A DNA stretch of 64,000 nt from Balneolaceae bacterium. Lineage in GTDB: Bacteria > Bacteroidota > Rhodothermia > Balneolales > Balneolaceae. The notes under the pieces were generated by a model, which was not told the origin of the DNA, ran no database searches, and was given only the letters and a program-made list of their open reading frames with translations. Shown here piece by piece: positions 1-64,000 of this stretch. Positions within the stretch are counted from its first letter, which is position 1. Each line of letters begins with the position of its first letter. The stretch covers positions 248,001 to 312,000 of the forward strand of contig JAEPNO010000001.1 of the NCBI GenBank assembly GCA_017643365.1. The letters run 5' to 3'. The translations under genes were made by a program, and so were the position numbers.

Positions 1-1187
1 TCTTTTACGGCATGAGGAATCCGATCTCGTTCCGCTTTTTCTTTCTCCAAGCGACGCTCATTCAGATGCAGCCGTGCATTCGCACTCGCCATCTTGATCA
101 ATTGTGCTTTCTCCCCACGTTCGGGAACATGAACTGGCACTTTTTTCGCCCGCTCCTGATATAAATATTCAACCAGCGGCTCATCGTCGGTCATGGCATG
201 GCTGATGTACACTTCATCCGGAATAGCCGCCGTGTATTGCCCCGTGTAATAATCCTCCACAAAAGATTGAATCAGATCATGCACCGTTAATCCTTCGATA
301 TTCTTTAAAAAGCGATGGAATTTTCCGATCAACTTTCCTTCGCGGATTTTGAACAACACCCCACAGGCTTCGCCTAAATCATCCGCAACATTTACGGCAA
401 ACACATCGCGATCTACTTTTTTGTCGGCCACCATTTTCATTTTCTGGCTGAATCGCTCCACCGCAATATAGCTGTCGCGCAATTTGGCGGCTTCCTCGAA
501 AGCGAGGGCATCGCTGGCGATCTGCATTTCCTCTTTCAACTCGCGGAGCAAGGCATCGGTTTGACCGTTTACGAGTCGCTCTACTTTCTTGATGGTTTCG
601 TTGTACAGCTCAGCATCCCAATCGCCGGAGCAGTTTTCGAGGTAATCATCGAAACAGGAATGCCATTTCGGTACGCCACGGGTTTTGTCGATGTTTTTGA
701 TGCTTACCGCGCAGGTGCACAAATCGAAGGCTTTGCGAATGGTTTCCAGCGTTCGCTTCATCGCGCCCACGCTGTCGTACGGACCGTAATATTTGCTTCC
801 GTCTTTTATAATGGTGCGCGTTGGGTACACGCGGGGCTTGCTTTCTTTGGTGATGCAGATGTACGGATACGATTTATCATCGCGATATAAGATGTTGTAC
901 CGCGGCTGATATTGTTTGATCAGATTGTTTTCGAGGATGAGCGCTTCGGCCTCCGAATCGGTGACAATCACCTCGAGATCCTCGATTTTAGACACCATAA
1001 GTGAAATTCGTCCATCCACCGGGCGGGATTCCTGAAAATACGAACGCACCCGATTGCGCAGTTTCTTGGCCTTTCCCACATACAACACGCTTCCGCCCTT
1101 ATCGCGGTAGATGTACACGCCAGGAGAAAACGGAAGATTGGCTACTTTTTCGGAAACGGGAATGTTGGGCGACTCTGGACTACTCAT
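1..1187 (-). CDS. uvrC: Excinuclease ABC subunit C, N-terminal part (runs off the left edge)
   Basis: UvrC makes the two incisions flanking a DNA lesion in nucleotide excision repair, acting with UvrA/UvrB. The minus-strand frame starting at the ATG at 1187-1185 reads MSSPESPNIPVSEKVANLPF and continues open to the window edge, about 395 codons of a protein that is usually near 600. The GIY-YIG nuclease signature is visible at the N-terminus (PGVYIYRDK followed by VLYVGKAKKLRNRVRSYF), then the RYNILYRDDKSYPYI stretch typical of UvrC, a Cys-containing segment (FDLCTC, CSGDW) and a UVR-like motif (ALAFEEAAKLRD, the UvrB-contact helix). The C-terminal RNase H-like nuclease domain lies outside the window. 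The call is secure; only the far end is unseen. Confidence 0.95.
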   Translation of the reverse strand, partial: MSSPESPNIPVSEKVANLPFSPGVYIYRDKGGSVLYVGKAKKLRNRVRSYFQESRPVDGRISLMVSKIEDLEVIVTDSEAEALILENNLIKQYQPRYNILYRDDKSYPYICITKESKPRVYPTRTIIKDGSKYYGPYDSVGAMKRTLETIRKAFDLCTCAVSIKNIDKTRGVPKWHSCFDDYLENCSGDWDAELYNETIKKVERLVNGQTDALLRELKEEMQIASDALAFEEAAKLRDSYIAVERFSQKMKMVADKKVDRDVFAVNVADDLGEACGVLFKIREGKLIGKFHRFLKNIEGLTVHDLIQSFVEDYYTGQYTAAIPDEVYISHAMTDDEPLVEYLYQERAKKVPVHVPERGEKAQLIKMASANARLHLNERRLEKEKAERDRIPHAVK

Positions 1188-1342
1188 TGCGGCAAAGATA
1201 CAACAAAATCAGTTTTTGGTGAGAGGGATTTGTTTTAATCTAGCCTAAAAGGAATTCACCTTATTTTGGGGATAAGATTTATTCATTTTACTCTTAAAGT
1301 TGAATAGGATATAATGAATAAAACTTAAACTTGAAATAGGGA

Positions 1343-1365
1343 TAAAGTGAACTCAGTTCACTTTA
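1343..1365. promoter_or_regulatory. Perfect 11-bp-arm palindrome, operator-like
   Basis: Arms TAAAGTGAACT (1343-1353) and AGTTCACTTTA (1355-1365) are exact reverse complements around a single central C at 1354. A near-continuous dyad of this length 135 bases upstream of a restriction-modification gene is what a dimeric repressor or controller site would look like. No controller-protein gene is seen next to it, and there is no T-run to make it a terminator. Function is inferred. Confidence 0.45.
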
Positions 1366-1405
1366 CTCTGTTGTTGGGCAACATACAAAAAGCCCACCGC
1401 ACAAA

Positions 1406-1462
1406 CAGCACATTTGGTTTTTGCCGACACGAAAGCCAACGCTGAAAAAACCAAAAGAGCTG
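1406..1462. repeat. Long imperfect hairpin upstream of the RM gene
   Basis: The 17-base arm at 1406-1422 (starts CAGCACATTTGG, ends TTTTT) pairs with the arm at 1446-1462 (starts AAAAACCAAA, ends GAGCTG) at 15 of 17 positions, with a 23-base loop. It ends 37 bases before the RM start codon, so it could sit in the 5' leader. It could be a transcript-level structure or the trace of a mobile or dispersed element that arrived with the RM gene. Confidence 0.5.
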
Positions 1463-1499
1463 TTTTTTGCCAACGCTCTGACAGAAATTGAATGAATAA

Positions 1500-4400
1500 A
1501 TGACATTAGAACAATATATTGACAACCTAGACAAACGGTACAGACTCGGAAATGCAACCGAACATACATTTCGTGGCGACTTACAGCAACTTTTAGAAAG
1601 TTTGGTGCCGACAATTAGAGCGACCAACGAACCGAAAAGGCAAAGTTGCGGAGCACCTGACTACATTTTGACTAAAAAAGATATTCCTGTTGGATTTATT
1701 GAAGCGAAAGACATTGGCGATAAAGACCTTGACGGCACAAAGAAAACAGGAAACAAAGAACAGTTTGACCGATACAAGGCTTCTCTAAATAATTTGATTT
1801 TTACGGACTACATCAACTTTCATCTGTACCGGGAAGGCGAATTCATCACCAAAATTGCTATTGCAGAAATCACGGACAAGGGAATAAAACCTTTACCTCA
1901 GAACTTTGGCAACTTTGAAAATCTAATCAAAGACTTTTGCGTTCACGTTGGACAAACGATAAAAAGCTCAAAAAAATTAGCAGAAATGATGGCGGGCAAA
2001 GCCCGCCTTCTTTCTGATATTATTGAGAAGTCGTTGACCAGTGATGAAGAAAACCAAGAAAATAGTACGCTGAAAGAACAAATGTTGGCTTTCAAGCAAA
2101 TTTTGATTCACGACATCACGCCACAAGGTTTTGCAGACGTTTACGCTCAGACTATTGCTTACGGAATGTTTGCAGCTCGTTTACACGACCCTACTTTAGA
2201 TAATTTTAGCAGACAAGAAGCGGCTGAACTGATTCCAAAATCAAATCCGTTTTTACGAAAACTCTTCGGTTACATTGCAGGTCCAGACATTGACGACCGC
2301 ATCAAATGGGTAGTAGAAAACCTTTCAGAAATCTTTTTGGCTTGTAACGTAGAAGAAATTCTAAAGAACTACGGGAAAGCCACCAAAATGGAAGACCCGA
2401 TAATTCATTTTTACGAAACCTTCTTAAGCGAATACGACCCAAAATTGCGTAAATCTCGTGGCGTTTGGTACACACCGCAACCCGTTGTGAATTTTATTGT
2501 TCGGGCGGTTGACGACATTCTAAAAACCGAGTTTGATTTACCGCAAGGTTTGGCAGACACCAGTAAAACAAACATAAAAGTAAATACTCAAACCGCAGAC
2601 AAGCGTTCGGCAACAGGCTATAAACAAATGGAGCAAGAAGTACACAAAGTGCAAATTCTTGACCCAGCCACAGGAACAGGAACTTTTTTAGCGGAAGTGG
2701 TAAAACATATTCACAAAAAATTTCAAGGACAACAAGGCATTTGGAGCAATTATGTAGAAACGCATTTATTGCCACGTTTAAACGGTTTTGAGTTGCTAAT
2801 GGCAAGCTATGCAATGGCACATTTAAAATTGGATTTGCTTTTGACCGAAACAGGATTTAAACCAACATCCAACCAACGATTTAAAGTTTACTTGACGAAT
2901 AGTTTAGAAGAACACCACCAAGACACAGGAACTCTATTTGCAAATTGGTTGAGCACAGAAGCAAATGAAGCAAACCACATTAAACGAGATACACCAGTAA
3001 TGTGTGTAATTGGTAATCCGCCCTATGCGGTAAGTAGCACTAATAAAAATGATTGGATTCAAGATTTAATTTCTGATTACAAGAAAAATCTTAATGAACG
3101 AAAAATCAACTTAGATGATGATTACATCAAATTCATACGTTACGGACAACATTATATCGACAAAAATGGAAGTGGCGTTTTGGCTTACATTTCCAATAAC
3201 AGCTTCTTAGATGGTATTACTCACAGGCAAATGCGAAAACATTTGTTAGAGAGTTTTGATAAAATCTACATATTAGATTTACACGGAAATTCTCGAAAAT
3301 TAGAAACAAGTCCTGATGGTTCAATTGACCAAAATGTATTTGATATAATGGCAGGTGTTTCAATTAATATTTTCGTCAAAACAGGAAAGAAAAAGAAAAA
3401 TGAATTAGGTCAAGTATATAATTATGATTTATATGGAAAACGAGACTTTAAGTATAAAACATTAACAGAAAATGATTTAAGTTCATTAAATTATTCCAGC
3501 ATTGAATGTAATTCACCTTATTACTTTTTTGTTCCAAAAAACTTTGAAAGTGCTAATCAATATGATTTAGGGTTTAAAATTGATGAGCTTCTTCCATTTA
3601 ATAATTCAGGTTTTGAAACAGCGAAAGATAAATTTTTAATCAAATTCAATAAAACAGACATAAAGTCTCTGAAAGAGGACATAGAAAATTTTTCATCTGA
3701 GGAAATATCAAGTAAATACAATCTCAAAATCACAAAAGCTAATGAAGTAAAAAGTGATATAGAAAATGCGTACACAATAGAATCGCTTTATCGTCCATTC
3801 GACAAAAGATATACACTAATATCAACGAATAGTAAAGGAGTTATGTTTCGCCCTCGTTTTGATACGGTTAAGCATCTTTTAAAAGAAAATGTAGCTCTTT
3901 TATGTTGTAAAAGACAAACATCCTTTGATTTTCAACACGCTTTTATTACAAAAAGTGCAGTAGAAAGATGTTCTGTTTCTTTACAAACAGGAGAAGTGAG
4001 TTATGCTTTTCCTCTTTATCTCTATCCAGAAACCAACGGACAACATACTATTGAACAATCAGACGTAAGAAAACCAAATCTAAAAGTTGAAATTGTAAAT
4101 AAAATTGCAGAGAAATTAGGTTTAAATTTTACCAACGAGAAAGTACCGACCGACAGCACTTTTGCACCAATTGATATTTTAGATTATATCTATGCGGTTT
4201 TACATTCGCCAACGTATCGTGAGAAATACAAAGAGTTTTTAAAAATTGATTTTCCGAGAGTGCCTTATCCAAAAGACCAAGACACGTTTTGGCAATTGGT
4301 AAAATTGGGTGGAGAAATTCGCCAAATTCATTTATTGGAAAGTCCAAAAGTGGAGCAATATATTACCCAATATCCTATAGACGGAGATAATGTGGTTGGC

Positions 4401-4637
4401 AAACCGAAATATCAAGACGGTAAAGTTTACATCAACGACACGCAGTATTTTGGCAATGTTCCGCAAGTCGCTTGGGAGTTTTACATTGGCGGTTATCAAC
4501 CTGCTCAAAAATGGTTAAAGGATAGAAAAGGTCGAAAACTAGACTATAACGATATTTTCCACTATCAGAAAATTATTGTCGCCCTATCCGAAACCGACCG
4601 ACTAATGAAAGAAATAGAAAAGATTGAACTTGAATAA
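1500..4637 (+). CDS. Single-polypeptide restriction-modification enzyme (type IIG / type ISP-like), N6-adenine methyltransferase
   Basis: Combined restriction endonuclease and adenine methyltransferase of 1045 aa. The N-terminus carries a PD-(D/E)XK-type nuclease pattern: D54 (GAPDYI) and E68-A69-K70 (GFIEAK). The methyltransferase core has the SAM-binding motif DPATGTGTF from about residue 388 and the amino-methyltransferase catalytic motif NPPY at about 506-509; the segment between nuclease and methylase is helical (ISP-type spacer). The C-terminal 400 residues (YRPFDKRY near 760, PLYLYPE, then YIYAVLHSPTYREKY) match the target-recognition region of type ISP enzymes. I see no SF2 helicase motifs, so it is shorter than true type ISP enzymes (about 1500 aa) and closer to type IIG. 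Start ATG 1500; an upstream ATG at 1493 hits a stop at once. It stands alone between housekeeping-type genes and is likely acquired. Confidence 0.88.
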   Translation: MTLEQYIDNLDKRYRLGNATEHTFRGDLQQLLESLVPTIRATNEPKRQSCGAPDYILTKKDIPVGFIEAKDIGDKDLDGTKKTGNKEQFDRYKASLNNLIFTDYINFHLYREGEFITKIAIAEITDKGIKPLPQNFGNFENLIKDFCVHVGQTIKSSKKLAEMMAGKARLLSDIIEKSLTSDEENQENSTLKEQMLAFKQILIHDITPQGFADVYAQTIAYGMFAARLHDPTLDNFSRQEAAELIPKSNPFLRKLFGYIAGPDIDDRIKWVVENLSEIFLACNVEEILKNYGKATKMEDPIIHFYETFLSEYDPKLRKSRGVWYTPQPVVNFIVRAVDDILKTEFDLPQGLADTSKTNIKVNTQTADKRSATGYKQMEQEVHKVQILDPATGTGTFLAEVVKHIHKKFQGQQGIWSNYVETHLLPRLNGFELLMASYAMAHLKLDLLLTETGFKPTSNQRFKVYLTNSLEEHHQDTGTLFANWLSTEANEANHIKRDTPVMCVIGNPPYAVSSTNKNDWIQDLISDYKKNLNERKINLDDDYIKFIRYGQHYIDKNGSGVLAYISNNSFLDGITHRQMRKHLLESFDKIYILDLHGNSRKLETSPDGSIDQNVFDIMAGVSINIFVKTGKKKKNELGQVYNYDLYGKRDFKYKTLTENDLSSLNYSSIECNSPYYFFVPKNFESANQYDLGFKIDELLPFNNSGFETAKDKFLIKFNKTDIKSLKEDIENFSSEEISSKYNLKITKANEVKSDIENAYTIESLYRPFDKRYTLISTNSKGVMFRPRFDTVKHLLKENVALLCCKRQTSFDFQHAFITKSAVERCSVSLQTGEVSYAFPLYLYPETNGQHTIEQSDVRKPNLKVEIVNKIAEKLGLNFTNEKVPTDSTFAPIDILDYIYAVLHSPTYREKYKEFLKIDFPRVPYPKDQDTFWQLVKLGGEIRQIHLLESPKVEQYITQYPIDGDNVVGKPKYQDGKVYINDTQYFGNVPQVAWEFYIGGYQPAQKWLKDRKGRKLDYNDIFHYQKIIVALSETDRLMKEIEKIELE

Positions 4638-4721
4638 TCTGAAACCATAGCTTCATGAATGAATTCCGAAGCTTAACCTTCATCACTAGATTTATTCAAA
4701 AGTTTTCCATTTATAGTCATC

Positions 4722-5177
4722 ATGAACCAACAATCCTTCGAACACACCTTAAAAACTCAAATCCCCATAGCGTGGGAAGCCGGGGTGCGGTTTGAGAGTT
4801 ATGATGGAAATTCCTGTTCCATTTCGGTTACACTGGGTTTGATGAATCAAAACCCGTTCGGGAGTATGTTCTGGGCAGTAGAAGGAATGGCGGCCGAGTT
4901 TGCCGGCGGAATGATGTTGTTGAGCAAAATTGAGGCAACGGGCGTTCGGATGTCTACGTTGGTGGTTAACGGAAACATGAACTTCACCAAAAAAGCCGTG
5001 GGCAAGATCGTATTCACCTGCAATCAGGGTTCAAAAATCGATCAAGAGATTGAAGTAGCCATCGCCACTAAAGAAGCCAGAGCCTTTGAACTAACGAGTA
5101 TCGGCATCGACGAAACCGGTGATCAAGTGGCTGAGTTTGTGTTTACGTGGAGTGTTTTGTGCAGCGCGGAGCGCTGA
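4722..5177 (+). CDS. DUF4442 hotdog-fold thioesterase-like protein
   Basis: A 151-aa soluble protein with the pattern of DUF4442 family proteins, which adopt the hotdog fold shared with acyl-CoA thioesterases. Visible family features are the LMNQNPFGSMFWAVEGMAAE block (residues 41-60), a hydrophobic central helix (FAGGMMLLSKI) and the antiparallel strand pattern after it (VNGNMNFTKKAVGKIVFTC). It would act in the cytoplasm on an acyl thioester or bind an acyl group; the substrate cannot be read from sequence. Length is typical. It begins 84 bases after the RM gene and is followed by a non-coding tandem-repeat region, so it is probably monocistronic. Confidence 0.75.
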   Translation: MNQQSFEHTLKTQIPIAWEAGVRFESYDGNSCSISVTLGLMNQNPFGSMFWAVEGMAAEFAGGMMLLSKIEATGVRMSTLVVNGNMNFTKKAVGKIVFTCNQGSKIDQEIEVAIATKEARAFELTSIGIDETGDQVAEFVFTWSVLCSAER

Positions 5178-5227
5178 ATGTTAAGTGATGAGTTTTGAGT
5201 TTTGAGTTTTGAGTTTTAAAATGGGGA

Positions 5228-5757
5228 TTCTTGAATTCAAAATTTAAAATTTAAGATTATAAATGAGGGTTTGGGGCAGATCGGAATATTGATGCTACAC
5301 GATTTTTAAATGTTAAGTGCTGAGTTTTAAGTTTTAAATGTGGTCGGGATTCTTGAATTCAAAATTTAACATTTAAGATGAAAAATGAGGGTTTGGGGGC
5401 AGATCGGAATATCGATGCTACACGATTTTAAATGTTAAGTATTGAGTTTTTAGTGGTAAATGAGGGTGAGGTTCTTGAATTCAAAATTTAACATTTAAGA
5501 TGAAAAATGAGGGTTTTGGGGGCAGATTGGAATACTGATGCTACACGATTTTTAAATGTTAAGTTTTAAGTTTTAAATGGTAAATGTGGTCGGGATTCTT
5601 GAATTCAAAATTTAACATTTAAGATGAAAAATGAGGGTTTGGGGCAGATCGGAATACTGATGCTACACGATTTTTAAATGTTAAGTATTGAGTTTTTAGT
5701 GGTAAATGTGGGCGGGTTCTTGAATTCAAAATTCAAAATTTAACATTTAAAATTTTT
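5228..5757. repeat. Tandem array of 121-124 bp non-coding units (four plus a partial fifth)
   Basis: Units begin with TTCTTGAATTCAAAATTTAA at 5228, 5350, 5472, 5596 and 5717, giving periods of 122, 122, 124 and 121. The last unit breaks off after about 40 bases. Each unit contains TTAACATTTAA (or a variant) and, about 65 bases later, its reverse complement TTAAATGTTAA (or a variant), enclosing a more conserved GC-richer core around CAGATCGGAATA and GATGCTACACGATT. The first unit is the most diverged, and a degenerate GAGTTTT ladder (5186-5220) precedes it. Units differ by scattered substitutions and short indels. No ORF is maintained. The region from 5758 to 5947 shows nothing further. Confidence 0.9.
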
Positions 5758-5947
5758 GATAGCGGGTTAGGAAGTGATCTCTATATCGAATTCGTTGGGC
5801 ATACGTCTTTCGTCATCCGTCGTATTTCCTTCGTCCTTAAATCCCTGTTGTTTGCCGGTCAACTAAAGCCATTCACAGAGCAGGTTTGCAGAAGTGGGCA
5901 AAATCTCTCAGATTGCATGGGTATCTATCCTAACACTAATAAATGCT

Positions 5948-6361
5948 ATGAAACTATTTGTCTTGCCCCTGCTTTTGTTTGTAAGCGCATCACTTAGCAC
6001 CGAAAACGCCAATTCTGATTATCAAGCCATCGAAACCGCAGTAAGTTATTATTTGGATGGCGGCACTAACAACGATTTCGAAACCCTTAAAAAAGCCTTC
6101 CACCCCGACGCCAGAATGATTTCTATGGGCAACGACATGATGAACGTAAACGCTCTGGAATTCTTCGGCAGCCGCATGAAACCGGGTCCTCCCACCGATC
6201 GCAAAACCCGAGTTGTGGATATCAATATGTCGGGAAATGCCGCAAGCGCGCGACTCGAAATCGAGTACGATGATTTCATGTTTGTGGATTACATGAGCTT
6301 GCTGAAAATGGACGGCGAGTGGAAAATTGTGAGTAAAGTTTACACTCGGGTGAATAAGTAA
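5948..6361 (+). CDS. Secreted NTF2-like / putative lumazine-binding family protein
   Basis: Small exported protein of 137 aa with an NTF2-like fold of the kind annotated as putative lumazine-binding (SnoaL-related). The signal peptide MKLFVLPLLLFVSASLS is followed by the family pattern: an N-terminal helix (AIETAVSYYLDGGTNNDFETL), FHPDARM, and the closing strands ASARLEIEYDDFMFVDYMSLLKMDGEWKIVSKVY in two parts. A longer GTG-initiated reading from 5894 exists, but the ATG at 5948 puts the hydrophobic signal at the N-terminus and is preferred. These proteins often have no known ligand; the role here is unknown. It sits downstream of the tandem repeats and 46 bases ahead of the transporter pair. 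Confidence 0.72.
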   Translation: MKLFVLPLLLFVSASLSTENANSDYQAIETAVSYYLDGGTNNDFETLKKAFHPDARMISMGNDMMNVNALEFFGSRMKPGPPTDRKTRVVDINMSGNAASARLEIEYDDFMFVDYMSLLKMDGEWKIVSKVYTRVNK

Positions 6362-6407
6362 ATGAGAATTTGTGGGCTAAATGATTTTTGCTAGCTTAGC
6401 CCCACTT

Positions 6408-6668
6408 ATGAGCTCAAAGTCGTCCATTCCAAATACACTTATTTTTTCGGGGAGTTCTCCTCACCTTAAAAAGCGCACCTTTGTTGCGGTAGGCATTCTA
6501 TTTCTGGTTCAATGTTGCCTTATCTGGCCGATCTTTCCACTCTTTGCCGATCCCGAGCCCTTAATTCTGGGATTTCCTCAACCATTTGCCTGGGTTATTT
6601 TAATGGTGTGCATTTCGTTCACAACCTTGCTCATGCTTTTCCTAAAAGACAAAAAGGAGCAAGGTTAA
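6408..6668 (+). CDS. Small two-TM membrane protein, DUF3311-like symporter partner
   Basis: An 86-aa protein with two hydrophobic helices (about residues 25-45 and 60-80), separated by FADPEPLILGFPQPFAW and ending in LKDKKEQG. This layout, and its position three bases upstream of a sodium:solute symporter gene, match the DUF3311 family of small partners of such symporters. I chose the ATG at 6408; an in-frame ATG at 6381 adds nine residues (MIFASLAPL) with no clear purpose. It is presumably co-transcribed with the symporter and would be orphaned if that gene is truly dead. Confidence 0.65.
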   Translation: MSSKSSIPNTLIFSGSSPHLKKRTFVAVGILFLVQCCLIWPIFPLFADPEPLILGFPQPFAWVILMVCISFTTLLMLFLKDKKEQG

Positions 6669-6671
6669 GTC

Positions 6672-8151
6672 ATGGCTGATTGGGTAATCATCCTTCTGAT
6701 TTGCGGCATTTACCTGCTCATAACCTTGATAATGGGCATTGTTCCCGGCTTGAAAGTGAGTCACAGCACTACAGGCTATGTGGCCGGCGATCGCTCGATG
6801 AATGTCTTCATTCTTTATTTTGTGCTCGGAGCTTCCATTTTCTCTAGTTTTGCCTTTTTGGGTGGTCCTGGTTGGGCGTATTCCCGAGGTGTTGCCGCTT
6901 TGTACATCATCGCCTATGGTGCCGTGGGGATGGTTCCCTTTTACTTTTTCGGACCAAAAGCTCGTGCGCTCGGTGAAAAATATGGTTTTGTAACCCAAGC
7001 TGAAATCCCTCGAAGATCGGTTCAACAGTAAGTGGCTTTCGGGAATACTAGCTGTACTTACCGTGGTGGTGCTCATTCCCTATTTAACCCTGCAGATGAA
7101 AGGCGCCGGATTGGTGCTAAACACCATCAGCGAGGGTTTTATTTCGGTTTGGCTGGGTGCCGGTATCGCGTATGTAGTAGTCTTAATTTATGTGTTTTTC
7201 TCCGGGGTGATGGGCGTTGGGTGGACCAACACTTTCCAGGGCATTTTCATGTTGGTGATTGCCTGGTTTCTGGGGATTTATCTGCCCAAAGCATTGTATG
7301 GAGGCATCGGCCCGATGTTCGAAGAACTGCTCGTTTCTGATTTTAAACAAGCCCTTACTGCTCCCGGATTAGATGCCGCCGGCAATGCGTGGAACTGGTG
7401 GGGATTCAGTTCCGCAGTAATCGTTTCAGCAATGGGTTTTTCGATGTGGCCACACTTTTTTATGAAAGCCTTTGCCGCTAAAAGCGACCGAACCATTAAA
7501 CTAACGGTAGTTTTGTATCCGACTTTCCAGATTTTTCTAGTCCCTATTTTGGTGATTGGATTCGCTGCGGTTTCCTCATTTCCCGGCGTAACTCCTGCCG
7601 ATTCCATCCTCCCTCACGTGTTGTTGAATATGGATCTTCCTGTAGTTTTGATAGGTTTAGTTTGTGCAGGAACACTTGCGGCATCGATGAGTTCGGGTGA
7701 TGCTATTGTGCACGCTGCGGCTTCGGTTGCTGTTAGAGATGGAATCACCAAAATCTCTTCCGTAAATCGATGGCTCAAAGCCGGTGATCACGAACGCTTA
7801 TTGATTAGAATCGCCGTAGTCGTGATTTCACTCATTGCCTATTATTTTGCTGTGTTCTCATCCACGGATATTGTTTCGTTATTGCTTGGCGCTTATGGAG
7901 GAATTGCTCAGTTGTTCCCCATTATGTTTGTGATGTTTTACTGGCCACGGGCTAACGGAATCGGCGCATTATCAGCGTTAGTAACCGGAATCATCACCAC
8001 TCTGATTTTCCTTTACTTCCCGGATCTCAAACCCTTCCCTATCCACGAAGGTGTATATGGACTGATTGTGAACATCACGGTACTCATTTCTGTCAGTTTA
8101 GCTACAAAGCCCGAAAGCGAAGAACGGATCCGTCGGTATATCAAATTTTGA
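6672..8151 (+). pseudogene. Sodium:solute symporter (SSS family), broken by a single-base frameshift
   Basis: The gene would encode a ~490-aa secondary transporter of the SSS/SLC5 family, coupling Na+ entry to uptake of an unidentified solute. The first frame (6672 onward) encodes the first helices (MADWVIILLICGIYLLITLI, GDRSMNVFILYFVLGASIFSSF, GPGWAYSRGVAALYIIAYG) and GFVTQAE, then runs into a stop at 7031. The other frame resumes exactly as LEDRFNSKWLSGILAVLTVV and continues through the remaining helices to 8151. Removing one C from the CCC at 7007-7009 restores one open frame, giving QAEILEDRFNSKW. Everything downstream is intact, so this is either a recent lesion or a sequencing error. 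It follows the DUF3311-like gene by three bases. Confidence 0.85.
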
Positions 8152-8220
8152 GATGCTAATATCACTGCCTGAATTGCAGTTTTTAATTAGATAACAAACC
8201 AAAAGCAATGCTATTGAGCT

Positions 8221-8243
8221 CCCTCTCCTATTGTAGGAGAGGG
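8221..8243. repeat. GC-rich hairpin of a dispersed-repeat type
   Basis: CCCTCTCCTA (8221-8230) pairs perfectly with TAGGAGAGGG (8234-8243) around a TTG loop, followed by TCGGGGTGAGGTC. There is no T-run, so an intrinsic terminator is unlikely. The sequence resembles REP-like hairpins scattered between genes in many bacterial genomes. It lies in the 195-base gap after the symporter gene. Confidence 0.6.
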
Positions 8244-8346
8244 TCGGGGTGAGGTCAGAACTTTTAGATTCATTGCTAAAAATTTTTGAACTCATATCCC
8301 GTACCTTTGATCAAAATAATCCAAGCCGTTAAAACTTCTTTTTTTG

Positions 8347-8682
8347 ATGAAAACCTGTCCCAATTGTAGCTCTGAGTACGGATACCCGATGAGCGATTTC
8401 TTGTATGCTTGTCCGGAATGCGGACACGAATGGAATCCTGATACTATTGAAAACGAGGCTGAAACCGAAACGATTATTAAAGATGCGAACGGGAATCCTC
8501 TACAAGACGGCGACACCGTTATTATCGTGAAAGATTTACCTGTTAAAGGTGCTCCAAAACCAATCAAAGCCGGAACCAAAGTGAAGAACATCCGCCTCAC
8601 TGATGGCGATCACAACATCGATTGCAAAGTGGATGGCTTCGGCGCGATGGGTTTGAAATCGGAATTCGTGAAGAAGGCGTGA
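8347..8682 (+). CDS. yjdM: Zinc-ribbon protein of the YjdM (formerly PhnA) family
   Basis: A 111-aa protein with an N-terminal zinc ribbon: C4-P-N-C7 and C22-P-E-C25, followed by [10 protein letters not shown]. The C-terminal domain has the family sequence [20 protein letters not shown], then [17 protein letters not shown]. Length and order match E. coli YjdM, a conserved cytoplasmic protein once named PhnA and wrongly taken for a phosphonoacetate hydrolase; its real function is unclear. The ATG at 8347 is preferred over the adjacent in-frame TTG at 8344. It is flanked by non-coding repeats on both sides, so it is probably monocistronic. Confidence 0.93.
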
Positions 8683-8696
8683 TTAATTAGGAAGAG

Positions 8697-8741
8697 AGAA
8701 TGGAGAATTAAGAATTAAGAATTAGGAATTAGGAATTAGGA
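8697..8741. repeat. Short AATTAGG/AATTAAG micro-repeat tract
   Basis: Just after yjdM the sequence steps through GAATTAAGAATTAAG then three GAATTAGG units, a seven-to-eight-base periodic tract. No coding frame or terminator structure is evident. Confidence 0.6.
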
Positions 8742-8847
8742 ATGGAGAACTTGACAAACCATCTTAACTCTTGCAAAATTAATATTTAGCGTGGATAAAA
8801 GTACAATTCGTTCAGCTGAAACCAACCACTATTCCGACTAAAAGCAT

Positions 8848-9203
8848 GTCGTCCAGAACGAAAGCGAAGGAACTGAACGGATGTATGGCAGATGATTTAT
8901 TACTAGCAATTTATGCAATCAGCGTTGATGGCATTTCAAATAGTTATATTGATTGAGACCATTACCCGTTTGGATCCTTCTCCGCCAGTCGGCGGATCAG
9001 GATGACTCGATATACAATTCTCAATCAATATTAACTACCCAAATAAGTCATCCAGAGCGAAAGCGATGGAACCGATCGGATGAAAGGCTGTTGACTCAAC
9101 ACTAGCAAATTGTGCAATCAGCGTTGATATCTTTTCATACAGTTATATTGAATGATACTTTTACCCGTTTAGATCCTTCAGAAGTATCTTCAGGATGACT
9201 AAA
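8848..9203. repeat. Two diverged ~150-bp direct copies, about 199 bp apart
   Basis: Copy 1 starts GTCGTCCAGAACGAAAGCGA at 8848 and copy 2 GTCATCCAGAGCGAAAGCGA at 9047. Both continue with GCAATCAGCGTTGAT, then AGTTATATTGA, then TTACCCGTTT and GATCCTTC, and end in AGGATGACT (about 9000 and 9200). Copy 1 has a 6-bp hairpin insertion (TCCGCC AGTC GGCGGA) where copy 2 has AGAAGTATCT. GTCATCC...AGGATGAC at the ends is itself an inverted repeat. This looks like a non-autonomous dispersed element present twice. The rest of the 8683-9245 gap shows no gene. Confidence 0.8.
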
Positions 9204-9245
9204 TTTTCTTAATCCTTCTTCCTTTCTCCTTTGCTCCTTTTTCCT

Positions 9246-9707
9246 TTACTCCACCCCCGCCATTTTCTTAATCACTTTCCATTCGGCTTCCGAGACTTTC
9301 GTAATCGAGTAACGCCCTAAACGGAATAGCTCCATATCATCCAGTTCGGCCTTCGCTTTTAAAGCTTCACGATCGACCGGAGTATCAAATTTGCACACGA
9401 ATTTCATGTCTACATTGATCCAAGTAGGATCTTCTTCCGAGCTTTTTTTGTCGAAGTATTTTGAATCTGGATCAAATTGAAGAGCATCGGGATATGGTTC
9501 GCTTACTACTTCCATCATGCCCACAATGGCGGGTGGTTTTTGGTTAGAATGATAGAAGAATACGCCATCGCCGGGTTTCATTTCGTCGCGCATGTAATTT
9601 CGAGCGCCATAATTACGAACACCATCCCAAGGTGTAGTTCCGTCTTGCTCTAATTCGTCGATTGAATAATTATCCGGTTCTGACTTGCATAACCAATAAT
9701 TTGCCAT
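9246..9707 (-). CDS. EVE domain-containing protein
   Basis: A 153-aa EVE-domain protein of the PUA/YTH-related superfamily, whose members are thought to bind modified bases in RNA or DNA. The family signature is clear: MANYWLCKSEPDNYSIDELE at the start, TPWDGVRNYGARNYMRD, then GDGVFFYHSNQ and PPAIVGMMEVV. Start chosen at ATG 9707, where the conserved NYWL motif begins; a longer in-frame reading from 9755 overlaps the 3' end of rfbB and adds no family sequence. It lies nine bases downstream of rfbB on the same strand and may be read from the same transcript, but a functional link with rhamnose synthesis is not expected. Confidence 0.92.
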   Translation of the reverse strand: MANYWLCKSEPDNYSIDELEQDGTTPWDGVRNYGARNYMRDEMKPGDGVFFYHSNQKPPAIVGMMEVVSEPYPDALQFDPDSKYFDKKSSEEDPTWINVDMKFVCKFDTPVDREALKAKAELDDMELFRLGRYSITKVSEAEWKVIKKMAGVE

Positions 9708-9715
9708 AAATCTGT

Positions 9716-10729
9716 CTATTCTTTTACTAAGGTTTGATATTTCTGAACGTACCACATCACGGTTTCCTCAAGCATGGCATCGAAATCGGGATTTGGCTCC
9801 CAGTTCAGCTCGTGCTTGATTTTGGATGCGTCGATGGCATAACGGAAATCATGTCCTAAGCGATCCGTCACAAAAGAAATCAGGTTTTTGTAATCCCCAT
9901 CCGGGCCTTTTCCAACTTTCTCATTCAAAACATCACACAGTTTATGAACCAGATCAAGATTCTTCCATTCGTTGTTGCCACCCACATTGTAAGTTTCACC
10001 CGCTTTACCAGATAAAAACGCAGTTTCCAATGCTGAACAGTGATCTTTTACAAATAACCAATCACGCACATTTTGCCCTTGTCCGTACACCGGAATATTG
10101 TTGTGCGAAACCGCATTTCTGATCACAGTCGGAATCAGTTTTTCATCATGTTGATGAGGACCGTAATTGTTTGAACAATTTGTTGTTACCACGTTCATCC
10201 CATAGGTTTTAAAATACGAACGAACAATCATATCACTACCTGCTTTAGACGCAGAATATGGTGAATTTGGTGCATACGGCGTGGTTTCGGTAAACAATCC
10301 ATCGTCTTCCAGCTCGCCGTACACTTCGTCGGTTGAAACATGAACAAAGCGATTATTCTTCCAGCTGTCTTCGTCGTCTTTCCAAAGCTGGCGACATTCT
10401 TCCAAAATATTGAATGTACCCACAACATTCGATTGAATAAACGGTTCCGGGCCGGTAATCGAATTATCGACATGCGACTCTGCGGCAAGATGAATCACAC
10501 CATCCGGTTGAAAGGTTTTTACGATATCCTGAACGGCTTCTCGATCAACCAGATCCACTTTTTTAAAGTGATAGCGCTCCGAATCTTTAATAGAACTCAA
10601 AAAGCTTCGATCTGATGCATAGGTGAGCTTATCAATGTTGTAGAAAGTCCAGTCTTTGTGCTTGTGAAATAAATACAGGATTAAATTGGATCCTATAAAA
10701 CCAGCCCCTCCTGTAATAATTACCTTCAT
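9716..10729 (-). CDS. rfbB: dTDP-glucose 4,6-dehydratase
   Basis: RmlB/RfbB, second enzyme of dTDP-L-rhamnose synthesis, converting dTDP-glucose to dTDP-4-keto-6-deoxyglucose in the cytoplasm. The 337-aa protein has the NAD-binding Rossmann motif GGAGFIGSNL (residues 7-16), the catalytic region VSTDEVYGELEDDG, the YSASKAGSD (YxxxK) motif and TTNCSNNYGPHQHDEKLIP, all diagnostic. Its ATG at 10729 overlaps the stop of rfbC by four bases (ATGA), implying translational coupling in the order rfbD-rfbC-rfbB. Length is slightly short of the usual 350-360. The first enzyme of the pathway, RmlA, is not in the window. Confidence 0.96.
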   Translation of the reverse strand: MKVIITGGAGFIGSNLILYLFHKHKDWTFYNIDKLTYASDRSFLSSIKDSERYHFKKVDLVDREAVQDIVKTFQPDGVIHLAAESHVDNSITGPEPFIQSNVVGTFNILEECRQLWKDDEDSWKNNRFVHVSTDEVYGELEDDGLFTETTPYAPNSPYSASKAGSDMIVRSYFKTYGMNVVTTNCSNNYGPHQHDEKLIPTVIRNAVSHNNIPVYGQGQNVRDWLFVKDHCSALETAFLSGKAGETYNVGGNNEWKNLDLVHKLCDVLNEKVGKGPDGDYKNLISFVTDRLGHDFRYAIDASKIKHELNWEPNPDFDAMLEETVMWYVQKYQTLVKE

Positions 10730-11274
10730 GTGAATAGTTCGTTCTTTGATATTGATTTTAAAAGAGGTTGTACTCTGTCTTTGTCTGATAACACGGGCTT
10801 ATCAACGCCCCAATTTATCCGAATATCCGGATCATCCCAACGCACCCCTCTTTCTGATGGTTGGTGATAATAATCGGAACATTTGTAGTAAACAACAGCC
10901 TCAACACTTAACACCGAAAATCCATGTGCAAAACCTACTGGTACATACATTTGTTTATGGTTATCAGCCGAAAGTTTGGTAGCTACATACTGCCCGAAGG
11001 TTTTAGAACCTGCACGCACATCTACGGCTACATCGAGGATGGTGCCCACAACGCATTGTACTAATTTTGCCTGAGGTTGTTCTAGTTGATAATGCAAACC
11101 TCGAACTGTTCCTTTATAGGACTTAGAAATATTATCCTGAATAAAAGCTTCTGTTATCCCTGCCTCTTGCAGCACGCTTTCCCTATATGATTCCAGAAAA
11201 TAACCTCGTTCATCTTCGAAAACACGAGGTTCAATCACTTTAACGTCTGGGATGCGTGTTTCTATCACTTTCAT
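10726..11274 (-). CDS. rfbC: dTDP-4-dehydrorhamnose 3,5-epimerase
   Basis: RmlC, third enzyme of dTDP-L-rhamnose synthesis, a cupin that epimerises C3 and C5 of the 4-keto sugar. The 182-aa sequence shows VFEDERGYFLESY, FIQDNISKSYKGTVRGLHYQ with the catalytic His in RGLHYQ, the cupin strand KLVQCVVGTILDVAVDVR, and KCSDYYHQPSERGVRWDDP near the C-terminus. The ATG at 11274 overlaps the rfbD stop by four bases and starts the family sequence MKVIETRIPDVKVIEP; the longer reading from 11316 would lie inside rfbD and is rejected. Expected to function with rfbB and rfbD. Confidence 0.96.
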   Translation of the reverse strand: MKVIETRIPDVKVIEPRVFEDERGYFLESYRESVLQEAGITEAFIQDNISKSYKGTVRGLHYQLEQPQAKLVQCVVGTILDVAVDVRAGSKTFGQYVATKLSADNHKQMYVPVGFAHGFSVLSVEAVVYYKCSDYYHQPSERGVRWDDPDIRINWGVDKPVLSDKDRVQPLLKSISKNELFT

Positions 11275-12134
11275 AAATTGATCGTTTTTAATAATTGATC
11301 TAAACCGGTTTCCCAATGCAAACTTTTGGCATTTAGTGCTTGTTCAACTTTGGTGGTATTCAATTTTGAAAAATGTGGCCGTTTTGCTTTGGTTTTAAAT
11401 TCGGATGAAGATACTTCTTTTACCTTCACATCAACACCACTTAATTCAAAAATCCTACAAGCAAAATCATACCAGCTTACGATTCCCTCCGAGCCTAAAT
11501 GAAATACTCCTTCCTGTTCATTTTCTAACAGCTTCATAGTTTGTTCCACAACTTCAGAGCAATACGTCGGAGCTCCGAATTGGTCGTTTACAACAGAAAC
11601 TGTATCCCGTTCCTGTACTAATCGAAGCATGGTTTTCACAAAATTATTTCCATAGGCACCGCACAGCCACGATACTCTTAGTATTAAGTGTGAAGCACCG
11701 GACTGTTGTATTGCAAGTTCTCCATTCAGTTTTGTCTTTCCGTAGTGGTTTACCGGGTTTTTTACTGCGTTTTCAGGGTATCCGTCAGGGAATTCTCGCT
11801 GATCCTGAACCTCACCTGAAAACACGTAATCGGTTGAATAATGCACTAGCTTTATGCCTTCGTCAGCACAAACCTTTGATAGAATTTCTACAGCTAAGTG
11901 ATTAATCATTTCTGATTTTTTCCTGTCTTCTTCAGCTTCATCAACTTTGGTGTAGGCAGCACAGTTTATAATAATATCAGGATGAATTTTTGCAATCACA
12001 GCCTTAACTGCGTCATAGTTAGTGATGTCTAACTCAGCCGAATTGAATGAATAAACATTCTTTTCTTTTCCTGATAAAGCCACGTTCCATTCACTCCCAA
12101 GCTGACCGTTTCCTCCTAAGATTAAGTATGTCAT
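11271..12134 (-). CDS. rfbD: dTDP-4-dehydrorhamnose reductase
   Basis: RmlD, final step of dTDP-L-rhamnose synthesis, an NAD(P)H-dependent reductase of the extended SDR family (287 aa). Visible features: the cofactor motif GGNGQLG near residues 7-13, NCAAYTKVDEAEEDR, the catalytic STDYVFSGE, and YGKTKLNGE (YxxxK). It is the first gene of the minus-strand operon and shares a 333-base divergent upstream region with the first giant surface protein gene. dTDP-rhamnose would feed surface polysaccharide or glycoprotein glycans, plausible in a genome rich in secreted proteins, though no glycosyltransferase is seen here. Confidence 0.95.
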   Translation of the reverse strand: MTYLILGGNGQLGSEWNVALSGKEKNVYSFNSAELDITNYDAVKAVIAKIHPDIIINCAAYTKVDEAEEDRKKSEMINHLAVEILSKVCADEGIKLVHYSTDYVFSGEVQDQREFPDGYPENAVKNPVNHYGKTKLNGELAIQQSGASHLILRVSWLCGAYGNNFVKTMLRLVQERDTVSVVNDQFGAPTYCSEVVEQTMKLLENEQEGVFHLGSEGIVSWYDFACRIFELSGVDVKVKEVSSSEFKTKAKRPHFSKLNTTKVEQALNAKSLHWETGLDQLLKTINL

Positions 12135-12467
12135 TGATTGATAGACTTTTGAAATTTTATCGTTTTGTATTAGCCATTAATTTAGTCTAAAGCTGGTTCT
12201 GTCTTTCATTTATTACGACGAAGCCATCAAATCAATCGATAAGTGCTCATTTGTGGCTGATAAAATGTTTTAGCTAAATAAAGCGTAAACATACTGAAGA
12301 TTTCACCCTTTTGGGTGTGAATATAGTTAAATCATATCATTGGGATTAATGCCCGAAATTGAGCTATTGATTTCGTTGTTTTTTTACCGATAAACACTGA
12401 ATAAAGGAAGAATTAGAATTGATTAACCCTCATTACCGATCTAATATTTCAATGTATATTCTATACG
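12135..12467. other. Divergent intergenic region between rfbD and the first giant surface protein
   Basis: This 333-base AT-rich stretch must contain the promoters for both directions. I see no ORF, no tRNA and no strong hairpin in it. No ribosome-binding site convincing enough to list precedes the ATG at 12468. Confidence 0.5.
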
Positions 12468-15400
12468 ATGCAGGAAATAACCAATGCATTCAAAAAAGCG
12501 GTTTTTTTCACTCCAAGTAACAGAATAGTGCGGTATCTGTTTGTATTTTTTTTACTAATTCTGCCGGTCGAGCTATTTGCGCAGCTTGCAGGGTTCGAGT
12601 ATCGTAAAAAATTTACGGTTGATAATACATTGGTAAGCGGATCAACCGATTTAACCGACTTTCCGGTTCTTATAAACCTGACCGATGCTGATCTCGCTAC
12701 CGTTGCTAATTCCGGTTTCGTTACCAATTCGAACGGCTACGATATTGCTTTTACTTCTGCGGATGGCAGCACCCAATTAGATCATGAGCTTGAAGAATAC
12801 ACCGCGAGCACCGGCGAAATATTGGTGTGGGTTCGTTTTCCTACGCTCTCGGCAACCAGCGATACTGATTTCTACATCTATTTTGGAAACAGTTCTATAA
12901 CCACCGATCAATCGACAACATCTACCTGGAATTCCAATTATCAGCTTGTGCTGCATATGGATGGACTTACGGATGCTACAGCCAATGCTAATGATGCTAC
13001 CAATAATGGATCCACTTCCACCACAGGGCAACTCGGAAATGCCCGAAATTTTTCTGCTGCAGGCAATGATTTTCTTTCTATTGCTGATAACGCCACACTT
13101 GATATTACTCAAGATCTGACCATTTCGGCTTGGGTTAATGCAGATAATTTTGGCACTACTCCCGATTTGGTAACCAAAGGCGATTGGGATGAATCGTATG
13201 CAACATGGGTGCGTGCTGATAATACCCTTCGATTGGCCGACGATGGCACAACGATTATAACTTCATCCGGTACAATTGCAAGCAGCACTACTGCCTACGT
13301 AACCTTTACAAACTCGGCGAGCGGTAGCGCTATTTACATCAATGGTTCTCCGAGTGGAACCGGATCAGCAGGAACGTTTACCAACAATAATAATCCGTTA
13401 ACGGTTTCGAGTAGTGCGTACCCAATAAACGGATGGATTGATGAAGTTCGGGTATCAAATACACCGCACACGGCCGATTGGATCGCAACAGAGTATAACA
13501 ACCAAAACAGTCCCGGTACTTTTTATTCCGAAACCAATGAGCCACCGGTTTTAAGCGCTATTGAAGCAACTCCTCTTAGTATCGTAGCTGGTGGAGCGGC
13601 CACCATTATTTCCGAAACAATTAGTCTAAGTACTCCCTTTGCCGATTCCATTGAAAGTGCCACCATCCAAATTACTTCCAATTACGACAGCTCAGAAGAT
13701 GTACTGGATTTTTCCGATACCGGCTTAATCTCGGGTTCCTGGGCATCTGGAACCGGGATTTTAACTCTTTCAGGTAGAGCAAGTGTGGCAGATTATCAAG
13801 CTGCTTTACGTTCGGTAACTTATCAAAACACCGATGGAAGTAGTCCTGATTTATCTTCACGCACCGTTAGTTTTTCGGTAGATGATGTGTTTTATACTAG
13901 CAATATCGAAACACGAGATATTTATGTAACGCAAGTTTACAGCGATCTTTCAACCGATATTGCCAACGTAGTTTTTCATTATGATGCGCAGGATGTAGAT
14001 GGCGATTTAGACACCGGCGATCAACCGGCTGACGGATCTTCAGTTACATTATGGGGCGATCGTTCTAACGAGGCCAACAGCAATCCTGATGATATTGAAG
14101 CACTTGCTCCTTCAGGAGATGAGCCCACATTCGACTCCGACTATTTCGGTGAGCGCGGCGGATTATTTTTTGATTACAACTCCGGCGATAATGGAGATAA
14201 TTTTCAAATGCAGGATAGTGCGACTGTAAATACTTCAACCTTCGATGAAAAGTCGTTCGCTGTAATCTTTAGAACAGGAAGTGATGTTTCAGGATTACAG
14301 ATTATTTACGAGCAAGGTGGTGGTTCAAACGGTTATCAAATTTCGATCAAAGACGGGAATTTGTACGCCTATGCATGGAGTGTTAATGGCGGATGGACCG
14401 ACGGTGATGATATTAGTATTAATCTAGGAAGTGTAGAAACGAACGAGTCGTACATTGTTATTGCAAACCATGATCAAAGTCGAACAGCCTGGGAAGCAAA
14501 AGTAAACGATGCAGCTATTATTGTTGATCCGAATACAGCGGGTACAATGAATTCCCACGGTGGCGACCCAACCATTGGTGAAGAAGATGGTACTAATGAT
14601 CCTGTGACTTTTGCCTCAAATCCCGGTGGCACGAATAATTTTGATGGATATATTGGTGAGTTAATCTCGTGGAACACTGCGTTAAGCGCCGGACAAATTG
14701 CAGGAATCTATACTTATCTTTGTGATAAATGGTGTAACGAAGCACCGGTTTTAAGTGGCATTGAAGGCACCGATTTAGATTTTACTGAAGGAAATTCACC
14801 AACAGCGATCACTTCATCCATTGTAATAACCGACAGTGATAATACCCAACTCGATAGTGCTAAAGTTGTTATTTCTTCGAAATATCTGAGTACAGAAGAC
14901 GTCCTCGACTTTAGCGATACAGGAAGCATTACTGGATCATGGGATTCATCCACAGGAACCATAACCCTGGTTGGCACCACGAGTATTGCAAATTATCAAA
15001 CTGCACTGCGATCCGTTACCTACGAAAATACCAACACTGTAAACCCATCAACCAATGTGCGTCAGGTTGATTTTTATGTATACGACTGGGATGATAGCAG
15101 CAATGTGGTAAGCCGAGATGTTAACGTGATTGCTGTAAACTCTACCCCTGTCCTTTCTGGCATAACCGGAGCAACCATAGCATATACCGAAGGCGACGGA
15201 GCTACAACTATCCCCACTTCCGTAACCATTACCGACGTCGACGATACTAATATCGAAAGTGCCGTAGTTACAGTTAGCAACAACTACTTCAACGGCGAAG
15301 ATGTACTCTCATTTGTTGATACCGGCTCCATCACCAGCAGTTTTAACACTCTTACCGGAGAACTAACTTTAACCGGAACTGCAGCATTAGCCGATTACGA

Positions 15401-18400
15401 AACCGCACTAGAAAATATACTGTACGAGAATACCAGTTCTGATCCCATCGAGTTAACCCGCACCCTTTCCTTTTTAGTAAACGATGGCGACAATAACAGC
15501 AATACCCAGACTCGTGATATCGATATTACTGCTGCAAATTCGCCCCCTGTTTTATCAAATATTGAGGTTGGCGATCTCGCTTATCCCGATTCCGAGATCG
15601 AAATAACCAACACCATTGAAGTTACCGATCCCGACGATACTACCATCGACAGTGCCTTAGTGTTAATCACTACTAATTTTGAATCGGCCGAGGACTCGTT
15701 GATTTACTCAACCCTTTTCGGCATTACCGGGAGCTACGACGAAACCACCGGAAAACTGGTGCTAAGCGGCACATCTTCGTTCAGCGATTATCAAACCGCA
15801 TTACGTTCGGTGAAATACAAGAATTTTGGAACGGTACCAACCGGACCTGAACGTGAGATTAGCTTCCTAGCCTACGATGATGACGGCGCTGAAAGCGATA
15901 CGCTAAAACGTATACTGGAAGTAAACCCGATCGAATCAATATCAGGCCTAACTGTTTGGCTGAGGTCGGATGTTGGCGTTACCACCAGCGGAAGCGAAGT
16001 AACAACCTGGCAAGATCAAAGCGGAAACGGCTACGATTACACCGGAGTTGCTGATGCCGGCACTCGTCCTACGTTTGTGTCTAGTTCATCAGATTTGGGT
16101 GGCCAACCGGCCATCGAGTTTGCAGGTAATGGCGATCATTTTGAAGATTCAGACGGCGATACCGATTACCTGAATGGCTTAACAGAATTTACGCTGTTTC
16201 TGGTTTATAAATCGGATGCCACTAATACCGATCGTGGACTTTGGATTGCAGATACTCCTAGTGGTGCTGATGAAATTTTTACTATCCGTTACGATGCGTC
16301 GGGTGCCAATACTGGTGGATCGTTCACTAATGCTGTTAAAACAGGGATTCTTGGTAACTCAGCGGCGAATCAACTCGAGAGTTTTTCTGATATTCAAACC
16401 ACAAACGCTCAAATTACAAGTTTGCACTGGGATAGTGGCGTTACCTACGATTTATACGTAGATGGGATTTTGAACAACCCCGCTGCTGCCGGCTCTCCAC
16501 CATCGGGAACCATTTCATCTGCTACAACAGCCATAGTAGGTAAAGGCGGTAAAGATGATCCAAATGGAGCAAATAGAAGCTGGGATGGATTGATTGCGGA
16601 AGTTATTCTTTACGGAAGATATCTGGGCGAATCAGAGCGAGAAAGCGTAGAAGATTATTTATCCCAAAAGTACAGTTCTGCCATACGAAAAATTACACCG
16701 GCAACCGGTGGAGAATCCATCTCGGCGGATGATGCAAACACAACTTACACTTCATTAAGCGGCCCAACTATTCAAGAAGGGCAAGCCGGGGAGTTATCCA
16801 ACAGCGGAACCATCGTTCTAACCGCTCCAACCGGTTATGAATGGAATACCGGAGTAAGCCCAAGTCTTTCGGTTTCTCCCGTGTATGGTGGTTCGACATC
16901 ACTTACTGCCACTTTTACCAGCATAGTTGCTGATGAAGCCACTTTCACCATTACGGCAGCATCTTCAACAAATCCGGCACAAATAGAGTTTAGTGGATTA
17001 GAAGTACGTCCAACTTCCGGGGTCATTCCTAATACCGGAAATATCACAAATACCGGAACTACCGGACAAGGTGGTGGAACCAATTACGGAATCTTGACAA
17101 TGGTGCCCGGTGCAAGCGACTCGCTGAGTTTTGTTCAACAGCCAACCATCACAAACGTTGATTCTGTAATCACTCCTTCGGTGCGCGTTCAGCTTGTTGA
17201 TCAATTCGGGAACAGCGTAAAATCTTCGGGGGTGAGTGTAGCAATTGCTAAAGAATCGGGTACAGGAGCACTTACGGGAACAAGTCCGGTAACAACCAAC
17301 GTGTTAGGAATTGCAGAGTTTGATGATCTGGTGCTCGACGATGTGGGCGATTACACCTTAGAAGCAACCAGCGCGGGCTTATCCCCTGACACAAGTTCTA
17401 CTTTTGAGATTGTAAACGCTGGTACCCTAACCGGTTTTACGGTCAAACGATTTCCATCAGGAAACATCAGTGCTAAACAAGCCGGGCAAACGTTTGATAT
17501 TGTAATAACAGCAATTGATGGAACCGGAACCACTGTTACCACTTTTAACGGCACCGTTTCAATCACCTCTAGTTGCACCATTGGCACCGGTCAGGGAACC
17601 ACCGCGAGTTTTTCTTCTGGTGTGTTGTCATCGCATACTGTAAGTATTACCAGTGTGGGGAATTGTACCATTACCGCTACAAATTCTGCCGGTAGCGAAA
17701 ATGGAGTTAGCAACACATTTACTGTGAGTCCGGGAACTTCGAGTGAAACTACCACCACAATATCGGCATCCCCAAAAATTATTCTCAACGACGGTTCAAG
17801 CACTTCAACGATCACTGTTCAGCTGAAAGATGCTTTCGGAAATAATCTTACAAGTAGTGGTAAAACTGTTGTTTTAAGCACCACAGCAGGTAGTTTAAGC
17901 GCGGTAACTGATAATCTAGATGGTACATTTACTGCCACCTTAACTTCATCCACCAGTGTGGAAACAGCTACCATAACCGGTACACTTGGCTCCGATGCTA
18001 TCACCGATGATTCCGAAGTTGAATTCGCCGCTTTTACTCATATTTGGACCAGTCAGCTTGGCTCCCCTTCAACTGCTTCCGATTGGGATGACACCGGAAA
18101 CTGGAACGTGGGCACACTACCCATTTCATCCTCTGTTGTTTTAATTCCACTAGATCCTGCCGATGGTAATGAATTTCCTGTTGTTGATGTAACCAACACA
18201 ACCATTGCAGAACTGGCCTTCGAAACCGATGCAGAACTAAGCGTAAGTGGTAGCATAAATTTTGTGGTTACCGGCGATATTACCGGAGAAGGAAACATTC
18301 TTGGCTCCAACAACGACAGCCTTACCGTTGGAGGTAATTTAGACGTAGCCGACATTACTCTTGGTAACGTAATTCTGGACGGCTCGAGCGAACAAAACAT

Positions 18401-20039
18401 TGTTAGCCCAAATAGTTTTGTGAATCTGGAAATTGATAATTCTACAACCGTTAATATTTCAGAGAATCTGACTGTAACCGGGACCTTAACGCTAACCGAC
18501 GGTGATTTACTTGTTCCAAGTGGTGTTAACTTGATTTCAACGAATCAATCTTACGGTTCCGGCGAGCTACGATTCCAGCGAAAAATATCAGGTAGCAGAG
18601 GCTGGCGCATGATCACCTCCCCTGTTTCTTCCACTTATGGCGATTTTCTTGATGGCATGGTTACCCAAGGTTACTCAGGAGCTTTCTACAGTACAGGTTC
18701 TAATCCGGGTGATACCTTACAGCCAAACATTCTTACCTATCTTGAAGATTATACCGGTACAGATAATCAACGCTATCGCGCGCCAACCAGTTCTGGGCAA
18801 TCGTTAACCGAAGGGCAAGGAATCTGGGCATTTTTCTTTGGCTCAATAGCAGCTGATAGCCGTTATAATGATCCGCTACCGGATACTTTGGATGTGAACG
18901 GACAAGAATTTAACGGAAATGGCACCGAGGTAGATTTTGGAGTTACCTATACTACCGCAGCTGATTCCGGCTGGAATTTCATAGGTAATCCTTTCGGTGC
19001 AACCATCGATTGGGATGACACCGGAAACTGGACCAAAACCAACATCGAGTCTACCATTTATATTTGGGATCCTGCAGCGAATAGCGGAAACGGAGAATAT
19101 CTAACCTGGAATGGTACTACCGGAACCTTAGGAAGTGGATTAATTGCGCCATTCCAAGGATTTTGGATAAAAGCCAACGCCTCCTCCCCCTCTCTTAAAG
19201 TGAATTTGGATGCAAAAACCACAGGCGGAAATTTCCTTCGAAAAGAAATCAGATCTTCGGAACCTGTAATCGAACTGGAAGCTCAGCTAAACGGGCTTAG
19301 TAAGCGTACTAACATCATGTTTAGCGATGAAGGAAGCCGGCAGCATGATGCTAAAGATGGCCTTCGATTGGTACCCTTTTCAACCAATCATGTTGAATTC
19401 TATTCACTGTTAGATGACCGCACTCAACTTGCGATTAATAATCAACCATTGGATTTCCAACATCGTATCGAAATACCTCTAATAGTAAGAGCGTTCAACG
19501 ATGGTGATCCCGAATCAGGCACTTTTGTAATCCGTAAAAACTCAATGCGTAATATTCCGGCTGAGTGGAAGATTCTTTTACTCGATCATCAGACCGGCGC
19601 CACTATCGATCTTACTAATGAGTCGGACTATGTGGTTTTCCATTCTACCAACAGCAAGCTCATTGCTAATAAATCGCCCCTAAGCTCGGATTTTAAATTT
19701 AAGGTGAAAGAAAACTCGGTAAGTGCGAGATTTACATTGCGCATCACCACCGAAGAGATTGAGTCTCGAATTCCGGACGATTTCTATCTCGAGCAAAATT
19801 ATCCGAATCCTTTCAACCCGTCTACAACTATCCAATATGGATTAGTTGCTCCCTCTCAGGTAAAACTTGAGATTTACGACGTGATCGGGCGAAGAGTGCA
19901 AACGCTGGTAAATCAAGAGCAATTTGCTGGCAACTATGCAGTTACATTTGATGCTGGTAATTTAGCCTCTGGAGTGTATATCTATCGTATCACAACCAAT
20001 CAAGGGGTTCGTACGAAAAGACTTACACTGATTAAATAA
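12468..20039 (+). CDS. Giant secreted multidomain surface protein A with T9SS type A sorting domain
   Basis: A 2523-aa exported protein, likely a surface adhesin or matrix protein secreted by T9SS. Signal peptide at about 20-40 (VRYLFVFFLLILPVELFAQ). Domains in order: DUF2341-like (42-142), LamG/concanavalin-like (160-345), four copies of a ~120-130-residue Ig/cadherin-like adhesin repeat starting near 358, 758, 893 and 1026 (core pattern PVLSxIE, ITDxDDTxIxSAxV, YQTALRSVTYEN), LamG-like segments at 496-755 and 1158-1405, a beta domain at 1408-1545 (ATGGESISADDANTTY), invasin-like Ig domains (1553-1850, VQLVDQFGN and VQLKDAFGN), a beta-helix-like stretch (1861-2020), a ~190-residue module shared with proteins B and C (from ~2040, GSRGWRMITSP), and the sorting domain from ~2439 (NYPNPFNPSTTIQYG to TKRLTLIK). 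Ligand unknown. Confidence 0.88.
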   Translation: MQEITNAFKKAVFFTPSNRIVRYLFVFFLLILPVELFAQLAGFEYRKKFTVDNTLVSGSTDLTDFPVLINLTDADLATVANSGFVTNSNGYDIAFTSADGSTQLDHELEEYTASTGEILVWVRFPTLSATSDTDFYIYFGNSSITTDQSTTSTWNSNYQLVLHMDGLTDATANANDATNNGSTSTTGQLGNARNFSAAGNDFLSIADNATLDITQDLTISAWVNADNFGTTPDLVTKGDWDESYATWVRADNTLRLADDGTTIITSSGTIASSTTAYVTFTNSASGSAIYINGSPSGTGSAGTFTNNNNPLTVSSSAYPINGWIDEVRVSNTPHTADWIATEYNNQNSPGTFYSETNEPPVLSAIEATPLSIVAGGAATIISETISLSTPFADSIESATIQITSNYDSSEDVLDFSDTGLISGSWASGTGILTLSGRASVADYQAALRSVTYQNTDGSSPDLSSRTVSFSVDDVFYTSNIETRDIYVTQVYSDLSTDIANVVFHYDAQDVDGDLDTGDQPADGSSVTLWGDRSNEANSNPDDIEALAPSGDEPTFDSDYFGERGGLFFDYNSGDNGDNFQMQDSATVNTSTFDEKSFAVIFRTGSDVSGLQIIYEQGGGSNGYQISIKDGNLYAYAWSVNGGWTDGDDISINLGSVETNESYIVIANHDQSRTAWEAKVNDAAIIVDPNTAGTMNSHGGDPTIGEEDGTNDPVTFASNPGGTNNFDGYIGELISWNTALSAGQIAGIYTYLCDKWCNEAPVLSGIEGTDLDFTEGNSPTAITSSIVITDSDNTQLDSAKVVISSKYLSTEDVLDFSDTGSITGSWDSSTGTITLVGTTSIANYQTALRSVTYENTNTVNPSTNVRQVDFYVYDWDDSSNVVSRDVNVIAVNSTPVLSGITGATIAYTEGDGATTIPTSVTITDVDDTNIESAVVTVSNNYFNGEDVLSFVDTGSITSSFNTLTGELTLTGTAALADYETALENILYENTSSDPIELTRTLSFLVNDGDNNSNTQTRDIDITAANSPPVLSNIEVGDLAYPDSEIEITNTIEVTDPDDTTIDSALVLITTNFESAEDSLIYSTLFGITGSYDETTGKLVLSGTSSFSDYQTALRSVKYKNFGTVPTGPEREISFLAYDDDGAESDTLKRILEVNPIESISGLTVWLRSDVGVTTSGSEVTTWQDQSGNGYDYTGVADAGTRPTFVSSSSDLGGQPAIEFAGNGDHFEDSDGDTDYLNGLTEFTLFLVYKSDATNTDRGLWIADTPSGADEIFTIRYDASGANTGGSFTNAVKTGILGNSAANQLESFSDIQTTNAQITSLHWDSGVTYDLYVDGILNNPAAAGSPPSGTISSATTAIVGKGGKDDPNGANRSWDGLIAEVILYGRYLGESERESVEDYLSQKYSSAIRKITPATGGESISADDANTTYTSLSGPTIQEGQAGELSNSGTIVLTAPTGYEWNTGVSPSLSVSPVYGGSTSLTATFTSIVADEATFTITAASSTNPAQIEFSGLEVRPTSGVIPNTGNITNTGTTGQGGGTNYGILTMVPGASDSLSFVQQPTITNVDSVITPSVRVQLVDQFGNSVKSSGVSVAIAKESGTGALTGTSPVTTNVLGIAEFDDLVLDDVGDYTLEATSAGLSPDTSSTFEIVNAGTLTGFTVKRFPSGNISAKQAGQTFDIVITAIDGTGTTVTTFNGTVSITSSCTIGTGQGTTASFSSGVLSSHTVSITSVGNCTITATNSAGSENGVSNTFTVSPGTSSETTTTISASPKIILNDGSSTSTITVQLKDAFGNNLTSSGKTVVLSTTAGSLSAVTDNLDGTFTATLTSSTSVETATITGTLGSDAITDDSEVEFAAFTHIWTSQLGSPSTASDWDDTGNWNVGTLPISSSVVLIPLDPADGNEFPVVDVTNTTIAELAFETDAELSVSGSINFVVTGDITGEGNILGSNNDSLTVGGNLDVADITLGNVILDGSSEQNIVSPNSFVNLEIDNSTTVNISENLTVTGTLTLTDGDLLVPSGVNLISTNQSYGSGELRFQRKISGSRGWRMITSPVSSTYGDFLDGMVTQGYSGAFYSTGSNPGDTLQPNILTYLEDYTGTDNQRYRAPTSSGQSLTEGQGIWAFFFGSIAADSRYNDPLPDTLDVNGQEFNGNGTEVDFGVTYTTAADSGWNFIGNPFGATIDWDDTGNWTKTNIESTIYIWDPAANSGNGEYLTWNGTTGTLGSGLIAPFQGFWIKANASSPSLKVNLDAKTTGGNFLRKEIRSSEPVIELEAQLNGLSKRTNIMFSDEGSRQHDAKDGLRLVPFSTNHVEFYSLLDDRTQLAINNQPLDFQHRIEIPLIVRAFNDGDPESGTFVIRKNSMRNIPAEWKILLLDHQTGATIDLTNESDYVVFHSTNSKLIANKSPLSSDFKFKVKENSVSARFTLRITTEEIESRIPDDFYLEQNYPNPFNPSTTIQYGLVAPSQVKLEIYDVIGRRVQTLVNQEQFAGNYAVTFDAGNLASGVYIYRITTNQGVRTKRLTLIK

Positions 20040-20300
20040 ATTCGCTGGGCTGACTGGCTTATTGCGACTTTATCCAGTGATAGCGTGTGTAAGTAATCGG
20101 AAAGGATAAAGAAAGCTTCGAATGGTTCGATAAAACGAATATTGAAGGAAGCTTAGTCGTTTTCATATCAAATTAAAGGGCTTTAATAATGGTTAAATTA
20201 TATAGAATTCTGACCATTAAGCCCGTACATCAGCTATGTAATGGTTATTTTAGATTCAATGTTTCCAAATTCTACATTATTGAGGTTAATTTAGGTCAGG

Positions 20301-23300
20301 TTGAGTAAAAACAATTACTTTATTTTCACATTTCTTATTTGTGTAATTCAGTTATCTGTTACATTTGGAGGAAGTGTATTTGCTCAAACCTGGACCGGAT
20401 CAAATGGAACCGACTGGAACGATGCAGGAAACTGGTCGGGAGGGATTCCAACTGCCGGTGCATCTGTTTCTATTCCGAACAGAACAAATAAGCCAATCAT
20501 AAATACTTCGGTAACCATTGCTTCCCTCACTGTTGGCAACTGGAGTAACACTACCCCATTAACGGTTATTACCGGTGGCGACCTTGAAATTACAAATTCG
20601 CTAACATTTCGTGGTGGTGGGCAACTGCATATTGATGGTGGCGATGTACACCTTTCAGGCAGCTCATTTAGTGCCAGCTATAGTGCAACCTCATTCATTG
20701 AAATGACCTCGGGCAGTTTCACGAGTGATGCTAACATGAACATCACAAACGGCAATAATTCTACTCAACCCGGTTTTGTAGCAGGTAGTGGTGCAGCTAT
20801 TTTCAACGGAACCCTTACTGTTGCAAACTCAAAACTGTTTAATGCAGAAGATGCCGATTCAGTGTATGTAGGCAACACTTTTACGGTAAATGGTACGTAC
20901 AACGGTGATGATGGCAAAACAGTAATCGATGGCTCAACAACTGTTGGAAGCGGTGGAACCATTAATCTTGATGATGGAATTCTGAAGTTTAATGCCAGCG
21001 TTTTCATCGGTAATAACGGTACAACAAATTTTGGTAGTGGAACAGTTTTCTTCGAAGACGATGTAGATGTAGCCAGCAGTGGATTTATGAATGTGGAAGA
21101 TGCAACTGTTAATGTTATTGGCAATGCTGATTTCTCTAATAACGGCAATTTAACTGTGGCCGATGGAACCATTAATGTGGGTGGTGATGCCTCTATTTCT
21201 AGCGGTGGATCGATAGAACTAGGCGGCGGTAATTTGAATTTAGAAGGCGATTTTTCGGTAACTGGTGGTAGCACTTTTGAAGCAGACTCTAGTACCGTAA
21301 CCTTCAGTGGCGATTCAACCCAAACCGTTACCGCTAGCAACGATATTACTTTTTTCAATGTGAATGTGGACTCTGGCGCCGTTTTCAATACCGATGGCGG
21401 TACGCAAAATACAGTTACCATCGAAGGAGATCTGGTTGTTGATGAAGATGGTGGCGTTGAGGTTCAAGATGACGATCAACTTGATGTTCAAGGCGAGGTA
21501 ACCGGTGATGGAGCAGATAACGTAAATAGTCCTGCTCCATTTGCTATATCTGCGGTAGCAACAAATTCTACTACTATAGTCATCACCTTTAATAAAGCGA
21601 TGGAAGAAACTGCTGTCGAAAACACATCTAACTATAGTATTGCCAGTGTAAATAATCCCGGCTCAACACTTTCGGTTAGTTCAGCTGTACTAAATACCGG
21701 TGGCGATAGTAAACAGGTTACATTAACGGTATCAAGTATCACCGATGATATTGAGTATGAAATAACGATGAACTCAAGTGGTAATATCGAAAGCGTGGAT
21801 GGTGGGGAATTATCAACAAATCATAAAAAACGATTTACTAAAGTGGGTCCTATTGTGTTTTATAGCCTTACCTCAGGTAATTGGTCTACAAATAGTACAT
21901 GGTCGCGCACCAGCCACTCCGGTTCTGCAGCTACTTCAAATCCAACCTCAGTAACAAATGCCACCATCATAATTGGCGATGGTGATGTTGTCACTATCTC
22001 AAATTCGGTCTCAATTTCGAATCAAACCTCGGTTCAAGTTACTTCTGGCTCTAAATTAACGGTTGGCTTAGGCGGAACACTAACAACGGGTACAAAAACG
22101 ATAACAGGAGCCGGCACTTTCGAAGTAACAAACGGCACATTACAAATCGGTTCTCCATCCGGAATCAGCTCATCAGGCTCTACCGGCAATATCCGAACTA
22201 CTACACGCATATTTAGTAGTACTGGAAATTATACCTACAACGGTAATGCTGCACAGGTTACGGGATCAGGACTTCCATCAGCCGTTGCAAATCTACAGAT
22301 TAATAACAGTTCGGATGTAACACTCGATGCCGATATCACCGTTAACGGTACTCTAACCTTAACTGATGGTTCATTAATTGTAGAGTCCGGTAATAATCTT
22401 ATCGCAAATACAAAATCAATAACGTCAGGCGATCTTATCATGCGCCACGAAATTACCGGTTCTAATGGTTGGAGACTGCTTTCATCTCCGATAAACAGTG
22501 ATTACGACGACTTTCTTGATGGCATTGTTACTCAAGGATATACGGGAGCTTATTATAGCACAGGATCAAACCCCGGCGATACTCTCCAACCCAATGTGCT
22601 GTACTATGATGAAACCTATCCCGGAACCGACAATCAACGATGGAGAGCACCGACAAATGCAAGCAATACCTTAACAGAGGGCCGCGGTTTATTCACCTAT
22701 ATTTTTGGGGATATTGATACCGACCCCAATTATAACGACATCCTGCCATTCCCCGTAACACTTGAGGTTCAAGGCAACGAATTTGAAGGTCCGGTCGATT
22801 TTGATGTAACCTACACAGCCACCGCTGATTCGGGTTGGAACTTAGTAGGTAATCCCTACGCAGCTACCATCGATTGGGACAACTCAAGCAATTGGACTAA
22901 AACCAATATTGACGGGACAATTTATCTGTGGGATTACGATCAAGATCAATTTATAACATGGAATGGCACAACCGGCGACTTAGGTAACGGTTTAATTGCA
23001 CCTTTTCAGGGGTTCTGGGTTAAAGCAAATGCAGCAAGTCCTTCGCTGATTGTAAATGAAGACGCCAAGACAACAGGCGGTACTTTTGTAGGTAAAGTAT
23101 CTAACCAAGTTCACGCTCACCCTTCATTTAGTATCCGAGCAGTAAGTGAGCAGAAGGAAGCATCCACACATTTTATGTTTTCTAGCAATGCACGCATGGG
23201 AAAGGATGTTTTTGACGGCTATCGATTGCAACCCTTTTCCGGATTGGATAAATATCTCAATATTTCATCGGTGAGCAGTTCTGGCGAGCAGTTTGCGATA

Positions 23301-23903
23301 AATAATTTACCGCGAGATTTCGGTGTTCCGATTGAGATTCCGATCACTCTTGAAGTTTATGACAATGAAGTGTTGGTTGAAGACAACTTATATTTCAAAT
23401 TCGAAGACCTGGAGAACATTCCTGTCGAATGGACTCTGTTGTTGATAGATACTCATACCGGTGAGCAGATAAATATTCGGCAACAACCCACATATATTTT
23501 TACTCATCAGGGTACCCATATAAAACATAAGGCTACCTCAGAATTAAGTACTCGCCCAAAACTGATGCCAAAAGTAAATCCCAAAAGTACTCGATTCATT
23601 TTGCAGATTGACCCGGGTGAAGATGCCTCAAACTTGCCTCAAACGTTTACATTAAGCCAAAATTACCCCAACCCGTTTAACCCGGAAACAAAAATCGACT
23701 TTTCATTACCTATTCAAGGTTCTGTTCAACTTATTGTTTACGACCTATTGGGAAGACAGATAGCTACTCTTGCCAATGCTGAGTTTAATGCAGGTAAACA
23801 CACTGTTCGATGGAATGCAAATAATGTAGCAACCGGAATATATATTTATCGGTTAGTAACGCAACAAGGTGTGTTTACAAAAAAAATGACGCTGATTAAA
23901 TGA
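20301..23903 (+). CDS. Secreted surface protein B with beta-helix-like region and T9SS sorting domain
   Basis: A 1200-aa exported protein with a probable TTG start at 20301; no nearby ATG would keep the signal peptide (NNYFIFTFLICVIQLSVTFG, ending SVFAQ). After it comes WTGSNGTDWNDAGNWSGGIP, then a long Gly/Asp/Asn-rich region of short beta repeats (about 60-400) that looks like a parallel beta-helix, an Ig-like SbsA-type domain (about 413-510, TTIVITFNKAMEETAVENTS), a second NW-motif region (about 530), the ~190-residue module shared with A and C (from ~722, GSNGWRLLSSP to FWVKANAASPSL) and the sorting domain from ~1119 (NYPNPFNPETKIDFS). It lies between A and C on the same strand, 261 and 85 bases away. 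Role is inferred as surface structure or adhesion. Confidence 0.83.
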   Translation: MSKNNYFIFTFLICVIQLSVTFGGSVFAQTWTGSNGTDWNDAGNWSGGIPTAGASVSIPNRTNKPIINTSVTIASLTVGNWSNTTPLTVITGGDLEITNSLTFRGGGQLHIDGGDVHLSGSSFSASYSATSFIEMTSGSFTSDANMNITNGNNSTQPGFVAGSGAAIFNGTLTVANSKLFNAEDADSVYVGNTFTVNGTYNGDDGKTVIDGSTTVGSGGTINLDDGILKFNASVFIGNNGTTNFGSGTVFFEDDVDVASSGFMNVEDATVNVIGNADFSNNGNLTVADGTINVGGDASISSGGSIELGGGNLNLEGDFSVTGGSTFEADSSTVTFSGDSTQTVTASNDITFFNVNVDSGAVFNTDGGTQNTVTIEGDLVVDEDGGVEVQDDDQLDVQGEVTGDGADNVNSPAPFAISAVATNSTTIVITFNKAMEETAVENTSNYSIASVNNPGSTLSVSSAVLNTGGDSKQVTLTVSSITDDIEYEITMNSSGNIESVDGGELSTNHKKRFTKVGPIVFYSLTSGNWSTNSTWSRTSHSGSAATSNPTSVTNATIIIGDGDVVTISNSVSISNQTSVQVTSGSKLTVGLGGTLTTGTKTITGAGTFEVTNGTLQIGSPSGISSSGSTGNIRTTTRIFSSTGNYTYNGNAAQVTGSGLPSAVANLQINNSSDVTLDADITVNGTLTLTDGSLIVESGNNLIANTKSITSGDLIMRHEITGSNGWRLLSSPINSDYDDFLDGIVTQGYTGAYYSTGSNPGDTLQPNVLYYDETYPGTDNQRWRAPTNASNTLTEGRGLFTYIFGDIDTDPNYNDILPFPVTLEVQGNEFEGPVDFDVTYTATADSGWNLVGNPYAATIDWDNSSNWTKTNIDGTIYLWDYDQDQFITWNGTTGDLGNGLIAPFQGFWVKANAASPSLIVNEDAKTTGGTFVGKVSNQVHAHPSFSIRAVSEQKEASTHFMFSSNARMGKDVFDGYRLQPFSGLDKYLNISSVSSSGEQFAINNLPRDFGVPIEIPITLEVYDNEVLVEDNLYFKFEDLENIPVEWTLLLIDTHTGEQINIRQQPTYIFTHQGTHIKHKATSELSTRPKLMPKVNPKSTRFILQIDPGEDASNLPQTFTLSQNYPNPFNPETKIDFSLPIQGSVQLIVYDLLGRQIATLANAEFNAGKHTVRWNANNVATGIYIYRLVTQQGVFTKKMTLIK

Positions 23904-23988
23904 ATTAGTGAATTTTTGTGCAATTAGAATACCTTAATTCTCATTATTCAATGCTCCAATTATCTATATTTGAAACATATAGATAACT

Positions 23989-26900
23989 ATGCGCGATCAA
24001 AATATAGGACATTGGATTAAGAGCGGTATCCTTCTCATTGTATTTTGGGTATCATCAGTTGCAGTACATGCACAGCTATCGGGGTATACCCAGCGTTTAA
24101 AAGGGCACATCAATGCCAGCGAGGTGTATGGAACCTCTGATTTATCTAATTATCCTGCCCTCCTAAGTTTTACTGCAACGCAGCTCAGGCACACTTCAAG
24201 TGCTGGTTTTGTTGAAAATATAAATGGATACGATATCGTATTCACCGCTGCAGATGGCTCTACCTTACTCAGTCATCAAATTGAGGAATACGATCCTACA
24301 ACAGGTGAAATCACGTTTTGGGTGCGTTTTCCAACAGTATCGCCAACTACCGACACCGAGTTTTACGTCTATTTTGGTAATTCATCGATATCCACCGACC
24401 CTTCCAGTACCAATGTGTGGGATTCGAATTACAAAATGGTTCTGCATATGAACGAGTCGCCTGCAGGGCCTACTACCATCTTTGATGCCTCGGGTAATGG
24501 AACAGATGGTAGTGATAACGGGACCATTAGCGCTGCGGGCTTAGGTGGAAGTAATGCAAGAAATTTTAATAATACATCCGACAGAATTGTAATTGCTGAT
24601 AATGGAGTTTCTCCCCTCGATATTTCAGGGAGTATTACCATCTCCTTTGCGCTGTTCATTACCAATTTGAACAGTGGCCCAGACATCCTTACAAAAGGAG
24701 ATTACCTAAATGGCTATTCAATTTGGTCGCCTGCTAACGGTTCTATTCAATTTCAGATTAATAATGATGCATTAGGTGCTCCAGCCGGCTCTATCTCGAA
24801 TGCGGTAGCCGCATATTTAACTTTCACACGAAATTCAAGTGGCGACAGAGTAATTTATGTAGATGGAGCTGAAGTTGCTTCAGATAATTCGAACGAATCG
24901 TTTAGCATTGACGATGAGGATCTGTATTTATCAACGGCATCTTTCTGGCCAATGACCGGAATTATGGATGAAGTTCGCATCTCGAATACTGCTAGGGATT
25001 CTGCTTGGATTGCTACCGAATACGCAAATATAAACAATCCCGGCCCCGGTGGATTTATTGACCAGGTAAATGCAGAGCCAATTATCGATGAAATTGAAGT
25101 TAGTACACTCGCTTACAACTCGGGCGATTCACCCACAGCTATTTCTTCCACTATTACTACTTATGACGGCGATGACACGAATATTGAAAATGCATCCATC
25201 CAAATAATTTCAAATTACGATCCTACCGAAGATGTATTAGACTTCACCGATCAATTAGGAATTACAGGAAGCTGGAATTCTGTAACCGGAACACTAACAC
25301 TAACCGGTACCGCAACTGTTGCCGATTACCAAACTGCTTTAAGAGCGGTAACCTACGAAAATACCGATCCTGCCCCGGTAGAAACTACACGAACAGTTAC
25401 ATTTATTGTTAATGATGGTGATGACGACAGCAACACCCAAACAAGAAATATTTCGGTAACCAAAGTTAACAATGCACCAGTTTTAAGTGCAATTGAAACA
25501 TCCGATATCATTTATTATGCGGGAAATGGCCAAAAAACAATCACAAACTCAATCCTCCTTGTTGATTCCGACGATGCCAACATCGACAGCGCCTTTGTTG
25601 AAATTTCAAGTGGATATATTTCTGGAGAAGACACCCTTTATTTTTCTGATCAAAACGGAATAACAGGTAGTTGGAACAATACCTCCGGTAAACTCACTCT
25701 AACGGGAACTACCACCAAAGCCAATTATCAAACGGCATTAAGATCTGTTACCTACGAGAATTTAAGTGGTTCGCCTACTATGTCGGACCGAACCATTGGG
25801 TTTACTGCAAACGATGGTACCGAAGATGGAAACACGCTAACCAGAGATGTAGTGTATCCAACTTCAATCACAGATCTTGCCGGATATAAAGCAACCGGTG
25901 TATTTCATTTTGATGCACAAGATGCTGATGGAGATGGCGATTCAGGAACCAATCAACCTGCAAACGGAGCTTTAACCACCTGGGGTGATCGTTCTGATGA
26001 TGTTTCAGCCAGCTCGGTAGATTTATCATTCTCAGCAAATAACGCCGCTGAAGAACCACTCTTAAACTCTACGTACTTCGGAAATAGAAGTGGATTACTT
26101 TTTGATGGATCCGACGATTATTTGGAACGCACGACCGACGACGCAATCCTAAATACAAGTACATTTACCGAGAAATCTTTCGCATTTGTAATCCGAACCG
26201 GAGCCACAACAGCGGGCTTTCAAATATTTTATGAACAAGGTGGTGGCACAAGGGGCTATAATTTCTCTGTTTATGATGGTGTTTTATTCGCTCATGGTTT
26301 TAATCGGTCAGGAGGTAGTGCCTGGGGAGCACCGGATGGCGGACACCGCCCATTAAATCTAGGAAGCGTTTCGCCCAATACTACTTATATTGTCATCGCC
26401 AATCACGACAATACAACCTGGGAAGCATCAATAAATGGTGGGGCAGTGGTTCAAGTTACCAATGCTAATTCTATGACGTCCCATACCGGAAATGCTGCAA
26501 TTGGTGGAGCGGATGGAAATACTCGCGATCCTATTGCATTTTCGAATACGTCAGGGGTGCCTTTCGATGGATTTATTGCTGAATTAGTTTCCTGGAATAA
26601 TGCATTATCTTCAACCGATTTCTCAAATATTTATGCTCATTTAAGTGAAAAATGGTTTAATACTCCATCAGTAATTGCAGATATTGAGAATGCTGCCCTC
26701 TCTTATACCGAGGGTGATGCAGCAACGGCAATAACATCTACGTTAACCATATCTGATGCCGACGACACTACACTCGACAGCGCTAAAGTTAGAATTACTA
26801 CCGGTTTTGATAACACTGAAGATGTTTTAGCCCTACCCTCGCCTGTTGGTGGTATCACAGGCTCCTATAATTCAAGTTCAGGCATATTAACACTTTCCGG

Positions 26901-29900
26901 AACCGAGACGATTGCTAATTATCAAACAGCATTACGTTCTGTAACTTACGAAAATTCCGATGGGACAAGTCCATCTACAGCAACTCGTACTGTCGAAATT
27001 ACCGTGTTCGACTGGGACGATGTAAGCAATATTGGCACTCGCAACATCGAGATCACCCCGCTTAATGCCTTACCCGCCCTTGCCGCAATCGAAGGATCAA
27101 CCTTAGCCTTTACTGAGGATGACGGACCAACAGCTATCACTTCTACTCTCACCGTATCCGATTCAGACGATTCCAACTTACTGGGCGCCACGGTAGCGTT
27201 TACCAACAATTATTTTCTGGGCGAAGATGAACTTGGCTTTACAACTCAAAATGGCATAATCGGTAATTTTAATAGCTCAACCGGGATATTAACACTAAGT
27301 GGGTTTTCTTCTGTTGCTAATTATCAAACGGCATTGCGTACGGTATCATTTGAAAATGTAAGCAGCGATCCAGTTACCGGACTCGATCGCGAAGTTACTT
27401 TTAGGGTGTTTGATGGCACTGACAGTAGCAACGTTCAAACGCGTGACATATCAGTAACAAGTATTAATACGCCACCGGTTTTAGATGAAATCGAGGCAAA
27501 CAGCTTATTTTATTCAGCAGGCGATACAACTATCGTTTCAAGTATTATCGAATTATCCGATCCTGATGACACCAATATCGAATCGGCAACCATACAAATT
27601 ACAACCGGATATGATAGTGCCGAAGATTCTTTAACTTTTGATGACATTTATGGAATCACCGACTCTTGGAACGACGGCAACGGCACCCTAACTTTAACTG
27701 GTCCGGCAAGCAAAACCGACTTTGAAACGGCACTACGTCTGGTTTCCTATTTAAATACTGCGTCTACCCCAACCGATGCTGTTCGATCAGTAACATTTAC
27801 CGCAAATGATGGCGACGACGATAGTAATACACAAGTTCGTAACATCTCTTTTAGCATTCCAAAATCGGTAGATGGCTTACTGCTCTGGCTTAAAGGCGAT
27901 GCCGGTACTTACACAAACACAGGGTGTTCAACAACGGCTAGTAGTAGTTCAGATCCTGTTAATTGCTGGGAAGATCAAAGTGGAAACGGCAACGATTTTA
28001 TCTCAACAGGTGCTTCTGCCCGAACTCTGCAAACAAGTGTTGGCACTATCAACTCGCAAAACGGCATTGAATTTCCGGGCGGTGGCTCAAACGTTCGCTT
28101 AGAGGACACCGATGCTGAAACTCAATACCTGGATGGATTAGCCGGTTTAACGATCTTTTTTGTCATCGAATCTGACGTCACTTCTACCGATCGCGGGTTT
28201 TGGACAACAACTACACCAAGTGGAAGCACCACTGATCAATATTTTAGCTTACGTTACGATGCCGTTGGCGACAATGGCGCAGCAACCAATGTTATTACTA
28301 CAGGATTAAGAGATTTAAACCCGGCCTTTACTCTTGAAAGTTTCGAAGATGCCCAAACAACTGACGGTCAGATTGTAATGCTTAAATGGACGAGCGAAAC
28401 CAATTATGAACTTTATGTTGATGGCGTTTTGAGTAATCCTACATTTTCGCAAAATATCCCATCTGGTGTGCTCGAAAATATTACTACCGCTATTATTGGG
28501 CAAGGTCCGGAAGACAACAATACAAGCTGGGATGGCTTGATTGCAGAGGTAATTTTATACGACGAAGAGATCGATTTATCTGATCAACAAGTGGTAGAAG
28601 ATTATTTATCGAATAAATATGACATCGCCATTCGATCGTTAACTCCGGCTACAGGTGGCGAAGCTATTTCTGCAGATGATGCAAATGTAACTTATACCAC
28701 ATTAAGCGGACCTCGTGTTCAAGAGAGCTTTACCGGTGAGTTTTCGACAGGCACTTATGTTTTTGAACTCCCGTCCGGTTTCGAATGGGACACCGGCGGC
28801 GGAGCGCCCTCTGCAACAGTGGCTCCTGCATTTGGAGGATCAACCGATCTTACCATTTCCTTTACCAGTAGAACATCAACGCAAATCACTTTTACAGTTA
28901 CTTCGGCCTCTACCACCAACCCAGCGGAAATAACCTTTGCCGATTTCAGAGTTCGCCCTACAACAGGCACATTGCCAAATTCCGGCAATATTTCGAACGA
29001 AGGTACCACAGGTTTAGGCGGATCAACCAATTACGGCGAGCTTACGATGGTTGCAGGCACTCAAATTGCGATGGAGTTTTCGCAGCAGCCCGGAACTTCA
29101 AACGAAACAGAAGAAATTTCACCTTCACCTCGGGTTCAATTAATCGATCAGTATGGAAATCCGGTGGAAGAAAGCCGGGTTGATATCACTATGGCCCTGA
29201 ATCAAGTGAGTGGAACCGGTGTGCTTGATGGAAGCTCTACAATACTTGAAGAAACTAACCTCTTTGGCGTAGCCGAATTCGATAACCTTATTGTAGACGA
29301 TATTGGCACTTACACACTTACAGCTTCAAGTTCAGGCTTATCCGACACTACCAGTAACGAGTTTGATGTAGTTGCACCCGGCGAACTTACCGGTTTTACC
29401 GTTGAAAGAGTTCCATCCGGTAACATCTCAAATAAACTAGCCGGTCAGAATTTCAACATAACCATTGTCGCTGTGGATGGTGCTCAGGATACGGTTACCA
29501 CGTTCACCGGAACTGTCGTAATTACAAGTAATTGTACTATGGGTACAGGTGCGGGAACTACTGCATCTTTCACTAGTGGAGTTTTAGCTTCAAAAACGGT
29601 GAGTATTTCCAGTTTGGGAACGTGTTCAATTACTGCTACTAATTCAGCCGGTGCCGAAGCTGGAACCAGTAACACTTTTACTGTTACTCCGGGGGCTGCA
29701 TCAGAAACAACCACAACAATTACAGCTAATCCTACAGTAATTTTCAACGACGGATTTGCAACATCCACCATAACTGTTCAAACAAAAGATTCTGAAGGAA
29801 ATAATTTAACCACCGGCGGTGAAACCGTAGCCCTTAGTGTAACTTCCGGGTCATTAGGTTCGGTTACAGATAATAATGACGGAACATACACTGCAACACT

Positions 29901-32040
29901 TACTTCCTCAATTACTGTTGGCACTGCAACTGTTACGGGTACTCTAAACGCAGCTTCAATTGTTGATGATGCAGAAGTTGAATACGCGAATTTTAATACA
30001 CAATGGCAATCGCAAGTGGGTCCGGTTGTGGATGCCCGTAATTGGGATGACGCTTCAAATTGGAGTGCCGGTTCTGTACCTCTTTCTACCGATATTGTGT
30101 TGATTCCGGCAAATCCATCGGTAGGTAACGAACAGCCGGTAATTAACACCACCAACACTACGGTTGCTCAAATTTCTATCGAAGAAAATGCTACCGTAAC
30201 TATTTCCGGTGGTAAAAACTTTATTGTAACCGGCGAAGCCTCCGGTCAAGGTGATATCAATGGCTCAAATTCTGATACACTTACTGTTGGTGGCAACTTA
30301 GATGTTGGAGAGGCTTCTTTAGGCTATATAATTTTAAATGGCTCTTCTAACCAGGATGTTACCAATCCTACCGACTTTACGAATCTGGAAATTGATAATT
30401 CTGCCGGTGTTGATTTTCCGGGCGATGTAACGGTTTCTGATTCTTTAAAATTGATCGATGGCACGATGTTTTTACCGAGTGGATCTAATCTGATTGCAAA
30501 CAAAAAGGAATACGGTTCGGGCAACATCAGAATGCAACGTCGAATCAGTGGAAGTAGAGGCTGGCGATTGATCTCCTCTCCTTTCAACACCACGTATGGC
30601 GATTTATTAGATGGAACGTTAACACAAGGTTACTCAGGAGCATTCTACTCTACGGGCTCTAACCCCGGCGATACATTACAACCGAACGTGTTAACTTATG
30701 TTGAAAGTGCAACGGGAACCGATAACCAGCGCTTTAGAGCGCCAACCAGCGCTGCTACTTCGGTAACTCAAGGGCAAGGCATGTTCTTATTTGTATTTGG
30801 CGATATCGCTGCCGATCCGCTATATAATGATGCATTACCGGATACCTTGGATGCCAGTGGCGAGGAATGGGATGGCGATGGCACCGAAGTCGACTTCGGT
30901 ATCACATACACCACAGCAGCCGATTCAGGTTGGAACCTTGTAGGAAACCCATTTGCAGCCACTATCGATTGGGACGATGCTTCGAATTGGACCAAAACGA
31001 ATGTTGAATCCACCATTTATGTGTGGGATCCTGCGGCAAACGGCGGAGATGGTGAATACCTAACCTGGAATGGTGTAACAGGAACTTTACCAAACTCAGG
31101 ACTGATAGCTCCGTTTCAAGGTTTTTGGGTAAAAGCGAATGCGGCTAGCCCCGAATTGAAAGTGAACAAAGCTGCTAAAACCACACTAGGCACTTTCTTA
31201 AGGAAACAGGCTAAAATCGACTCGAGTAAAGCTAAACAAAAGCAAGAAAGCACCTTAATACCTCAGATTCAATTAGCCGTTTCTTCTGAGTTTGGTCGCA
31301 CCAAACGAACGAACATAATCCTTACTGATAATGCGAGAGTTGGAAAAGATGAGCTAGATGGATTTCGTTTATTACCACTTTCCAGTTCTCATCTAGAATT
31401 CCATTCGTTACTAGACAATGGAACTGAATTAGCAATCAATAATTTGCCTTCAAATTTCTCGTCTCGTTATTTTATTCCCCTTCATTTTGATGCTTTCGAA
31501 AATGGCGTGCCGGCAAATGGTACCTATAAAATGGTTTGGGGAGATTTTAGAGGAATCCCTGAGGATTGGATTATCACTCTTATTGATAATGAAACCGGTG
31601 AAGAAATAAACCTTTTTGATCAACTTGGGTACGAATTTAACCACTCGACCCGGGCAAAGATTAGAAGAAACCTTGATCCATTGTCGCCTCGGTCTGAATT
31701 GAAAACTAAAGCCACGTCGATGGCAACACGTTTTACACTTAAAATCTCAACCGAGCAAATAGAACGCGATGTTCCGGAACAGATTTTCTTAAATCAGAAC
31801 TATCCGAATCCCTTTAACCCTTCTACAACCATCGAGTATGGTGTTAACGAAGCATCAAATGTTTCCTTAGAAATATTCGACATACTTGGTCGTAAAATTC
31901 AAACATTGGTAGATGAAGCACGAAATCCCGGCAGATATCAGGTTCGATTCAATGCCAATAGTTTAGCCAGTGGTGTGTACTTCTATCGCCTCAAAGCCAA
32001 TAACGAAGTTTTCATCAAAAAGATGACCTTTATTAAATAA
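23989..32040 (+). CDS. Giant secreted multidomain surface protein C, paralogue of A, with T9SS sorting domain
   Basis: A 2683-aa exported protein with nearly the same architecture as protein A. Signal peptide near 12-29 (ILLIVFWVSSVAVHAQ). DUF2341-like domain 31-135, LamG-like 150-345, adhesin repeats starting near 362, 495, 893, 1027 and 1161 (one more than A), LamG-like segments near 633-890 and 1291-1545, the ATGGEAISADDANVTY domain from ~1551, invasin-like Ig domains (about 1691-2000), NW-motif/beta-helix-like region from ~2007, shared module from ~2189 (GSRGWRLISSP) and the T9SS sorting domain from ~2600 (NYPNPFNPSTTIEYG). Two Cys in TNTGCSTT and PVNCWED could pair. It ends 97 bases before the pilin-like gene set, so it may or may not share a transcript with it. 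Confidence 0.88.
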   Translation: MRDQNIGHWIKSGILLIVFWVSSVAVHAQLSGYTQRLKGHINASEVYGTSDLSNYPALLSFTATQLRHTSSAGFVENINGYDIVFTAADGSTLLSHQIEEYDPTTGEITFWVRFPTVSPTTDTEFYVYFGNSSISTDPSSTNVWDSNYKMVLHMNESPAGPTTIFDASGNGTDGSDNGTISAAGLGGSNARNFNNTSDRIVIADNGVSPLDISGSITISFALFITNLNSGPDILTKGDYLNGYSIWSPANGSIQFQINNDALGAPAGSISNAVAAYLTFTRNSSGDRVIYVDGAEVASDNSNESFSIDDEDLYLSTASFWPMTGIMDEVRISNTARDSAWIATEYANINNPGPGGFIDQVNAEPIIDEIEVSTLAYNSGDSPTAISSTITTYDGDDTNIENASIQIISNYDPTEDVLDFTDQLGITGSWNSVTGTLTLTGTATVADYQTALRAVTYENTDPAPVETTRTVTFIVNDGDDDSNTQTRNISVTKVNNAPVLSAIETSDIIYYAGNGQKTITNSILLVDSDDANIDSAFVEISSGYISGEDTLYFSDQNGITGSWNNTSGKLTLTGTTTKANYQTALRSVTYENLSGSPTMSDRTIGFTANDGTEDGNTLTRDVVYPTSITDLAGYKATGVFHFDAQDADGDGDSGTNQPANGALTTWGDRSDDVSASSVDLSFSANNAAEEPLLNSTYFGNRSGLLFDGSDDYLERTTDDAILNTSTFTEKSFAFVIRTGATTAGFQIFYEQGGGTRGYNFSVYDGVLFAHGFNRSGGSAWGAPDGGHRPLNLGSVSPNTTYIVIANHDNTTWEASINGGAVVQVTNANSMTSHTGNAAIGGADGNTRDPIAFSNTSGVPFDGFIAELVSWNNALSSTDFSNIYAHLSEKWFNTPSVIADIENAALSYTEGDAATAITSTLTISDADDTTLDSAKVRITTGFDNTEDVLALPSPVGGITGSYNSSSGILTLSGTETIANYQTALRSVTYENSDGTSPSTATRTVEITVFDWDDVSNIGTRNIEITPLNALPALAAIEGSTLAFTEDDGPTAITSTLTVSDSDDSNLLGATVAFTNNYFLGEDELGFTTQNGIIGNFNSSTGILTLSGFSSVANYQTALRTVSFENVSSDPVTGLDREVTFRVFDGTDSSNVQTRDISVTSINTPPVLDEIEANSLFYSAGDTTIVSSIIELSDPDDTNIESATIQITTGYDSAEDSLTFDDIYGITDSWNDGNGTLTLTGPASKTDFETALRLVSYLNTASTPTDAVRSVTFTANDGDDDSNTQVRNISFSIPKSVDGLLLWLKGDAGTYTNTGCSTTASSSSDPVNCWEDQSGNGNDFISTGASARTLQTSVGTINSQNGIEFPGGGSNVRLEDTDAETQYLDGLAGLTIFFVIESDVTSTDRGFWTTTTPSGSTTDQYFSLRYDAVGDNGAATNVITTGLRDLNPAFTLESFEDAQTTDGQIVMLKWTSETNYELYVDGVLSNPTFSQNIPSGVLENITTAIIGQGPEDNNTSWDGLIAEVILYDEEIDLSDQQVVEDYLSNKYDIAIRSLTPATGGEAISADDANVTYTTLSGPRVQESFTGEFSTGTYVFELPSGFEWDTGGGAPSATVAPAFGGSTDLTISFTSRTSTQITFTVTSASTTNPAEITFADFRVRPTTGTLPNSGNISNEGTTGLGGSTNYGELTMVAGTQIAMEFSQQPGTSNETEEISPSPRVQLIDQYGNPVEESRVDITMALNQVSGTGVLDGSSTILEETNLFGVAEFDNLIVDDIGTYTLTASSSGLSDTTSNEFDVVAPGELTGFTVERVPSGNISNKLAGQNFNITIVAVDGAQDTVTTFTGTVVITSNCTMGTGAGTTASFTSGVLASKTVSISSLGTCSITATNSAGAEAGTSNTFTVTPGAASETTTTITANPTVIFNDGFATSTITVQTKDSEGNNLTTGGETVALSVTSGSLGSVTDNNDGTYTATLTSSITVGTATVTGTLNAASIVDDAEVEYANFNTQWQSQVGPVVDARNWDDASNWSAGSVPLSTDIVLIPANPSVGNEQPVINTTNTTVAQISIEENATVTISGGKNFIVTGEASGQGDINGSNSDTLTVGGNLDVGEASLGYIILNGSSNQDVTNPTDFTNLEIDNSAGVDFPGDVTVSDSLKLIDGTMFLPSGSNLIANKKEYGSGNIRMQRRISGSRGWRLISSPFNTTYGDLLDGTLTQGYSGAFYSTGSNPGDTLQPNVLTYVESATGTDNQRFRAPTSAATSVTQGQGMFLFVFGDIAADPLYNDALPDTLDASGEEWDGDGTEVDFGITYTTAADSGWNLVGNPFAATIDWDDASNWTKTNVESTIYVWDPAANGGDGEYLTWNGVTGTLPNSGLIAPFQGFWVKANAASPELKVNKAAKTTLGTFLRKQAKIDSSKAKQKQESTLIPQIQLAVSSEFGRTKRTNIILTDNARVGKDELDGFRLLPLSSSHLEFHSLLDNGTELAINNLPSNFSSRYFIPLHFDAFENGVPANGTYKMVWGDFRGIPEDWIITLIDNETGEEINLFDQLGYEFNHSTRAKIRRNLDPLSPRSELKTKATSMATRFTLKISTEQIERDVPEQIFLNQNYPNPFNPSTTIEYGVNEASNVSLEIFDILGRKIQTLVDEARNPGRYQVRFNANSLASGVYFYRLKANNEVFIKKMTFIK

Positions 32041-32137
32041 TTCGTGTAACTACTGGTTACTTATCCTCTCATTTATTAGAATGTATTAGTCTGGCGTAAA
32101 AACGGACGATAACTAGGAAGTACCATAATCAACGAAT

Positions 32138-32638
32138 ATGGCAGGATATACCGAAGTTTTACAAGCAATGCTGGCAATGGTAATAGTTTCATTTTTAGTA
32201 ATAAATGCAAATAGAGCCATTGTCGTAAACAATCAAACCATAGTGGATGGTGAGTTTGAGAATCAGATTGTTGCCATAGCACAAGATTTTATAGAGGAAT
32301 CCCGCTCTTCTACTTTTGATGAAAACACCACTGATGGAGATGTTCCTGTAAATATACCGGATGGATTTTCAACCATTGGTCCGGATGGCGGCGAATCATC
32401 CCGGGCAGACTTTGATGATTTTGACGATTACGATGGTTGGAATGAAACCATAACTGCTTCAGGTGGCGTTGAATATGAGGTTGAGATTGAAGTTAATTAC
32501 TATAAAGATGGAGCTGTAAGCAATCAAAAATCTACATTAAAACAGATGATTGTAAACATTTCATCTGATGACCTCACAAAGAATGGTATTGTGAGCAGGT
32601 ATTCATTCAAATTTTTAAGAAGTTTTTATGCTGATTAA
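32138..32638 (+). CDS. PilV-like single-TM pseudopilin-like protein, set 1
   Basis: A 166-aa protein with an N-terminal hydrophobic helix (YTEVLQAMLAMVIVSFLVINANRAIV, residues 4-29) followed by an extended region containing QIVAIAQDFIEESRSSTFDE. That layout, a helix running into a Gln/Ala-rich amphipathic segment and then a beta-rich domain, resembles type IV minor pilins of the PilV/GspI kind. However, I see no Gly-Phe-Thr-Leu-Ile-Glu type prepilin peptidase site, so it may be an ordinary membrane-anchored protein with a pilin-like fold. It is paralogous to the protein at 34471-34890 and abuts the next gene (TAA directly followed by ATG). It opens the 17-gene run that ends with the motor-like genes. 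Confidence 0.6.
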   Translation: MAGYTEVLQAMLAMVIVSFLVINANRAIVVNNQTIVDGEFENQIVAIAQDFIEESRSSTFDENTTDGDVPVNIPDGFSTIGPDGGESSRADFDDFDDYDGWNETITASGGVEYEVEIEVNYYKDGAVSNQKSTLKQMIVNISSDDLTKNGIVSRYSFKFLRSFYAD

Positions 32639-33253
32639 ATGGATTTAGGAATTGTAACAAGTTATATCATTGCAGGAATACTGATTATTATCATTTTAAC
32701 CGTAGGTTATAATGTAAACTTCAGTGGAAATGAACTCACACTGCACGAATCTCAGAAAATTAAAATTGATGCTGTGATCGATGCTGTAAGCTATGATTTA
32801 CCCAAAATTGGATATAATCAGAACAATCGTCCGGATACCATGCTGGTGTATGCAGATTCCACAATGCTGCAGTTTTATTCCAATATAGATAACAGCAATG
32901 ATGAATCACTTGAGTTGATTACTTGGCAATTTTCAACCGACCCTATTACTGCCACCGATAACCCGAACGACTTTTATCTTTACCGTACCATCGACGGTAC
33001 TAGCATAACCATGGGAGTAGGAATCACAGATTTTACTATAAATTATTATGATGAATTAGGGTCCACTACCCCTCTTACGCTACCCATCTCAGCTATAGGA
33101 AATAAATCAAAAATAGATTCAATTGTTCAGCTTGAGTTAATTATCGAAAGTCAGAGTCCGGTTGCATTGCAGTATTCCTCTGAAACGACCCCGAGATATA
33201 TTACAACAACCTGGACTAAACGATTCTCACCATCCAACTTAAATTTAAATTAG
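32639..33253 (+). CDS. PilW-like single-TM pseudopilin-like protein, set 1
   Basis: A 204-aa protein with an N-terminal TM helix (VTSYIIAGILIIIILTVGYNV, about 5-25), then the sequence IDAVIDAVSYDLPKIGYNQNN and a beta-rich domain ending TPRYITTTWTKRFSPSNLNL. Two blocks are shared with the protein at 34894-35475: a NPNDFYLYRT / NPNDYYLKRT motif and a closing T/K-R-F/I-P-N-L strand. The helix-then-DLxKIGxN arrangement resembles PilW-type minor pilins, but no prepilin peptidase cleavage motif is seen. It lies between the PilV-like and PilX-like members, six bases ahead of the latter. Confidence 0.58.
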   Translation: MDLGIVTSYIIAGILIIIILTVGYNVNFSGNELTLHESQKIKIDAVIDAVSYDLPKIGYNQNNRPDTMLVYADSTMLQFYSNIDNSNDESLELITWQFSTDPITATDNPNDFYLYRTIDGTSITMGVGITDFTINYYDELGSTTPLTLPISAIGNKSKIDSIVQLELIIESQSPVALQYSSETTPRYITTTWTKRFSPSNLNLN

Positions 33254-33259
33254 GCGCTT

Positions 33260-34363
33260 ATGGGACGAGGAATGATAATTTTAGCGATCGGCGCTTTTAT
33301 GGTTTTAGGATTAATCCAATTCAATTTATTTGAACACCGCGAGCGTATTCAAACCTTTAATTCAGATTACGCAAAAGAAATTCAGTCAAAAAATGTTGCA
33401 CATACAGCCATTCAGTTGGCAATGGAACAAATTAATGAAGACCCAACCTGGCAACCTACTTCAGCTAACCCATGGACTCGGGAAATAGACGATGCATATA
33501 TAGAGCTTTATTACGATGTATTGGCAACCGGAGCCGGACCAACTGATCCGGATTCCATCAGAATTTACAGCACTGCCTGGTATGGTGGCAGAGGAACTAA
33601 AGGCTCTGCAGAATACAAAGCTAATTCTGAATCACACCAAATAGTAAGTACTTATTTAAAATCCGGTTTACATTTTGTTCCTGAAGCTGCGGGCGGATTA
33701 GGATTAGCAAGTGGAAATTTCACCTTTAATATGAGTGGTAGTGCATCAATTAGCGGGAATGATGCCTCAGGTACATGCGATGATATTCCTGCAATTACCG
33801 TTCCCACACTGGATGACTATATTGAAGTTGTTGATGGCGCGAATTTTAGTAATATGGAGAGCAGTGAAGATTTAGTTGCCATCGATCCCGACATCTCATA
33901 CAGTCCTGTTGATGAACTTATTGAGCGGTTATCAAACGAACCGGGTGTTGTTGATGTAAGCGGAAATTATAAAGGGGATTTCGGTTCAGAAGATGAGCCC
34001 GGGATATTTTTTGTTGAATCATATGCAAAATTAACCGGTGGAATTCCGGATGGATACGGAATTATGGTGATTCGGTCCGGAGGTGAATTAGAATACGAAG
34101 GAGCATTATCCGTATCTGGTAATTTTACTTTTAACGGCCTGATTATCTTTGAAAATGCTTTTGATTTCACTGGTAAAGGCACCCCCGATTTAAATGGATC
34201 TGTGTTAATTGGTAATACGCCGGGAAACAACACAACGCTTGATATAGACCTTGGTGGTTCCATCAATATTCAGTACGATTGTCAGGCGATTGATTATGCA
34301 CGGGTAGCGTCAGCCACACATCTAAAACAGAATCGATATACAAGGGTTAGTACATTCGAATGA
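33260..34363 (+). CDS. PilX-like membrane protein with a beta-helical C-terminal domain, set 1
   Basis: A 367-aa protein starting MGRGMIILAIGAFMVLGLIQ (one TM), followed by KEIQSKNVAHTAIQLAMEQINEDPTW, a helix characteristic of PilX/GspK-like N-termini. The C-terminal 150 residues (YGIMVIRSGGELEYEGALSV then GNFTFNGLIIFENAFDFTGK and GTPDLNGSVLIGNT) have repeating short strands of the kind seen in PilX-associated DUF4900-like or bactofilin-like domains. Its paralogue is at 35485-36960. A 107-base gap follows, so set 2 may have its own promoter. Confidence 0.58.
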   Translation: MGRGMIILAIGAFMVLGLIQFNLFEHRERIQTFNSDYAKEIQSKNVAHTAIQLAMEQINEDPTWQPTSANPWTREIDDAYIELYYDVLATGAGPTDPDSIRIYSTAWYGGRGTKGSAEYKANSESHQIVSTYLKSGLHFVPEAAGGLGLASGNFTFNMSGSASISGNDASGTCDDIPAITVPTLDDYIEVVDGANFSNMESSEDLVAIDPDISYSPVDELIERLSNEPGVVDVSGNYKGDFGSEDEPGIFFVESYAKLTGGIPDGYGIMVIRSGGELEYEGALSVSGNFTFNGLIIFENAFDFTGKGTPDLNGSVLIGNTPGNNTTLDIDLGGSINIQYDCQAIDYARVASATHLKQNRYTRVSTFE

Positions 34364-34470
34364 TGTTAAATAGATTCTAATGTAACAAACCGCCTTTTGG
34401 CTTCCACATTAAAGCAAGCTAACTACATCTAAGATGTAAAGCGTTTATTTTAATCTATAAATTTAAGGCA

Positions 34471-34890
34471 ATGAGCAGTTACGCTGAACTTACTTACTTG
34501 ATCGGAGCAATGGTTATTTTTGGGTTTTTATCCCTTAATACCGCTCGTAGTTTCAATTCCGGCCGTCAGGCTATTTACCAGGCTGAAGCAGAATACCGAG
34601 CTATCGCTGTAGCACAAGACGAACTCGATAAGGTGCAATGGATTTATGATTCGGATGAACTCGATCCAAACAGTGGTGATTATGTGTACGCTAATTATCC
34701 GATCAATGAAGTTCATAATTACGGAGATAGTGATCAGTATAACTCAACGTTTATTATTAATGGAACCTCAGAATTGATCGAAGATACCGGCTCCATGAAA
34801 AAATATCAGGTTACAGTATCTGTTCTCAATCAAAACGTAACTCCTGAGGTGTTTATCACCCTCGAATACGTTAAATCCTATACTTACTAA
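34471..34890 (+). CDS. PilV-like single-TM pseudopilin-like protein, set 2
   Basis: A 139-aa protein built like the first member of set 1: N-terminal helix YAELTYLIGAMVIFGFLSLN (4-23), then AEAEYRAIAVAQDELDKVQW and a beta-rich domain ending VFITLEYVKSYTY. The alignment with the 32138 protein is clearest at xYxEL...AMVIxxFLxxNxxR and IAVAQDxxxx. No prepilin peptidase motif is seen. The start at 34471 is followed three bases after its stop by the PilW-like gene, so the set is operonic. Confidence 0.58.
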   Translation: MSSYAELTYLIGAMVIFGFLSLNTARSFNSGRQAIYQAEAEYRAIAVAQDELDKVQWIYDSDELDPNSGDYVYANYPINEVHNYGDSDQYNSTFIINGTSELIEDTGSMKKYQVTVSVLNQNVTPEVFITLEYVKSYTY

Positions 34891-34893
34891 ATC

Positions 34894-35475
34894 ATGAATG
34901 CAGGACTTGCCATAACATTTGTGATTGGTGGATTGTTTATGATCTCTATTTTGAACTTTAATGCTCAAGTGATCAATCAAACCCAAGAACTTACACTAAG
35001 TACAATTAACCAATCTAATTTGGATAATCTGGTTGATGTACTCGCTAATGATTTTAATAAAATTGGCTTTAATACTGGTACAGCTGTGCCTTTTACCACT
35101 ATTAGTGATAAAAACATCATTTTTCAAGCCGATGTGTACGACAACGACAGTTATGGCTCTACAAACATTCGCTGGTTCTTTGATGTAAATGATGCTGTTA
35201 GCAGTACCAACCCCAACGATTATTATTTAAAACGAACAGGCCCAATTGGTACAAGTTCGTACGGAACTATTGAGTTCCCGGTAGTTTATTTCGACTTAAA
35301 CTATTACACCGCCGATGGTACCCCAACCAATGATTTGGCATCTGTAAAAAAGATTGAAGTTGAATTGATGATAGAAACCGTGGAACCCTATACGGTAACA
35401 GGAAGCACCAAAGAATATCCTCGATTGATTTGGAAACGCATCTTTGTACCAAACAATATTAACCTACCATATTAA
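34894..35475 (+). CDS. PilW-like single-TM pseudopilin-like protein, set 2
   Basis: A 193-aa protein with TM helix LAITFVIGGLFMISILNFNA (about 5-24), then NLDNLVDVLANDFNKIGFNTG, a beta-rich domain with NPNDYYLKRTGPIGTSSYG, and the closing RLIWKRIFVPNNINL. The same three landmarks are present in the set 1 paralogue (32639-33253): DVLxxDxxKIGxN, NPNDxYLxRT and a terminal basic strand followed by NxNL. It is nine bases upstream of the PilX-like gene, which has a good AGGAGAAG ribosome site. Confidence 0.58.
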   Translation: MNAGLAITFVIGGLFMISILNFNAQVINQTQELTLSTINQSNLDNLVDVLANDFNKIGFNTGTAVPFTTISDKNIIFQADVYDNDSYGSTNIRWFFDVNDAVSSTNPNDYYLKRTGPIGTSSYGTIEFPVVYFDLNYYTADGTPTNDLASVKKIEVELMIETVEPYTVTGSTKEYPRLIWKRIFVPNNINLPY

Positions 35476-35484
35476 GGAGAAGTT

Positions 35485-36960
35485 ATGGGAAGAAGTTTAT
35501 TATTTCTCGTAAGCGGATTAACGATTATTACCGGAATTGTACAGGTAAATAATCAAGAGCGATTGACTGCAATACCGGTTGTAACAACCGATTACTACAA
35601 AGCACAACAGGCTAGAAACTTGTCGAAAAGTTTAATCGACAATGCCGTTGAAACCATGAAAGACAATAACAACTGGACCGGCAGCATCGATATTGATGAT
35701 GTTGTTGATACAAAAGCATTGGTTTCTCGTTCGTCTGATGGCCGAAAAAAATTAAGCCTTGGCTTGTTAAACTTAGATCAAGTATTAGCCATTGAAGAAG
35801 AGCTAGAAGATCAACTTGAAGAAAATACAGGAATACAATTACCTGTTAACCTAAACGGTACGTTAACGAGTTATACGCAAAACAGCCAGGATATGCCTAA
35901 TAATAGCGTAGGTAGCTGGGATGAATACAAAGTGTTATTAGTAAGCTCAAGCACTTACGATGACGTTGAGGTTACTACCGAAGTACTAATGCAACGCGAT
36001 TCATTTAGTAAATACTCTTATATGACTCAATCTGAATTAGGCGCTTCAGGTAATACCATTTGGTTTATGGACGCCGATAATATTTATGGACCAATACATA
36101 CCAATGGCGAGTTTGCTATGTCTGGTTCTCCTTCGTTTTATGGATTAGTTACCAGCCCGAATATGTGGAGAGCGCACGAAACTAATCCAACAAGTCCAAA
36201 TTTTTATGGTGGCGAGAATTTTAATGCCCCACGTAAAGACGAACCGACTTCTTATGAAGTAAATCGCCTTGTTGATGCCGCCAACGATGGTGGGAAAAGA
36301 TATTCAGGAGATATAGACGTTGACTTTTATTACGATGCCAACGGTGGATACGCTGATATTTCTTACGGTGGTTCTCCCGGAAATGGATGTGCAAACTGGA
36401 TGTGGTGGTGTACTCCTATCCCTCCTACGGCCCCTTCAGTTGAAACAGTAAACTTAGCTAATATCAATGGCGTGATTTCTACCGATGGAGAAATTACCGT
36501 TGAAGGAAATGTGAATGGCGATGTTACACTTCACTCGGAAGACAAAATCGAAATTATTGGCGATATCGTTTATAAAACCAGCCCTCTCGATGATTCAACT
36601 TCAACAGATTTGTTAGGTTTAGTAAGTGAAGGCAATGTCATTGTAGACAGATACGCCCACACTGCATCAGGTACTCAAGATCTTACTGTACATGCTTCTA
36701 TAGTTGCCTTAAATACCTCGTTTACAGTAGAGAATTACAACTCTGGTGGAAACAAAGGCACCTTAAATATGTTAGGTGGAATTATTCAGCAAAATAGAGG
36801 TCCTGTTGGCACATTTTCTGGTAACACTGTTGTTTCAGGTTATTCGAAAAACTATCAATACGACAACCGATTAAAAGCTAGTATTCCGCCATCTTTTCCA
36901 AGAGAAAGCGTATTTTCTATCGTATATTGGAAAGACGAAGTAACTAAAATAACTGAGTAA
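35485..36960 (+). CDS. PilX-like membrane protein with large extracytoplasmic domain, set 2
   Basis: A 491-aa protein with N-terminal helix MGRSLLFLVSGLTIITGIVQ and the PilX-like helix YYKAQQARNLSKSLIDNAVE. The large C-terminal part contains FMDADNIYGPIHTNGEFAMS and SPSFYGLVTSPNMW, the DUF4900-type landmark (a beta-helical, bactofilin-like domain), and further repeated strands (GVISTDGEITVEGNVNGDVT, IEIIGDIVYKT). Ribosome site AGGAGAAG lies just upstream of the ATG at 35485. It is the second and longer copy of this family in the run. The role is unknown; a surface or envelope scaffold that partners the pilins downstream is plausible. Confidence 0.6.
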   Translation: MGRSLLFLVSGLTIITGIVQVNNQERLTAIPVVTTDYYKAQQARNLSKSLIDNAVETMKDNNNWTGSIDIDDVVDTKALVSRSSDGRKKLSLGLLNLDQVLAIEEELEDQLEENTGIQLPVNLNGTLTSYTQNSQDMPNNSVGSWDEYKVLLVSSSTYDDVEVTTEVLMQRDSFSKYSYMTQSELGASGNTIWFMDADNIYGPIHTNGEFAMSGSPSFYGLVTSPNMWRAHETNPTSPNFYGGENFNAPRKDEPTSYEVNRLVDAANDGGKRYSGDIDVDFYYDANGGYADISYGGSPGNGCANWMWWCTPIPPTAPSVETVNLANINGVISTDGEITVEGNVNGDVTLHSEDKIEIIGDIVYKTSPLDDSTSTDLLGLVSEGNVIVDRYAHTASGTQDLTVHASIVALNTSFTVENYNSGGNKGTLNMLGGIIQQNRGPVGTFSGNTVVSGYSKNYQYDNRLKASIPPSFPRESVFSIVYWKDEVTKITE

Positions 36961-36968
36961 AGAATAAC

Positions 36969-37364
36969 GTGCGCAGATTAACTTATTCATCGATTTTAGG
37001 AATAATATTGTTCCTAATGGGTAGCGAAATAAATGCTCAAACCTCTATTACATTCAATGTAAATTTGAAGCCTCAGCTCGAAGACAGTACCTTTGTTCCG
37101 GGTCGGGATCAGATTAAAATAATTGGAGATAAATATCCAATCGATACCCCCAACCCCTACTATTTGGTAGATGAGGCTCCGAAAGATAGTATCTATTCTG
37201 TTACCATACGGTTTTCCTCACGTTTTCGCGGGCAAATGCTTAACTACAATTTCGAAATGACTTCGAATTACACCAAGCTCACTGAAGTGCTACCAAGATC
37301 GGTTCAACTTCAAGGCAGAGAAGTTGAGCTCGACCCACTCTATTTTAACGCCTTTGCGTGGTAA
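36969..37364 (+). CDS. Small secreted protein with CBM20/E-set-like beta domain
   Basis: A 131-aa exported protein with a GTG start at 36969, signal peptide YSSILGIILFLMGSEINAQ and mature N-terminus TSITFNVNLKPQLED. The pattern xTFNVNLxxQLxDSxFxPGRDQIKIIGD resembles starch-binding-like or E-set beta-sandwich domains that are common as accessory modules in this phylum, but the short length and missing later strands make the family uncertain. It starts eight bases after the PilX-like gene and 91 bases before the first pilin, so it belongs to the run by position. Function not recognised. Confidence 0.45.
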   Translation: MRRLTYSSILGIILFLMGSEINAQTSITFNVNLKPQLEDSTFVPGRDQIKIIGDKYPIDTPNPYYLVDEAPKDSIYSVTIRFSSRFRGQMLNYNFEMTSNYTKLTEVLPRSVQLQGREVELDPLYFNAFAW

Positions 37365-37455
37365 ATAAAGCATTGATTACGTTACCTTAATTAAGAAAGA
37401 TTAACTGCCTTATTTTTTCCATTTGCCTTAACTTAGAAAATAGAAGAGGCGTTAT

Positions 37456-37953
37456 ATGAAAAAGGCATTTTTAATTTTACTAATTTTCATTTTTCCGGCA
37501 ATAAGTCATGCTCAGGAGAGTACAGAACTTAGAGCAGAGGTAAATATTAATGCACAAATAATTAGATCAATTGATCTGATTACAATAAATACCATGACCT
37601 TTGGTAATGCTCAGCCTGGGCAAGAGAGACTTTACGTAAATCCAATTAATGACGTAAATTCTGGATTTATGGTAGCATTAGGCACACCGGGTGCTGCATT
37701 CCGACTTGATTATTTAAATGAACGAAGACTTACACAAATTGACGGGCCGGGTTTTTTAATTTTCAGATACGAACTTTCTGGAAATTCTGTTGAAGAACAA
37801 TCTTCTTCTGAATTACTTGAGGTTGTAAACCGTAACCTTCAATTTAATAATGAAGGAAGATATTATTTTTGGGTTGGCGGTGAAGTAAACATTGAAAATG
37901 CTCTCCCAGGTAATTATGAAGGTGATTTCACTATTGAAATAGACTATATATAA
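37456..37953 (+). CDS. DUF4402-like pilin subunit 1
   Basis: A 165-aa exported beta protein with signal peptide MKKAFLILLIFIFPAISHAQ. The N-terminal region (LRAEVNINAQIIRSIDLITI, then MTFGNAQPG) and C-terminal strand match the DUF4402 family, which occurs as pilin subunits with chaperone-usher systems. The C-terminus is GNYEGDFTIEIDYI: a Gly 14 residues from the end and a penultimate Tyr, with alternating hydrophobics, as in classical chaperone-recognised pilins. A ribosome site (AGAAGAGG) precedes the ATG at 37456. Its stop overlaps the start of the next pilin by one base (TAATG). It is one of four such subunits here, likely minor. Confidence 0.75.
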   Translation: MKKAFLILLIFIFPAISHAQESTELRAEVNINAQIIRSIDLITINTMTFGNAQPGQERLYVNPINDVNSGFMVALGTPGAAFRLDYLNERRLTQIDGPGFLIFRYELSGNSVEEQSSSELLEVVNRNLQFNNEGRYYFWVGGEVNIENALPGNYEGDFTIEIDYI

Positions 37954-38543
37954 TGTATCAAAAAGTAATTTTAATATTACTACTTACAATTACTCATGTT
38001 AATTTATATGCTCAAGAATTAAACTTTGGTAGCGACTATAGCTCAATATATTCTGTTTCTATATCTGATTTAAACCCAGGATTGGATCTTGATTTTGGCT
38101 TGCTAGCTAAAAACGAAGGAGTCAGTAGCTTATCAATGAACGAAAGCAAAGTAATTTCAATTGAAGGTGTTCGATATCTTGATGTTTATGTAGAGATCAT
38201 GGCTGATGAGTATTTACTGAAAGATGGAAACCCGTCTTGCGCAACTAATCCAAGTTGCAGAATTCCATTTACTTTACAGGCTGCTTATGCTAACCGAGGG
38301 CAAAATAATACCGCACAAAGCACAATCATGAACGTGTTAAGCTTTACAGCTACTGCTCTTTTCCCCATAAAATATAGAGGGAATGCACCGCCCGGCCCAC
38401 CTCCTACCCCTGTTTATTCTGGCTACAACCCGGCACTTTTTAACGAAACTGCCTACTTATATATATACGGTTCTATCAATGTGGGTAATGTTGATGCTGG
38501 AAGTTACACTTCAGATATCACCATAACTGTATCTTATGACTAG
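37953..38543 (+). CDS. DUF4402-like pilin subunit 2
   Basis: A 196-aa exported beta protein with signal peptide MYQKVILILLLTITHVNLYAQ. It has NPGLDLDFGLLAKNEG near the N-terminus, a Cys pair (NPSCATNPSCRIPF) that could form a disulfide, and the C-terminus GSINVGNVDAGSYTSDITIT then VSYD, with Gly at -14 and penultimate Tyr. It overlaps the previous gene by one base and the next by eight, so the three small pilins are translated as one unit. Probably a minor or tip-proximal subunit; the Cys pair sets it apart. Confidence 0.72.
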   Translation: MYQKVILILLLTITHVNLYAQELNFGSDYSSIYSVSISDLNPGLDLDFGLLAKNEGVSSLSMNESKVISIEGVRYLDVYVEIMADEYLLKDGNPSCATNPSCRIPFTLQAAYANRGQNNTAQSTIMNVLSFTATALFPIKYRGNAPPGPPPTPVYSGYNPALFNETAYLYIYGSINVGNVDAGSYTSDITITVSYD

Positions 38544-39066
38544 AATAAGATCATATGTAGGGTTTATCATTTTATCTGTTTTATTCAACAGTAGTGCAAG
38601 TGCTCAATTTTTAAATTTTCAAATATCCATTGAACCTGAATTGAGTGCTACCGTTGAACGAGAGCTTAATTTTGGAACAGTTATTACAAATTCCGGCGAA
38701 AAGTATATCGATTTAGGGGATGTTGATATGGGAATATTTAGAATAAGAGCGTATTACACTCAAAATATCTTTGTTTCATTTACCCCCCCAGAAGCTTTAA
38801 GACACATAAACCCTTCTGTTGATGAAGAAATACAACTAGATTTAAACATCGCTTATAATAATATATCACGCAATGTAAGAGATGCTTTAATATTAGATGA
38901 TAATATTGGTTTTCTATCTTTTGACAGTAATTTTAATGTAAACACTGCACGTACATCCGATGTTTGGGAAGAAATTGAATTATACGTTTACGGCTCAATA
39001 AATGTAGGTAATATACCAAACGGTATTTATGAGGGTAATGCAATATTGAATATAGATTATGATTGA
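38536..39066 (+). CDS. DUF4402-like pilin subunit 3
   Basis: A 176-aa exported beta protein with signal peptide MTRIRSYVGFIILSVLFNSSASAQ. Family landmarks: IEPELSATVERELNFGTVIT at the start of the mature protein and VYGSINVGNIPNGIYEGNAI then LNIDYD at the end, again with Gly at -14 and penultimate Tyr. It overlaps the previous gene by eight bases. A 110-base gap with no strong hairpin separates it from the fourth pilin, which probably has its own transcription start. The role is likely a minor subunit of the same fibre. Confidence 0.72.
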   Translation: MTRIRSYVGFIILSVLFNSSASAQFLNFQISIEPELSATVERELNFGTVITNSGEKYIDLGDVDMGIFRIRAYYTQNIFVSFTPPEALRHINPSVDEEIQLDLNIAYNNISRNVRDALILDDNIGFLSFDSNFNVNTARTSDVWEEIELYVYGSINVGNIPNGIYEGNAILNIDYD

Positions 39067-39176
39067 CTTTTACTAGTTCATCATTAAAGATGTCTAATTA
39101 AGACTCTCTAACTTGTTCTATATACAACTTCTACATAACTTTTTCTCAGAAACAACCAAACCAAACTTTTACGACT

Positions 39177-39701
39177 ATGAAAAAGCTTAATCTTTTATCC
39201 GCCTCATTACTTGCTTTAGTACTTACTTTTAATGCTAATGCACAAACTTCAGATTCAGATAACATTTCTGCAACTGCTACTGTAGTAGGTGCAATTTCTG
39301 TAACTCCTGTTGATGCACTTGATTTTGGAAGCATTTTATCATCCGAAACTCCAGCAATTGCTGCTACCGATGCAAACTCAGGTTCAGCAACCATTACTGC
39401 AGAAGATGGACAAGTTGTTAATGTAACTGTTACATTTCCAACAACATTAACTGGTTCTTCAGGAAGTTTAACTCTTGGAACATTCGATGTAAACGTTGAC
39501 AATGATGGTGCCGTTCGCGCTGGTTCTGCCGACTTAACTGGTGAAGCAATTACTGGTACTAATAGTGAAATTTATGACGGTACATACACTGCTTCAGGTA
39601 CAACTGCTACTATCTTTGTAGGTGCAGCGATTACTACTAACAGTGGTGTTGCCGGTGTTGATTACTCAGGTAACGTATCTGTTGCTGTTGATTACAACTA
39701 A
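39177..39701 (+). CDS. DUF4402-like pilin subunit 4, probable major shaft pilin
   Basis: A 174-aa exported protein with signal peptide MKKLNLLSASLLALVLTFNANAQ and a low-complexity, Thr/Ser/Ala/Gly-rich acidic mature part without Cys. It follows the DUF4402 pattern (VVGAISVTPVDALDFGSILS at the start, GVDYSGNVSVAVDYN at the end); penultimate Tyr is kept and the Gly is one residue off (-15). It is set apart from the other pilins by 110 bases upstream and by a strong intrinsic terminator 26 bases downstream, the arrangement expected of the highly expressed major subunit. That is inference from context. The gene is followed by chaperone and usher. Confidence 0.75.
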   Translation: MKKLNLLSASLLALVLTFNANAQTSDSDNISATATVVGAISVTPVDALDFGSILSSETPAIAATDANSGSATITAEDGQVVNVTVTFPTTLTGSSGSLTLGTFDVNVDNDGAVRAGSADLTGEAITGTNSEIYDGTYTASGTTATIFVGAAITTNSGVAGVDYSGNVSVAVDYN

Positions 39702-39727
39702 TTAAAAAGTAATTAGTATTAATTACA

Positions 39728-39762
39728 CCCCATTAATCTGTTGATTAATGGGGTTTTTTTTT
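39728..39762 (+). terminator. Intrinsic terminator after the fourth pilin
   Basis: A perfect 11-bp stem, CCCCATTAATC (39728-39738) and GATTAATGGGG (39743-39753), with loop TGTT is followed by nine T (39754-39762). It would end or attenuate the pilin transcript ahead of the chaperone-usher genes. Confidence 0.88.
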
Positions 39763-39788
39763 GACATTTTTTTGATATAGAATAATAA
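39761..39788 (+). promoter_or_regulatory. Candidate sigma70-type promoter for the chaperone-usher-motor genes
   Basis: TTGACA (39761-39766) and TAATAA (39783-39788) are 16 bases apart, and the ATG of the chaperone gene is 52 bases downstream. The -35 element overlaps the T-run of the terminator, so the downstream genes could be restarted there. Promoter consensus in this phylum differs from E. coli, so the call is tentative. Confidence 0.35.
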
Positions 39789-39839
39789 TGTGATTTCTAT
39801 CTTTGTTTTTAAGTATTTTACTCGAAATAATCTTCAGAC

Positions 39840-40685
39840 ATGTCTATTACTATATTAAAACGGGTTACACTTACAATTGCGTTTGTGTTGCTTTGCACAA
39901 ATCTTAAAGGGCAAGTTACCATCGCCCCAACTAATATGTTCTTGAGCGACAGTAATCCTTTTGGAACATACATGGTTATTAATGGTTCGAGCGAAGCACA
40001 GGAAATTTCAGTCGATTTTCTATTTGCTTATTCTGCAACCGATGAAAATGGTAATCGAAGAATAATTCAAGATGATTCCACCTTTGCAGAGAATCATTCA
40101 ATTGCTAATAAAGTAAGGGCGTTCCCTCGCAACTTCACTTTAGCACCTGATCAGCGTCAAATTGTTCGGTTAAGATTATCTGACACAAATAGTCTTGAAG
40201 ATGGTACTTATTGGGCTAGAATTAGAACAAAATCGGTTCCAGAAACTCCACCAATCGAGGTTCAAAATACTACCACTGTTTCAGCTAGAGTTGGCATTAC
40301 CTTTGAGCAAGTAACTGGCTTATTCTTTAAAAAAGGTAATGTAACAACAGGTATTGATATTAAAGACATCAAAACTGAAATTAATGCGGAAAACCAAAAT
40401 GAGTTGATTGTACTTGCTGATTTTGATCGTACAGGCAATTCACCATTTCTTGGAACAATTACTATGTCTATTCGTGATTCTAATAATCGTGAATTAGTTT
40501 CTGACTTTGTTTCAACATCACATTATTTTGGTGGTACTCACCGTCAGACACTAGATATATCTAGTCTAACCAATGGAAACTATCAACTAACCGTTGAGTT
40601 TGCTACTAAAAGAACTGACGTTTCTGAAGCTGATTTAGTAAGAATGCAACCCGTAAGAAAATCAATATCATTCACTAAAAATTGA
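39840..40685 (+). CDS. Periplasmic PapD-like pilus chaperone
   Basis: A 281-aa exported protein with signal peptide near 5-24 and two Ig-like domains. The chaperone pattern reads VTIAPTNMFLSDSNPFGTYM at the N-terminus, then RAFPRNFTLAPDQRQIVRLRL (the P...F.L.P...Q..R pattern of strand F), YWARIRTKSVPE, VSARVGITFEQVTGLFFKKG at the domain boundary, and a C-terminal Ig domain. It would bind pilins in the periplasm and hand them to the usher. The Arg used by PapD to grip the pilin C-terminus is not obvious (N is found near that site), so it is a divergent member. It overlaps the usher start by four bases. Confidence 0.8.
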   Translation: MSITILKRVTLTIAFVLLCTNLKGQVTIAPTNMFLSDSNPFGTYMVINGSSEAQEISVDFLFAYSATDENGNRRIIQDDSTFAENHSIANKVRAFPRNFTLAPDQRQIVRLRLSDTNSLEDGTYWARIRTKSVPETPPIEVQNTTTVSARVGITFEQVTGLFFKKGNVTTGIDIKDIKTEINAENQNELIVLADFDRTGNSPFLGTITMSIRDSNNRELVSDFVSTSHYFGGTHRQTLDISSLTNGNYQLTVEFATKRTDVSEADLVRMQPVRKSISFTKN

Positions 40686-43678
40686 TCAAAAGAAAATTAT
40701 CTCGGTTTCTTTCTTTTCTTTCAATAATACTTTTCACACAGTCATTATCTAATCTTTCTTATTCTCAATCAAACGACCCCTTTGAAGTTTATTTAGATTT
40801 TAATCATAGGGGAATCATTAACACTGTAGTTATTAGCTACTATGCTGACGATACCTTCTACCTTCCCGTTAATGAGATTTTTAATTTATTTAATATCGAA
40901 GCTGACTATGATGGTTTAACCATTAGCGGAAGATTTTCAAGTGAACAAATTGAATATTCTATAAATCTTGAACGTCAGGTTATCGTTTTTGGTAATGAGA
41001 GCTATAAGCTTGAGGTAGAAGATTACTATTTAAACGAATTAGATGTCCACTTACCCATCAGATTATTTTCTGAAATATTCGATTTAAATTTTAGTGTTGA
41101 TTTCAATCAGCTTTTGCTAAACCTAGAAACTAATGTTGAACTCCCTATCATTCAACAGGCTTTAAGAAATCAAGAGCGTAGAATTTCTAATACTACTGTA
41201 ACAACTCCAAGATATCCTCTTTATCAGTCCCGCTCCTCAAATAAATTAATCGACTTGGGTTTCTTAGATTATGGTGTTCAATACAATACAGACGGTAACG
41301 AGCAAATTTTGAACATTAGTAATTCTATTGGATTAAATTTACTTGGTGGTGACTTAAGTGGTAATGTATTCGCAAATATTAATAATCAAATCTCATCTTA
41401 CGAAACAGATAATTTAAGATGGGTTTATACCTCAACTGAAACTCCATTGTTTACCAATATTAGTATTGGTCAACTCAATTCAGACGGTGTATTAATGTCG
41501 CCATATATGGGGATCAGAGTATCAAATGAACCCATTATACCAAGAACTTTATTTGATGAGTTTGAGGTATCCGGTACAGCAATTCCTCAATCTGAAGTTG
41601 AGTTATATTTAAATAACAGATTAGTTGGATTTTCAAGAATTGATGATTCAGGTAACTACCGTTTCTTGATTCCAATTTCGTACGGGAACTCACAAATTGT
41701 GCAAAAAATTTATGGTCCAACTGGGCAAGTGAAAGAACAAAATACACGACTTCAAATACCATTTAACTTTGTACCCAAAGGAGAAATCAATTATAACCTC
41801 AATATTGGACAATTAAATAATTTTATTATTGGTTCTACCCAGGTAAATAATATTGGGCAATTTAATACGAGTGTTGGTATTACTAGTTGGCTTACCGCAA
41901 AGCTTGGTGTAGAAAACTATTATAATGATTCATCTAATAATACGTTTTTTACAAGTACAATTTCTTCAAGAATTAATACAAATAATATTTTCACTCTCGA
42001 GGCAGTTTCTGATAGCTATCTACGTGGATCATTAAACTCAATTTTTCCAAATTCGACCAGCTTAGGAATCGATTATGTTAATTATAAAAACAACTCAAAT
42101 TTCTATAATCAATCGAATTATAATTGGCAGTTAGTTACTACCACTTTTATACCGTTTAAGTTAGGGAGCGTTCCATTAAACGTTCGAGCTTCGAGTTTTT
42201 TAAGAAAAAGAGAAACCGGATATTTCAATACACTAAGATTTGATTTAATAAGCAGAATTAAAAGATTAAGCTTTAGGACCAGTTATAGTGATCAACAAAT
42301 AGATGAATTTAATCCGTTTAATTCATCAAACTTATCTAAAATAGAATCATCAGCTAGCTATTCTTTTGAAAGATCAAGAGAAACCTTACAGTTCTTTAGA
42401 GGAGCTACTCTTAGGTCGCAGCTAGTTTATTTTATTGGAATAAATGAATTTAAATCTGCAGAATTATTCTTTACTAAAAACGTCTCTGAAAATGGACGAT
42501 TTCAAATATCTGTAGGAAGAGATTTTAGCGGGGACTTTAATACTATTCGGTTTAATCTCATATTTAATTTTAAAAATTTCAGGTCAAATACTACTTTTAA
42601 TAGTTTAAGAGGTGCTTACAGTGTAGCCCAGAGCCTAAGAGGCTCTATTGGCTATGATAGTAATACCAATAACATATTATTCTCAAACAGAGATCAGGTT
42701 GGTAGAGGGGCATTATCAACAAGAATGTTTTTAGACAATAATAATAATAGAGTTTATGATAAAGATGTTGACGAAATCATCCCTGAAGTTTCGTTACGAA
42801 TAGACCGAAGTGGTACAAAAACGGAAAGTAAAAATAATGTGATTTATAACTCATTGATTCAGCCAAATATTAGGCTAAACGTTGAAGTAAATAAAGCAAC
42901 CATTAAGAATCCAATGCTTGTACCCGAAGTGGATAAGTTTTCGATTATTACTGAACCAAATAAGTATACATCTGTTGATATTCCATTTTTTCAGGCTGGA
43001 GTTATTGAGGGAATTGTGGAAAGGCAATTTGAAGATGGAGTAACAGATGGAATTGGTGGTCTTAAAGTTCTTTTAACATCTCAAAAAGATAATACTGTTA
43101 AAGAACTTCGCACATTTTCTGATGGAAGTTTCTATGATTATCCACTACCACCTGGTAAGTACACCTTACAAGTTGATAACCAACAATTATCTTTTTTACA
43201 AGCTACATCTAAACCCGAAAAAATAGATTTTGAAGTAGAAGCGGTGACAAATGGTGACTTTATAGAAGGCTTAAGTTTTGTATTAATTCCTGATGCTGAT
43301 GCCGAACAAGATCAACAAACAATCCAAGAACAGATCACCATCGCGCAGGTAACCGACGAGATCAAATCGTCGCCTGAAATATTAGAATATTCTCAGGAAG
43401 TATTTAAAGAGGTGGATGATGCATTACGACTTATAATTCATGCGCAGAACGCATTTTATTCCAATAACATAGACCTAGCCTTCCGATTTGTGAGCGAATC
43501 ATTAGAACTTTTTGAAACTGCACAAGGACACGCTTTAAAGGGAAGTTTTTATTATTTTGAAGGTAATATCGACCAGGCGCAGCGACATTGGGAACAAGCA
43601 CTCCGGTTTAATCCTGATTTAGTAATACCAGATATGGAATTACTGGAAGAACGGGTTAATAGGCGTGCATCAGACTAA
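40682..43678 (+). CDS. Outer-membrane usher with C-terminal TPR tail
   Basis: A 998-aa outer-membrane usher that would secrete and polymerise the pilins; classical ushers are 800-850 aa. Start TTG 40682 overlaps the chaperone stop (TTGA), indicating translational coupling; signal peptide FLSFLSIILFTQSLSNLSYS. After an N-terminal domain (DPFEVYLDFNHRG...FYLPVNEIF) comes a beta-barrel with a plug-like segment near 297 (SGTAIPQSEVELYLNNRLVG, GNYRFLIPI), then FLDNNNNRVYDKDVDE near 683, a carboxypeptidase-like C-domain (GIVERQFEDGVTDGIGGLKV), and an extra C-terminal helical tail, about 912-995, with TPR character (AQNAFYSNNIDLAFRFVSES, ALKGSFYYFEGNIDQAQRHW). The tail resembles the TPR protein at 45537-46064. 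Three 60-base lines in this gene count 32, 22 and 38% G+C, against 45% for one line in pdhB. Confidence 0.8.
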   Translation: MIKRKLSRFLSFLSIILFTQSLSNLSYSQSNDPFEVYLDFNHRGIINTVVISYYADDTFYLPVNEIFNLFNIEADYDGLTISGRFSSEQIEYSINLERQVIVFGNESYKLEVEDYYLNELDVHLPIRLFSEIFDLNFSVDFNQLLLNLETNVELPIIQQALRNQERRISNTTVTTPRYPLYQSRSSNKLIDLGFLDYGVQYNTDGNEQILNISNSIGLNLLGGDLSGNVFANINNQISSYETDNLRWVYTSTETPLFTNISIGQLNSDGVLMSPYMGIRVSNEPIIPRTLFDEFEVSGTAIPQSEVELYLNNRLVGFSRIDDSGNYRFLIPISYGNSQIVQKIYGPTGQVKEQNTRLQIPFNFVPKGEINYNLNIGQLNNFIIGSTQVNNIGQFNTSVGITSWLTAKLGVENYYNDSSNNTFFTSTISSRINTNNIFTLEAVSDSYLRGSLNSIFPNSTSLGIDYVNYKNNSNFYNQSNYNWQLVTTTFIPFKLGSVPLNVRASSFLRKRETGYFNTLRFDLISRIKRLSFRTSYSDQQIDEFNPFNSSNLSKIESSASYSFERSRETLQFFRGATLRSQLVYFIGINEFKSAELFFTKNVSENGRFQISVGRDFSGDFNTIRFNLIFNFKNFRSNTTFNSLRGAYSVAQSLRGSIGYDSNTNNILFSNRDQVGRGALSTRMFLDNNNNRVYDKDVDEIIPEVSLRIDRSGTKTESKNNVIYNSLIQPNIRLNVEVNKATIKNPMLVPEVDKFSIITEPNKYTSVDIPFFQAGVIEGIVERQFEDGVTDGIGGLKVLLTSQKDNTVKELRTFSDGSFYDYPLPPGKYTLQVDNQQLSFLQATSKPEKIDFEVEAVTNGDFIEGLSFVLIPDADAEQDQQTIQEQITIAQVTDEIKSSPEILEYSQEVFKEVDDALRLIIHAQNAFYSNNIDLAFRFVSESLELFETAQGHALKGSFYYFEGNIDQAQRHWEQALRFNPDLVIPDMELLEERVNRRASD

Positions 43679-43679
43679 A

Positions 43680-45521
43680 ATGCACAGAATACGTCACATA
43701 TATGCCTCTATGCATGCTAAAATTCAACCAAATTTTGGCCTGACATTCCTTTCTTTTGTATTTCTCGTTGCTCTTCTTTTACTCCCTTTCGAAAATGTTC
43801 GCTCTCAAACTTCTTACGATGCATCTAGCTCACAGTCGCTAGATTTACGAGTTTCTAACTTAGAACAGCAATACGACTCCCAAATCATTCAAATTCTTTC
43901 TAACTACTTTAACAGAAAGAAATTCTTTATCGATGTTAACATAAACGCTGAATTAGTTGAACAAACTATTGGTACAACAAGTAATCAAGTAGTATCAAAT
44001 AGCCAACCCGAAGAAAATCTGATGATGCCCGGGTTACCCTTTTTACCCCAACAAAACTTAAGGCAACCTACCCGTCGAAACACTCAACCACAAACGGTTG
44101 TAAACGAAAATACGATCAAAACACTGCGGATTGTAAACATGAGTGTTAACATCTATGCAGATACTTCGATTACTACCGCACAACTGGAGTTGATGCGCTT
44201 TATCACGGGAATTGCTGTAAAGGTAAATGAAAACCGCGGCGATGAAATCAACATCAATCAACTTGCAATCCCCGACTATACCGAAGCACCTGAACCTGTT
44301 ACAGCCACAACGGTAACCCAACCGCCTGCCCTTCCCGATTACAACTCGATATACACGTATATTCCTGCCTTAGCGCTCATGTTACTATTTGGGTTAACCT
44401 TGCTGTTCAATCGAATCATGAACAAGCCTCAGCCTCAAATGCCGATGCGGGATTTCAGAGAATCGTTTAAAAATGATATGGCTTTTCAGCAACAGGCTGC
44501 ATCACAAACTGCATTAAGCACTTCTACTGATGAAAGAATAGAAGAAACGGAAGAAGACTTATCAGCTGAAGAACTTGTAAATGCATTCTTTACCAAGCCC
44601 GATGAAATCGCCACTATTTTTAGATATTGGTTAAGCGAAGAGGAAAACGGAGCTAAAAAAGCAGCTGAATATTTAGTTGCCGTAGATAAACACTTGCTCA
44701 GAACGTTGAAAAAAGAACTGCACCCAGAAGATTACGATACGTTGACGGATGCAGTTATAGAGCAGGAAAAACTATCACCGGAAAAACGTGCAGAAATTAT
44801 TCAGGAATTCGGTCGTATGCTTCAGCAAGGAGCTAAACAAACCGTTACTGAAAAGAAACGAAGTAAGTTTTCTTTGTTTAAATTTTTGGATCATATTTCA
44901 GACAAGCACATCCTTACTTTGCTTGAAACAGAGGATAGTTTATCGGGGGCGTTTATTCTGCAATATATTCCCGATGATAAAGCTGCCATTTTGATTGAGA
45001 AACTGGATAAAGAAATTGCTGCTAAAATCATGCTTCATATGGCGTCGTTGAATAATCTTACGAACGAACAGCAGCATAAAATTTCATCCGAGCTTTTTGA
45101 TAAAGCGATGGATCTTGTTGAGGCAGAACGTAGCGAACAATACGGTGCAGAGCATCTCTATCCTATTCTTGAGCGTCTTCCGGTTAATGAACAACAACGA
45201 TATATTGATGAGCTTAAAGCAACCGGTTCTATAGTAGGTGCAATTCTTGAGAAGCAGTTTATCACAATTGATAAATTACCGGAATTAAGCGACGAAGTGA
45301 TTAAGAAAGCTGTTCGAACTTTAAATACCGAAACCTTATTAGATGCAATTTTTGGCCTTCCACCCCAAGTTGTTGATCGAATTTTATCTGCACGACCTAA
45401 GCGCGAGCAACGGTTATTGCGAATGGAATTAGATGAGCTTCAAGGAACCTCAGGTCGCCAAACAGAATATGCCAAAGCCTTGTTGATGAACTCAATTCGA
45501 AAGAATGCAAATGACCAATAG
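43680..45521 (+). CDS. FliF-like/FliG-like fusion protein (putative rotor)
   Basis: A 613-aa protein whose halves recall FliF and FliG. An N-terminal hydrophobic segment (NFGLTFLSFVFLVALLLLPF) is followed by a periplasmic part with FliF C-region character: IIQILSNYFNRKKFFIDVNI, then LRIVNMSVNIYADTSITTAQ and VNENRGDEININQLAIPDY. A TM helix at about 227-246 leads into a cytoplasmic part with three FliG-like blocks: N (from ~297, EELVNAFFTKPDEIATIF; LSPEKRAEIIQEFGRML), M (from ~402, ILQYIPDDKAAILIEKLD; AAKIMLHMASL) and C (from ~530, LSDEVIKKAVRTLNTETLLD; PKREQRLLRMELDELQ, whose charges parallel the FliG torque helix). ATG 43680 follows the usher stop by one base; an in-frame GTG at 43665 is less likely. 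The EHPQ motif of FliG is degenerate. FliG homology is my reading and needs profile confirmation. Confidence 0.72.
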   Translation: MHRIRHIYASMHAKIQPNFGLTFLSFVFLVALLLLPFENVRSQTSYDASSSQSLDLRVSNLEQQYDSQIIQILSNYFNRKKFFIDVNINAELVEQTIGTTSNQVVSNSQPEENLMMPGLPFLPQQNLRQPTRRNTQPQTVVNENTIKTLRIVNMSVNIYADTSITTAQLELMRFITGIAVKVNENRGDEININQLAIPDYTEAPEPVTATTVTQPPALPDYNSIYTYIPALALMLLFGLTLLFNRIMNKPQPQMPMRDFRESFKNDMAFQQQAASQTALSTSTDERIEETEEDLSAEELVNAFFTKPDEIATIFRYWLSEEENGAKKAAEYLVAVDKHLLRTLKKELHPEDYDTLTDAVIEQEKLSPEKRAEIIQEFGRMLQQGAKQTVTEKKRSKFSLFKFLDHISDKHILTLLETEDSLSGAFILQYIPDDKAAILIEKLDKEIAAKIMLHMASLNNLTNEQQHKISSELFDKAMDLVEAERSEQYGAEHLYPILERLPVNEQQRYIDELKATGSIVGAILEKQFITIDKLPELSDEVIKKAVRTLNTETLLDAIFGLPPQVVDRILSARPKREQRLLRMELDELQGTSGRQTEYAKALLMNSIRKNANDQ

Positions 45522-45536
45522 ATGTTCAGGTGATTC

Positions 45537-46064
45537 ATGATTAATAGGCCTGCTTTACTGTTGTTTTTATTTTTTAGCATTTTCATTCTTCACTGCTCTT
45601 CCAGCATTCAAGCTGTTGATCCGATTCCCGAAGAAAACACTCTTTCTCTAGAAGATTCCTTACAAATAGCACTGCAGGACAGCATTGATCAAGCACAGGC
45701 TAAAGAAGAAGAGCTTCGCAATGCGCTAATTGAATTATATAAAGACGAAATTTATTCGCGGTATCAAGCCCAAGCTAATACACTCACCAATTACTACATT
45801 TTAGCCCAACAGCATTTTTACTCGGGTGATTATGAAAATGCATTATTTCTTATCAATCGAGCCGCGCTTATCAAAGAAAATGCGGATGTTCTTGCATTGC
45901 GAGGTAGCGTTTACCTTGGTTTAGGATATATCAATGAATTTGTAAATCATTGGAGACGAGCCCTTGAATTGGACCCCGAAGTTCCCATACCTTCTTCAAC
46001 ATATATCATTCAACAATTGCAGAACAATGGTCTAATCGACGAAAACTTAAAAAAGAGTTTCTAA
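45537..46064 (+). CDS. TPR-like lipoprotein or exported protein
   Basis: A 175-aa protein with signal sequence PALLLFLFFSIFILHCSSSI; the Cys could be lipidated, although His at -1 is unusual for a lipobox. After an acidic coiled-coil-like part (SLQIALQDSIDQAQAKEEEL) the C-terminal half has TPR-type helices: YYILAQQHFYSGDYENALFL, VLALRGSVYLGLGYINEFVN, HWRRALELDPEVPIP. The same pattern (AQxxFYSxNxxxAxxxxxxS, ALxGSxYYxxGxIxxxxxHW) is the C-terminal tail of the usher. It sits 15 bases after the FliG-like gene and 6 before the MotA-like gene, and so is a probable envelope linker between outer-membrane usher and inner-membrane motor. That role is inferred. Confidence 0.68.
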   Translation: MINRPALLLFLFFSIFILHCSSSIQAVDPIPEENTLSLEDSLQIALQDSIDQAQAKEEELRNALIELYKDEIYSRYQAQANTLTNYYILAQQHFYSGDYENALFLINRAALIKENADVLALRGSVYLGLGYINEFVNHWRRALELDPEVPIPSSTYIIQQLQNNGLIDENLKKSF

Positions 46065-46070
46065 CCCTGA

Positions 46071-46868
46071 ATGCGTACATCAATTCTAAATATTCTATGT
46101 TTTCTTATCTCTTTAGTAGTACTGGTGTGGGGTGCGCTACTTGTTACAGGGTATACCCAATATGATCTAATTCCTTCTAGATTAGCATTCTTGAATATCC
46201 CAAGCCTTGCTATCGTTTTCGGGGGTATCACCGCTAGTGTATTTATTAGTTACCCGTTTAATAGCGTAGTTAAAGCGCTGGTTGAAAGCACCAAACTCTT
46301 TTCCTATAGTACCATCACCCATGAAGTGCTGGAAGAAGACATCCAAAGAGTGATGGATTGGCAGAAGATGATCAAACAAGATAAATATGCGGCAGTGAAT
46401 CAATTAAGCGAAGAATATGCTGATCGATTCGAAGGCTATTTATTCTCCATTCTCGACACCAATTACGACACTGAAGATTTACGCGAGCTTGGCGAAATCA
46501 ATATCGAAGAAAATTATAGTCGCCAGCAGATGGTAAATCAGATAATTGCCAGTATGGGTAAAACCTCACCGGTTTTTGGTATGCTGGGTACACTTTTTGG
46601 GTTGATTGTGATCTTATCCGGATTTAGTGAAGTGGAATCATTATTAAGTGGATTAGGAGCTGCTTTAATGACAACATTGTATGGAATCCTGATCGGAAAC
46701 TTCATTTTCACACCTATGGCTAAGAAGATGAACAATGTTGCCTCACTTCGATATTTTAGAGAGAAGCTAATTCTGGAGGGCATCATTCTTATCGAAGAAC
46801 AAAAAACATCTCTACAAATTTACGATAAGCTACAGGCACATATGCGCCGCAACAAAAATATGCTTTAA
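46071..46868 (+). CDS. MotA/TolQ/ExbB-family stator subunit, MotA-like
   Basis: A 265-aa inner-membrane protein of MotA layout: TM helices at about 6-26, 42-62, 165-188 and 195-216, with a ~95-residue cytoplasmic loop between the second and third and a cytoplasmic tail. SLAIVFGGITASVFISYP matches the MotA helix 2 signature (SLxIVxGGTxxAxxISxP), and MGKTSPVFGMLGTLFGLIVI matches helix 3. The two conserved prolines are present at P167 and P215, spaced as in E. coli MotA (P173, P222). These position the ion path with the MotB Asp. The long loop and size favour MotA over ExbB/TolQ/GldL. Placed six bases after the TPR gene and ten before MotB. Confidence 0.88.
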   Translation: MRTSILNILCFLISLVVLVWGALLVTGYTQYDLIPSRLAFLNIPSLAIVFGGITASVFISYPFNSVVKALVESTKLFSYSTITHEVLEEDIQRVMDWQKMIKQDKYAAVNQLSEEYADRFEGYLFSILDTNYDTEDLRELGEINIEENYSRQQMVNQIIASMGKTSPVFGMLGTLFGLIVILSGFSEVESLLSGLGAALMTTLYGILIGNFIFTPMAKKMNNVASLRYFREKLILEGIILIEEQKTSLQIYDKLQAHMRRNKNML

Positions 46869-46878
46869 GTGGGTTGGT

Positions 46879-48762
46879 TTGAAGAAAAAGAAACCCATAC
46901 GGATTAAATACTCCCTTTTTCCGATCCAAGATGAAGAATCGGAAGATGATGATAGCTGGCAAGTTAGCTACCTCGATATCATTACGATCGTTTTAGGATT
47001 TCTGATCATTCTCCTTTCTGTCTCTCAAATTACTAAATCAGAATTCTCTTCCCTTTCCTCAATATTTGGGAAACTTGCGGATGAAACGGAGTTTCTAACC
47101 ACACCAATTGGTGCTATTGAAAGCGAGTTATTCGAACTGCTTCAGTCTGAAATAGAAGCCGGTAATCTTGAGATTATTCGCGATTTAAATGACTTGAGAA
47201 TTCGTTTTAAAAGTGATGATTTATACGAACCGGGTAGAGCGACCTTTGATTCTGAATCGGAGCAGCTATTGAATACGGTGCTTATTGCTTTACAGCAATT
47301 GGAATACAACGATTTCAGTATTGATGTTGAAGGTCACACCGATAACACCCCAATCTCGTCGGTTGCTTATCCATCGAATTGGGAGCTGTCAACAGCCCGG
47401 GCGGCCAATGTAGTTAAATATTTTAATGATTCTGGAATACCGGCCAATCGTTTGAAAGCATCCGGTTATGCGGATTCTCGCCCTGTTATTGAATACGATT
47501 CCTTAGGTTTTCCTTTTGCCGCGAGTAAGGATAAAAATCGTCGGGTAGTACTTCGACTTTATTATTCTTCGGATAATCTGAAAGAAGAAATTCTAACTCA
47601 GCCTGAAACAGAACAAGAATTGCTAGCTGAAGAAACCAACCAAAGTGAAAGTATTGAAGGCGTAATCCCGGAAATCTCTGATCTCCCTCCTCCTGCTCAA
47701 ACTGAGAATGTTGTTGTATTAGCGGATCAACCGGCATTGCTAACGGTGATGGAAGAAAATCGAATTCAAGAGCAACTTGAAGCAGAACGTGCTGCTGCAG
47801 AACAACGATCTCAGGAAACGGAATCAGAGCCTCAAACTCGGAATAACGAAGCTCGACCAGAGACAACTACTCCTGTTGATACACCGACTGAAAATCAGAC
47901 TGAAAGTGAGCCTGAAGTTACTCAACCAGTGCAAGAACAAATAACAGAACCGGAGCCCGAACCTGCTCCCCCACCAGCGCCTACAAACGCAATGCCTTCG
48001 TTGCTTAAAGTGGATGCACGTTGCCAGTACTCCGTGCAATTAGGCGAATATGGTTCTTTGCAAAACGCATTTCAACGTGCTGAGTCGATAGAGTCTTCAA
48101 ACCTCTCTGATATCATGCTAACTTATAATACTAATGAGTACTCGGTTCGAACTGCTCCCATTTCTTCGTTCTCAGAGGTTTTATCGCTACGTGATGAGCT
48201 TTCAACACGATTTAATGATAAGAACGTGAGTGTGGTGCATCAGTGCTACAATAATACCATAAAGCGCCCGAAAGCAGTGAGGTATCTAATTCAGTTCGGC
48301 GCTTTTCAGAATCGTGCTACTGGTTTGGATTACACCATTGAGCTACTAGATCAATATGGTGTTCAGGCTTATATGAACCGGGTTTCAGATACTTTTAACG
48401 TGTTAACTGGACCTTATGAGTCGAGAGAAGAAGTATTAAGCCAGTTACGAGCTTTCCGCGAAATGGGAATTTCATCTAATCTCTTTATCCGCCATCAACC
48501 GGAAACTGCTGCACCCTATAAATATGCATATCAGATAGAAGTTGCTCAGCGTAACTCTCAACAGGAAGCAAATGAATTAGCGCAACAAGTGCGCTCAAGA
48601 ACCGGAATAAATACTCGAGTTGAAGAACTTGTATCCGGGCGATTTTCTGTAATGACGGGGCAGTCAGTAAATAAAAACGAAACTCAGACAATTTTCAATC
48701 GCCTGTTAAACTCTGGCTTTTCAATAGATCCCGTGATCTTTTATCTAGAGTATATTCCTTAA
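46879..48762 (+). CDS. MotB-like stator subunit with OmpA and three SPOR domains
   Basis: A 627-aa stator partner. Start TTG 46879, basic N-terminus, then a single TM helix WQVSYLDIITIVLGFLIILL with the ion-binding Asp at D33 (YLD, the position of MotB D32). A plug/linker (SSIFGKLADETEFLTTP) is followed by an OmpA peptidoglycan-binding domain at about 110-235 (IDVEGHTDNTPISS, WELSTARAANVVKYF, NRRVVLRLYY). A Glu/Pro/Gln-rich linker (about 240-375) leads to three SPOR domains, starting near 382 (CQYSVQLGEYGSLQNAFQRA), 468 (YLIQFGAFQNRATGLDYTIE) and 548 (YAYQIEVAQRNSQQEANELA). SPOR domains bind denuded glycan strands. The combination would anchor the stator doubly. Typical MotB is about 300 aa; the extension is unusual. 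It is the last gene of the run. Confidence 0.87.
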   Translation: MKKKKPIRIKYSLFPIQDEESEDDDSWQVSYLDIITIVLGFLIILLSVSQITKSEFSSLSSIFGKLADETEFLTTPIGAIESELFELLQSEIEAGNLEIIRDLNDLRIRFKSDDLYEPGRATFDSESEQLLNTVLIALQQLEYNDFSIDVEGHTDNTPISSVAYPSNWELSTARAANVVKYFNDSGIPANRLKASGYADSRPVIEYDSLGFPFAASKDKNRRVVLRLYYSSDNLKEEILTQPETEQELLAEETNQSESIEGVIPEISDLPPPAQTENVVVLADQPALLTVMEENRIQEQLEAERAAAEQRSQETESEPQTRNNEARPETTTPVDTPTENQTESEPEVTQPVQEQITEPEPEPAPPPAPTNAMPSLLKVDARCQYSVQLGEYGSLQNAFQRAESIESSNLSDIMLTYNTNEYSVRTAPISSFSEVLSLRDELSTRFNDKNVSVVHQCYNNTIKRPKAVRYLIQFGAFQNRATGLDYTIELLDQYGVQAYMNRVSDTFNVLTGPYESREEVLSQLRAFREMGISSNLFIRHQPETAAPYKYAYQIEVAQRNSQQEANELAQQVRSRTGINTRVEELVSGRFSVMTGQSVNKNETQTIFNRLLNSGFSIDPVIFYLEYIP

Positions 48763-48779
48763 CTAAGTAAGCTAATCTT

Positions 48780-49193
48780 TCACTTATCGAGTATTAATAA
48801 CAACTCTTCAGGTGAATAAATGGGTAATTTAGCTTTTACAAAATCCTTTTTATTTCTACTTACAATTCCATCAAGATTTGTATGTACTGCTGACTGATAC
48901 AAAACTGCGTCTTCGTAGTCACTAAACATTAATTCAGTAGCCTCTTCCAGAACTACCCTACTTACTGATGCAATATTGAACAGAGAAAGTATTTTTTTGA
49001 TCGCCAAATTTGCTGTCTTTCTATTCGTCTCTTTTTCTACTAAATAATAAATAGTAGTAATAGTAGTTGCTCCCAGCCATCCAACTAATACTTGTTGTTC
49101 AACCACAGCAACCAATGCTGAAGAAAACTTAAAATGCGGTTCGCGTTTTAATAAAACATCCAAGATGATGTTGGTATCAAAGAGGATATTCAT
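48780..49193 (-). CDS. PIN-domain toxin (VapC-like)
   Basis: A 137-aa PIN-domain ribonuclease, probable toxin of a type II toxin-antitoxin pair. The N-terminus MNILFDTNIILDVLLKREPH contains the first catalytic Asp (D6) with the DTN motif; further acidic residues lie in YYLVEKETN, SDYEDAVLYQSA and TNLDGIVSRNKKDF, fitting the four-acid PIN active site. Length is typical. Its start overlaps the antitoxin stop by four bases (ATGA on the minus strand), so it is translated downstream of the antitoxin. The pair faces the motor operon tail to tail, 17 bases away. Confidence 0.88.
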   Translation of the reverse strand: MNILFDTNIILDVLLKREPHFKFSSALVAVVEQQVLVGWLGATTITTIYYLVEKETNRKTANLAIKKILSLFNIASVSRVVLEEATELMFSDYEDAVLYQSAVHTNLDGIVSRNKKDFVKAKLPIYSPEELLLILDK

Positions 49194-49435
49194 TTCAAAT
49201 ATTTGTCGTGTAAATGGCTTCTATAGTCCTTTTCATCTAGTTTTGAACCCTTCACTACACCACTTAACGATTGCGTGACTGGAGGAAGATTTTCGATAAG
49301 TGGATCAATTTCCGAGTCGATTGCTTTGAAATAGTCTGCTACCAATTTTGAAACCGATGTACCATTTTTAGTAGCATATTTTTTTGCCCGTTCAATCAGT
49401 TTCTTTTCAATTCGTAAAGTGAGTTTATCAGACAT
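49190..49435 (-). CDS. Antitoxin of the PIN pair (DUF6364-like)
   Basis: An 81-aa protein whose N-terminus MSDKLTLRIEKKLIERAKKY with KNGTSVSKLVADYF is a ribbon-helix-helix DNA-binding pattern as in DUF6364-type antitoxins; the C-terminal tail (VVKGSKLDEKDYRSHLHDKY) would wrap the toxin. I chose the ATG at 49435 over the in-frame start at 49444. RHH antitoxins usually repress their own operon, so the AT-rich 49436-49500 stretch is the likely operator. The gene order is antitoxin then toxin. Confidence 0.82.
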   Translation of the reverse strand: MSDKLTLRIEKKLIERAKKYATKNGTSVSKLVADYFKAIDSEIDPLIENLPPVTQSLSGVVKGSKLDEKDYRSHLHDKYLK

Positions 49436-49536
49436 GACGTACAATTAATTATTTTCTATACGTCAATTTATAGCAATGCTCTTTGAATCTCAACTTAGAA
49501 TATGAGTCATTCACTGTTTAGTTAGAGCCATTCCAT

Positions 49537-49569
49537 AAAAAAACCCGAAACTCTTTCGAGCCCGGGTTT
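49537..49569 (-). terminator. Intrinsic terminator after the pdh operon (minus strand)
   Basis: On the minus strand AAACCCG, then GG, CTC GAAA GAG, TTT and CGGGTTT form an interrupted stem (49541-49569) followed by a T-run (plus strand A-run 49537-49543). It lies 33 bases past the E2 stop. Confidence 0.8.
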
Positions 49570-49601
49570 AAATTCTGTTGATAAGTCTTATCTACAAAGA
49601 C

Positions 49602-50864
49602 TTACAACAACATTGAAAGTGGATTTTCGATCAAGTTACGAACGGTATTCAAAAACTGAGCTGCTTTTGCTCCATCCACTACACGGTGATCACTTGATAA
49701 GGTAACTTTCATACGCTTACCGGGCACTATTTCACCGTTTTCTACAACAGGCACGTCACGAATAGCCCCAACTGCAAGAATACAGGCATTTGGTGGGTTG
49801 ATGATGGCCGTAAACTCTTCGATGCCAAACATGCCTAAGTTACTGATGGTAAACGTACTACCTTCCATTTGATCCGGTTGCAGCTTACGATCACGTGCTA
49901 AACCAGCAAGCTCTCGGGTTTCAGCTGAAATCTGGGATAACCCTTTTTTGTCGGCGTGATTTATAACCGGTGTCATCAAACCTTCGTCAATAGCTACAGC
50001 AACGGCGATATTCACATCACCGTGTTGCATAATCACATCGTCCATCCAGGAACTGTTAATATCCTGATGACGAGTTAATGCCACCGCACAAGCTTTCACT
50101 ACAATATCGTTAAAGCTGATACGAACATCGTTGGCATCGTTCATCGTTTTTCGGGCTGCAAATGCCGCTTTCATATCGATGTCGATGGTTTCGTAGAAAT
50201 GAGGATTTGTGAACTTGCTTTCCGATAAACGGCGAGCAATCACTTTTCTCATTTGTGAGATTTTCACCTCTTTGCTTTCTAAACTCTCGAAGGTTTGCTT
50301 CGATGCAGGCTTACTATCGCTTGATGAAGATGCAGCAGGTTTAGTAAGTCCACCGCTTGGAGAATAAGACTCCACATCCTTTTTGATGATTCGTCCATCT
50401 GGACCTGAACCATTCACATCACTTAAATTAATGCCTTTATCTTCAGCTATTTTCTTAGCCAATGGAGAAGCTTTTACTCGGCCATCGTCACTATCTGAAG
50501 ATGAATCAGAAGTACTAGCCTCTTCTTTCTCTTCAGGCTTTTCTTCCGTTTTTTCTTCGGTAGATTCACTACTACCCGATGAATCAGTATTTCCGGCTCC
50601 ATCCAAAATATCTGAAATATCTTCGCCTTCATCTCCAATTACAGCGATTAAGCCACCTAAGGGTACTGCATCGCCTTCACCCGGAATAATTTTTAAGATA
50701 GTTCCGTCATCAAACACTTCCACATCCATAGTGGCTTTGTCGGTTTCAACTTCAGCGATTATATCGCCGGCCGAAACGGTGTCACCTTCTTGTACATTCC
50801 ATTTCGCGATAACCCCTTCTTCCATGGTATCGCTAAGCTTGGGCATTTCAATTTTAATAGCCAT
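49602..50864 (-). CDS. pdhC: Pyruvate dehydrogenase E2, dihydrolipoamide acetyltransferase
   Basis: E2 core of the pyruvate dehydrogenase complex, 420 aa, cytoplasmic. An N-terminal lipoyl domain (about 1-80) carries the lipoylated lysine at K43 in ETDKATMDV. A Ser/Glu/Asp-rich linker leads to the E1/E3-binding domain (VKASPLAKKIAEDKGINLSD, near 130-165), and the C-terminal catalytic domain contains the active-site motif SSDHRVVDGAKAAQFLN near the end. There is a single lipoyl domain, as in many bacteria. The order pdhA-pdhB-pdhC is by minus-strand transcription, with 22 bases between pdhB and this gene. E3 (lipoamide dehydrogenase) is not in the window. Confidence 0.96.
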   Translation of the reverse strand: MAIKIEMPKLSDTMEEGVIAKWNVQEGDTVSAGDIIAEVETDKATMDVEVFDDGTILKIIPGEGDAVPLGGLIAVIGDEGEDISDILDGAGNTDSSGSSESTEEKTEEKPEEKEEASTSDSSSDSDDGRVKASPLAKKIAEDKGINLSDVNGSGPDGRIIKKDVESYSPSGGLTKPAASSSSDSKPASKQTFESLESKEVKISQMRKVIARRLSESKFTNPHFYETIDIDMKAAFAARKTMNDANDVRISFNDIVVKACAVALTRHQDINSSWMDDVIMQHGDVNIAVAVAIDEGLMTPVINHADKKGLSQISAETRELAGLARDRKLQPDQMEGSTFTISNLGMFGIEEFTAIINPPNACILAVGAIRDVPVVENGEIVPGKRMKVTLSSDHRVVDGAKAAQFLNTVRNLIENPLSMLL

Positions 50865-50886
50865 AATGAGTGATATTTAGCTGATT

Positions 50887-51870
50887 TTAAGTTCTGTAGG
50901 TAACTTGATTAACGGCATCGATAACCTGTTTCGGGCTAGGGAACCAGGCATCAAATAGTTTTTTAGAAAACGGTGCGTTCACATCCGGCAAACATACTCG
51001 TTGTACGGGTGCATCCAAATAATCGAAAGCTTCGCGTTGGATCAGAAATCCAACTTCAGCAGCCAAACCACCGAATGGATGAGCTTCATCAATCAATACA
51101 CACCGATTCGTCTTTTTGATGGATTCGATTATTAATGGAAGATCAAGCGGCTTAACCGTTCTCGGGTCGATGATCTCACATTCAATTCCATCTTTGGCAA
51201 GCTGATTTGCAGCCTGTACAGCCAAATGATACATCTTTCCGTGCGCAACTAAGGTCACGTCGCTTCCTTCACGCTTGATTTTCCCTTTTCCAATCGGGAT
51301 GATGAAATCTTCAGCGTCAGATACTTCGCCTTTCATGCCATACATCTGCTCCGATTCCATGAAAATAACGGGATTATCATCACGAATTGCAGCTTTCAAT
51401 AAACCTTTTGCATCACCCGGTTCCGATGGATAAATCACCTTTAAACCCGGAAAGTGAGCATACATTGAATCGTAAGCAACTGAGTGAGTTGCGCCTAATT
51501 GTCCTGCTGAAGCATTTGGTCCACGGAATACGATAGGGCAATCAATCTGACCACCGGTCATGTATTTCACTTTGGTGGCGTGGTTAATAATCTGATCGGC
51601 CGCTAGTACGGCGAAATTGAAGGTCATAAACTCAACAATCGGGCGAAGACCGCGCATTGCAGCTCCAACTCCTAATCCGGCAAAACCAAGCTCCGAAATC
51701 GGAGTATCGATTACACGTTTGAATCCATATTTGTCTAGGAGTCCTTCGGTTACTTTGTAAGCGCCATTGTATTCGGCTACTTCTTCTCCCATGATGAAGA
51801 CACGCTCATCGCGCCCCATTTCTTCATCAATTGCATGTTTTAAAGCTTCTCTAAATTGTAATTCTGCCAT
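50887..51870 (-). CDS. pdhB: Pyruvate dehydrogenase E1 beta subunit
   Basis: The 327-aa beta subunit of the thiamine-diphosphate-dependent E1 component, which decarboxylates pyruvate and reductively acetylates E2. Family landmarks: MAELQFREALKHAIDEEMGR at the start, VFIMGEEVAEYNGAYKVTEG, RVIDTPISELGFAGLGVGAA, EFMTFNFAVLAADQIINHAT, and the C-terminal IDEAHPFGGLAAEVGFLIQ. Length is typical. It follows pdhA by 12 bases and is co-transcribed with it. Confidence 0.96.
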   Translation of the reverse strand: MAELQFREALKHAIDEEMGRDERVFIMGEEVAEYNGAYKVTEGLLDKYGFKRVIDTPISELGFAGLGVGAAMRGLRPIVEFMTFNFAVLAADQIINHATKVKYMTGGQIDCPIVFRGPNASAGQLGATHSVAYDSMYAHFPGLKVIYPSEPGDAKGLLKAAIRDDNPVIFMESEQMYGMKGEVSDAEDFIIPIGKGKIKREGSDVTLVAHGKMYHLAVQAANQLAKDGIECEIIDPRTVKPLDLPLIIESIKKTNRCVLIDEAHPFGGLAAEVGFLIQREAFDYLDAPVQRVCLPDVNAPFSKKLFDAWFPSPKQVIDAVNQVTYRT

Positions 51871-51882
51871 GAAATTATGTGA

Positions 51883-52983
51883 TTAAACGTGGAAGTAAGG
51901 ATCGTCTTCGGCAAACATATCTTCGTAGAGCTCTTTCTCTTCAGGGAAAGGCGACTCATCCGCGAACTCAACCGCGTCCAGTACTTCTTGTTCTACCTTG
52001 TCTTCGATTTCTTTTAATTGATCTTCATTTGTGAGCTCGTTATCCAGCATGTATGTCTTCAAACGCTGGATAGGATCGATGGTCTTATACTCTTCAAGCT
52101 CTTCTTTAGTACGATATTTCTGTGGATCTGACATGGAATGACCGCGGTAACGGTAAGTTCTGATCTCCACAAACCAAGGTTCTGAGTTTTCGCGCACATC
52201 GTCGGCAATTTCTTTCATTTTCTCATACACAGAGAAAACATCCATTCCGTTGATTACCGCACTTTTCATATCGTAGCCTTTAGCTCGGTCTACAATTTGT
52301 GCCACGGTATGGCGAGCTGCAGCCGTACCCATCGAGTACCCGTTGTTCTCAACAACAAATACCGCCGGTAGCTTCCAAAGCTGAGCCAGGTTTAGGGTTT
52401 CGTGCAATGCACCTTGATCTACGGCTCCATCCCCGAAAAAACAGGTGGAAATATTGCCGTTTGCATTGTACTTGTTGGCAAATGCGAAACCTGCATTAAT
52501 TGGGATATGACCACCTACGATACCGTAGCCACCCCAAAATTTCTTTTTGGCATTGGCAAAGTGCATACTTCCACCTTTACCACGGGAAGAACCGGTTGCT
52601 TTTCCGAAAAGCTCAGCCATTCCTTCTTTCGCAGAAATGCCACGGCACAAACCCCAGCCATGATCGCGATAGGCGGTAATGATATCGTCTTCGTCATCCA
52701 ACGCAAAAGTAGTTCCGGTAGAGATTGCTTCCTGCCCAATGTACAAGTGCAAAAAACCTCCGAATTTCCCTTTTTGATATTGTTGCATCGAGCGTTCCTC
52801 GAAACGACGTTGCAAATACATCTGCTCATACATCGCTAGCAATTGCTCTTCGCTTAATCCTAAATCTTTGTGCGTTTTTTCTGTTGCATCAGGGAGATCC
52901 ACCCCTTTTTGAACTGCTCCTTCATTAACATCGCCGATGCCGGTAGGTGCAAATCTGATTTCTTCCTTTTTCTTTTTTGCCAT
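51883..52983 (-). CDS. pdhA: Pyruvate dehydrogenase E1 alpha subunit
   Basis: The 366-aa alpha subunit of E1, binding thiamine diphosphate. It shows MYEQMYLQRRFEERSMQQYQ, the substrate-channel motif YRDHGWGLCRGISA, GKGGSMHF, the ThDP-binding block beginning FFGDGAVDQGALHETLNLA with GDG, and the phosphorylation-loop equivalent TYRYRGHSMSDPQKYRTKEE. A Lys-rich N-terminus (MAKKKKEEIRFAP) precedes the conserved part. It is the first gene of the pdhA-pdhB-pdhC operon; alaS lies 88 bases upstream on the same strand. Confidence 0.97.
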   Translation of the reverse strand: MAKKKKEEIRFAPTGIGDVNEGAVQKGVDLPDATEKTHKDLGLSEEQLLAMYEQMYLQRRFEERSMQQYQKGKFGGFLHLYIGQEAISTGTTFALDDEDDIITAYRDHGWGLCRGISAKEGMAELFGKATGSSRGKGGSMHFANAKKKFWGGYGIVGGHIPINAGFAFANKYNANGNISTCFFGDGAVDQGALHETLNLAQLWKLPAVFVVENNGYSMGTAAARHTVAQIVDRAKGYDMKSAVINGMDVFSVYEKMKEIADDVRENSEPWFVEIRTYRYRGHSMSDPQKYRTKEELEEYKTIDPIQRLKTYMLDNELTNEDQLKEIEDKVEQEVLDAVEFADESPFPEEKELYEDMFAEDDPYFHV

Positions 52984-53071
52984 AAATATGTTTTTGAAAA
53001 CTCATACCCAAAACGGGCTGAGAATATATCAATTTTTTATCAGAATTCGTGATTGGGTTTGGTAAAGGTCG

Positions 53072-55735
53072 TCAAATAGACTCCTTAATAATTTGTTTAA
53101 CACTTGATAAAGCTTCAGATAGCTTTTCGGGGTTTTTTCCACCCGCAGTTGCAAGGTTCGGCTGTCCGCCTCCACCTCCACCAACTAAGCGACCTAATTT
53201 ACCAACTAGAGCGCCGGCTTTTAGGTTTTTCCTAGATATCAAGTTGTCGGATACAGCCACCATCAAAAATACTTTACCGTTTTCTTCATCTTTAGAACCA
53301 AGCACAATTACGCGGTCTTCGTTCGCTTTTTGAAGAGCATCGTAGCCTAATTGCTTTAATGTGGCAACATCAGCACCGGGAATTTCCCCTTTCGAGATAT
53401 CGATACCATCAATACTTTCGGTTTTGGCCAAAATATCATCAAGTAATGCTCCCGAGTTTGCCATTTGCACTTTTTCGAGTTCTTTTTCGAGCGCCTTTTT
53501 CTCATCCATCAATTTTTTGATGTTCGAAACCGGATCGTTCGTTTGTCCGAAAAGTGATTTTACTTCTTTAACAATCTCTTTTTCTTCTCGAAGCAGTTTA
53601 TCAGCTGCGCGACCACATACTGCTTCTATTCTTCGGATGCCGGCAGCAACCGAGCTTTCATGAAGGAATCGGAAATATCCGATTTCACCGGTTGCTCCAA
53701 CATGTGTTCCACCACATAATTCAACCGAATATTCTTCATCAAAGGTGATTACTCGAACAAAATCGCCGTATTTCTCGCCAAAGAGCATCATTGCTCCTTT
53801 TTCTTTGGCTTCTTCGATAGGCACGTTACGTTCTTCCATCAATGGAATATTCTCTTGAATCTTCGCATTCACTTCCGCCTCAACCTTATCGAGTTCTTCT
53901 TTGGTCATAGCCTCGAAATGAGAGAAATCGAAGCGAAGGTGATAATCATTCACCAAAGAACCTTTTTGAGCTACATGATCACCCAGAACATTTCGCAAAG
54001 CGGCATGTGCCAAATGCGTGGCCGAGTGATGCTTTTGAATTTCAAATCGCTTTTTTAAGTCGATGGAAGCTGTCCATGTACCCGCTAAATTTCCGGGAAG
54101 CTCTTCGGTATAGTGGATATAGTTTCCATTTCCTTTTTGCACATCGGTTACGTGGATGAAATCAGCGCCGTTGGTTAACATTCCGGTATCAGCAACCTGC
54201 CCACCACTTTCGGCATAAAAAGGAGTTTTGTTGAGTGTAAACGCGTAGCGATCACCTTCTTTTCGATAGGCGGTGATGAGTGCATCAGTCTCAAATTCAT
54301 CATAGCCTACAAATTCGAAGTCTTCTGAATCAATCAACACATTCCATTCGTTGATCTTGCTCTGATCTACTGAAAACTTTCCTGCAGCTCGGGCACGATC
54401 TTTTTGCTCCTGCATATGAGCGTTGAAACTTTCAACATCCACAGAAACACCTTGTTCGCGTGCCATCAATTGTGTCAAATCGATTGGAAAGCCATAAGTA
54501 TCGTGCAATTTGAAGGCGTCAGATCCACTTAAACTTTCACTTCCTTTAATCATTTCGTTAAAGATACCAATGCCCTGCCCCAAGGTTTTCAAAAAGCTGC
54601 GTTCCTCGGCATGGATTACATTGGTAATGTACTCTTGCTGGGCCACAATTTCAGGGAACACATCGCTGAACTGATTAGCGAGCACATCCACCAGTTTGTA
54701 CATGAAAGGCTCTTTGAAGCCCAATTTATCCCAACCGTAACGAATTGCACGACGTTGAATTCGGCGAATTACGTAGCCACGACCATCATTACCCGGTGAA
54801 GCGCCATCTGCAATTGAAAACGCTACGGCGCGAATATGATCGGAGATTACGCGCATGGCGATATCCTTTTCTTCATCTTTACCATACGGGATGCCCGCAA
54901 GTTCAGAAATACGATTTAGAAGCGGTGTGAACACATCCGAATCGTAGTTCGATATTTTGCCTTGAAGTACCGCACAAACCCGCTCGAAGCCCATACCGGT
55001 ATCCACATGTTTTGCCGGGAGCGATTCTAAACTTCCATCCGGTTGGCGGTTGAACTGAATAAATACCAAGTTCCAGATTTCGATCACTCTTGGGTCGTCC
55101 ATATTTACCAGACTCGCCCCATCAACTTCTTTACGCTCTGCATCAGGGCGTAAATCGATATGCAATTCTGAGCAAGGTCCGCATGGACCGGTATCACCCA
55201 TCTCCCAGAAATTATCTTTCTTATCAAACTCAAGAATATGATCGTGAGCAATATTTGTTTCCGATTTCCAAAGATCGATTGCTTCGTCATCAACGGGTAA
55301 GCCATCAGCTTCGTCGCCGGCAAAAACGGTGGCATAAATGCGGCTTGGATCCATTCCCCAAACATCTACTAATAATTCCCACGCCCAACCAATGGCTTCT
55401 TTTTTAAAGTAATCGCCGAACGACCAATTCCCCAGCATTTCGAATAAGGTATGGTGATAAGTATCATGCCCAACCTCTTCCAAATCGTTGTGTTTGCCGC
55501 TCACTCGAATACACTTTTGAGTATCAGCGGCGCGGTTCCAATTCTTCCCTTCATGATTCAAATGCTTCTCTTCACCTAAAAAAATGGGTTTAAACTGATT
55601 CATCCCCGCATTTGTGAATAAAAGCGTGGGATCGTCTTTGGGTACTACAGGTGCACTTTTTACAATAGCGTGCTTTTTATCTGCAAAAAATTGCAGAAAT
55701 TCTTTTCTGATTTGAGAAGAAGTCTTAATCGACAT
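53072..55735 (-). CDS. alaS: Alanyl-tRNA synthetase
   Basis: Class II synthetase that charges tRNA-Ala, 887 aa, cytoplasmic, essential. The catalytic core begins MSIKTSSQIRKEFLQFFADK and has TNAGMNQFKPIFLG and RVSGKHNDLEEVGHDTYHHT, both diagnostic. The editing domain carries HHSATHLAHAALRNVLG (HxxxH) and CGGTHVGATGEIG (CxxxH), the zinc-binding site that hydrolyses mischarged Ser/Gly-tRNA. The C-terminal domain ends with a Gly-rich GGGGGGQPNLATAGG block. Length is typical. Confidence 0.98.
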   Translation of the reverse strand: MSIKTSSQIRKEFLQFFADKKHAIVKSAPVVPKDDPTLLFTNAGMNQFKPIFLGEEKHLNHEGKNWNRAADTQKCIRVSGKHNDLEEVGHDTYHHTLFEMLGNWSFGDYFKKEAIGWAWELLVDVWGMDPSRIYATVFAGDEADGLPVDDEAIDLWKSETNIAHDHILEFDKKDNFWEMGDTGPCGPCSELHIDLRPDAERKEVDGASLVNMDDPRVIEIWNLVFIQFNRQPDGSLESLPAKHVDTGMGFERVCAVLQGKISNYDSDVFTPLLNRISELAGIPYGKDEEKDIAMRVISDHIRAVAFSIADGASPGNDGRGYVIRRIQRRAIRYGWDKLGFKEPFMYKLVDVLANQFSDVFPEIVAQQEYITNVIHAEERSFLKTLGQGIGIFNEMIKGSESLSGSDAFKLHDTYGFPIDLTQLMAREQGVSVDVESFNAHMQEQKDRARAAGKFSVDQSKINEWNVLIDSEDFEFVGYDEFETDALITAYRKEGDRYAFTLNKTPFYAESGGQVADTGMLTNGADFIHVTDVQKGNGNYIHYTEELPGNLAGTWTASIDLKKRFEIQKHHSATHLAHAALRNVLGDHVAQKGSLVNDYHLRFDFSHFEAMTKEELDKVEAEVNAKIQENIPLMEERNVPIEEAKEKGAMMLFGEKYGDFVRVITFDEEYSVELCGGTHVGATGEIGYFRFLHESSVAAGIRRIEAVCGRAADKLLREEKEIVKEVKSLFGQTNDPVSNIKKLMDEKKALEKELEKVQMANSGALLDDILAKTESIDGIDISKGEIPGADVATLKQLGYDALQKANEDRVIVLGSKDEENGKVFLMVAVSDNLISRKNLKAGALVGKLGRLVGGGGGGQPNLATAGGKNPEKLSEALSSVKQIIKESI

Positions 55736-55825
55736 TATTTTTTTATGTGATATTGGATCAAAATTAAGGTTGGGAAGATAGAAAAAATCCGCCTCTAACT
55801 CATGAATTAAACCCGGTAAACAGGG

Positions 55826-56401
55826 ATGAAAACATTATTAAACAATTTCTTTCGTGGCATGCTAATCGTTTTCCCGGTTGGTGTTACTATTTATCTGGTT
55901 GCAATCACCATCGATTGGTTGAATTCTATTTTTTCGGATCTACTTTTGGGCTGGATAAATGTGGAGATTCCGGGATTGGGAATTATAACTGGGTTCTTAT
56001 TTATCGCACTAATTGGTTATGTATTCAACCGAGCTTTTACCAAGCCCATTGTTCACATATTTGAGCGATTGATCTCCAAAATGCCCTTTGTGAGTATGAT
56101 TTACAGCTCATTAAAAGACCTAACTGAAGCATTTGTAGGAGAACGTAAAAAATTCAATCAACCTGCAAAAGTAACCTTTGGCGATACCGGTGTGATTCGT
56201 TTCGGATTTATCACGCAAGACTCGCTCGAACAATACGATTTAGCCGATGAAGTAGCTATTTATTGTCCGCACTCTTACAATTTCTCTGGTAACTTATATG
56301 TAGTTCCAAAAGAATGTGTAACCCCCATCAAAATGGATTCGACAGATTTTATGCGCTTTATCGTTTCCGGTGGAGTAACCGGTGGAATTAAAAAAATCTA
56401 G
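55826..56401 (+). CDS. DUF502 membrane protein
   Basis: A 191-aa inner-membrane protein of the DUF502 family. It has two TM helices (about 10-32, FFRGMLIVFPVGVTIYLVAI, and 50-68, IPGLGIITGFLFIALIGYVF) followed by a soluble domain with the family motifs IFERLISKMPFVSMIYSSLK, VRFGF-like IRFGFITQ and VVPKECVTPIKMDSTDFMRF, ending in SGGVTGG. Function is unknown in bacteria generally. It points toward and overlaps the FNR gene by four bases at the 3' ends (convergent). Confidence 0.92.
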   Translation: MKTLLNNFFRGMLIVFPVGVTIYLVAITIDWLNSIFSDLLLGWINVEIPGLGIITGFLFIALIGYVFNRAFTKPIVHIFERLISKMPFVSMIYSSLKDLTEAFVGERKKFNQPAKVTFGDTGVIRFGFITQDSLEQYDLADEVAIYCPHSYNFSGNLYVVPKECVTPIKMDSTDFMRFIVSGGVTGGIKKI

Positions 56402-57321
56402 TACACTTCTTCGAACGTACGTACCGATGGTTTGATCATCTTTTTGGCTTCTTCCCAGGTCCATGTACTTGGGTCACGGTCAGCAAGATCGCCTTTTAAA
56501 GTGAGATAGCTGAAGAATCCATGCTTTGCCAGATTTTGATAAATGCCGGTTTCCATGCCTTTCATCCCACATAAATAGATCAGAGTATTTTCTGCGCCTA
56601 AAATGGGTGAAAGAGTATCAGCATGATCGTCGATGGCAGTTTGCACATAATATTTCGAGCCATCTTGTCTCCGATCTTCTCGCGAGATCATTTTGATATA
56701 ATGGAAATTATCGTGCTTTGCCTCCATTTCATGTAAGTAATTAGGATAGATTACGTCGGTGCGATATGGGCATCCAAATATCAAAGCAACTTGGTTTGTA
56801 ATGCCTTGCTCAAACAATTCCATTATCATTCCCCGAAATGGAGCAATACCGGTACCTGTTGCAAAAAATACATAGTTGAAATCCTTTGCATTGGTTGGGA
56901 GTAAGTATCGGCGTCCACTCGGCCCTGTAACTTTAACCTTATCGCCGGGTTTTAGATTACATAAGTAATTCGAGCACACCCCCATGTAAAATGTGCCGTC
57001 TACTTCATCCATCGCACGCTTTACGGTAGTTGAAACCAAATTCGATTTCCCATTTTCCCCTTTCGATGGAGATGAAACCGAATAAAGTCGCAATTTATGA
57101 GGCTTTCCTCGATGATCCTCGCCGGGAGGTAGCACCCCTATCGATTGACCAACCTTAAATTTACCGTCTAAATCCGTTCCCGATACATCGAAAGTAATGT
57201 GGCGGATTATATTCGGGCTGCTTTCAGCTGTACACACGTAGTTTTCTACGATAGTTGCTTCAGCAGGGTTTTTTGGGGAATACACATTCAGGTCAACGGT
57301 AGGTAGTTCAAATTCAGCCAT
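56398..57321 (-). CDS. Plant-type ferredoxin-NADP(+) reductase
   Basis: A 307-aa flavoprotein that exchanges electrons between NADP(H) and ferredoxin or flavodoxin. It has the plastid/cyanobacterial FNR pattern: FKVGQSIGVLPPGED, the FAD motif KLRLYSVSSPS (RxYS), VCSNYLCNLKPGDKVKVTGP, the NADP-binding FFATGTGIAPFRGM, LIFGCPYRTDVIYPN, YLCGMKGMETGI and a C-terminal aromatic residue (FEEVY) that would stack on the flavin. This is distinct from the bacterial-type Fpr. Some related proteins serve anaerobic or aromatic-oxygenase pathways, but no such genes are nearby. Confidence 0.9.
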   Translation of the reverse strand: MAEFELPTVDLNVYSPKNPAEATIVENYVCTAESSPNIIRHITFDVSGTDLDGKFKVGQSIGVLPPGEDHRGKPHKLRLYSVSSPSKGENGKSNLVSTTVKRAMDEVDGTFYMGVCSNYLCNLKPGDKVKVTGPSGRRYLLPTNAKDFNYVFFATGTGIAPFRGMIMELFEQGITNQVALIFGCPYRTDVIYPNYLHEMEAKHDNFHYIKMISREDRRQDGSKYYVQTAIDDHADTLSPILGAENTLIYLCGMKGMETGIYQNLAKHGFFSYLTLKGDLADRDPSTWTWEEAKKMIKPSVRTFEEVY

Positions 57322-57432
57322 TAGCTTTAGCTCGATTTACATGAAAGTTTAGAAGCCTAAAAGTAGCAAATGGAAGCTATAATCGGAATGTGAATAATGC
57401 ATGAACCCCCATTTTTTAATGGAAGGGCTTTT

Positions 57433-58119
57433 CTATTGATTGCTGATTGCGTATCGAATAAGCTCGTCGATAGTAGGAAGTTCGCCGCGTTCGGCGTTTA
57501 ATCGCTCGGCCATATTATGCGAGACACCTACTCTGCGCATACCTATCAATTTATCAACTGTTAGCTCTTCTAGGGTGTAACCCAGTTCCAACATATTTGC
57601 TGTAAAAAAGGCGGTTACTTCGTTTCTTCGCGTTTCAGCAAGCTGTTCTATGGTTAAGTCATAGCCTAATTCTTTCATCATTCTGGCATAGGTAGCACTA
57701 ACATCAGAACGTTGCAATAGAACTAATTGCTCAAGTGTCGGCTCGTATCCAACATCTCTGATTTGAGAGGTATAAGTTGCTGTAACGCCTTCGCTTCGTA
57801 AATCAAGCAGTTGTTCTCTTGAAAGCTCACCATATCCCATGTCGGCCATCCAGTTGCCCATGCCCACGATGATATCTTCGCTAGGTTCTGAAATGGCTTG
57901 TGCAATATCGTCAATGGGATTAATGCCACTAAAAAAATCACCCACACGATTCCCGGTGTAAAAAAGTAAAGTGGCAATAAATGCAAACAACAATATGTAG
58001 TTTGCAACTTTAGAATTTCCCCCACTAGATGTGCTTGTGGGGGTGTTTAGAACAGTATCATCAACCTCTTGTTCAAGGTCTTTGAGGTCATTCTTTAAAT
58101 TTTTGAACTTTGTACTCAT
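57433..58119 (-). CDS. Single-TM protein with repeated LxxLRxxGVT-type helical motif
   Basis: A 228-aa protein with an N-terminal coiled-coil-like stretch (KFKNLKNDLKDLEQEVDDTV), one TM helix (VANYILLFAFIATLLFYTG), and a C-terminal region of four related ~28-residue units: LSREQLLDLRSEGVTATYTS, LEQLVLLQRSDVSATYARMM, IEQLAETRRNEVTAFFTANM and VDKLIGMRRVGVSHNMAERL. Each contains LxxLxxxRxxxVxxxxxxxM followed by GY. This motif occurs as repeats in anti-sigma-type and BlaR-like proteins of FCB bacteria. The ATG at 58119 has a GCGGGA ribosome site and is preferred over the TTG at 58131. The exact function is unknown. Confidence 0.7.
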   Translation of the reverse strand: MSTKFKNLKNDLKDLEQEVDDTVLNTPTSTSSGGNSKVANYILLFAFIATLLFYTGNRVGDFFSGINPIDDIAQAISEPSEDIIVGMGNWMADMGYGELSREQLLDLRSEGVTATYTSQIRDVGYEPTLEQLVLLQRSDVSATYARMMKELGYDLTIEQLAETRRNEVTAFFTANMLELGYTLEELTVDKLIGMRRVGVSHNMAERLNAERGELPTIDELIRYAISNQ

Positions 58120-58182
58120 AGTATCCCGCAATTATGACAAATCAGTACGGAATAATAAAGAGAAAGATGCAGAAAAGAATTA

Positions 58183-58560
58183 TTAATTCACTAATTCCAT
58201 CGAACGAGTTAAGTCCGAAATAGTGAACGGTTTTGTAATTAAATCGATGAAATCGGTTTCGCGAGCACGCTCGTAGTTTACTCGATCAGAGTTTCCTGTT
58301 AAGTAAATTACTGAGGTACTGATGCTGTCTTTAATAGCGGTAACAGCTTCGATTCCATCCATATCGCCTTTCAAACGAATGTCCATCAATACCAAATCTG
58401 GTACATGTTCGGTTGCCAAACGAATTGCTTCATCGCCTGATGTAGCTTTACCAACCACTTCATGACCTAGTTCTTTAACCATGTTCTCAATAACAAGAGA
58501 AATGATCATATCATCTTCAACTATTAAAACTCGTTTTCTTTTTCCGTTTAAATCACTCAA
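58183..58560 (-). CDS. Stand-alone response regulator receiver (CheY-like)
   Basis: A 125-aa single-domain receiver. Phosphorylation residues are clear: acidic pocket E15-D16-D17 (VEDDM), phosphoacceptor D60 (LVLMDIRL), T88 (YLTGNS) and K110 (ITKPF). With no output domain it acts by protein contact or phosphotransfer. The pattern MDGIEAVTAIKD, with the ExGx insertion, is seen in receivers of PAS-kinase phosphorelays. It is 51 bases from the TM repeat gene on the same strand; no histidine kinase is in the window. Confidence 0.92.
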   Translation of the reverse strand: MSDLNGKRKRVLIVEDDMIISLVIENMVKELGHEVVGKATSGDEAIRLATEHVPDLVLMDIRLKGDMDGIEAVTAIKDSISTSVIYLTGNSDRVNYERARETDFIDLITKPFTISDLTRSMELVN

Positions 58561-58682
58561 CGTCTTGTTCCTTTTGTCTTTTGGTGTTGATTACCGAATG
58601 ATAGAGTACAATTGAAATCTACTGTTACTAATCAGATAATGCTAATGAAAGCATAATATATCCATAGTTCTCATTATATACT

Positions 58683-59537
58683 TCATTCTTCGCTAACAAT
58701 GGCCTTATAATTTAATAAGACGCCATCTACTGCGTCAACATATGCGTTTATACCTGCGTAATGTTGATTTTTATAACTTATCGGCACTATCCAAGCCTTT
58801 CTCAACTCTAATTGATTATTTTTATTCTTATATGGTACGATCTCAAAATTATCGGGTTGTCCTACCATCTCGTTTGTTATAAATAACACACTATCTTGCT
58901 CTGTTAATTCAACCAACGATACCTCTTCTCCAATTACCGTTTCTCTGGCCTCGATATAGCCTACATCTAACAATCCGGGAGCATAAATTTCTTCGTACCA
59001 ATTTCCCCAAATCCGATTTACGCCTTTTGAATCAACAAAAACGATTATTTCGGATTCCGAAACAGAAATAGATTGGTAGCTCTGATTTTGAAAAATGATC
59101 TTCCATTCAAGAGGAACGCTATTTGTCTCAGGGCCTTCGCAAATTGTACAACCATAAAGTGGTACTAATTCCTTTATTTGTAACGAACTGCTATCAGTTA
59201 CATTGGTGAACTTGGCATTGAATAAAATGCTTTGTTTTGCCAAACGAATCAATGGTTCAGGATTGGCTAATTCAATTTTATCAGGGACTCTATCAGCACA
59301 GGGATTAATATCATTTGGAAATAAAATTCTACTAAATCCGGTATAGCCAAATTCGTTTAGTGTAGAACATAATGTACCGTTGTTAAGCTGATGATATTCT
59401 CGATTTAAATCATCGAGAGTAAGCAATGGTAAGGGATCGATGGTGATAGGATAGTCTGGTATTCGAGATGTCTCTATGACATCACATTGAATTAGAGAAG
59501 CGAATAAAAGTAATGTAAATACCGTTTTTAAAGTCAC
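58683..59537 (-). CDS. Putative lipoprotein, function not recognised
   Basis: A 284-aa exported protein with a GTG start at 59537 and N-terminus MTLKTVFTLLLFASLIQCDV; C19 may be lipidated although Q precedes it, which is atypical. The mature protein has several Cys (CSTL, NPCAD, GCTICE, the last resembling a CxxC pair) and a beta-rich C-terminus ending AGINAYVDAVDGVLLNYKAI, like a PepSY-type strand-helix. No family is recognised. It stands alone between the receiver and the MerC gene. Confidence 0.55.
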   Translation of the reverse strand: MTLKTVFTLLLFASLIQCDVIETSRIPDYPITIDPLPLLTLDDLNREYHQLNNGTLCSTLNEFGYTGFSRILFPNDINPCADRVPDKIELANPEPLIRLAKQSILFNAKFTNVTDSSSLQIKELVPLYGCTICEGPETNSVPLEWKIIFQNQSYQSISVSESEIIVFVDSKGVNRIWGNWYEEIYAPGLLDVGYIEARETVIGEEVSLVELTEQDSVLFITNEMVGQPDNFEIVPYKNKNNQLELRKAWIVPISYKNQHYAGINAYVDAVDGVLLNYKAIVSEE

Positions 59538-59641
59538 AAATAATCAATCAAAGCCGTTGAACAAATATAAGAATCTGTTCCACAAACATTCTTTTAAACT
59601 TATCTAATTCTAGTTGTGTTTAATTAAAAAGTTGAATACTT

Positions 59642-60022
59642 CTACAACGATTGATTGAGGGAAAGCCCGGTCTTTAACTGAAAATTTAGCCAATGTCCTT
59701 TTATCAAAAGTGCACTACCAAGTAACGTAATTCCTGCTTCACCATACTCCCCTAAGTATTGATTAAAATACCACGCCAAAAAGATTACAAATACTCCAGA
59801 GAGTAAATAAATCGACACTTTTTTAGATTCGTGTTTTCGCTGAAGGGAAAGGATTACCGTTGGTGCAATTGCCAGGAAAAAAATGAGATGTGTATAGGCG
59901 TGAAACTCCTCGAAAGCCGGCCATATTGGGATAAGAGCAATGGCAACCGGAACTAGTAAACAGTGAATGGCACAAATACCGGATAATCCAATTCCAATTC
60001 TGTCCCAGAATCCTTTTTTCAA
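59642..60022 (-). CDS. MerC-family small membrane protein
   Basis: A 126-aa protein with four predicted TM helices and the MerC signature GLSGICAIHCLLVPVAIALI, with a Cys pair (C17, C21) in the first helix; the second MerC-type Cys pair is not seen. True MerC transports Hg(II); family members in FCB bacteria are mostly not linked to mercury resistance, and no merA/merR/merP is present here. It most likely moves or binds a metal or has another role. Confidence 0.75.
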   Translation of the reverse strand: MKKGFWDRIGIGLSGICAIHCLLVPVAIALIPIWPAFEEFHAYTHLIFFLAIAPTVILSLQRKHESKKVSIYLLSGVFVIFLAWYFNQYLGEYGEAGITLLGSALLIKGHWLNFQLKTGLSLNQSL

Positions 60023-60100
60023 AACCTAATTTATAAGAAGTTAATTAGCGCCAAATATACGGATACCTTCCTAGAGATTAAGTAATTTTTTCATCGATAT

Positions 60101-60125
60101 AAAAAAAGGAGGTTGCCCTCCTTTT
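60101..60125 (-). terminator. Intrinsic terminator of the broken T9SS propeller gene (minus strand)
   Basis: AAAAGGAGG (60104-60112) and CCTCCTTTT (60117-60125) pair around TTGC, with an A-run from 60101 that gives a T-run on the minus strand. It lies six bases beyond the stop codon at 60131. Confidence 0.82.
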
Positions 60126-60130
60126 CAGTT

Positions 60131-62482
60131 TTACTTAATAAGTAACATTTTTCGTGTTAATATTTGGTCGCCAAATTCAATCTTATAAATGTAAATACCA
60201 CTTGAAAGATTGCTTGCATCAAATAATACCGAGTGGCTGCCTGCTACCATCGGCTTATTAACCAATGATGCAACTTGCTGCCCCAATACATTAAATACAT
60301 CTAAACGAACAAGCCCATTATTTGGAATTGAAAACTCAATATTTGTGCTTGGATTAAATGGATTCGGGTAATTTTGTGATAAAGAAATATGAGTAGGAAT
60401 AAGGTCTGCATCCTCTTTATTCGAAACTGTTGTGCCCGAATTAAAATGTGAAAACAAACCGATACCGGTTCCGACTAATAACTCATCGTAGTAAAGAACA
60501 TTAATATCAGTGCCAACCGGATAGCTATGTCCGAGTTCCCAACTGCTTTCGCCAAGTATATGGTAATACACTTCGTTATCTACAGCTACAAATAAGGTAT
60601 CTTCTCCCATTGAAGCAGCCCGAGCCAACTTTCCTTCTTCGAAAGGAAAACCGGAAGTTGTCATCGGAGTCCACAGGTTGTCACCATCAAGAGCTTTGTA
60701 ATAGGCAATTGGATGATTAATTCCCGCATCGGTACCTACGGCAATTACAGTATCGCCGGTAGCTGTAAGTTCAAGATCCCAAATTGAAGCTACGATAAGC
60801 GAACCTGTACTGGTTGAGCTCCCGTTCATATCTTGGTCTACCGTCCAGCTCGATCCACTTTTCGTGATTTTATACACACTTCGACCTGATGGATGGTCAA
60901 GATCATAAAGGGCGCTCACATATACGATACTATCCCCATTTTCGATGGTGAAAACGATATCTGTAAGATCTGTATCCTGACCTTCTGCACTTTCTTCTAT
61001 TAGCAGTTGATCCCAATTTGCGCCACGATCGGTACTATAGAATAAACCGCCTTGCAAGCTATCTTGAACCTCATAAGCGGCAAATATTAAGCTCGAATCA
61101 TAGGGACTAACCTCGATTGCTCTTGCCATTGTGCCTACATGAGGCAAATTATATGGTGCGCTTTCCGGTGTAAAGATTCGGTTTCAAGTTGATCCGTCAT
61201 CTAGAGTTCTGTAAACGCGAATATTACCTGCATAAACATAGGTTGTATCGTTTGGATCAATTTCTATTGAGAAATATGGCGAACCATCTCCTTGTGGATA
61301 ATAAGATCCACTCCAACTTGGGCTGGTTAGAAAATCACTTACTTTTCGAATGCCCGATTTAGAAGCCATCCAGCCTTTATTTTTTGATGCGGTCATATCA
61401 AAATCCTGAACCTGAACAGCTTCAACACCATCATCAATACCAAAAATAGACGGTCCACCATCAATGGATAACCCAATTCCTTGGTCAGTGGTCATAAATA
61501 CCATGCTATCGTTCAATGGGTTTGCAAAAACAACACCATCATTGGGATGTGTTTCTTGAGATGCATTCCCAAATTCACTCCAGCTTCCTTCACCATTATT
61601 GTGATTATACAGTTTCGAATGATAGACACTATAACTTGTTGAATCGCCGTGGAATGCAACGTTACTGCCGGTAACACCGTTCGCAATACTTGTAGATGTC
61701 CAAGTGCTTTCATCATCGGTATAAGCAACGTATTTGTTCATGTTGTCAACGCCAAATACGAATATTCTACCTGACGGTGCTATGGCAAAAGTTTTCCAAT
61801 TTACACTAGATGATAGTGATGATGTTGAAATCGTGGAAAACGCGGTACTAGCAGTTAACCCTGCGAGCTTGTCATCCGATTTCTTAAGCTCCGGGCTGCT
61901 ACCTTCTCTAAATATGTACACGGAACCATTATATGGATGCACATCAATTTTTTGCATGCCCGGCGATATTCCCGGCACGATATCACTAACTAAAGTGGTG
62001 ACATTAGCGGAAGCATCAACAGTGGCAGTAAATATCTTATTAGCGTTTAGATAGATTAATGTATCACCCTTAAAAAGCATGTCAGGAACATAACCGGAAA
62101 CAACTTGAGTTGGTGCGCTGCTTGTCACATCTACTTTCATTAAACCTTCGGAATTATGTGCAAAAAACAAAAACTCGGAACTTGCATGAGCTGCAATCGT
62201 TTGAACCGCTGAACCATAATTGTCGTCGGCATCAACCGCCGATATGGTAGAGAATGCTGTTCCACTCGGTGAGCTGGTGTTTGAATGTGCATCGTCATAA
62301 AATAAAGTGTTTGCACTTTCAGTTGATATAAAAATTCGAACTGAATCGGCGGTTTTAGCATATCCTGAGATACCAAGAATTCTCCCACCGTACACTGCTT
62401 CAACATTTGGTGTGCTAAGTTAGCCAAAAGCCATTGTTGAAGCTACTATTGTGAATATGAAGCTGAATACTGCTCGTTTCAT
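60131..62482 (-). pseudogene. T9SS-secreted beta-propeller-like protein, interrupted by two in-frame stops
   Basis: One 784-codon frame from the ATG at 62482, in which two stops interrupt an otherwise continuous reading. The first is TAA at 62420-62422, right after signal peptide MKRAVFSFIFTIVASTMAFG (probably a former CAA, giving AFGQLST). The second is TGA at 61184-61186 (probably a former TGG, giving DGSTWNRIF). Between and after them the frame is intact. The protein consists of repeated beta blades with Ser/Thr/Asp-rich loops (DDGSTW, STDRGANWDQLL), as in BNR/sortilin-like propellers, and a T9SS sorting domain (NYPNPFNPSTNIEFS to TRKMLLIK). Each lesion needs a single transition (C to T, G to A). 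The 403- and 338-aa open parts are not separate genes. Confidence 0.85.
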
Positions 62483-62587
62483 ATTACCCCTTAATTAAGT
62501 TTAAATTAAATAAGAACGCAGAAGCTACGATCAATGTACTATATACATGATTCGTAACAACCTAACTATTAGATTCTTCTAAAAATT

Positions 62588-63445
62588 ATGGCACTTAGAG
62601 TTCTTACATGGACTTTTATCATCGGCATATCTCTGATTTTATTAATTGCCGTTGCAATTCGCTTTGTCGATTTTTCGATGTCAGATGAGGAAGTTCTAAG
62701 TAAATTTTCGGGCTCTAAGTATCAACCGGAACATAAATTTTTCGAAGTCGGTCATCGTACTATACACTATGTTAGCGTAGGTGATTCTTCGCTACCTGCA
62801 GTGATGTTTGTACATGGCTCGCCCGGTTCTTGGACCGATCACATCAATTTGCTGGCTGATCCTGACCTACAGAACTCATTTTATATGATCAGTTTAGACA
62901 GACCCGGTTTTGGCGATTCAAACGTTGGAGAACCCGAACGATCATTGACAAATCAAGCCAATATTTTAGCACAGATTTTATCTGCTGAAAAGAAAACCGC
63001 TATTCTATCCGGGCATTCGTTTGGGGCTCCTGTTGTAATTAAAACGGCTATCGATCACCCAGATTTAGTACAAGGTTTAATATTGGTTGCAGGTTCAGTT
63101 GATCCGGAACTTGAGAAAACTAAATGGTATCAGGTCCCGGTCGATTACCAGATTCTTTCTTGGATTCTACCCCCGGCGATATATTCAACAAACGAAGAAA
63201 TACTTGCTTTGAAAGGCGAACTTGAAGAAATGAAACCGGATTGGGGAAAAATTGAAGTTCCTGTTTCAATAATTCACGGGGAGAAGGATAAATTAGTTCC
63301 GGTCGAAAATGTTGACTTTGTAAAACAACAACTTGTTGCCCTAAAGCCAGAGATGATCATCGTAGATTCGATGAACCACTTTGTGCCTTGGTCGAACCCG
63401 GAATTAATTAAAGCAGAGATTTTCAGAATCTCAGCATTAAAATAA
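62588..63445 (+). CDS. Alpha/beta hydrolase
   Basis: A 285-aa membrane-anchored hydrolase: N-terminal TM helix (VLTWTFIIGISLILLIAVAI) and an alpha/beta-hydrolase domain. The oxyanion-hole motif is VMFVHGSPGSWTDH, the nucleophile elbow GHSFGAP (Ser), the acid in IHGEKDKLVP (Asp) and the catalytic His in SMNHFVPW. The substrate is unknown; esterase, lipase or haloalkane-dehalogenase-like roles are possible. Divergent from the propeller pseudogene. Confidence 0.87.
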   Translation: MALRVLTWTFIIGISLILLIAVAIRFVDFSMSDEEVLSKFSGSKYQPEHKFFEVGHRTIHYVSVGDSSLPAVMFVHGSPGSWTDHINLLADPDLQNSFYMISLDRPGFGDSNVGEPERSLTNQANILAQILSAEKKTAILSGHSFGAPVVIKTAIDHPDLVQGLILVAGSVDPELEKTKWYQVPVDYQILSWILPPAIYSTNEEILALKGELEEMKPDWGKIEVPVSIIHGEKDKLVPVENVDFVKQQLVALKPEMIIVDSMNHFVPWSNPELIKAEIFRISALK

Positions 63446-63446
63446 A

Positions 63447-63472
63447 AAAGCCCGAAATCTCTTCCGGGCTTT
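63447..63472. terminator. Bidirectional terminator between hydrolase and Bax-inhibitor gene
   Basis: AAAGCCCG (63447-63454) and CGGGCTTT (63465-63472) form a perfect 8-bp stem around a 10-base loop, with an A-run on the left and TTT on the right. It lies between the convergent stops at 63445 and 63481. Confidence 0.82.
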
Positions 63473-63480
63473 GAATGCAT

Positions 63481-64000
63481 TTATCTACGGTTTCCGAATA
63501 TCCGAAGTAGGAAAATGAACATGTTGATGAAATCTAGGTAAAGAGTGAGTGCTCCCATAATGGCCCCTTTTCTTCCCGCTTCCGAATCGGCTTCCAACTC
63601 TAAACTCATCTGTTTTATTTTCTGAGTATCATAAGCTGTTAAACCTACAAAAATTAAGACTCCAGCGTAGGAAATCAACCAATACATTGTTGGGTTTGCC
63701 CAAAAAATATTAACTACAGAAGCTAAGATTAGCCCAATTAAGGCCATAAAAAGTAAATTTCCCCAACTGGATAAATCCTTTTTGGTGAAATAGCCATAAG
63801 CACTCATTAATCCAAAAGTACCAGCCGTAATGAAAAACGTCTGAGCTACCGAAGCCTGCGTATAAATCAATAAAAGAATAGATAATGTGAGGCCATTTAA
63901 CGCCGAGTAAAGCATGAATAATCCAATAGCCATATTAGAGCTCATAGCCATGATGTTTCTGCTTAACCAAAACACAATACCAAGTTCGGCAATTATAAGT
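63481..64000 (-). CDS. Bax inhibitor-1/YccA family membrane protein (runs off the right edge)
   Basis: C-terminal part of a multi-TM protein of the BI-1/YccA/YbhL family, typically ~220-240 aa, of which about 173 are present. The reading is open to the window end (IIAELGIVFWLSRNIMAMSS precedes the first potential internal start at 63975), so the N-terminus is missing. Visible motifs: FITAGTFGLMSAYGYFTKKD, AGVLIFVGLTAYDTQKIK with the family Asp, and the end GALTLYLDFINMFIFLLRIF. Members are Ca2+/H+ channel-like or protease-associated membrane proteins. Confidence 0.92.
   Translation of the reverse strand, partial: LIIAELGIVFWLSRNIMAMSSNMAIGLFMLYSALNGLTLSILLLIYTQASVAQTFFITAGTFGLMSAYGYFTKKDLSSWGNLLFMALIGLILASVVNIFWANPTMYWLISYAGVLIFVGLTAYDTQKIKQMSLELEADSEAGRKGAIMGALTLYLDFINMFIFLLRIFGNRR

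Follow-up and report, generated by a model that had tools for sequence, protein, structure and literature searches.

A chaperone-usher pilus operon with FliF/FliG and MotA/MotB genes suggests an ion-driven machine that moves pili in some Balneolota

The chaperone-usher pilus genes and the flagellar-type motor genes of the window (the whole stretch of 64,000 nucleotides analysed) form one operon at 39840–48762. Six ORFs encode a periplasmic chaperone, an outer-membrane usher, a FliF/FliG fusion, a TPR protein, MotA and MotB. All were found on the + strand, closely packed and at the positions first given. The operon points to a so far undescribed machine, driven by ions, for moving pili in some Balneolota. 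We consider it probable (about 0.6) that the products form a rotary machine which spans the envelope, is driven by ions and is built on a chaperone-usher pilus system, and that the usher and the pilus are turned or moved by it. The original prediction was an ion-driven machine that moves, rotates or retracts a chaperone-usher fibre, or powers its assembly. This is supported, as both halves were confirmed by profile or structure and their linkage is conserved; the physical output may be rotation of the pilus, translocation or power for secretion.

The chaperone and usher ORFs overlap by 4 bases, the usher and the fusion are separated by 1 base when the fusion starts at ATG 43680, and the subsequent gaps are 15, 6 and 10 bases. 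An alternative start of the fusion is GTG 43665, 15 bases further upstream. Four pilin-like genes precede the operon on the + strand. The first (37456–37953, a pilin-like DUF4402 subunit that ends in EIDYI, with a penultimate Tyr) keeps its place ahead of the chaperone gene in related loci, and its Pfam DUF4402 match (7.6e-4) is under the cut-off. The second (37953–38543, DUF4402-like) ends in TVSYD. The third (38536–39066, pilin-like) ends in NIDYD with penultimate Tyr and has an ortholog at the equal place in related loci. The fourth (39177–39701) adjoins the chaperone gene, ends in AVDYN and is the probable major pilin, with a DUF4402 match (5.9e-4) under the cut-off. A penultimate aromatic residue at the end of the C-terminal strand was detected in 157 of the 183 relatives of these four pilins. 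A terminator-like hairpin (39727–39754, +, 12-bp stem and T8) lies between the major pilin and the chaperone, and a promoter-like site (39761–39789, +, TTGACA-17-AATAAT, 11/12, the best in the region) follows upstream of the operon. These calls are consensus matches only, and promoter-like sites are not more numerous in the region than expected by chance. As the strong hairpin and then the promoter-like site are located between the major pilin and the operon, the sequence suggests one transcript from the chaperone gene to motB.

The chaperone-usher identity of the first two genes was borne out by the predicted folds. The sequence profiles of the usher and chaperone alignments gave TPR or weak matches, or none, against the PDB, so structure prediction was needed. 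The AF2 model of the chaperone (39840–40685, +) has a pLDDT of 93.9 and shows the two Ig-like domains of a periplasmic chaperone. Its top Foldseek matches are CfaA, FimC and CsuC (E about 1e-9), and PapD_N was detected in 4 of 16 members of the chaperone family. The AF2 model of the usher (40682–43678, +; pLDDT 85.5) shows a large β-barrel of the FimD/PapC type with N- and C-terminal periplasmic domains, and its best 19 PDB matches are all FimD/PapC ushers, with E down to 3e-29. Pfam PF00577 (Usher) had no match anywhere in the genome at E 1e-3. The usher is divergent in sequence and, according to the model, has the same fold as known ushers. The fold types of usher and chaperone and the penultimate aromatic residue of the pilins are shared with the type 1, P, Csu and CFA/I pili. 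The system differs from these pili in that the usher is too divergent for PF00577, carries an added C-terminal tail, and belongs to an operon that ends in a motor. The added tail (43349–43675, +, residues about 890–998) is helical in the AF2 model and contains a TPR_2 match at 948–979, under the cut-off. It is homologous to the TPR lipoprotein of the operon (pairwise E 1e-12).

The FliF/FliG fusion (43665–45521, +) is composed of an N-terminal membrane helix, a periplasmic FliF ring-like domain (about residues 49–228), a second membrane helix and cytoplasmic FliG N, M and C domains (329–616). The protein from the 43665 start matches FliG_C (7.9e-10), FliG_M (3.1e-8) and FliG_N (4.4e-8) of Pfam, and all three pass the cut-offs. 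MgtE_N is below its cut-off, and an MgtE-like unrelated family was rejected for the FliG part. A family profile of 25 members finds solved FliG at E 8e-33 and the Salmonella FliF M-ring (6scn) at 1.1e-4. Thus, the predicted FliF-like and FliG-like profile matches were both obtained. The FliF match is restricted to the C-terminal part (FliF residues about 355–560), short of a full FliF MS-ring protein; since most FliF periplasmic domains are missing, ring formation is not assured. TIGR00207 matches all 25 family members, with 49 bits for the window protein, under the equivalog cut-off of 226.7 bits. Of the FliG residues K264, R281, D288, D289 and R297, the window protein retains just two, R281 and D289 (the latter as E), and in the family alignment the FliM-binding EHPQ motif is replaced. 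The FliG part is 15–20% identical to the flagellar FliG proteins of the order.

The TPR protein (45537–46064, +) gives a TPR_2 match of 6.7e-7. It has a Cys near residue 20 and is a putative lipoprotein; in most members of its family a Cys follows a hydrophobic stretch. Both stator proteins match flagellar stator families, as predicted. MotA (46071–46868, +; MotA_ExbB 6.6e-17) gives 1e-31 to 1e-26 with the MotP/PomA/MotA families of NCBIfam, versus 0.03–0.04 with TolQ/ExbB. It has the two conserved pore prolines and a large cytoplasmic loop of flagellar size. MotB (46879–48762, +) contains a channel helix with the invariant D33, a plug, an OmpA-type peptidoglycan domain and C-terminal SPOR repeats (48019–48759, +, residues 381–627), according to the MotB_plug, OmpA and SPOR matches. 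In these respects, and in the FliG N-M-C domains with R281- and D289-type residues and the C-terminal FliF ring domain followed by the second membrane helix, the products resemble the flagellar motor. The R90 position of MotA is occupied by K, R, N or Q, and the E98 equivalent is not strictly aligned. As these residues are not strictly conserved and three of the five FliG residues are changed, the torque interface probably differs. Zorya anti-phage defence was rejected as an identity: MotB resembles ZorB through common MotB domains, and MotA has no ZorA match. Relatives of this MotA were searched for in viral contigs, and none was found.

The six genes stand in the same order in 13 further Balneolaceae genomes, in loci of a second family (f2) and in one genome of another class (TPR frame included; L192). 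A single-genome accident is therefore rejected. The operon contains no FliM/FliN, rod, hook, filament or export genes. The original observation that flagellin, hook, rod, FliM/FliN and export genes are missing holds for the window only, as a complete canonical flagellum with separate FliG and MotA is encoded on another contig of the genome. This flagellum raises the explanation that the motor genes are flagellar spares (stator or FliG) lying beside pilus genes by chance. However, FlhA and FliM/FliN are absent from 12 of the 22 tested genomes with related FliF/FliG fusions (the flagellum was judged by FlhA and FliMN_C), including an operon-carrying relative, so a flagellar remnant is also rejected. 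Furthermore, FliG is fused to the FliF part, lacks EHPQ and is distant from the flagellar FliG of the order, and the motor co-varies perfectly with the usher tail as described below. The spare-part explanation is strongly disfavoured. Compared with the flagellar motor, FliF and FliG are here in one protein, most of FliF is missing, and the motor is attached to an usher.

The linkage between motor and usher was examined by a genome scan seeded by the usher sequence alone, so that the test is independent of the motor. In the 66 ushers, co-occurrence of the C-terminal TPR tail and an adjacent FliF/FliG is perfect: 18 have both and 48 have neither. All 10 independent contrasts agree (p = 0.002). 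Where the same chromosomal site, adjoining the pyruvate dehydrogenase and alaS genes, holds an usher without a motor, that usher has a SPOR tail instead of the TPR tail, and this SPOR tail is homologous to that of the operon's MotB (phmmer E 1.9e-22 to 4.6e-4). Thus, SPOR is located on the usher without a motor and on MotB with a motor, and TPR and SPOR tails are mutually exclusive on ushers. The SPOR tail of the motorless ushers is likely a wall anchor, and an usher is apparently anchored to the wall or coupled to a motor, but in no case both. Loss of FliG_C is confined to loci that also lack MotA/MotB: these are four loci of four genera (L068, L069, L071 and L187), at which the TPR-usher and the FliF part remain. 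The TPR-tail/motor linkage, the SPOR swap between usher and MotB, and the joint loss of FliG_C and MotAB argue for mechanical coupling. On this comparative evidence, the link between motor and pilus is conserved, and the two evolve as one unit.

The four loci without FliG_C may be static tethers, and their persistence leads to the question whether the whole operon is one. The FliF part, TPR proteins and MotB would then hold the usher at the wall, and MotA/FliG would be vestigial or a load sensor; the likely wall-anchoring by SPOR in motorless relatives is consistent with this. Against it, no protein of the operon is more conserved than MotA, whose channel residues are intact. The operon is under purifying selection, and the motor genes are far more conserved than the pilus genes (96% for MotA and 83% for FliFG, versus 55% for the usher). 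Every locus with MotAB in view retains FliG_C, as expected of a used part. We judge a purely static role of the operon quite improbable.

A second explanation is that the motor powers the pathway and not the finished fibre. Cycling of the FliFG ring would pull or gate the usher for export of subunits or a large adhesin, or for pilus retraction, in a TonB/ExbBD-like manner. The usher is the coupled part, and partners in the outer membrane are also acted on by 5:2 motors such as ExbBD/TolQR (PMC9389320; PMC12204202). However, motorless relatives at the same site have the same kind of chaperone and pilins, which indicates that the motor is not needed for assembly, and the majority of the scanned ushers (48/66) have no motor. 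In addition, a FliG ring is a rotor part, which is not known from TonB/Tol-like systems. Powering of the pathway is thus an unlikely, though not far-fetched, role.

A paralogous locus has the same motor core and no usher, sometimes with large surface proteins nearby, and its partner is a different one, probably in the outer membrane. As the same core occurs at a second locus with a different partner, the operon seems to belong to a family of FliFG-MotAB motors outside the flagellum. We lean, at slightly better than even odds, towards a wider reading: a FliF/FliG-MotAB rotary motor family in Bacteroidota drives exchangeable outer-membrane modules, here a chaperone-usher pilus rotated or translocated by ion flow. 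Over the usher tree, this cassette of motor genes would have been gained, lost or exchanged at least 10 times, and the SPOR tail is carried by the usher where the cassette is absent and by the stator where it is present. The usherless loci are also compatible with a motor that drives an usher-linked complex for a non-pilus task, e.g. moving a T9SS-exported adhesin. A 2683-residue protein that resembles adhesins and carries a type IX sorting tail is encoded upstream in the window, and similar genes are present in several relatives. This motor type is consistently accompanied by usher, chaperone and pilins, whereas the adhesin is not a constant partner, and such a task is very improbable.

In the preferred reading, a rotary machine that turns or moves the usher, the MotA/MotB stator would be fixed to peptidoglycan by the OmpA-type and SPOR domains of MotB. 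The machine would be driven by ions passing the MotA pentamer at MotB D33, as expected from the family. FliF/FliG would form an inner-membrane ring, and its FliG_C part would be pushed by the stator. The periplasmic FliF part may be linked to the usher by contacts through the TPR lipoprotein and the usher TPR tail, consistent with their genetic coupling, and the usher and its DUF4402 pilus would thereby be turned or moved relative to the wall. A CheY-type reversal switch is probably absent, as the motor does not need FliM/FliN. The cell would likely use the machine to move over surfaces or to handle an adhesive fibre actively. Against this reading, chaperone-usher assembly needs no energy in the known systems, to our knowledge, and turning an outer-membrane barrel with a pilus through it would have no direct precedent that we know of. 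We know of no chaperone-usher system with an energy source.

The T9SS/gliding motor GldLM is likewise ion-driven and of the 5:2 type, and is thought to move the surface fibre SprB in Bacteroidota. It belongs to a different protein family and, as far as we know, has no FliG, FliF or usher. In the AglRQS/Glt gliding machinery of Myxococcus, MotA/MotB homologues act on outer-membrane partners through the wall. It is not known to have a FliG rotor. AglRS belongs to a generic small-loop ion transporter clade (PMC12505986), whereas MotA here matches flagellar stators. In TonB/ExbBD and Tol-Pal, an inner-membrane ion motor is coupled to the outer membrane, and Tol-Pal also has TPR and OmpA-type wall-binding proteins; a rotor ring, usher and pilus are not known there. 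In the literature searched (subscription papers and bioRxiv excluded), neither an usher-FliG-MotAB system nor a FliG rotor working with MotAB stators outside the flagellum was described. The operon is a concrete, testable candidate for a role of a flagellar rotor protein in bacteria without flagella. If the preferred reading is true, it is a new kind of rotary motor acting at the outer membrane, and the rotor module is transferable to an unrelated surface structure, which bears on the evolutionary assembly of flagella. Since no gliding had been reported in Balneolaeota by 2016 (PMC5167729), moving over surfaces in this way would be a biological novelty.

The carriers of the operon include some marine Balneolota bacteria. 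Balneola sp. EhC07 (NZ_LXYG01) carries it.

The genes for the chaperone (starting at 39840), usher (40682), FliF/FliG fusion (FliFG; 43665 or 43680), TPR protein (45537), MotA (46071) and MotB (46879–48762) lie on the plus strand of the window, spaced by 1–15 bases or overlapping. Pilin-like genes (37456–39701, plus strand) are located upstream of the chaperone gene, and a terminator-like hairpin and a promoter-like site lie in between (39727–39789). The genes that follow MotB (a PIN-domain gene, pyruvate dehydrogenase genes and alaS) are convergent. The genome is 3.77 Mb in 51 contigs, with a completeness of 99.8%; its closest named relatives indicate a Balneolaceae type.

According to profile searches, the fusion protein is above the Pfam cut-offs for FliG_N, FliG_M and FliG_C. 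Among solved structures, the profile of 25 fusion relatives matches FliG (8e-33) and the FliF M-ring (about 1e-4); the latter match covers the final part of FliF including the second membrane helix. NCBIfam fliG is matched by all 25 relatives, and fliF by one. By these FliG domain, structure and NCBIfam matches, the protein is a natural fusion of the C-terminal part of FliF with FliG, in line with the FliF-like/FliG-like fusion of the original prediction. The FliM-binding EHPQ motif is absent from the fusion FliG in the profile alignment. In an alignment by motif, the fusion FliG retains R281 and D289 (as E) of the E. coli torque residues and lacks K264, D288 and R297. MotA scores 1e-31 to 1e-26 against the MotP/PomA/MotA models and only 0.03–0.04 against TolQ/ExbB, and has both channel prolines. 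MotB has D33, the plug, and OmpA-type and SPOR domains. The MotA-like and MotB-like assignments are upheld.

The usher gives no PF00577 match. The top structural matches of its AlphaFold2 model are FimD and PapC, and the chaperone model matches CfaA, FimC and CsuC, in agreement with the first reading of both genes. Among the relatives of the four pilin-like proteins, 157 of 183 have a penultimate aromatic residue at the C-terminus, a hallmark of chaperone–usher pilins.

A survey covered 129 genomes of the order. Fifteen genomes of the window's family, its own among them, carry fusions close to that of the window, and more distant fusions occur elsewhere; most of the named relatives are metagenome assemblies. 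The order chaperone–usher–FliFG–TPR–MotA–MotB, noticed at first in one genome, is complete in 13 of the 15 besides the window's (loci L041 and L043–L054). More distant examples come from a second family, f2 (L063, L067), and from a single genome of a different class (L192; TPR frame included). The operon linkage is no accident. Between the two closest genomes the operon genes are under purifying selection (synonymous sites are saturated). Their identities are 96% for MotA, 83% for FliFG, 82% for TPR and 78% for MotB; the chaperone, usher and pilins are far below, at 47–65%. FlhA and FliM/FliN are missing in 12 of the 22 genomes carrying a fusion of either type, and therefore the motor is independent of the flagellum, although the window's own genome does have one.

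In some ushers the C-terminus bears a TPR tail, which is homologous to the operon TPR protein (pairwise E 1e-12). When GTDB genomes were scanned with the usher sequence as the sole query, 79 loci were obtained. In a count without loci truncated at contig ends or recovered via FliG, 18 ushers have both the TPR tail and adjacent FliFG, 48 have neither, and none has one alone. On the maximum-likelihood usher tree, a quick build with some long branches in which gains, losses and exchanges are indistinguishable, the trait changes at least 10 times, and tail and motor change together in 10 of 10 independent contrasts (sign test, p 0.002). Three usher loci (L104, L108, L111) come from bins labelled Thioalkalivibrio, Methanofastidiosia and Nitriliruptoraceae group, yet fall within a Bacteroidota/Balneolota clade; the labels are probably binning errors.

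Motorless Balneolaceae ushers, which have no adjacent FliFG/MotAB, carry SPOR repeats at the C-terminus, and the window MotB tail (381–627) matches these at E 1.9e-22 to 4.6e-4. Throughout the loci examined, ushers bear the SPOR tail solely where there is no motor (23 ushers), and in the Balneolaceae motor operons MotB bears it. No usher there has both TPR and SPOR, the TPR class including some genomes twice. Both versions share a chromosomal site adjoining the pyruvate dehydrogenase genes and alaS. With the SPOR tail swapped at one site, the motor cassette therefore falls precisely at the junction of usher core and SPOR tail. Peptidoglycan is what SPOR domains bind. This binding and the SPOR-or-TPR exclusivity indicate that the usher is tied either to the wall or to the motor, as expected of a moving part. 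The motor can do without SPOR: in more distant motor operons (L063, L067, L070) and in the paralogous loci, MotB is short and lacks it. Ushers fused to several SPOR-like repeats (L082, L085, L088, L091 and other motorless Balneolaceae) may be wall-anchored; no paper describing an usher–SPOR fusion was found.

The main rivals to pilus motion are a static tether and secretion power. Four uncut loci (L068, L069, L071 = L087, L187) have a TPR usher and the FliF part, alone or with part of FliG, and lack FliG_C; none has MotA or MotB nearby. Wherever a fusion locus has MotA or MotB in view, FliG_C is present; L054, L090 and L185 were scored FliG_C-less through the strict threshold alone (model position 600 of 606). 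The four loci are possibly static tethers or decaying motors. For the operon itself, a static tether is quite improbable. That the motor powers secretion is unlikely; motorless relatives have chaperones, ushers and pilins of the same kind, which argues against assembly needing power.

The motor core has other partners. A second locus in the window's genome (contig 33; L004:6505–11659, minus strand) encodes FliFG, a 361-residue protein, a TPR lipoprotein, MotA and MotB, and no usher. The 361-residue protein is probably an outer-membrane protein with a barrel-like C-terminus. This locus type recurs by similarity in about 20 genomes. A third arrangement, partner–TPR–MotA–MotB–FliFG, is found in L183–L185 and L194, and in part in L193 (family of another class). 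Its partner has 370–383 aa, and some of these genomes also have canonical FliG. The barrel character of these non-usher partners is predicted from sequence (a weak Pfam match). The combination of FliFG–TPR–MotA–MotB with different partners supports a general non-flagellar motor.

Domain content, a conserved channel residue, linkage and co-variation are the elements of the mechanism that the sequences show. In pilus motion, the stator would be fixed to peptidoglycan and ions would flow through it. MotA would push FliG_C, with torque-interface charges unlike those of E. coli, and the FliF part would form a ring. The TPR parts would transmit force to the usher, and the pilus would be moved as a result. 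Rotation is likely one-directional without FliM/FliN. No description of an usher-linked FliFG–MotAB system was found in the open-access journal papers searched. Papers on ion-driven motors (PMC9389320, PMC12204202, PMC12505986) name flagellar, Exb, Tol, Agl, Gld and Zorya systems, none usher-linked. Rotor proteins without filaments are raised as a question in PMC12199754, and gliding had not been reported for Balneolaeota as of 2016 (PMC5167729).

At 32138–36960 are two consecutive triplets of small membrane-anchored proteins (166/204/367 and 139/193/491 aa), whose N-termini resemble those of pseudopilins or minor pilins. The 491-aa protein, the last of the set, carries DUF4900. Several relatives keep at least the third members of the triplets 5' of the pilus operon. 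A 2683-aa protein with an Invasin_D3 domain and a type IX secretion sorting tail (23989–32040) is located immediately 5' of the pilus cluster, and related large proteins are present at several related loci.

Follow-up and report, generated by a model that had tools for sequence, protein, structure and literature searches.

We propose that the stretch of DNA analysed here (the window, 64,000 nucleotides in length) comes from a marine bacterium and carries the genes of a motorised chaperone-usher pilus, in which a proton-driven rotor and stator of the flagellar type would act on an outer-membrane usher and its pilus, a reading that we consider rather probable. The locus is an operon with the order pilins, chaperone, usher, a fusion of FliF and FliG (FliFG), TPR lipoprotein, MotA and MotB (Table 1). 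The occurrence of motor and pilus in the same cluster suggests that some bacteria power their hair-like pili with a rotary motor that has been thought to be exclusive to the flagellum.

The open reading frame of the fusion runs from the ATG at 43680 to the stop at 45521, giving 613 aa, with an alternative GTG start at 43665 giving 618 aa, and its layout from the N to the C terminus is a signal or transmembrane segment, one FliF RBM3/beta-collar ring domain, a transmembrane helix and then FliG N, M and C. The first-pass annotation of this DNA had read the protein as a FliF-like periplasmic ring part and a transmembrane segment with FliG fused to them, which is borne out by Pfam, by the profile search against PDB and by structure comparison. 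In Pfam, FliG_N (4.4e-8), FliG_M (3.1e-8) and FliG_C (7.9e-10) all exceed their gathering cut-offs. The C-terminal model of FliF is matched weakly by the window protein (E 0.91) and at E 2e-4 by the homologue L048, and with the NCBIfam fliG equivalog the fusion reaches 49 bits, which is below the cut-off of 227. In PDB, the profile of the family (19 homologues) matches FliG at 2.5e-31 and residues 355-560 of Salmonella FliF at 2e-5, and in Foldseek all of the 31 matches of the AlphaFold model at E <= 1.1e-4 are FliG or FliF. With these PDB profile and Foldseek matches, a chance similarity of the fusion to FliF and FliG is ruled out.

Table 1. Features of the motor-pilus locus in the window, with the evidence for each
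Feature	Position	Strand	Evidence
Pilin-like subunit A, DUF4402-like	37456..37953	+	Pfam DUF4402 7.6e-4; conserved upstream of usher
Pilin-like subunit B	37953..38543	+	Pfam DUF4402 0.026; synteny
Pilin-like subunit C	38536..39066	+	Synteny; penultimate C-terminal Tyr
Pilin-like subunit D	39177..39701	+	Pfam DUF4402 5.9e-4
PapD-like periplasmic chaperone (probable)	39840..40685	+	Always adjoins usher; weak PapD_N
Outer-membrane usher, 998 aa, FimD/PapC fold, extra C-terminal TPR tail	40682..43678	+	Foldseek
Usher TPR tail, genetically part of motor	43352..43675	+	94% identity to L037
FliF(RBM3)-FliG fusion, rotor, 613 aa	43680..45521	+	Pfam; PDB profile; AlphaFold model with Foldseek and VIA-align
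FliF RBM3 and beta-collar ring-building domain, residues 51-198	43830..44273	+	Match to 6sd1; invariant PGLP, RGD
Second transmembrane helix, residues 224-247	44349..44420	+	AlphaFold helix and hydrophobic sequence
FliG N-M-C, residues 296-612	44565..45515	+	Pfam; FliG chain 8wiw
Torque helix, residues 574-587	45399..45440	+	Alignments; FliG_C of 8ucs
TPR lipoprotein, probably outer-membrane	45537..46064	+	Pfam TPR_2 6.7e-7
MotA-like stator subunit	46071..46868	+	Pfam MotA_ExbB 6.6e-17; NCBIfam MotP/MotA about 1e-30
MotB-like stator subunit, OmpA-type PG-binding domain and SPOR array	46879..48762	+	Pfam

In the full-length AlphaFold model, the global confidence of which is low (pLDDT 67, pTM 0.31), one transmembrane helix precedes the ring domain, a second one follows it and the all-helical FliG part comes last. 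Both the ring-building domain and the FliG ARM domains, the lack of either of which would have spoken against the annotated fusion, are present. The ring domain has the topology alpha-beta-(long beta excursion)-beta-alpha-beta, its PGLP and RGD motifs are invariant across the fusion family, and by structure superposition residues 51-198 fit 6sd1 (FliF 231-438) at 2.0 A over 99 aa with Z 13.3. Of the three ring domains of FliF, however, only RBM3 is present together with the transmembrane part, RBM1 and RBM2 being absent from the periplasmic part between the two transmembrane helices, which is one RBM fold only in the AlphaFold model and in the structure comparison. Residues 322-613 match FliG chain 8wiw with Z 13.9 and a whole-chain rmsd of 19 A, presumably because the domain orientations differ, while the single FliG domains superpose at 1.9-2.6 A (FliG_M at 1.9 A over 80 aa) and FliG_C from the MotAB-FliG complex 8ucs fits the fusion at 2.4 A over 84 aa. 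As to the charged torque helix that had been noticed before, the alignment to T. maritima FliG gives R575 as the equivalent of E. coli R281, at least 90% conserved in the 19 homologues, and E583 as the near-invariant equivalent of D289, but at the position of D288 stands M582 and the charge is not kept. The loss of the FliM-binding EHPQ motif was annotated rightly, EDSL being found in its place.

Sequence searches left the identity of the usher unsettled, with a match to Pfam Usher (3e-4) for 1 of 12 sequences and with TPR matches only for the PDB profile. It was settled by fold, the 19 best Foldseek matches of its model in PDB all being FimD or PapC (best E 2.7e-24). Its TPR tail is homologous to the TPR lipoprotein (E 4e-11), the family of which has a Cys after a hydrophobic signal. 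The chaperone family matches PapD_N in 3 of 15 homologues (best 6.7e-4), with no sequence match in PDB for the chaperone, and the pilin-like proteins have weak DUF4402 matches and, for the most part, a Tyr next to the C-terminus. MotB matches MotB_plug (2.1e-7), OmpA (2.5e-15) and SPOR (1.3e-12) in Pfam. The equivalent of MotB Asp32 is present in the homologues listed and that of MotA Pro173 is invariant; in the alignment of MotA, made with the genome's own flagellar MotA, a basic residue lies near position 90 (R90) and position 98 (E98) is uncertain or lost, depending on the alignment, these two being the MotA residues that make contact with FliG. It is noted that MotA and MotB lie directly downstream of the fusion, with one TPR gene between, and that the first-pass annotation, while naming the fusion protein correctly, left unsaid its driven partner, i.e., the chaperone-usher pilus locus with its own MotAB.

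Comparison with sister species bears on which parts belong together. Between the window and the sister species L037, the identity is 47-65% for the pilins, 56% for the chaperone and 45-60% for the usher core, while it is 94% for the usher TPR tail, 83-97% for the FliFG domains and 96% for MotA; the DNA identity jumps at about 43340, where the usher core and the TPR tail meet, with the left edge lying near 37410. The pair L044/L046 has the same protein pattern. This pattern of identity implies that the TPR tail is inherited together with the motor, and the barrel together with its pilins, as would be the case if the tail served as the coupling. The pilins, the chaperone and the usher barrel have been swapped between the sister species, with the usher TPR tail having stayed with the motor.

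The usher tail and the ring are also co-inherited on a wider scale. In a survey of intact ushers in 124 genomes of the order, with the classes assigned from match ranges, ushers whose match extends to the end of the model and so includes the TPR tail were present in 25 genomes, all 25 of which have the usher-type ring, while ushers ending near position 880 were present in 46 genomes, none of which has it (G108 and G098, cut or too partial, were left out of the count; the Fisher test of usher tail against ring is descriptive, shared ancestry being ignored). A TPR-tailed usher without ring in G127 was considered as a counter-example and rejected, since it is a decayed, internally deleted usher remnant. 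In the ring-less ushers the tail is of the SPOR type (loci L119-L128 and L130): SPOR domains are present in both of the two tails tested by Pfam, and most of those sampled are homologous to the SPOR array of the window MotB (best E 1e-15). Many of these ring-less loci share a chromosomal niche by the pyruvate dehydrogenase genes, as judged from gene sizes and order, and in the ring-less relatives the genes of the pilins, the chaperone and the usher still look intact. In the usher tree, ushers of the two kinds are intermingled, with at least eight changes of state (L129, labelled ring-less on that tree, is really cut off inside the TPR tail). The simplest reading is that the ring would have been lost by a deletion joining the usher to the SPOR array; the usher states may also have originated by gain or by allele exchange. 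Among the Balneolaceae-type loci, the SPOR wall anchor is borne by the usher in those without a motor and by the stator protein MotB in those with one, the MotB of families f2 and f5 being too short for a SPOR array. A shift of SPOR from usher to stator fits a fixed pilus having been turned into a moved one.

Based on these data, the proposed motorised pilus would work in the following way. The FliF-FliG subunits would assemble into an inner-membrane ring, its RBM3/beta-collar being periplasmic and FliG lying on the cytoplasmic side, and MotA/MotB would be anchored to the peptidoglycan through the OmpA and SPOR domains of MotB. Ion flow through MotA/MotB would push the FliG torque helix, turning the ring. 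The TPR domains of the usher tail and of the lipoprotein, which are homologous, would tie the ring to the outer membrane, implying that the torque would reach the usher and its pilus, and with the wall anchor on the stator rather than on the usher, the usher would be left to follow the rotor. The purpose may be to move the pili on the cell surface or to put them under tension, for instance in adhesion or surface motility. A weak point of the proposal is that no rod or other long periplasmic part spanning from the ring to the outer membrane is known, and also to be counted against it are the state of the MotA E98 position, the weak sequence matches of chaperone and pilins, the low global confidence of the full-length model of the fusion, and the LysM domain on some ring proteins and the retention of the ring in FliG-less loci described below. 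More generally, we lean slightly towards the view that the flagellar-type rotary motor is a transferable module driving chaperone-usher pili, rotating or force-generating, with pilus cassettes being exchanged on a conserved motor via the usher's TPR tail, and with a sister version of the motor that has a different partner in the outer membrane.

The sister version is a second non-flagellar motor in the same genome (L005, contig C33, 6505-11659), with the order FliFG, barrel-like protein, TPR lipoprotein, MotA and MotB and without usher or pilins. G001, a carrier without FlhA, likewise has both motor types. On the RBM3 tree, the members of this second type from Balneolales fall into one group (98/96), and distant relatives in another family of the phylum (L102-L105) have the order barrel-like protein, TPR, MotA, MotB, FliFG. 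The barrel-like protein, probably located in the outer membrane, is the putative partner of this motor; its identity as CsgG was a guess from pattern and was dropped, Pfam giving at most a weak beta-barrel. This pairing of FliFG-TPR-MotAB with a different, probably outer-membrane protein is as expected of a general outer-membrane energiser, and together with the fact that the motor partners are outer-membrane proteins with no energy source of their own it speaks for energised secretion, where the ion-driven ring opens the usher or speeds up the export of pilins while the finished pilus is not moved. We regard energised secretion as unlikely. The sister usher loci without motor or TPR tail keep apparently intact pilus genes, implying that assembly is probably independent of the motor and that the motor more likely acts on the pilus than is needed for its assembly, and it is well established that in other bacteria assembly through an usher proceeds without energy supplied from outside.

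The loci that lack the torque domain bear on a further explanation, in which the ring is a static scaffold or sensor that only positions the usher, with MotAB being a wall anchor or load sensor and no continuous rotation occurring. In four loci (L049, L054, L106 and L109) the usher, the ring and the TPR are present while FliG_C is absent and no MotAB adjoins, so that the ring has a function without the motor. In L052 (2256-4571) and L054 (7895-9430) the N-terminal portion of the ring protein carries a LysM domain, which is difficult to reconcile with a ring that turns freely; L052, of family f5, has full FliG_C and MotAB, and there the LysM domain would tie the rotor to the wall. SPOR anchoring is, moreover, kept in alternative arrangements. 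All of these points would be consistent with a static ring. However, wherever FliG_C has been retained, so have the torque helix and the Asp and Pro of the ion path, and FliG_C and MotAB are lost together: MotA and MotB are present at 32 of the 32 FliG_C loci with enough flanking sequence (the Fisher test of FliG_C against MotAB, with 31 positive loci, is descriptive and ignores shared ancestry), and no spare MotA of the motor family is present in the genomes of the four FliG_C-less loci, the single strong MotA copy of G092 being part of the other locus of that genome, which is complete, G109 and G125 having a distant MotA only, and the G076 genome being only 74% complete. On the RBM3 tree the four loci are on separate branches, implying that the joint loss probably occurred more than once. 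We thus consider the static scaffold improbable. As a side observation, beside the FliG-less ring of L049 a TPR protein with a SPOR-like end (5934-6821) looks like the product of a deletion that took out MotA and most of MotB from between the TPR and that end.

The ring domain is present in 34 of the 244 genomes of the class, all inside the order Balneolales, and the order usher-FliFG-TPR-MotA-MotB is kept in three families (genomes named Balneola, Balneolaceae and Aliifodinibius). The source genome has a true flagellum on contig C50 (FliF, FliG, FliM/FliN, MotA and FlhA), and the FliM/FliN domains of the genome are found in that cluster only, none being at the fusion locus. The earlier remark that no FliM gene was seen is confirmed for the locus, and the non-flagellar setting annotated before stands, with the operon holding usher, pilins, chaperone and MotAB and with the export gate FlhA being absent in at least ten carriers that are each at least 97% complete (G001, G002, G004-G007, G035, G038-G040). 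That FliFG is a spare rotor, serving as an alternative part in the flagellum, as the true flagellum of the source genome could suggest, is hardly tenable and is rejected by the distribution, i.e., by these near-complete carriers without FlhA, besides the absence of EHPQ and of local FliM/FliN and the placing of the operon with the usher. The described family includes both non-motile and flagellated species, with no gliding reported (PMC5167729).

Relative to the flagellar MS ring, FliG and MotAB, the window system shares the RBM3/collar, FliG N-M-C, most of the torque helix charges and the ion-path residues of MotA/MotB, and it differs in that FliF lacks RBM1 and RBM2 and is fused to FliG, in the link to an usher, and in that the locus has no FliM/FliN, export gate, rod or filament. 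To our knowledge, torque generation by FliG and MotAB is known only from flagella. A natural FliF-FliG fusion outside the flagellum has been described in Chlamydia (PMC4768692), lacking the RBM3 (SpoIIIAG-like) part and having FliG_M only (PMC4768692). The window fusion shows the opposite retention, with only RBM3 kept from the ring and with FliG N, M and C and dedicated MotAB. Engineered FliF-FliG fusions in Salmonella, according to the mention of them in PMC4768692, are reported to assemble and rotate; they have a rotor of one polypeptide like that of the window, while being artificial and within a flagellum.

Type 1 and P pili (FimD, PapC) resemble the window system in the usher fold and in the operon of chaperone and pilins, and we know of no motor, ring or TPR tail in them. 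Chaperone-usher pili are regarded as passive fibres. The gliding/T9SS motor GldLM of the Bacteroidota is alike in that ions drive a motor of the inner membrane that works on surface structures at the outer membrane, and unlike in having, as far as we know, no FliG/FliF rotor. We found no description of usher-FliG or usher-MotAB coupling in the open-licence text of PMC. If our proposal is true, the system would be a new class of envelope machine, joining FliG-MotAB to the chaperone-usher pilus also in bacteria without flagella. It would moreover offer a minimal rotor, in which ring and torque part are one protein, for studying torque generation, and would bear on the evolutionary question of how rotary motors come to be uncoupled from surface organelles and coupled to them again.

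Finally, we note two further groups of genes in the window. Next to the pilus locus, at 32138-36960, six proteins with pilin-like hydrophobic N-termini form two similar sets of three, one of the six holding DUF4900, and at 23989-32040 a protein of 2683 aa carries Invasin_D3, DUF2341 and a type IX secretion sorting domain and is possibly a surface adhesin.

Follow-up and report, generated by a model that had tools for sequence, protein, structure and literature searches.

The pili built by chaperone–usher systems count as passive fibres that are assembled without an energy source, and FliF/FliG rotors count as flagellar parts. The locus described here raises the question of why genes of both kinds lie in one cassette, and why the cassette includes a MotB-like stator subunit that carries three SPOR repeats behind its OmpA-type domain. 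We will use the term MotB-SPOR for this subunit, FliFG for the FliF–FliG fusion encoded upstream of it, and the window for the whole stretch of 64,000 nucleotides from a Balneolaceae bacterium that has been analysed.

Organization of the cassette

The cassette reads fimbrial subunits–chaperone–usher–FliFG–TPR lipoprotein–MotA–MotB-SPOR, with all genes on the forward strand and MotB-SPOR as the last of them (Table 1). The same order, from the subunits to MotB, has been found in every neighbourhood read. Its frames are open throughout and its functional residues are conserved across 37–83% identity in several genera, which makes a relic or a decaying cluster without function a scarcely credible reading; the patchy distribution of the cassette is the one observation that would favour it.

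Table 1. Features of the cassette in the window
Feature	Position	Strand	Remarks
Fimbrial-subunit-like protein	37456..37953	+	Weak DUF4402
Fimbrial-subunit-like protein	37953..38543	+	Weak DUF4402
Small secreted protein beside the subunits	38536..39066	+	Conserved; no Pfam match
Fimbrial-subunit-like protein	39177..39701	+	Weak DUF4402; variable between species
Terminator-like hairpin	39727..39754	+	Precedes the promoter-like match, upstream of the chaperone gene
Promoter-like match	39761..39789	+	11 of 12, best of the region, just before the chaperone gene; such matches overall not more frequent than in shuffles
Candidate periplasmic pilus chaperone	39840..40685	+	281 aa; conserved gene directly before the usher
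Outer-membrane usher (FimD/PapC fold) with C-terminal TPR domain	40682..43678	+	998 aa; TPR about aa 895–992
FliF–FliG natural fusion (predicted rotor)	43665..45521	+	Signal/TM, RBM3 + collar 52–203, TM 229–252, FliG N-M-C 327–618
TPR protein, probable lipoprotein	45537..46064	+	Lipobox by eye; profile also matches the usher C-terminus
MotA-like stator subunit	46071..46868	+	Pfam MotA_ExbB E 6.6e-17
MotB-like stator subunit (MotB-SPOR)	46879..48762	+	TM helix with channel Asp33, plug, OmpA domain, linker, three SPOR repeats
OmpA-type peptidoglycan-binding domain of MotB-SPOR	47224..47499	+	aa 116–207; Pfam E 2.5e-15
SPOR repeat 1 of MotB-SPOR	48019..48246	+	aa ~381–456; alone against the SPOR profile E 1.1e-3
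SPOR repeat 2 of MotB-SPOR	48277..48483	+	aa 467–535; alone against the SPOR profile E 8.7e-7
SPOR repeat 3 of MotB-SPOR, degenerate	48517..48738	+	aa 547–620; alone E 0.06; hhalign to repeat 2

The surroundings of the cassette hold further genes. A small gene pair on the opposite strand (48780–49444) resembles, by eye, a PIN-domain toxin and its antitoxin. On the other side, the segment 32138–36960 encodes small proteins in two paralogous sets of three. They have a hydrophobic helix at the N-terminus and look pseudopilin-like by eye, one of them carries DUF4900, and they are kept beside both motor and motor-less ushers. Just upstream, the segment 12468–32040 encodes three large surface proteins of 2523, 1200 and 2683 aa that carry the sorting tails of type IX secretion (TIGR04183), and other carrier loci also have very large open reading frames at this place.

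The stator subunits and the SPOR array

The open reading frame of MotB-SPOR is intact, begins with TTG and encodes 627 amino acids. The protein follows the pattern of MotB stators, with a single N-terminal transmembrane helix in which the channel aspartate is kept, a plug (Pfam MotB_plug, aa 19–63, E 2e-7) and an OmpA domain. Its best score against the curated flagellar MotB equivalog of NCBIfam, 141.8 bits, does not reach the cut-off of 283. In the accompanying MotA, the channel proline P167 is invariant, and MotP and stators related to it score best among the curated relatives, though none comes near its cut-off.

A preliminary description of this DNA, made from its letters alone, had read the protein as a MotB-like stator with an OmpA domain and three SPOR domains, and Pfam, hhalign and eight orthologues bear this out. 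The SPOR domains had been placed in residues 382–625, and SPOR profile matches are indeed found there. For the whole protein, SPOR (PF05036) scores above its cut-off (E 1.3e-12) with two stretches passing; scanned singly, repeats 1 and 3 fall below the Pfam cut-off, and repeat 3 alone is weak. Aligned with hhalign, repeat 3 matches repeat 2 with E 9.5e-14 (prob 98), and repeat 1 matches repeat 2 with E 1.7e-6. The only two cysteines of the protein (382 and 456) lie one on each side of repeat 1, and a disulfide around this repeat is possible. The acidic Pro/Glu/Gln linker of the preliminary description is present at about residues 232–378 (20% E, 14% P, 10% Q), but its length varies among the orthologues and it is nearly absent in one of them (L042).

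That description had proposed a check of other MotB homologues in the phylum for SPOR domains. All eight of the close orthologues aligned share the three repeats. On the other hand, a more distant family (L051 and L073) has the order usher–FliFG–TPR–MotA–MotB with a MotB lacking SPOR, so the SPOR domains are not essential to the usher-linked motor arrangement.

A glutamine equivalent to FtsN Q251, which is required for septal localisation (PMC6895207), has been seen by eye in all three repeats. The remaining glycan-binding positions are, also by eye, partly lost, so glycan binding by the repeats is plausible. The preliminary description had suggested either a position of the stator at septa or poles or a firmer anchorage. 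It is very probable that the SPOR array acts as an additional anchor to peptidoglycan. Alternatively, its main role could be the placement of the stator at denuded division glycan, confining the appendage to new poles. Denuded glycan, to which SPOR domains bind, is enriched at septa (PMC6895207), and the retained glutamines would agree with such targeting. However, the match to SPOR is strong for repeat 2 only, some of the other binding residues are lost, and a firm anchorage would account equally well for three degenerate repeats next to an OmpA anchor. Septal targeting is possible and compatible with the explanation preferred below, but it is not needed for the data and is unlikely as the main role of the array.

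The FliF–FliG fusion

All three FliG domains of the 618-residue FliFG have been matched by Pfam. Against known structures, the profile of the family finds FliG with E 6.6e-30 and FliF with E 1.4e-3. The predicted model has a low overall pTM (0.32) with confident individual domains. In this model, residues 52–203 match the RBM3/collar fold of FliF (Z 13–14, several entries with an rmsd of 1.9–2.0 over 99–102 residues), and residues 327–618 match the FliG fold with Z 14.3. The predicted fold thereby follows the FliF-type pattern of RBM3 and beta-collar followed by a transmembrane helix. Since FliF RBM3/collar and FliG matches lie in one polypeptide, the protein is a natural, shortened FliF–FliG fusion.

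The fusion differs from its flagellar counterparts in several respects. PF01514 (YscJ_FliF, covering RBM1-2) has no match in the nine cassette genomes without a flagellum described below, and in genome G000 it matches the flagellar FliF only, not FliFG. The score of FliFG against TIGR00207 (FliG) is 49 bits, below the cut-off of 226.7. The motif EHPQ, by which FliG binds FliM, is visible in the flagellar FliG of this genome, and none has been seen in the FliFG alignment; this agrees with the absence of FliM/N from the nine genomes. On the other hand, R580 and E588 of FliFG occupy the places of the torque-helix charges R281 and D289 of FliG, which are reported to contact MotA (PMC7564593). Judged by the conservation of MotB Asp33, MotA P167 and FliFG Arg580 and Glu588, the motor parts look functional.

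The usher and its companions

The predicted fold of the 998-residue protein (mean pLDDT 82) finds only FimD/PapC entries among its top matches, with a Foldseek E of 1.8e-29. Against FimD its Z score is 24.6, compared with at most 16 for unrelated porins, and the barrel, plug and C-terminal domains are all present in the predicted fold. The Pfam usher profile PF00577 has been matched in four of 30 relatives. A sequence search of the PDB returned no match for this protein or for the 281-residue candidate chaperone. As a result, the identity of the usher rests on its fold. PapD is not matched by the sequence of the candidate chaperone, which is probably the chaperone of the system nevertheless, with the small secreted proteins, some of which match DUF4402 weakly, as its subunits; gene position is the main basis of this assignment.

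Other members of the wider usher group have unusual ends. The usher reading frame of L051 (L051:6893-11494) is 1533 aa long and has about 560 extra N-terminal residues. Distant relatives in a Moraxellaceae locus (L089:9794-12934) and an alphaproteobacterial locus (L088:9692-13036) end in domains of wall-binding type, SPOR and AMIN.

Distribution and independence from the flagellum

Ninety-two Balneolaceae genomes have been searched, counting as clear FliFG orthologues those with E below 1e-100 to the FliFG of the window. Such orthologues are present in 15 genomes. Every one of the 15 lies directly downstream of a TPR usher; the complete ushers have about 1000 residues, and the usher of genome G168 is cut by the contig end. 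FlhA is absent from nine of the 15 cassette genomes, all nine at least 98% complete, and neither FliM/N, nor flagellin, nor a canonical FliF domain has been found in the same nine. In the genome studied here, the FliF, FliG, MotA, MotB and FlhA of the flagellum are encoded at a locus of their own on contig C50. Because of this separate locus and the nine cassette genomes without a flagellum, the cassette is not part of the flagellum.

The candidate role of MotB-SPOR as a flagellar stator has been rejected on the same two grounds, the separate flagellar MotA/MotB and the 9/15 cassette genomes without a flagellum. The corresponding alternative, in which MotA and MotB-SPOR serve the flagellum and their neighbourhood is incidental, draws on the fact that the host genome is flagellated and that both proteins belong to the stator family. 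It is refuted for the nine genomes, and it is very improbable in general, because the cassette has its own FliF–FliG rotor and an invariant gene order with the usher.

Exchange of TPR and SPOR tails

The C-termini of the usher family carry a TPR region related to the TPR protein, a SPOR array, or neither; among the ushers examined, none carries both. In the named genome loci, all 16 TPR ushers are followed by FliFG, compared with none of the six SPOR ushers for which over 8 kb downstream are available. A quick maximum-likelihood tree, built from the usher core, requires at least eight changes of the TPR label on well-supported branches. In the closest pair of TPR and SPOR forms (L093/L104), identity is 67–94% over the first 800 residues and drops to about 20% past residue ~878, a sharp exchange point.

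The SPOR arrays of MotB and of the ushers are homologous (E down to 5e-27), and each array is closer to the arrays on the same carrier. An origin of the usher array by one deletion, fusing the usher to the SPOR end of MotB, has been rejected, since MotB arrays resemble each other more than they resemble usher arrays, even where the usher barrels are close. A whole-module swap fits this pattern better. The pattern is read most simply as an exchange of two modules behind the same usher barrel, a motor module (TPR tail, FliFG, TPR protein, MotA and MotB-SPOR) and a passive one (the SPOR tail of the usher).

All SPOR proteins known up to 2019 were reported to act in division or morphogenesis (PMC6895207). 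The homologous SPOR arrays on motor-less ushers point to a function in anchoring the appendage rather than in division. The array would thus be the wall anchor of the appendage system, on the usher when passive and on the stator when motorised. Such an arrangement would make sense if the usher, or the fibre it carries, had to move with respect to the wall.

Proposed mechanism

We propose that a compact rotary motor, distinct from the flagellar one, is probably dedicated to a chaperone–usher appendage, with MotB-SPOR as its stator, anchored in the peptidoglycan. Support for such a dedicated motor is good, and its output is a matter of inference. MotA and MotB-SPOR would let ions through and exert a push on the FliG part of FliFG, which would build an inner-membrane ring with the RBM3/collar facing the periplasm. 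The stator would be held to the wall by its OmpA domain and three SPOR domains. The usher would be freed from the wall, unlike the ushers of motor-less relatives, which have a SPOR anchor of their own. The ring would be linked to the usher in the outer membrane and to the fibre, with the TPR lipoprotein and the TPR tail of the usher as the probable connection, which is suggested by homology and co-occurrence. This step counts against the explanation because the ring would have many subunits and the usher is a single protein. The motor may finally turn or crank the appendage, or power its assembly.

A more specific version holds that a flagellar-related FliFG/MotAB motor spins or cranks the pilus through the usher, and that this module and a passive usher form with a SPOR anchor have replaced each other at least eight times. 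We regard it tentatively, as slightly short of an even chance. A rather unlikely alternative is energised assembly without rotation, in which MotAB/FliFG would feed ion-motive force to the usher for subunit export or for fibre extension and retraction in a GldLM-like manner. The motor genes share an operon with the secretion pore itself, the same upstream genes are found with and without the motor, and GldLM of Flavobacterium is described as a proton-driven motor for secretion and gliding (PMC8986121). However, the same usher barrel occurs without a motor in many close relatives, which implies that export as such needs none, and a FliF/FliG ring with conserved torque residues exceeds the needs of an ExbBD-type energiser.

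If the dedicated motor exists as proposed, a conserved operon joining an usher and a FliF/FliG rotor in species without a flagellum would represent a new class of motorised appendage. Its rotor would be a natural minimal one, consisting of one fusion protein plus MotAB and no FliM/N switch. The cassette bears on the origin or reuse of flagellar motors, and the repeated exchange of TPR and SPOR would provide a clean genetic handle on what the motor adds.

Comparison with known systems

The cassette shares with the flagellar motor (MotA5B2 stator, FliF MS-ring, FliG C-ring) a stator pair with channel aspartate and plug, the FliF RBM3/collar fold and a full FliG with torque-helix charges. Unlike in the flagellar motor, FliF and FliG form one protein without FliF RBM1-2 and without a visible EHPQ, the stator has SPOR repeats, and the motor is encoded with an usher, in nine genomes without the FlhA export gate, FliM/N, flagellin or canonical FliF. 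Single polypeptides with FliF followed by FliG have been described as an engineered Vibrio FliFG (PMC11481574) and as a Salmonella fusion-deletion mutant (mentioned in PMC9389320). These are laboratory or mutant flagellar proteins, whereas the FliFG of the cassette is natural, conserved, shortened and outside the flagellum.

The likeness to chaperone–usher pili of the FimD/PapC kind lies in the usher barrel, plug and C-terminal domains of the predicted fold and in a chaperone-sized protein with small subunits in one operon. Unlike FimD/PapC, the ushers of this family are extended at the C-terminus by a TPR or SPOR tail, and at the N-terminus they have a part that lies beyond the aligned region. 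Archaic, Csu-like pili are presumably among the closest chaperone–usher systems, and we know of no need for an ion-driven motor in ordinary chaperone–usher pili. To our knowledge, GldLM, the motor of gliding and type IX secretion, has neither a FliF/FliG rotor nor an OmpA-type MotB. The cassette resembles it in having an ion-driven motor of 5:2 type for a non-flagellar surface or secretion machine (PMC8986121 and PMC9389320), but the partner of the cassette motor is an usher. Finally, MotB-SPOR shares the SPOR domain family and a periplasmic location with the division proteins FtsN, DamX, DedD and RlpA. Unlike in these proteins, the SPOR domains of the cassette family sit on an ion-channel stator or an usher, three in tandem and partly degenerate. 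No description of MotB-SPOR, usher-SPOR or usher-FliG systems has been found in the open-access literature, a coverage that excludes preprints and most subscription journals; within it, the parts are known and the combination matches no known kind found.

Related arrangements

The same genome encodes a second non-flagellar FliFG fusion on contig C33 (L010:9532-17659), together with a TPR protein, MotA and a MotB without SPOR. Here a 361-aa protein, by eye a CsgG/FlgO-type domain with an outer-membrane barrel, replaces the usher, and this arrangement is conserved in L044-L049. A third arrangement, TPR–MotA–MotB–FliFG without an usher, occurs in another family of the phylum (L052:7809-11902 and L053:8139-12214), so that non-flagellar FliFG motors seem to form a wider class.
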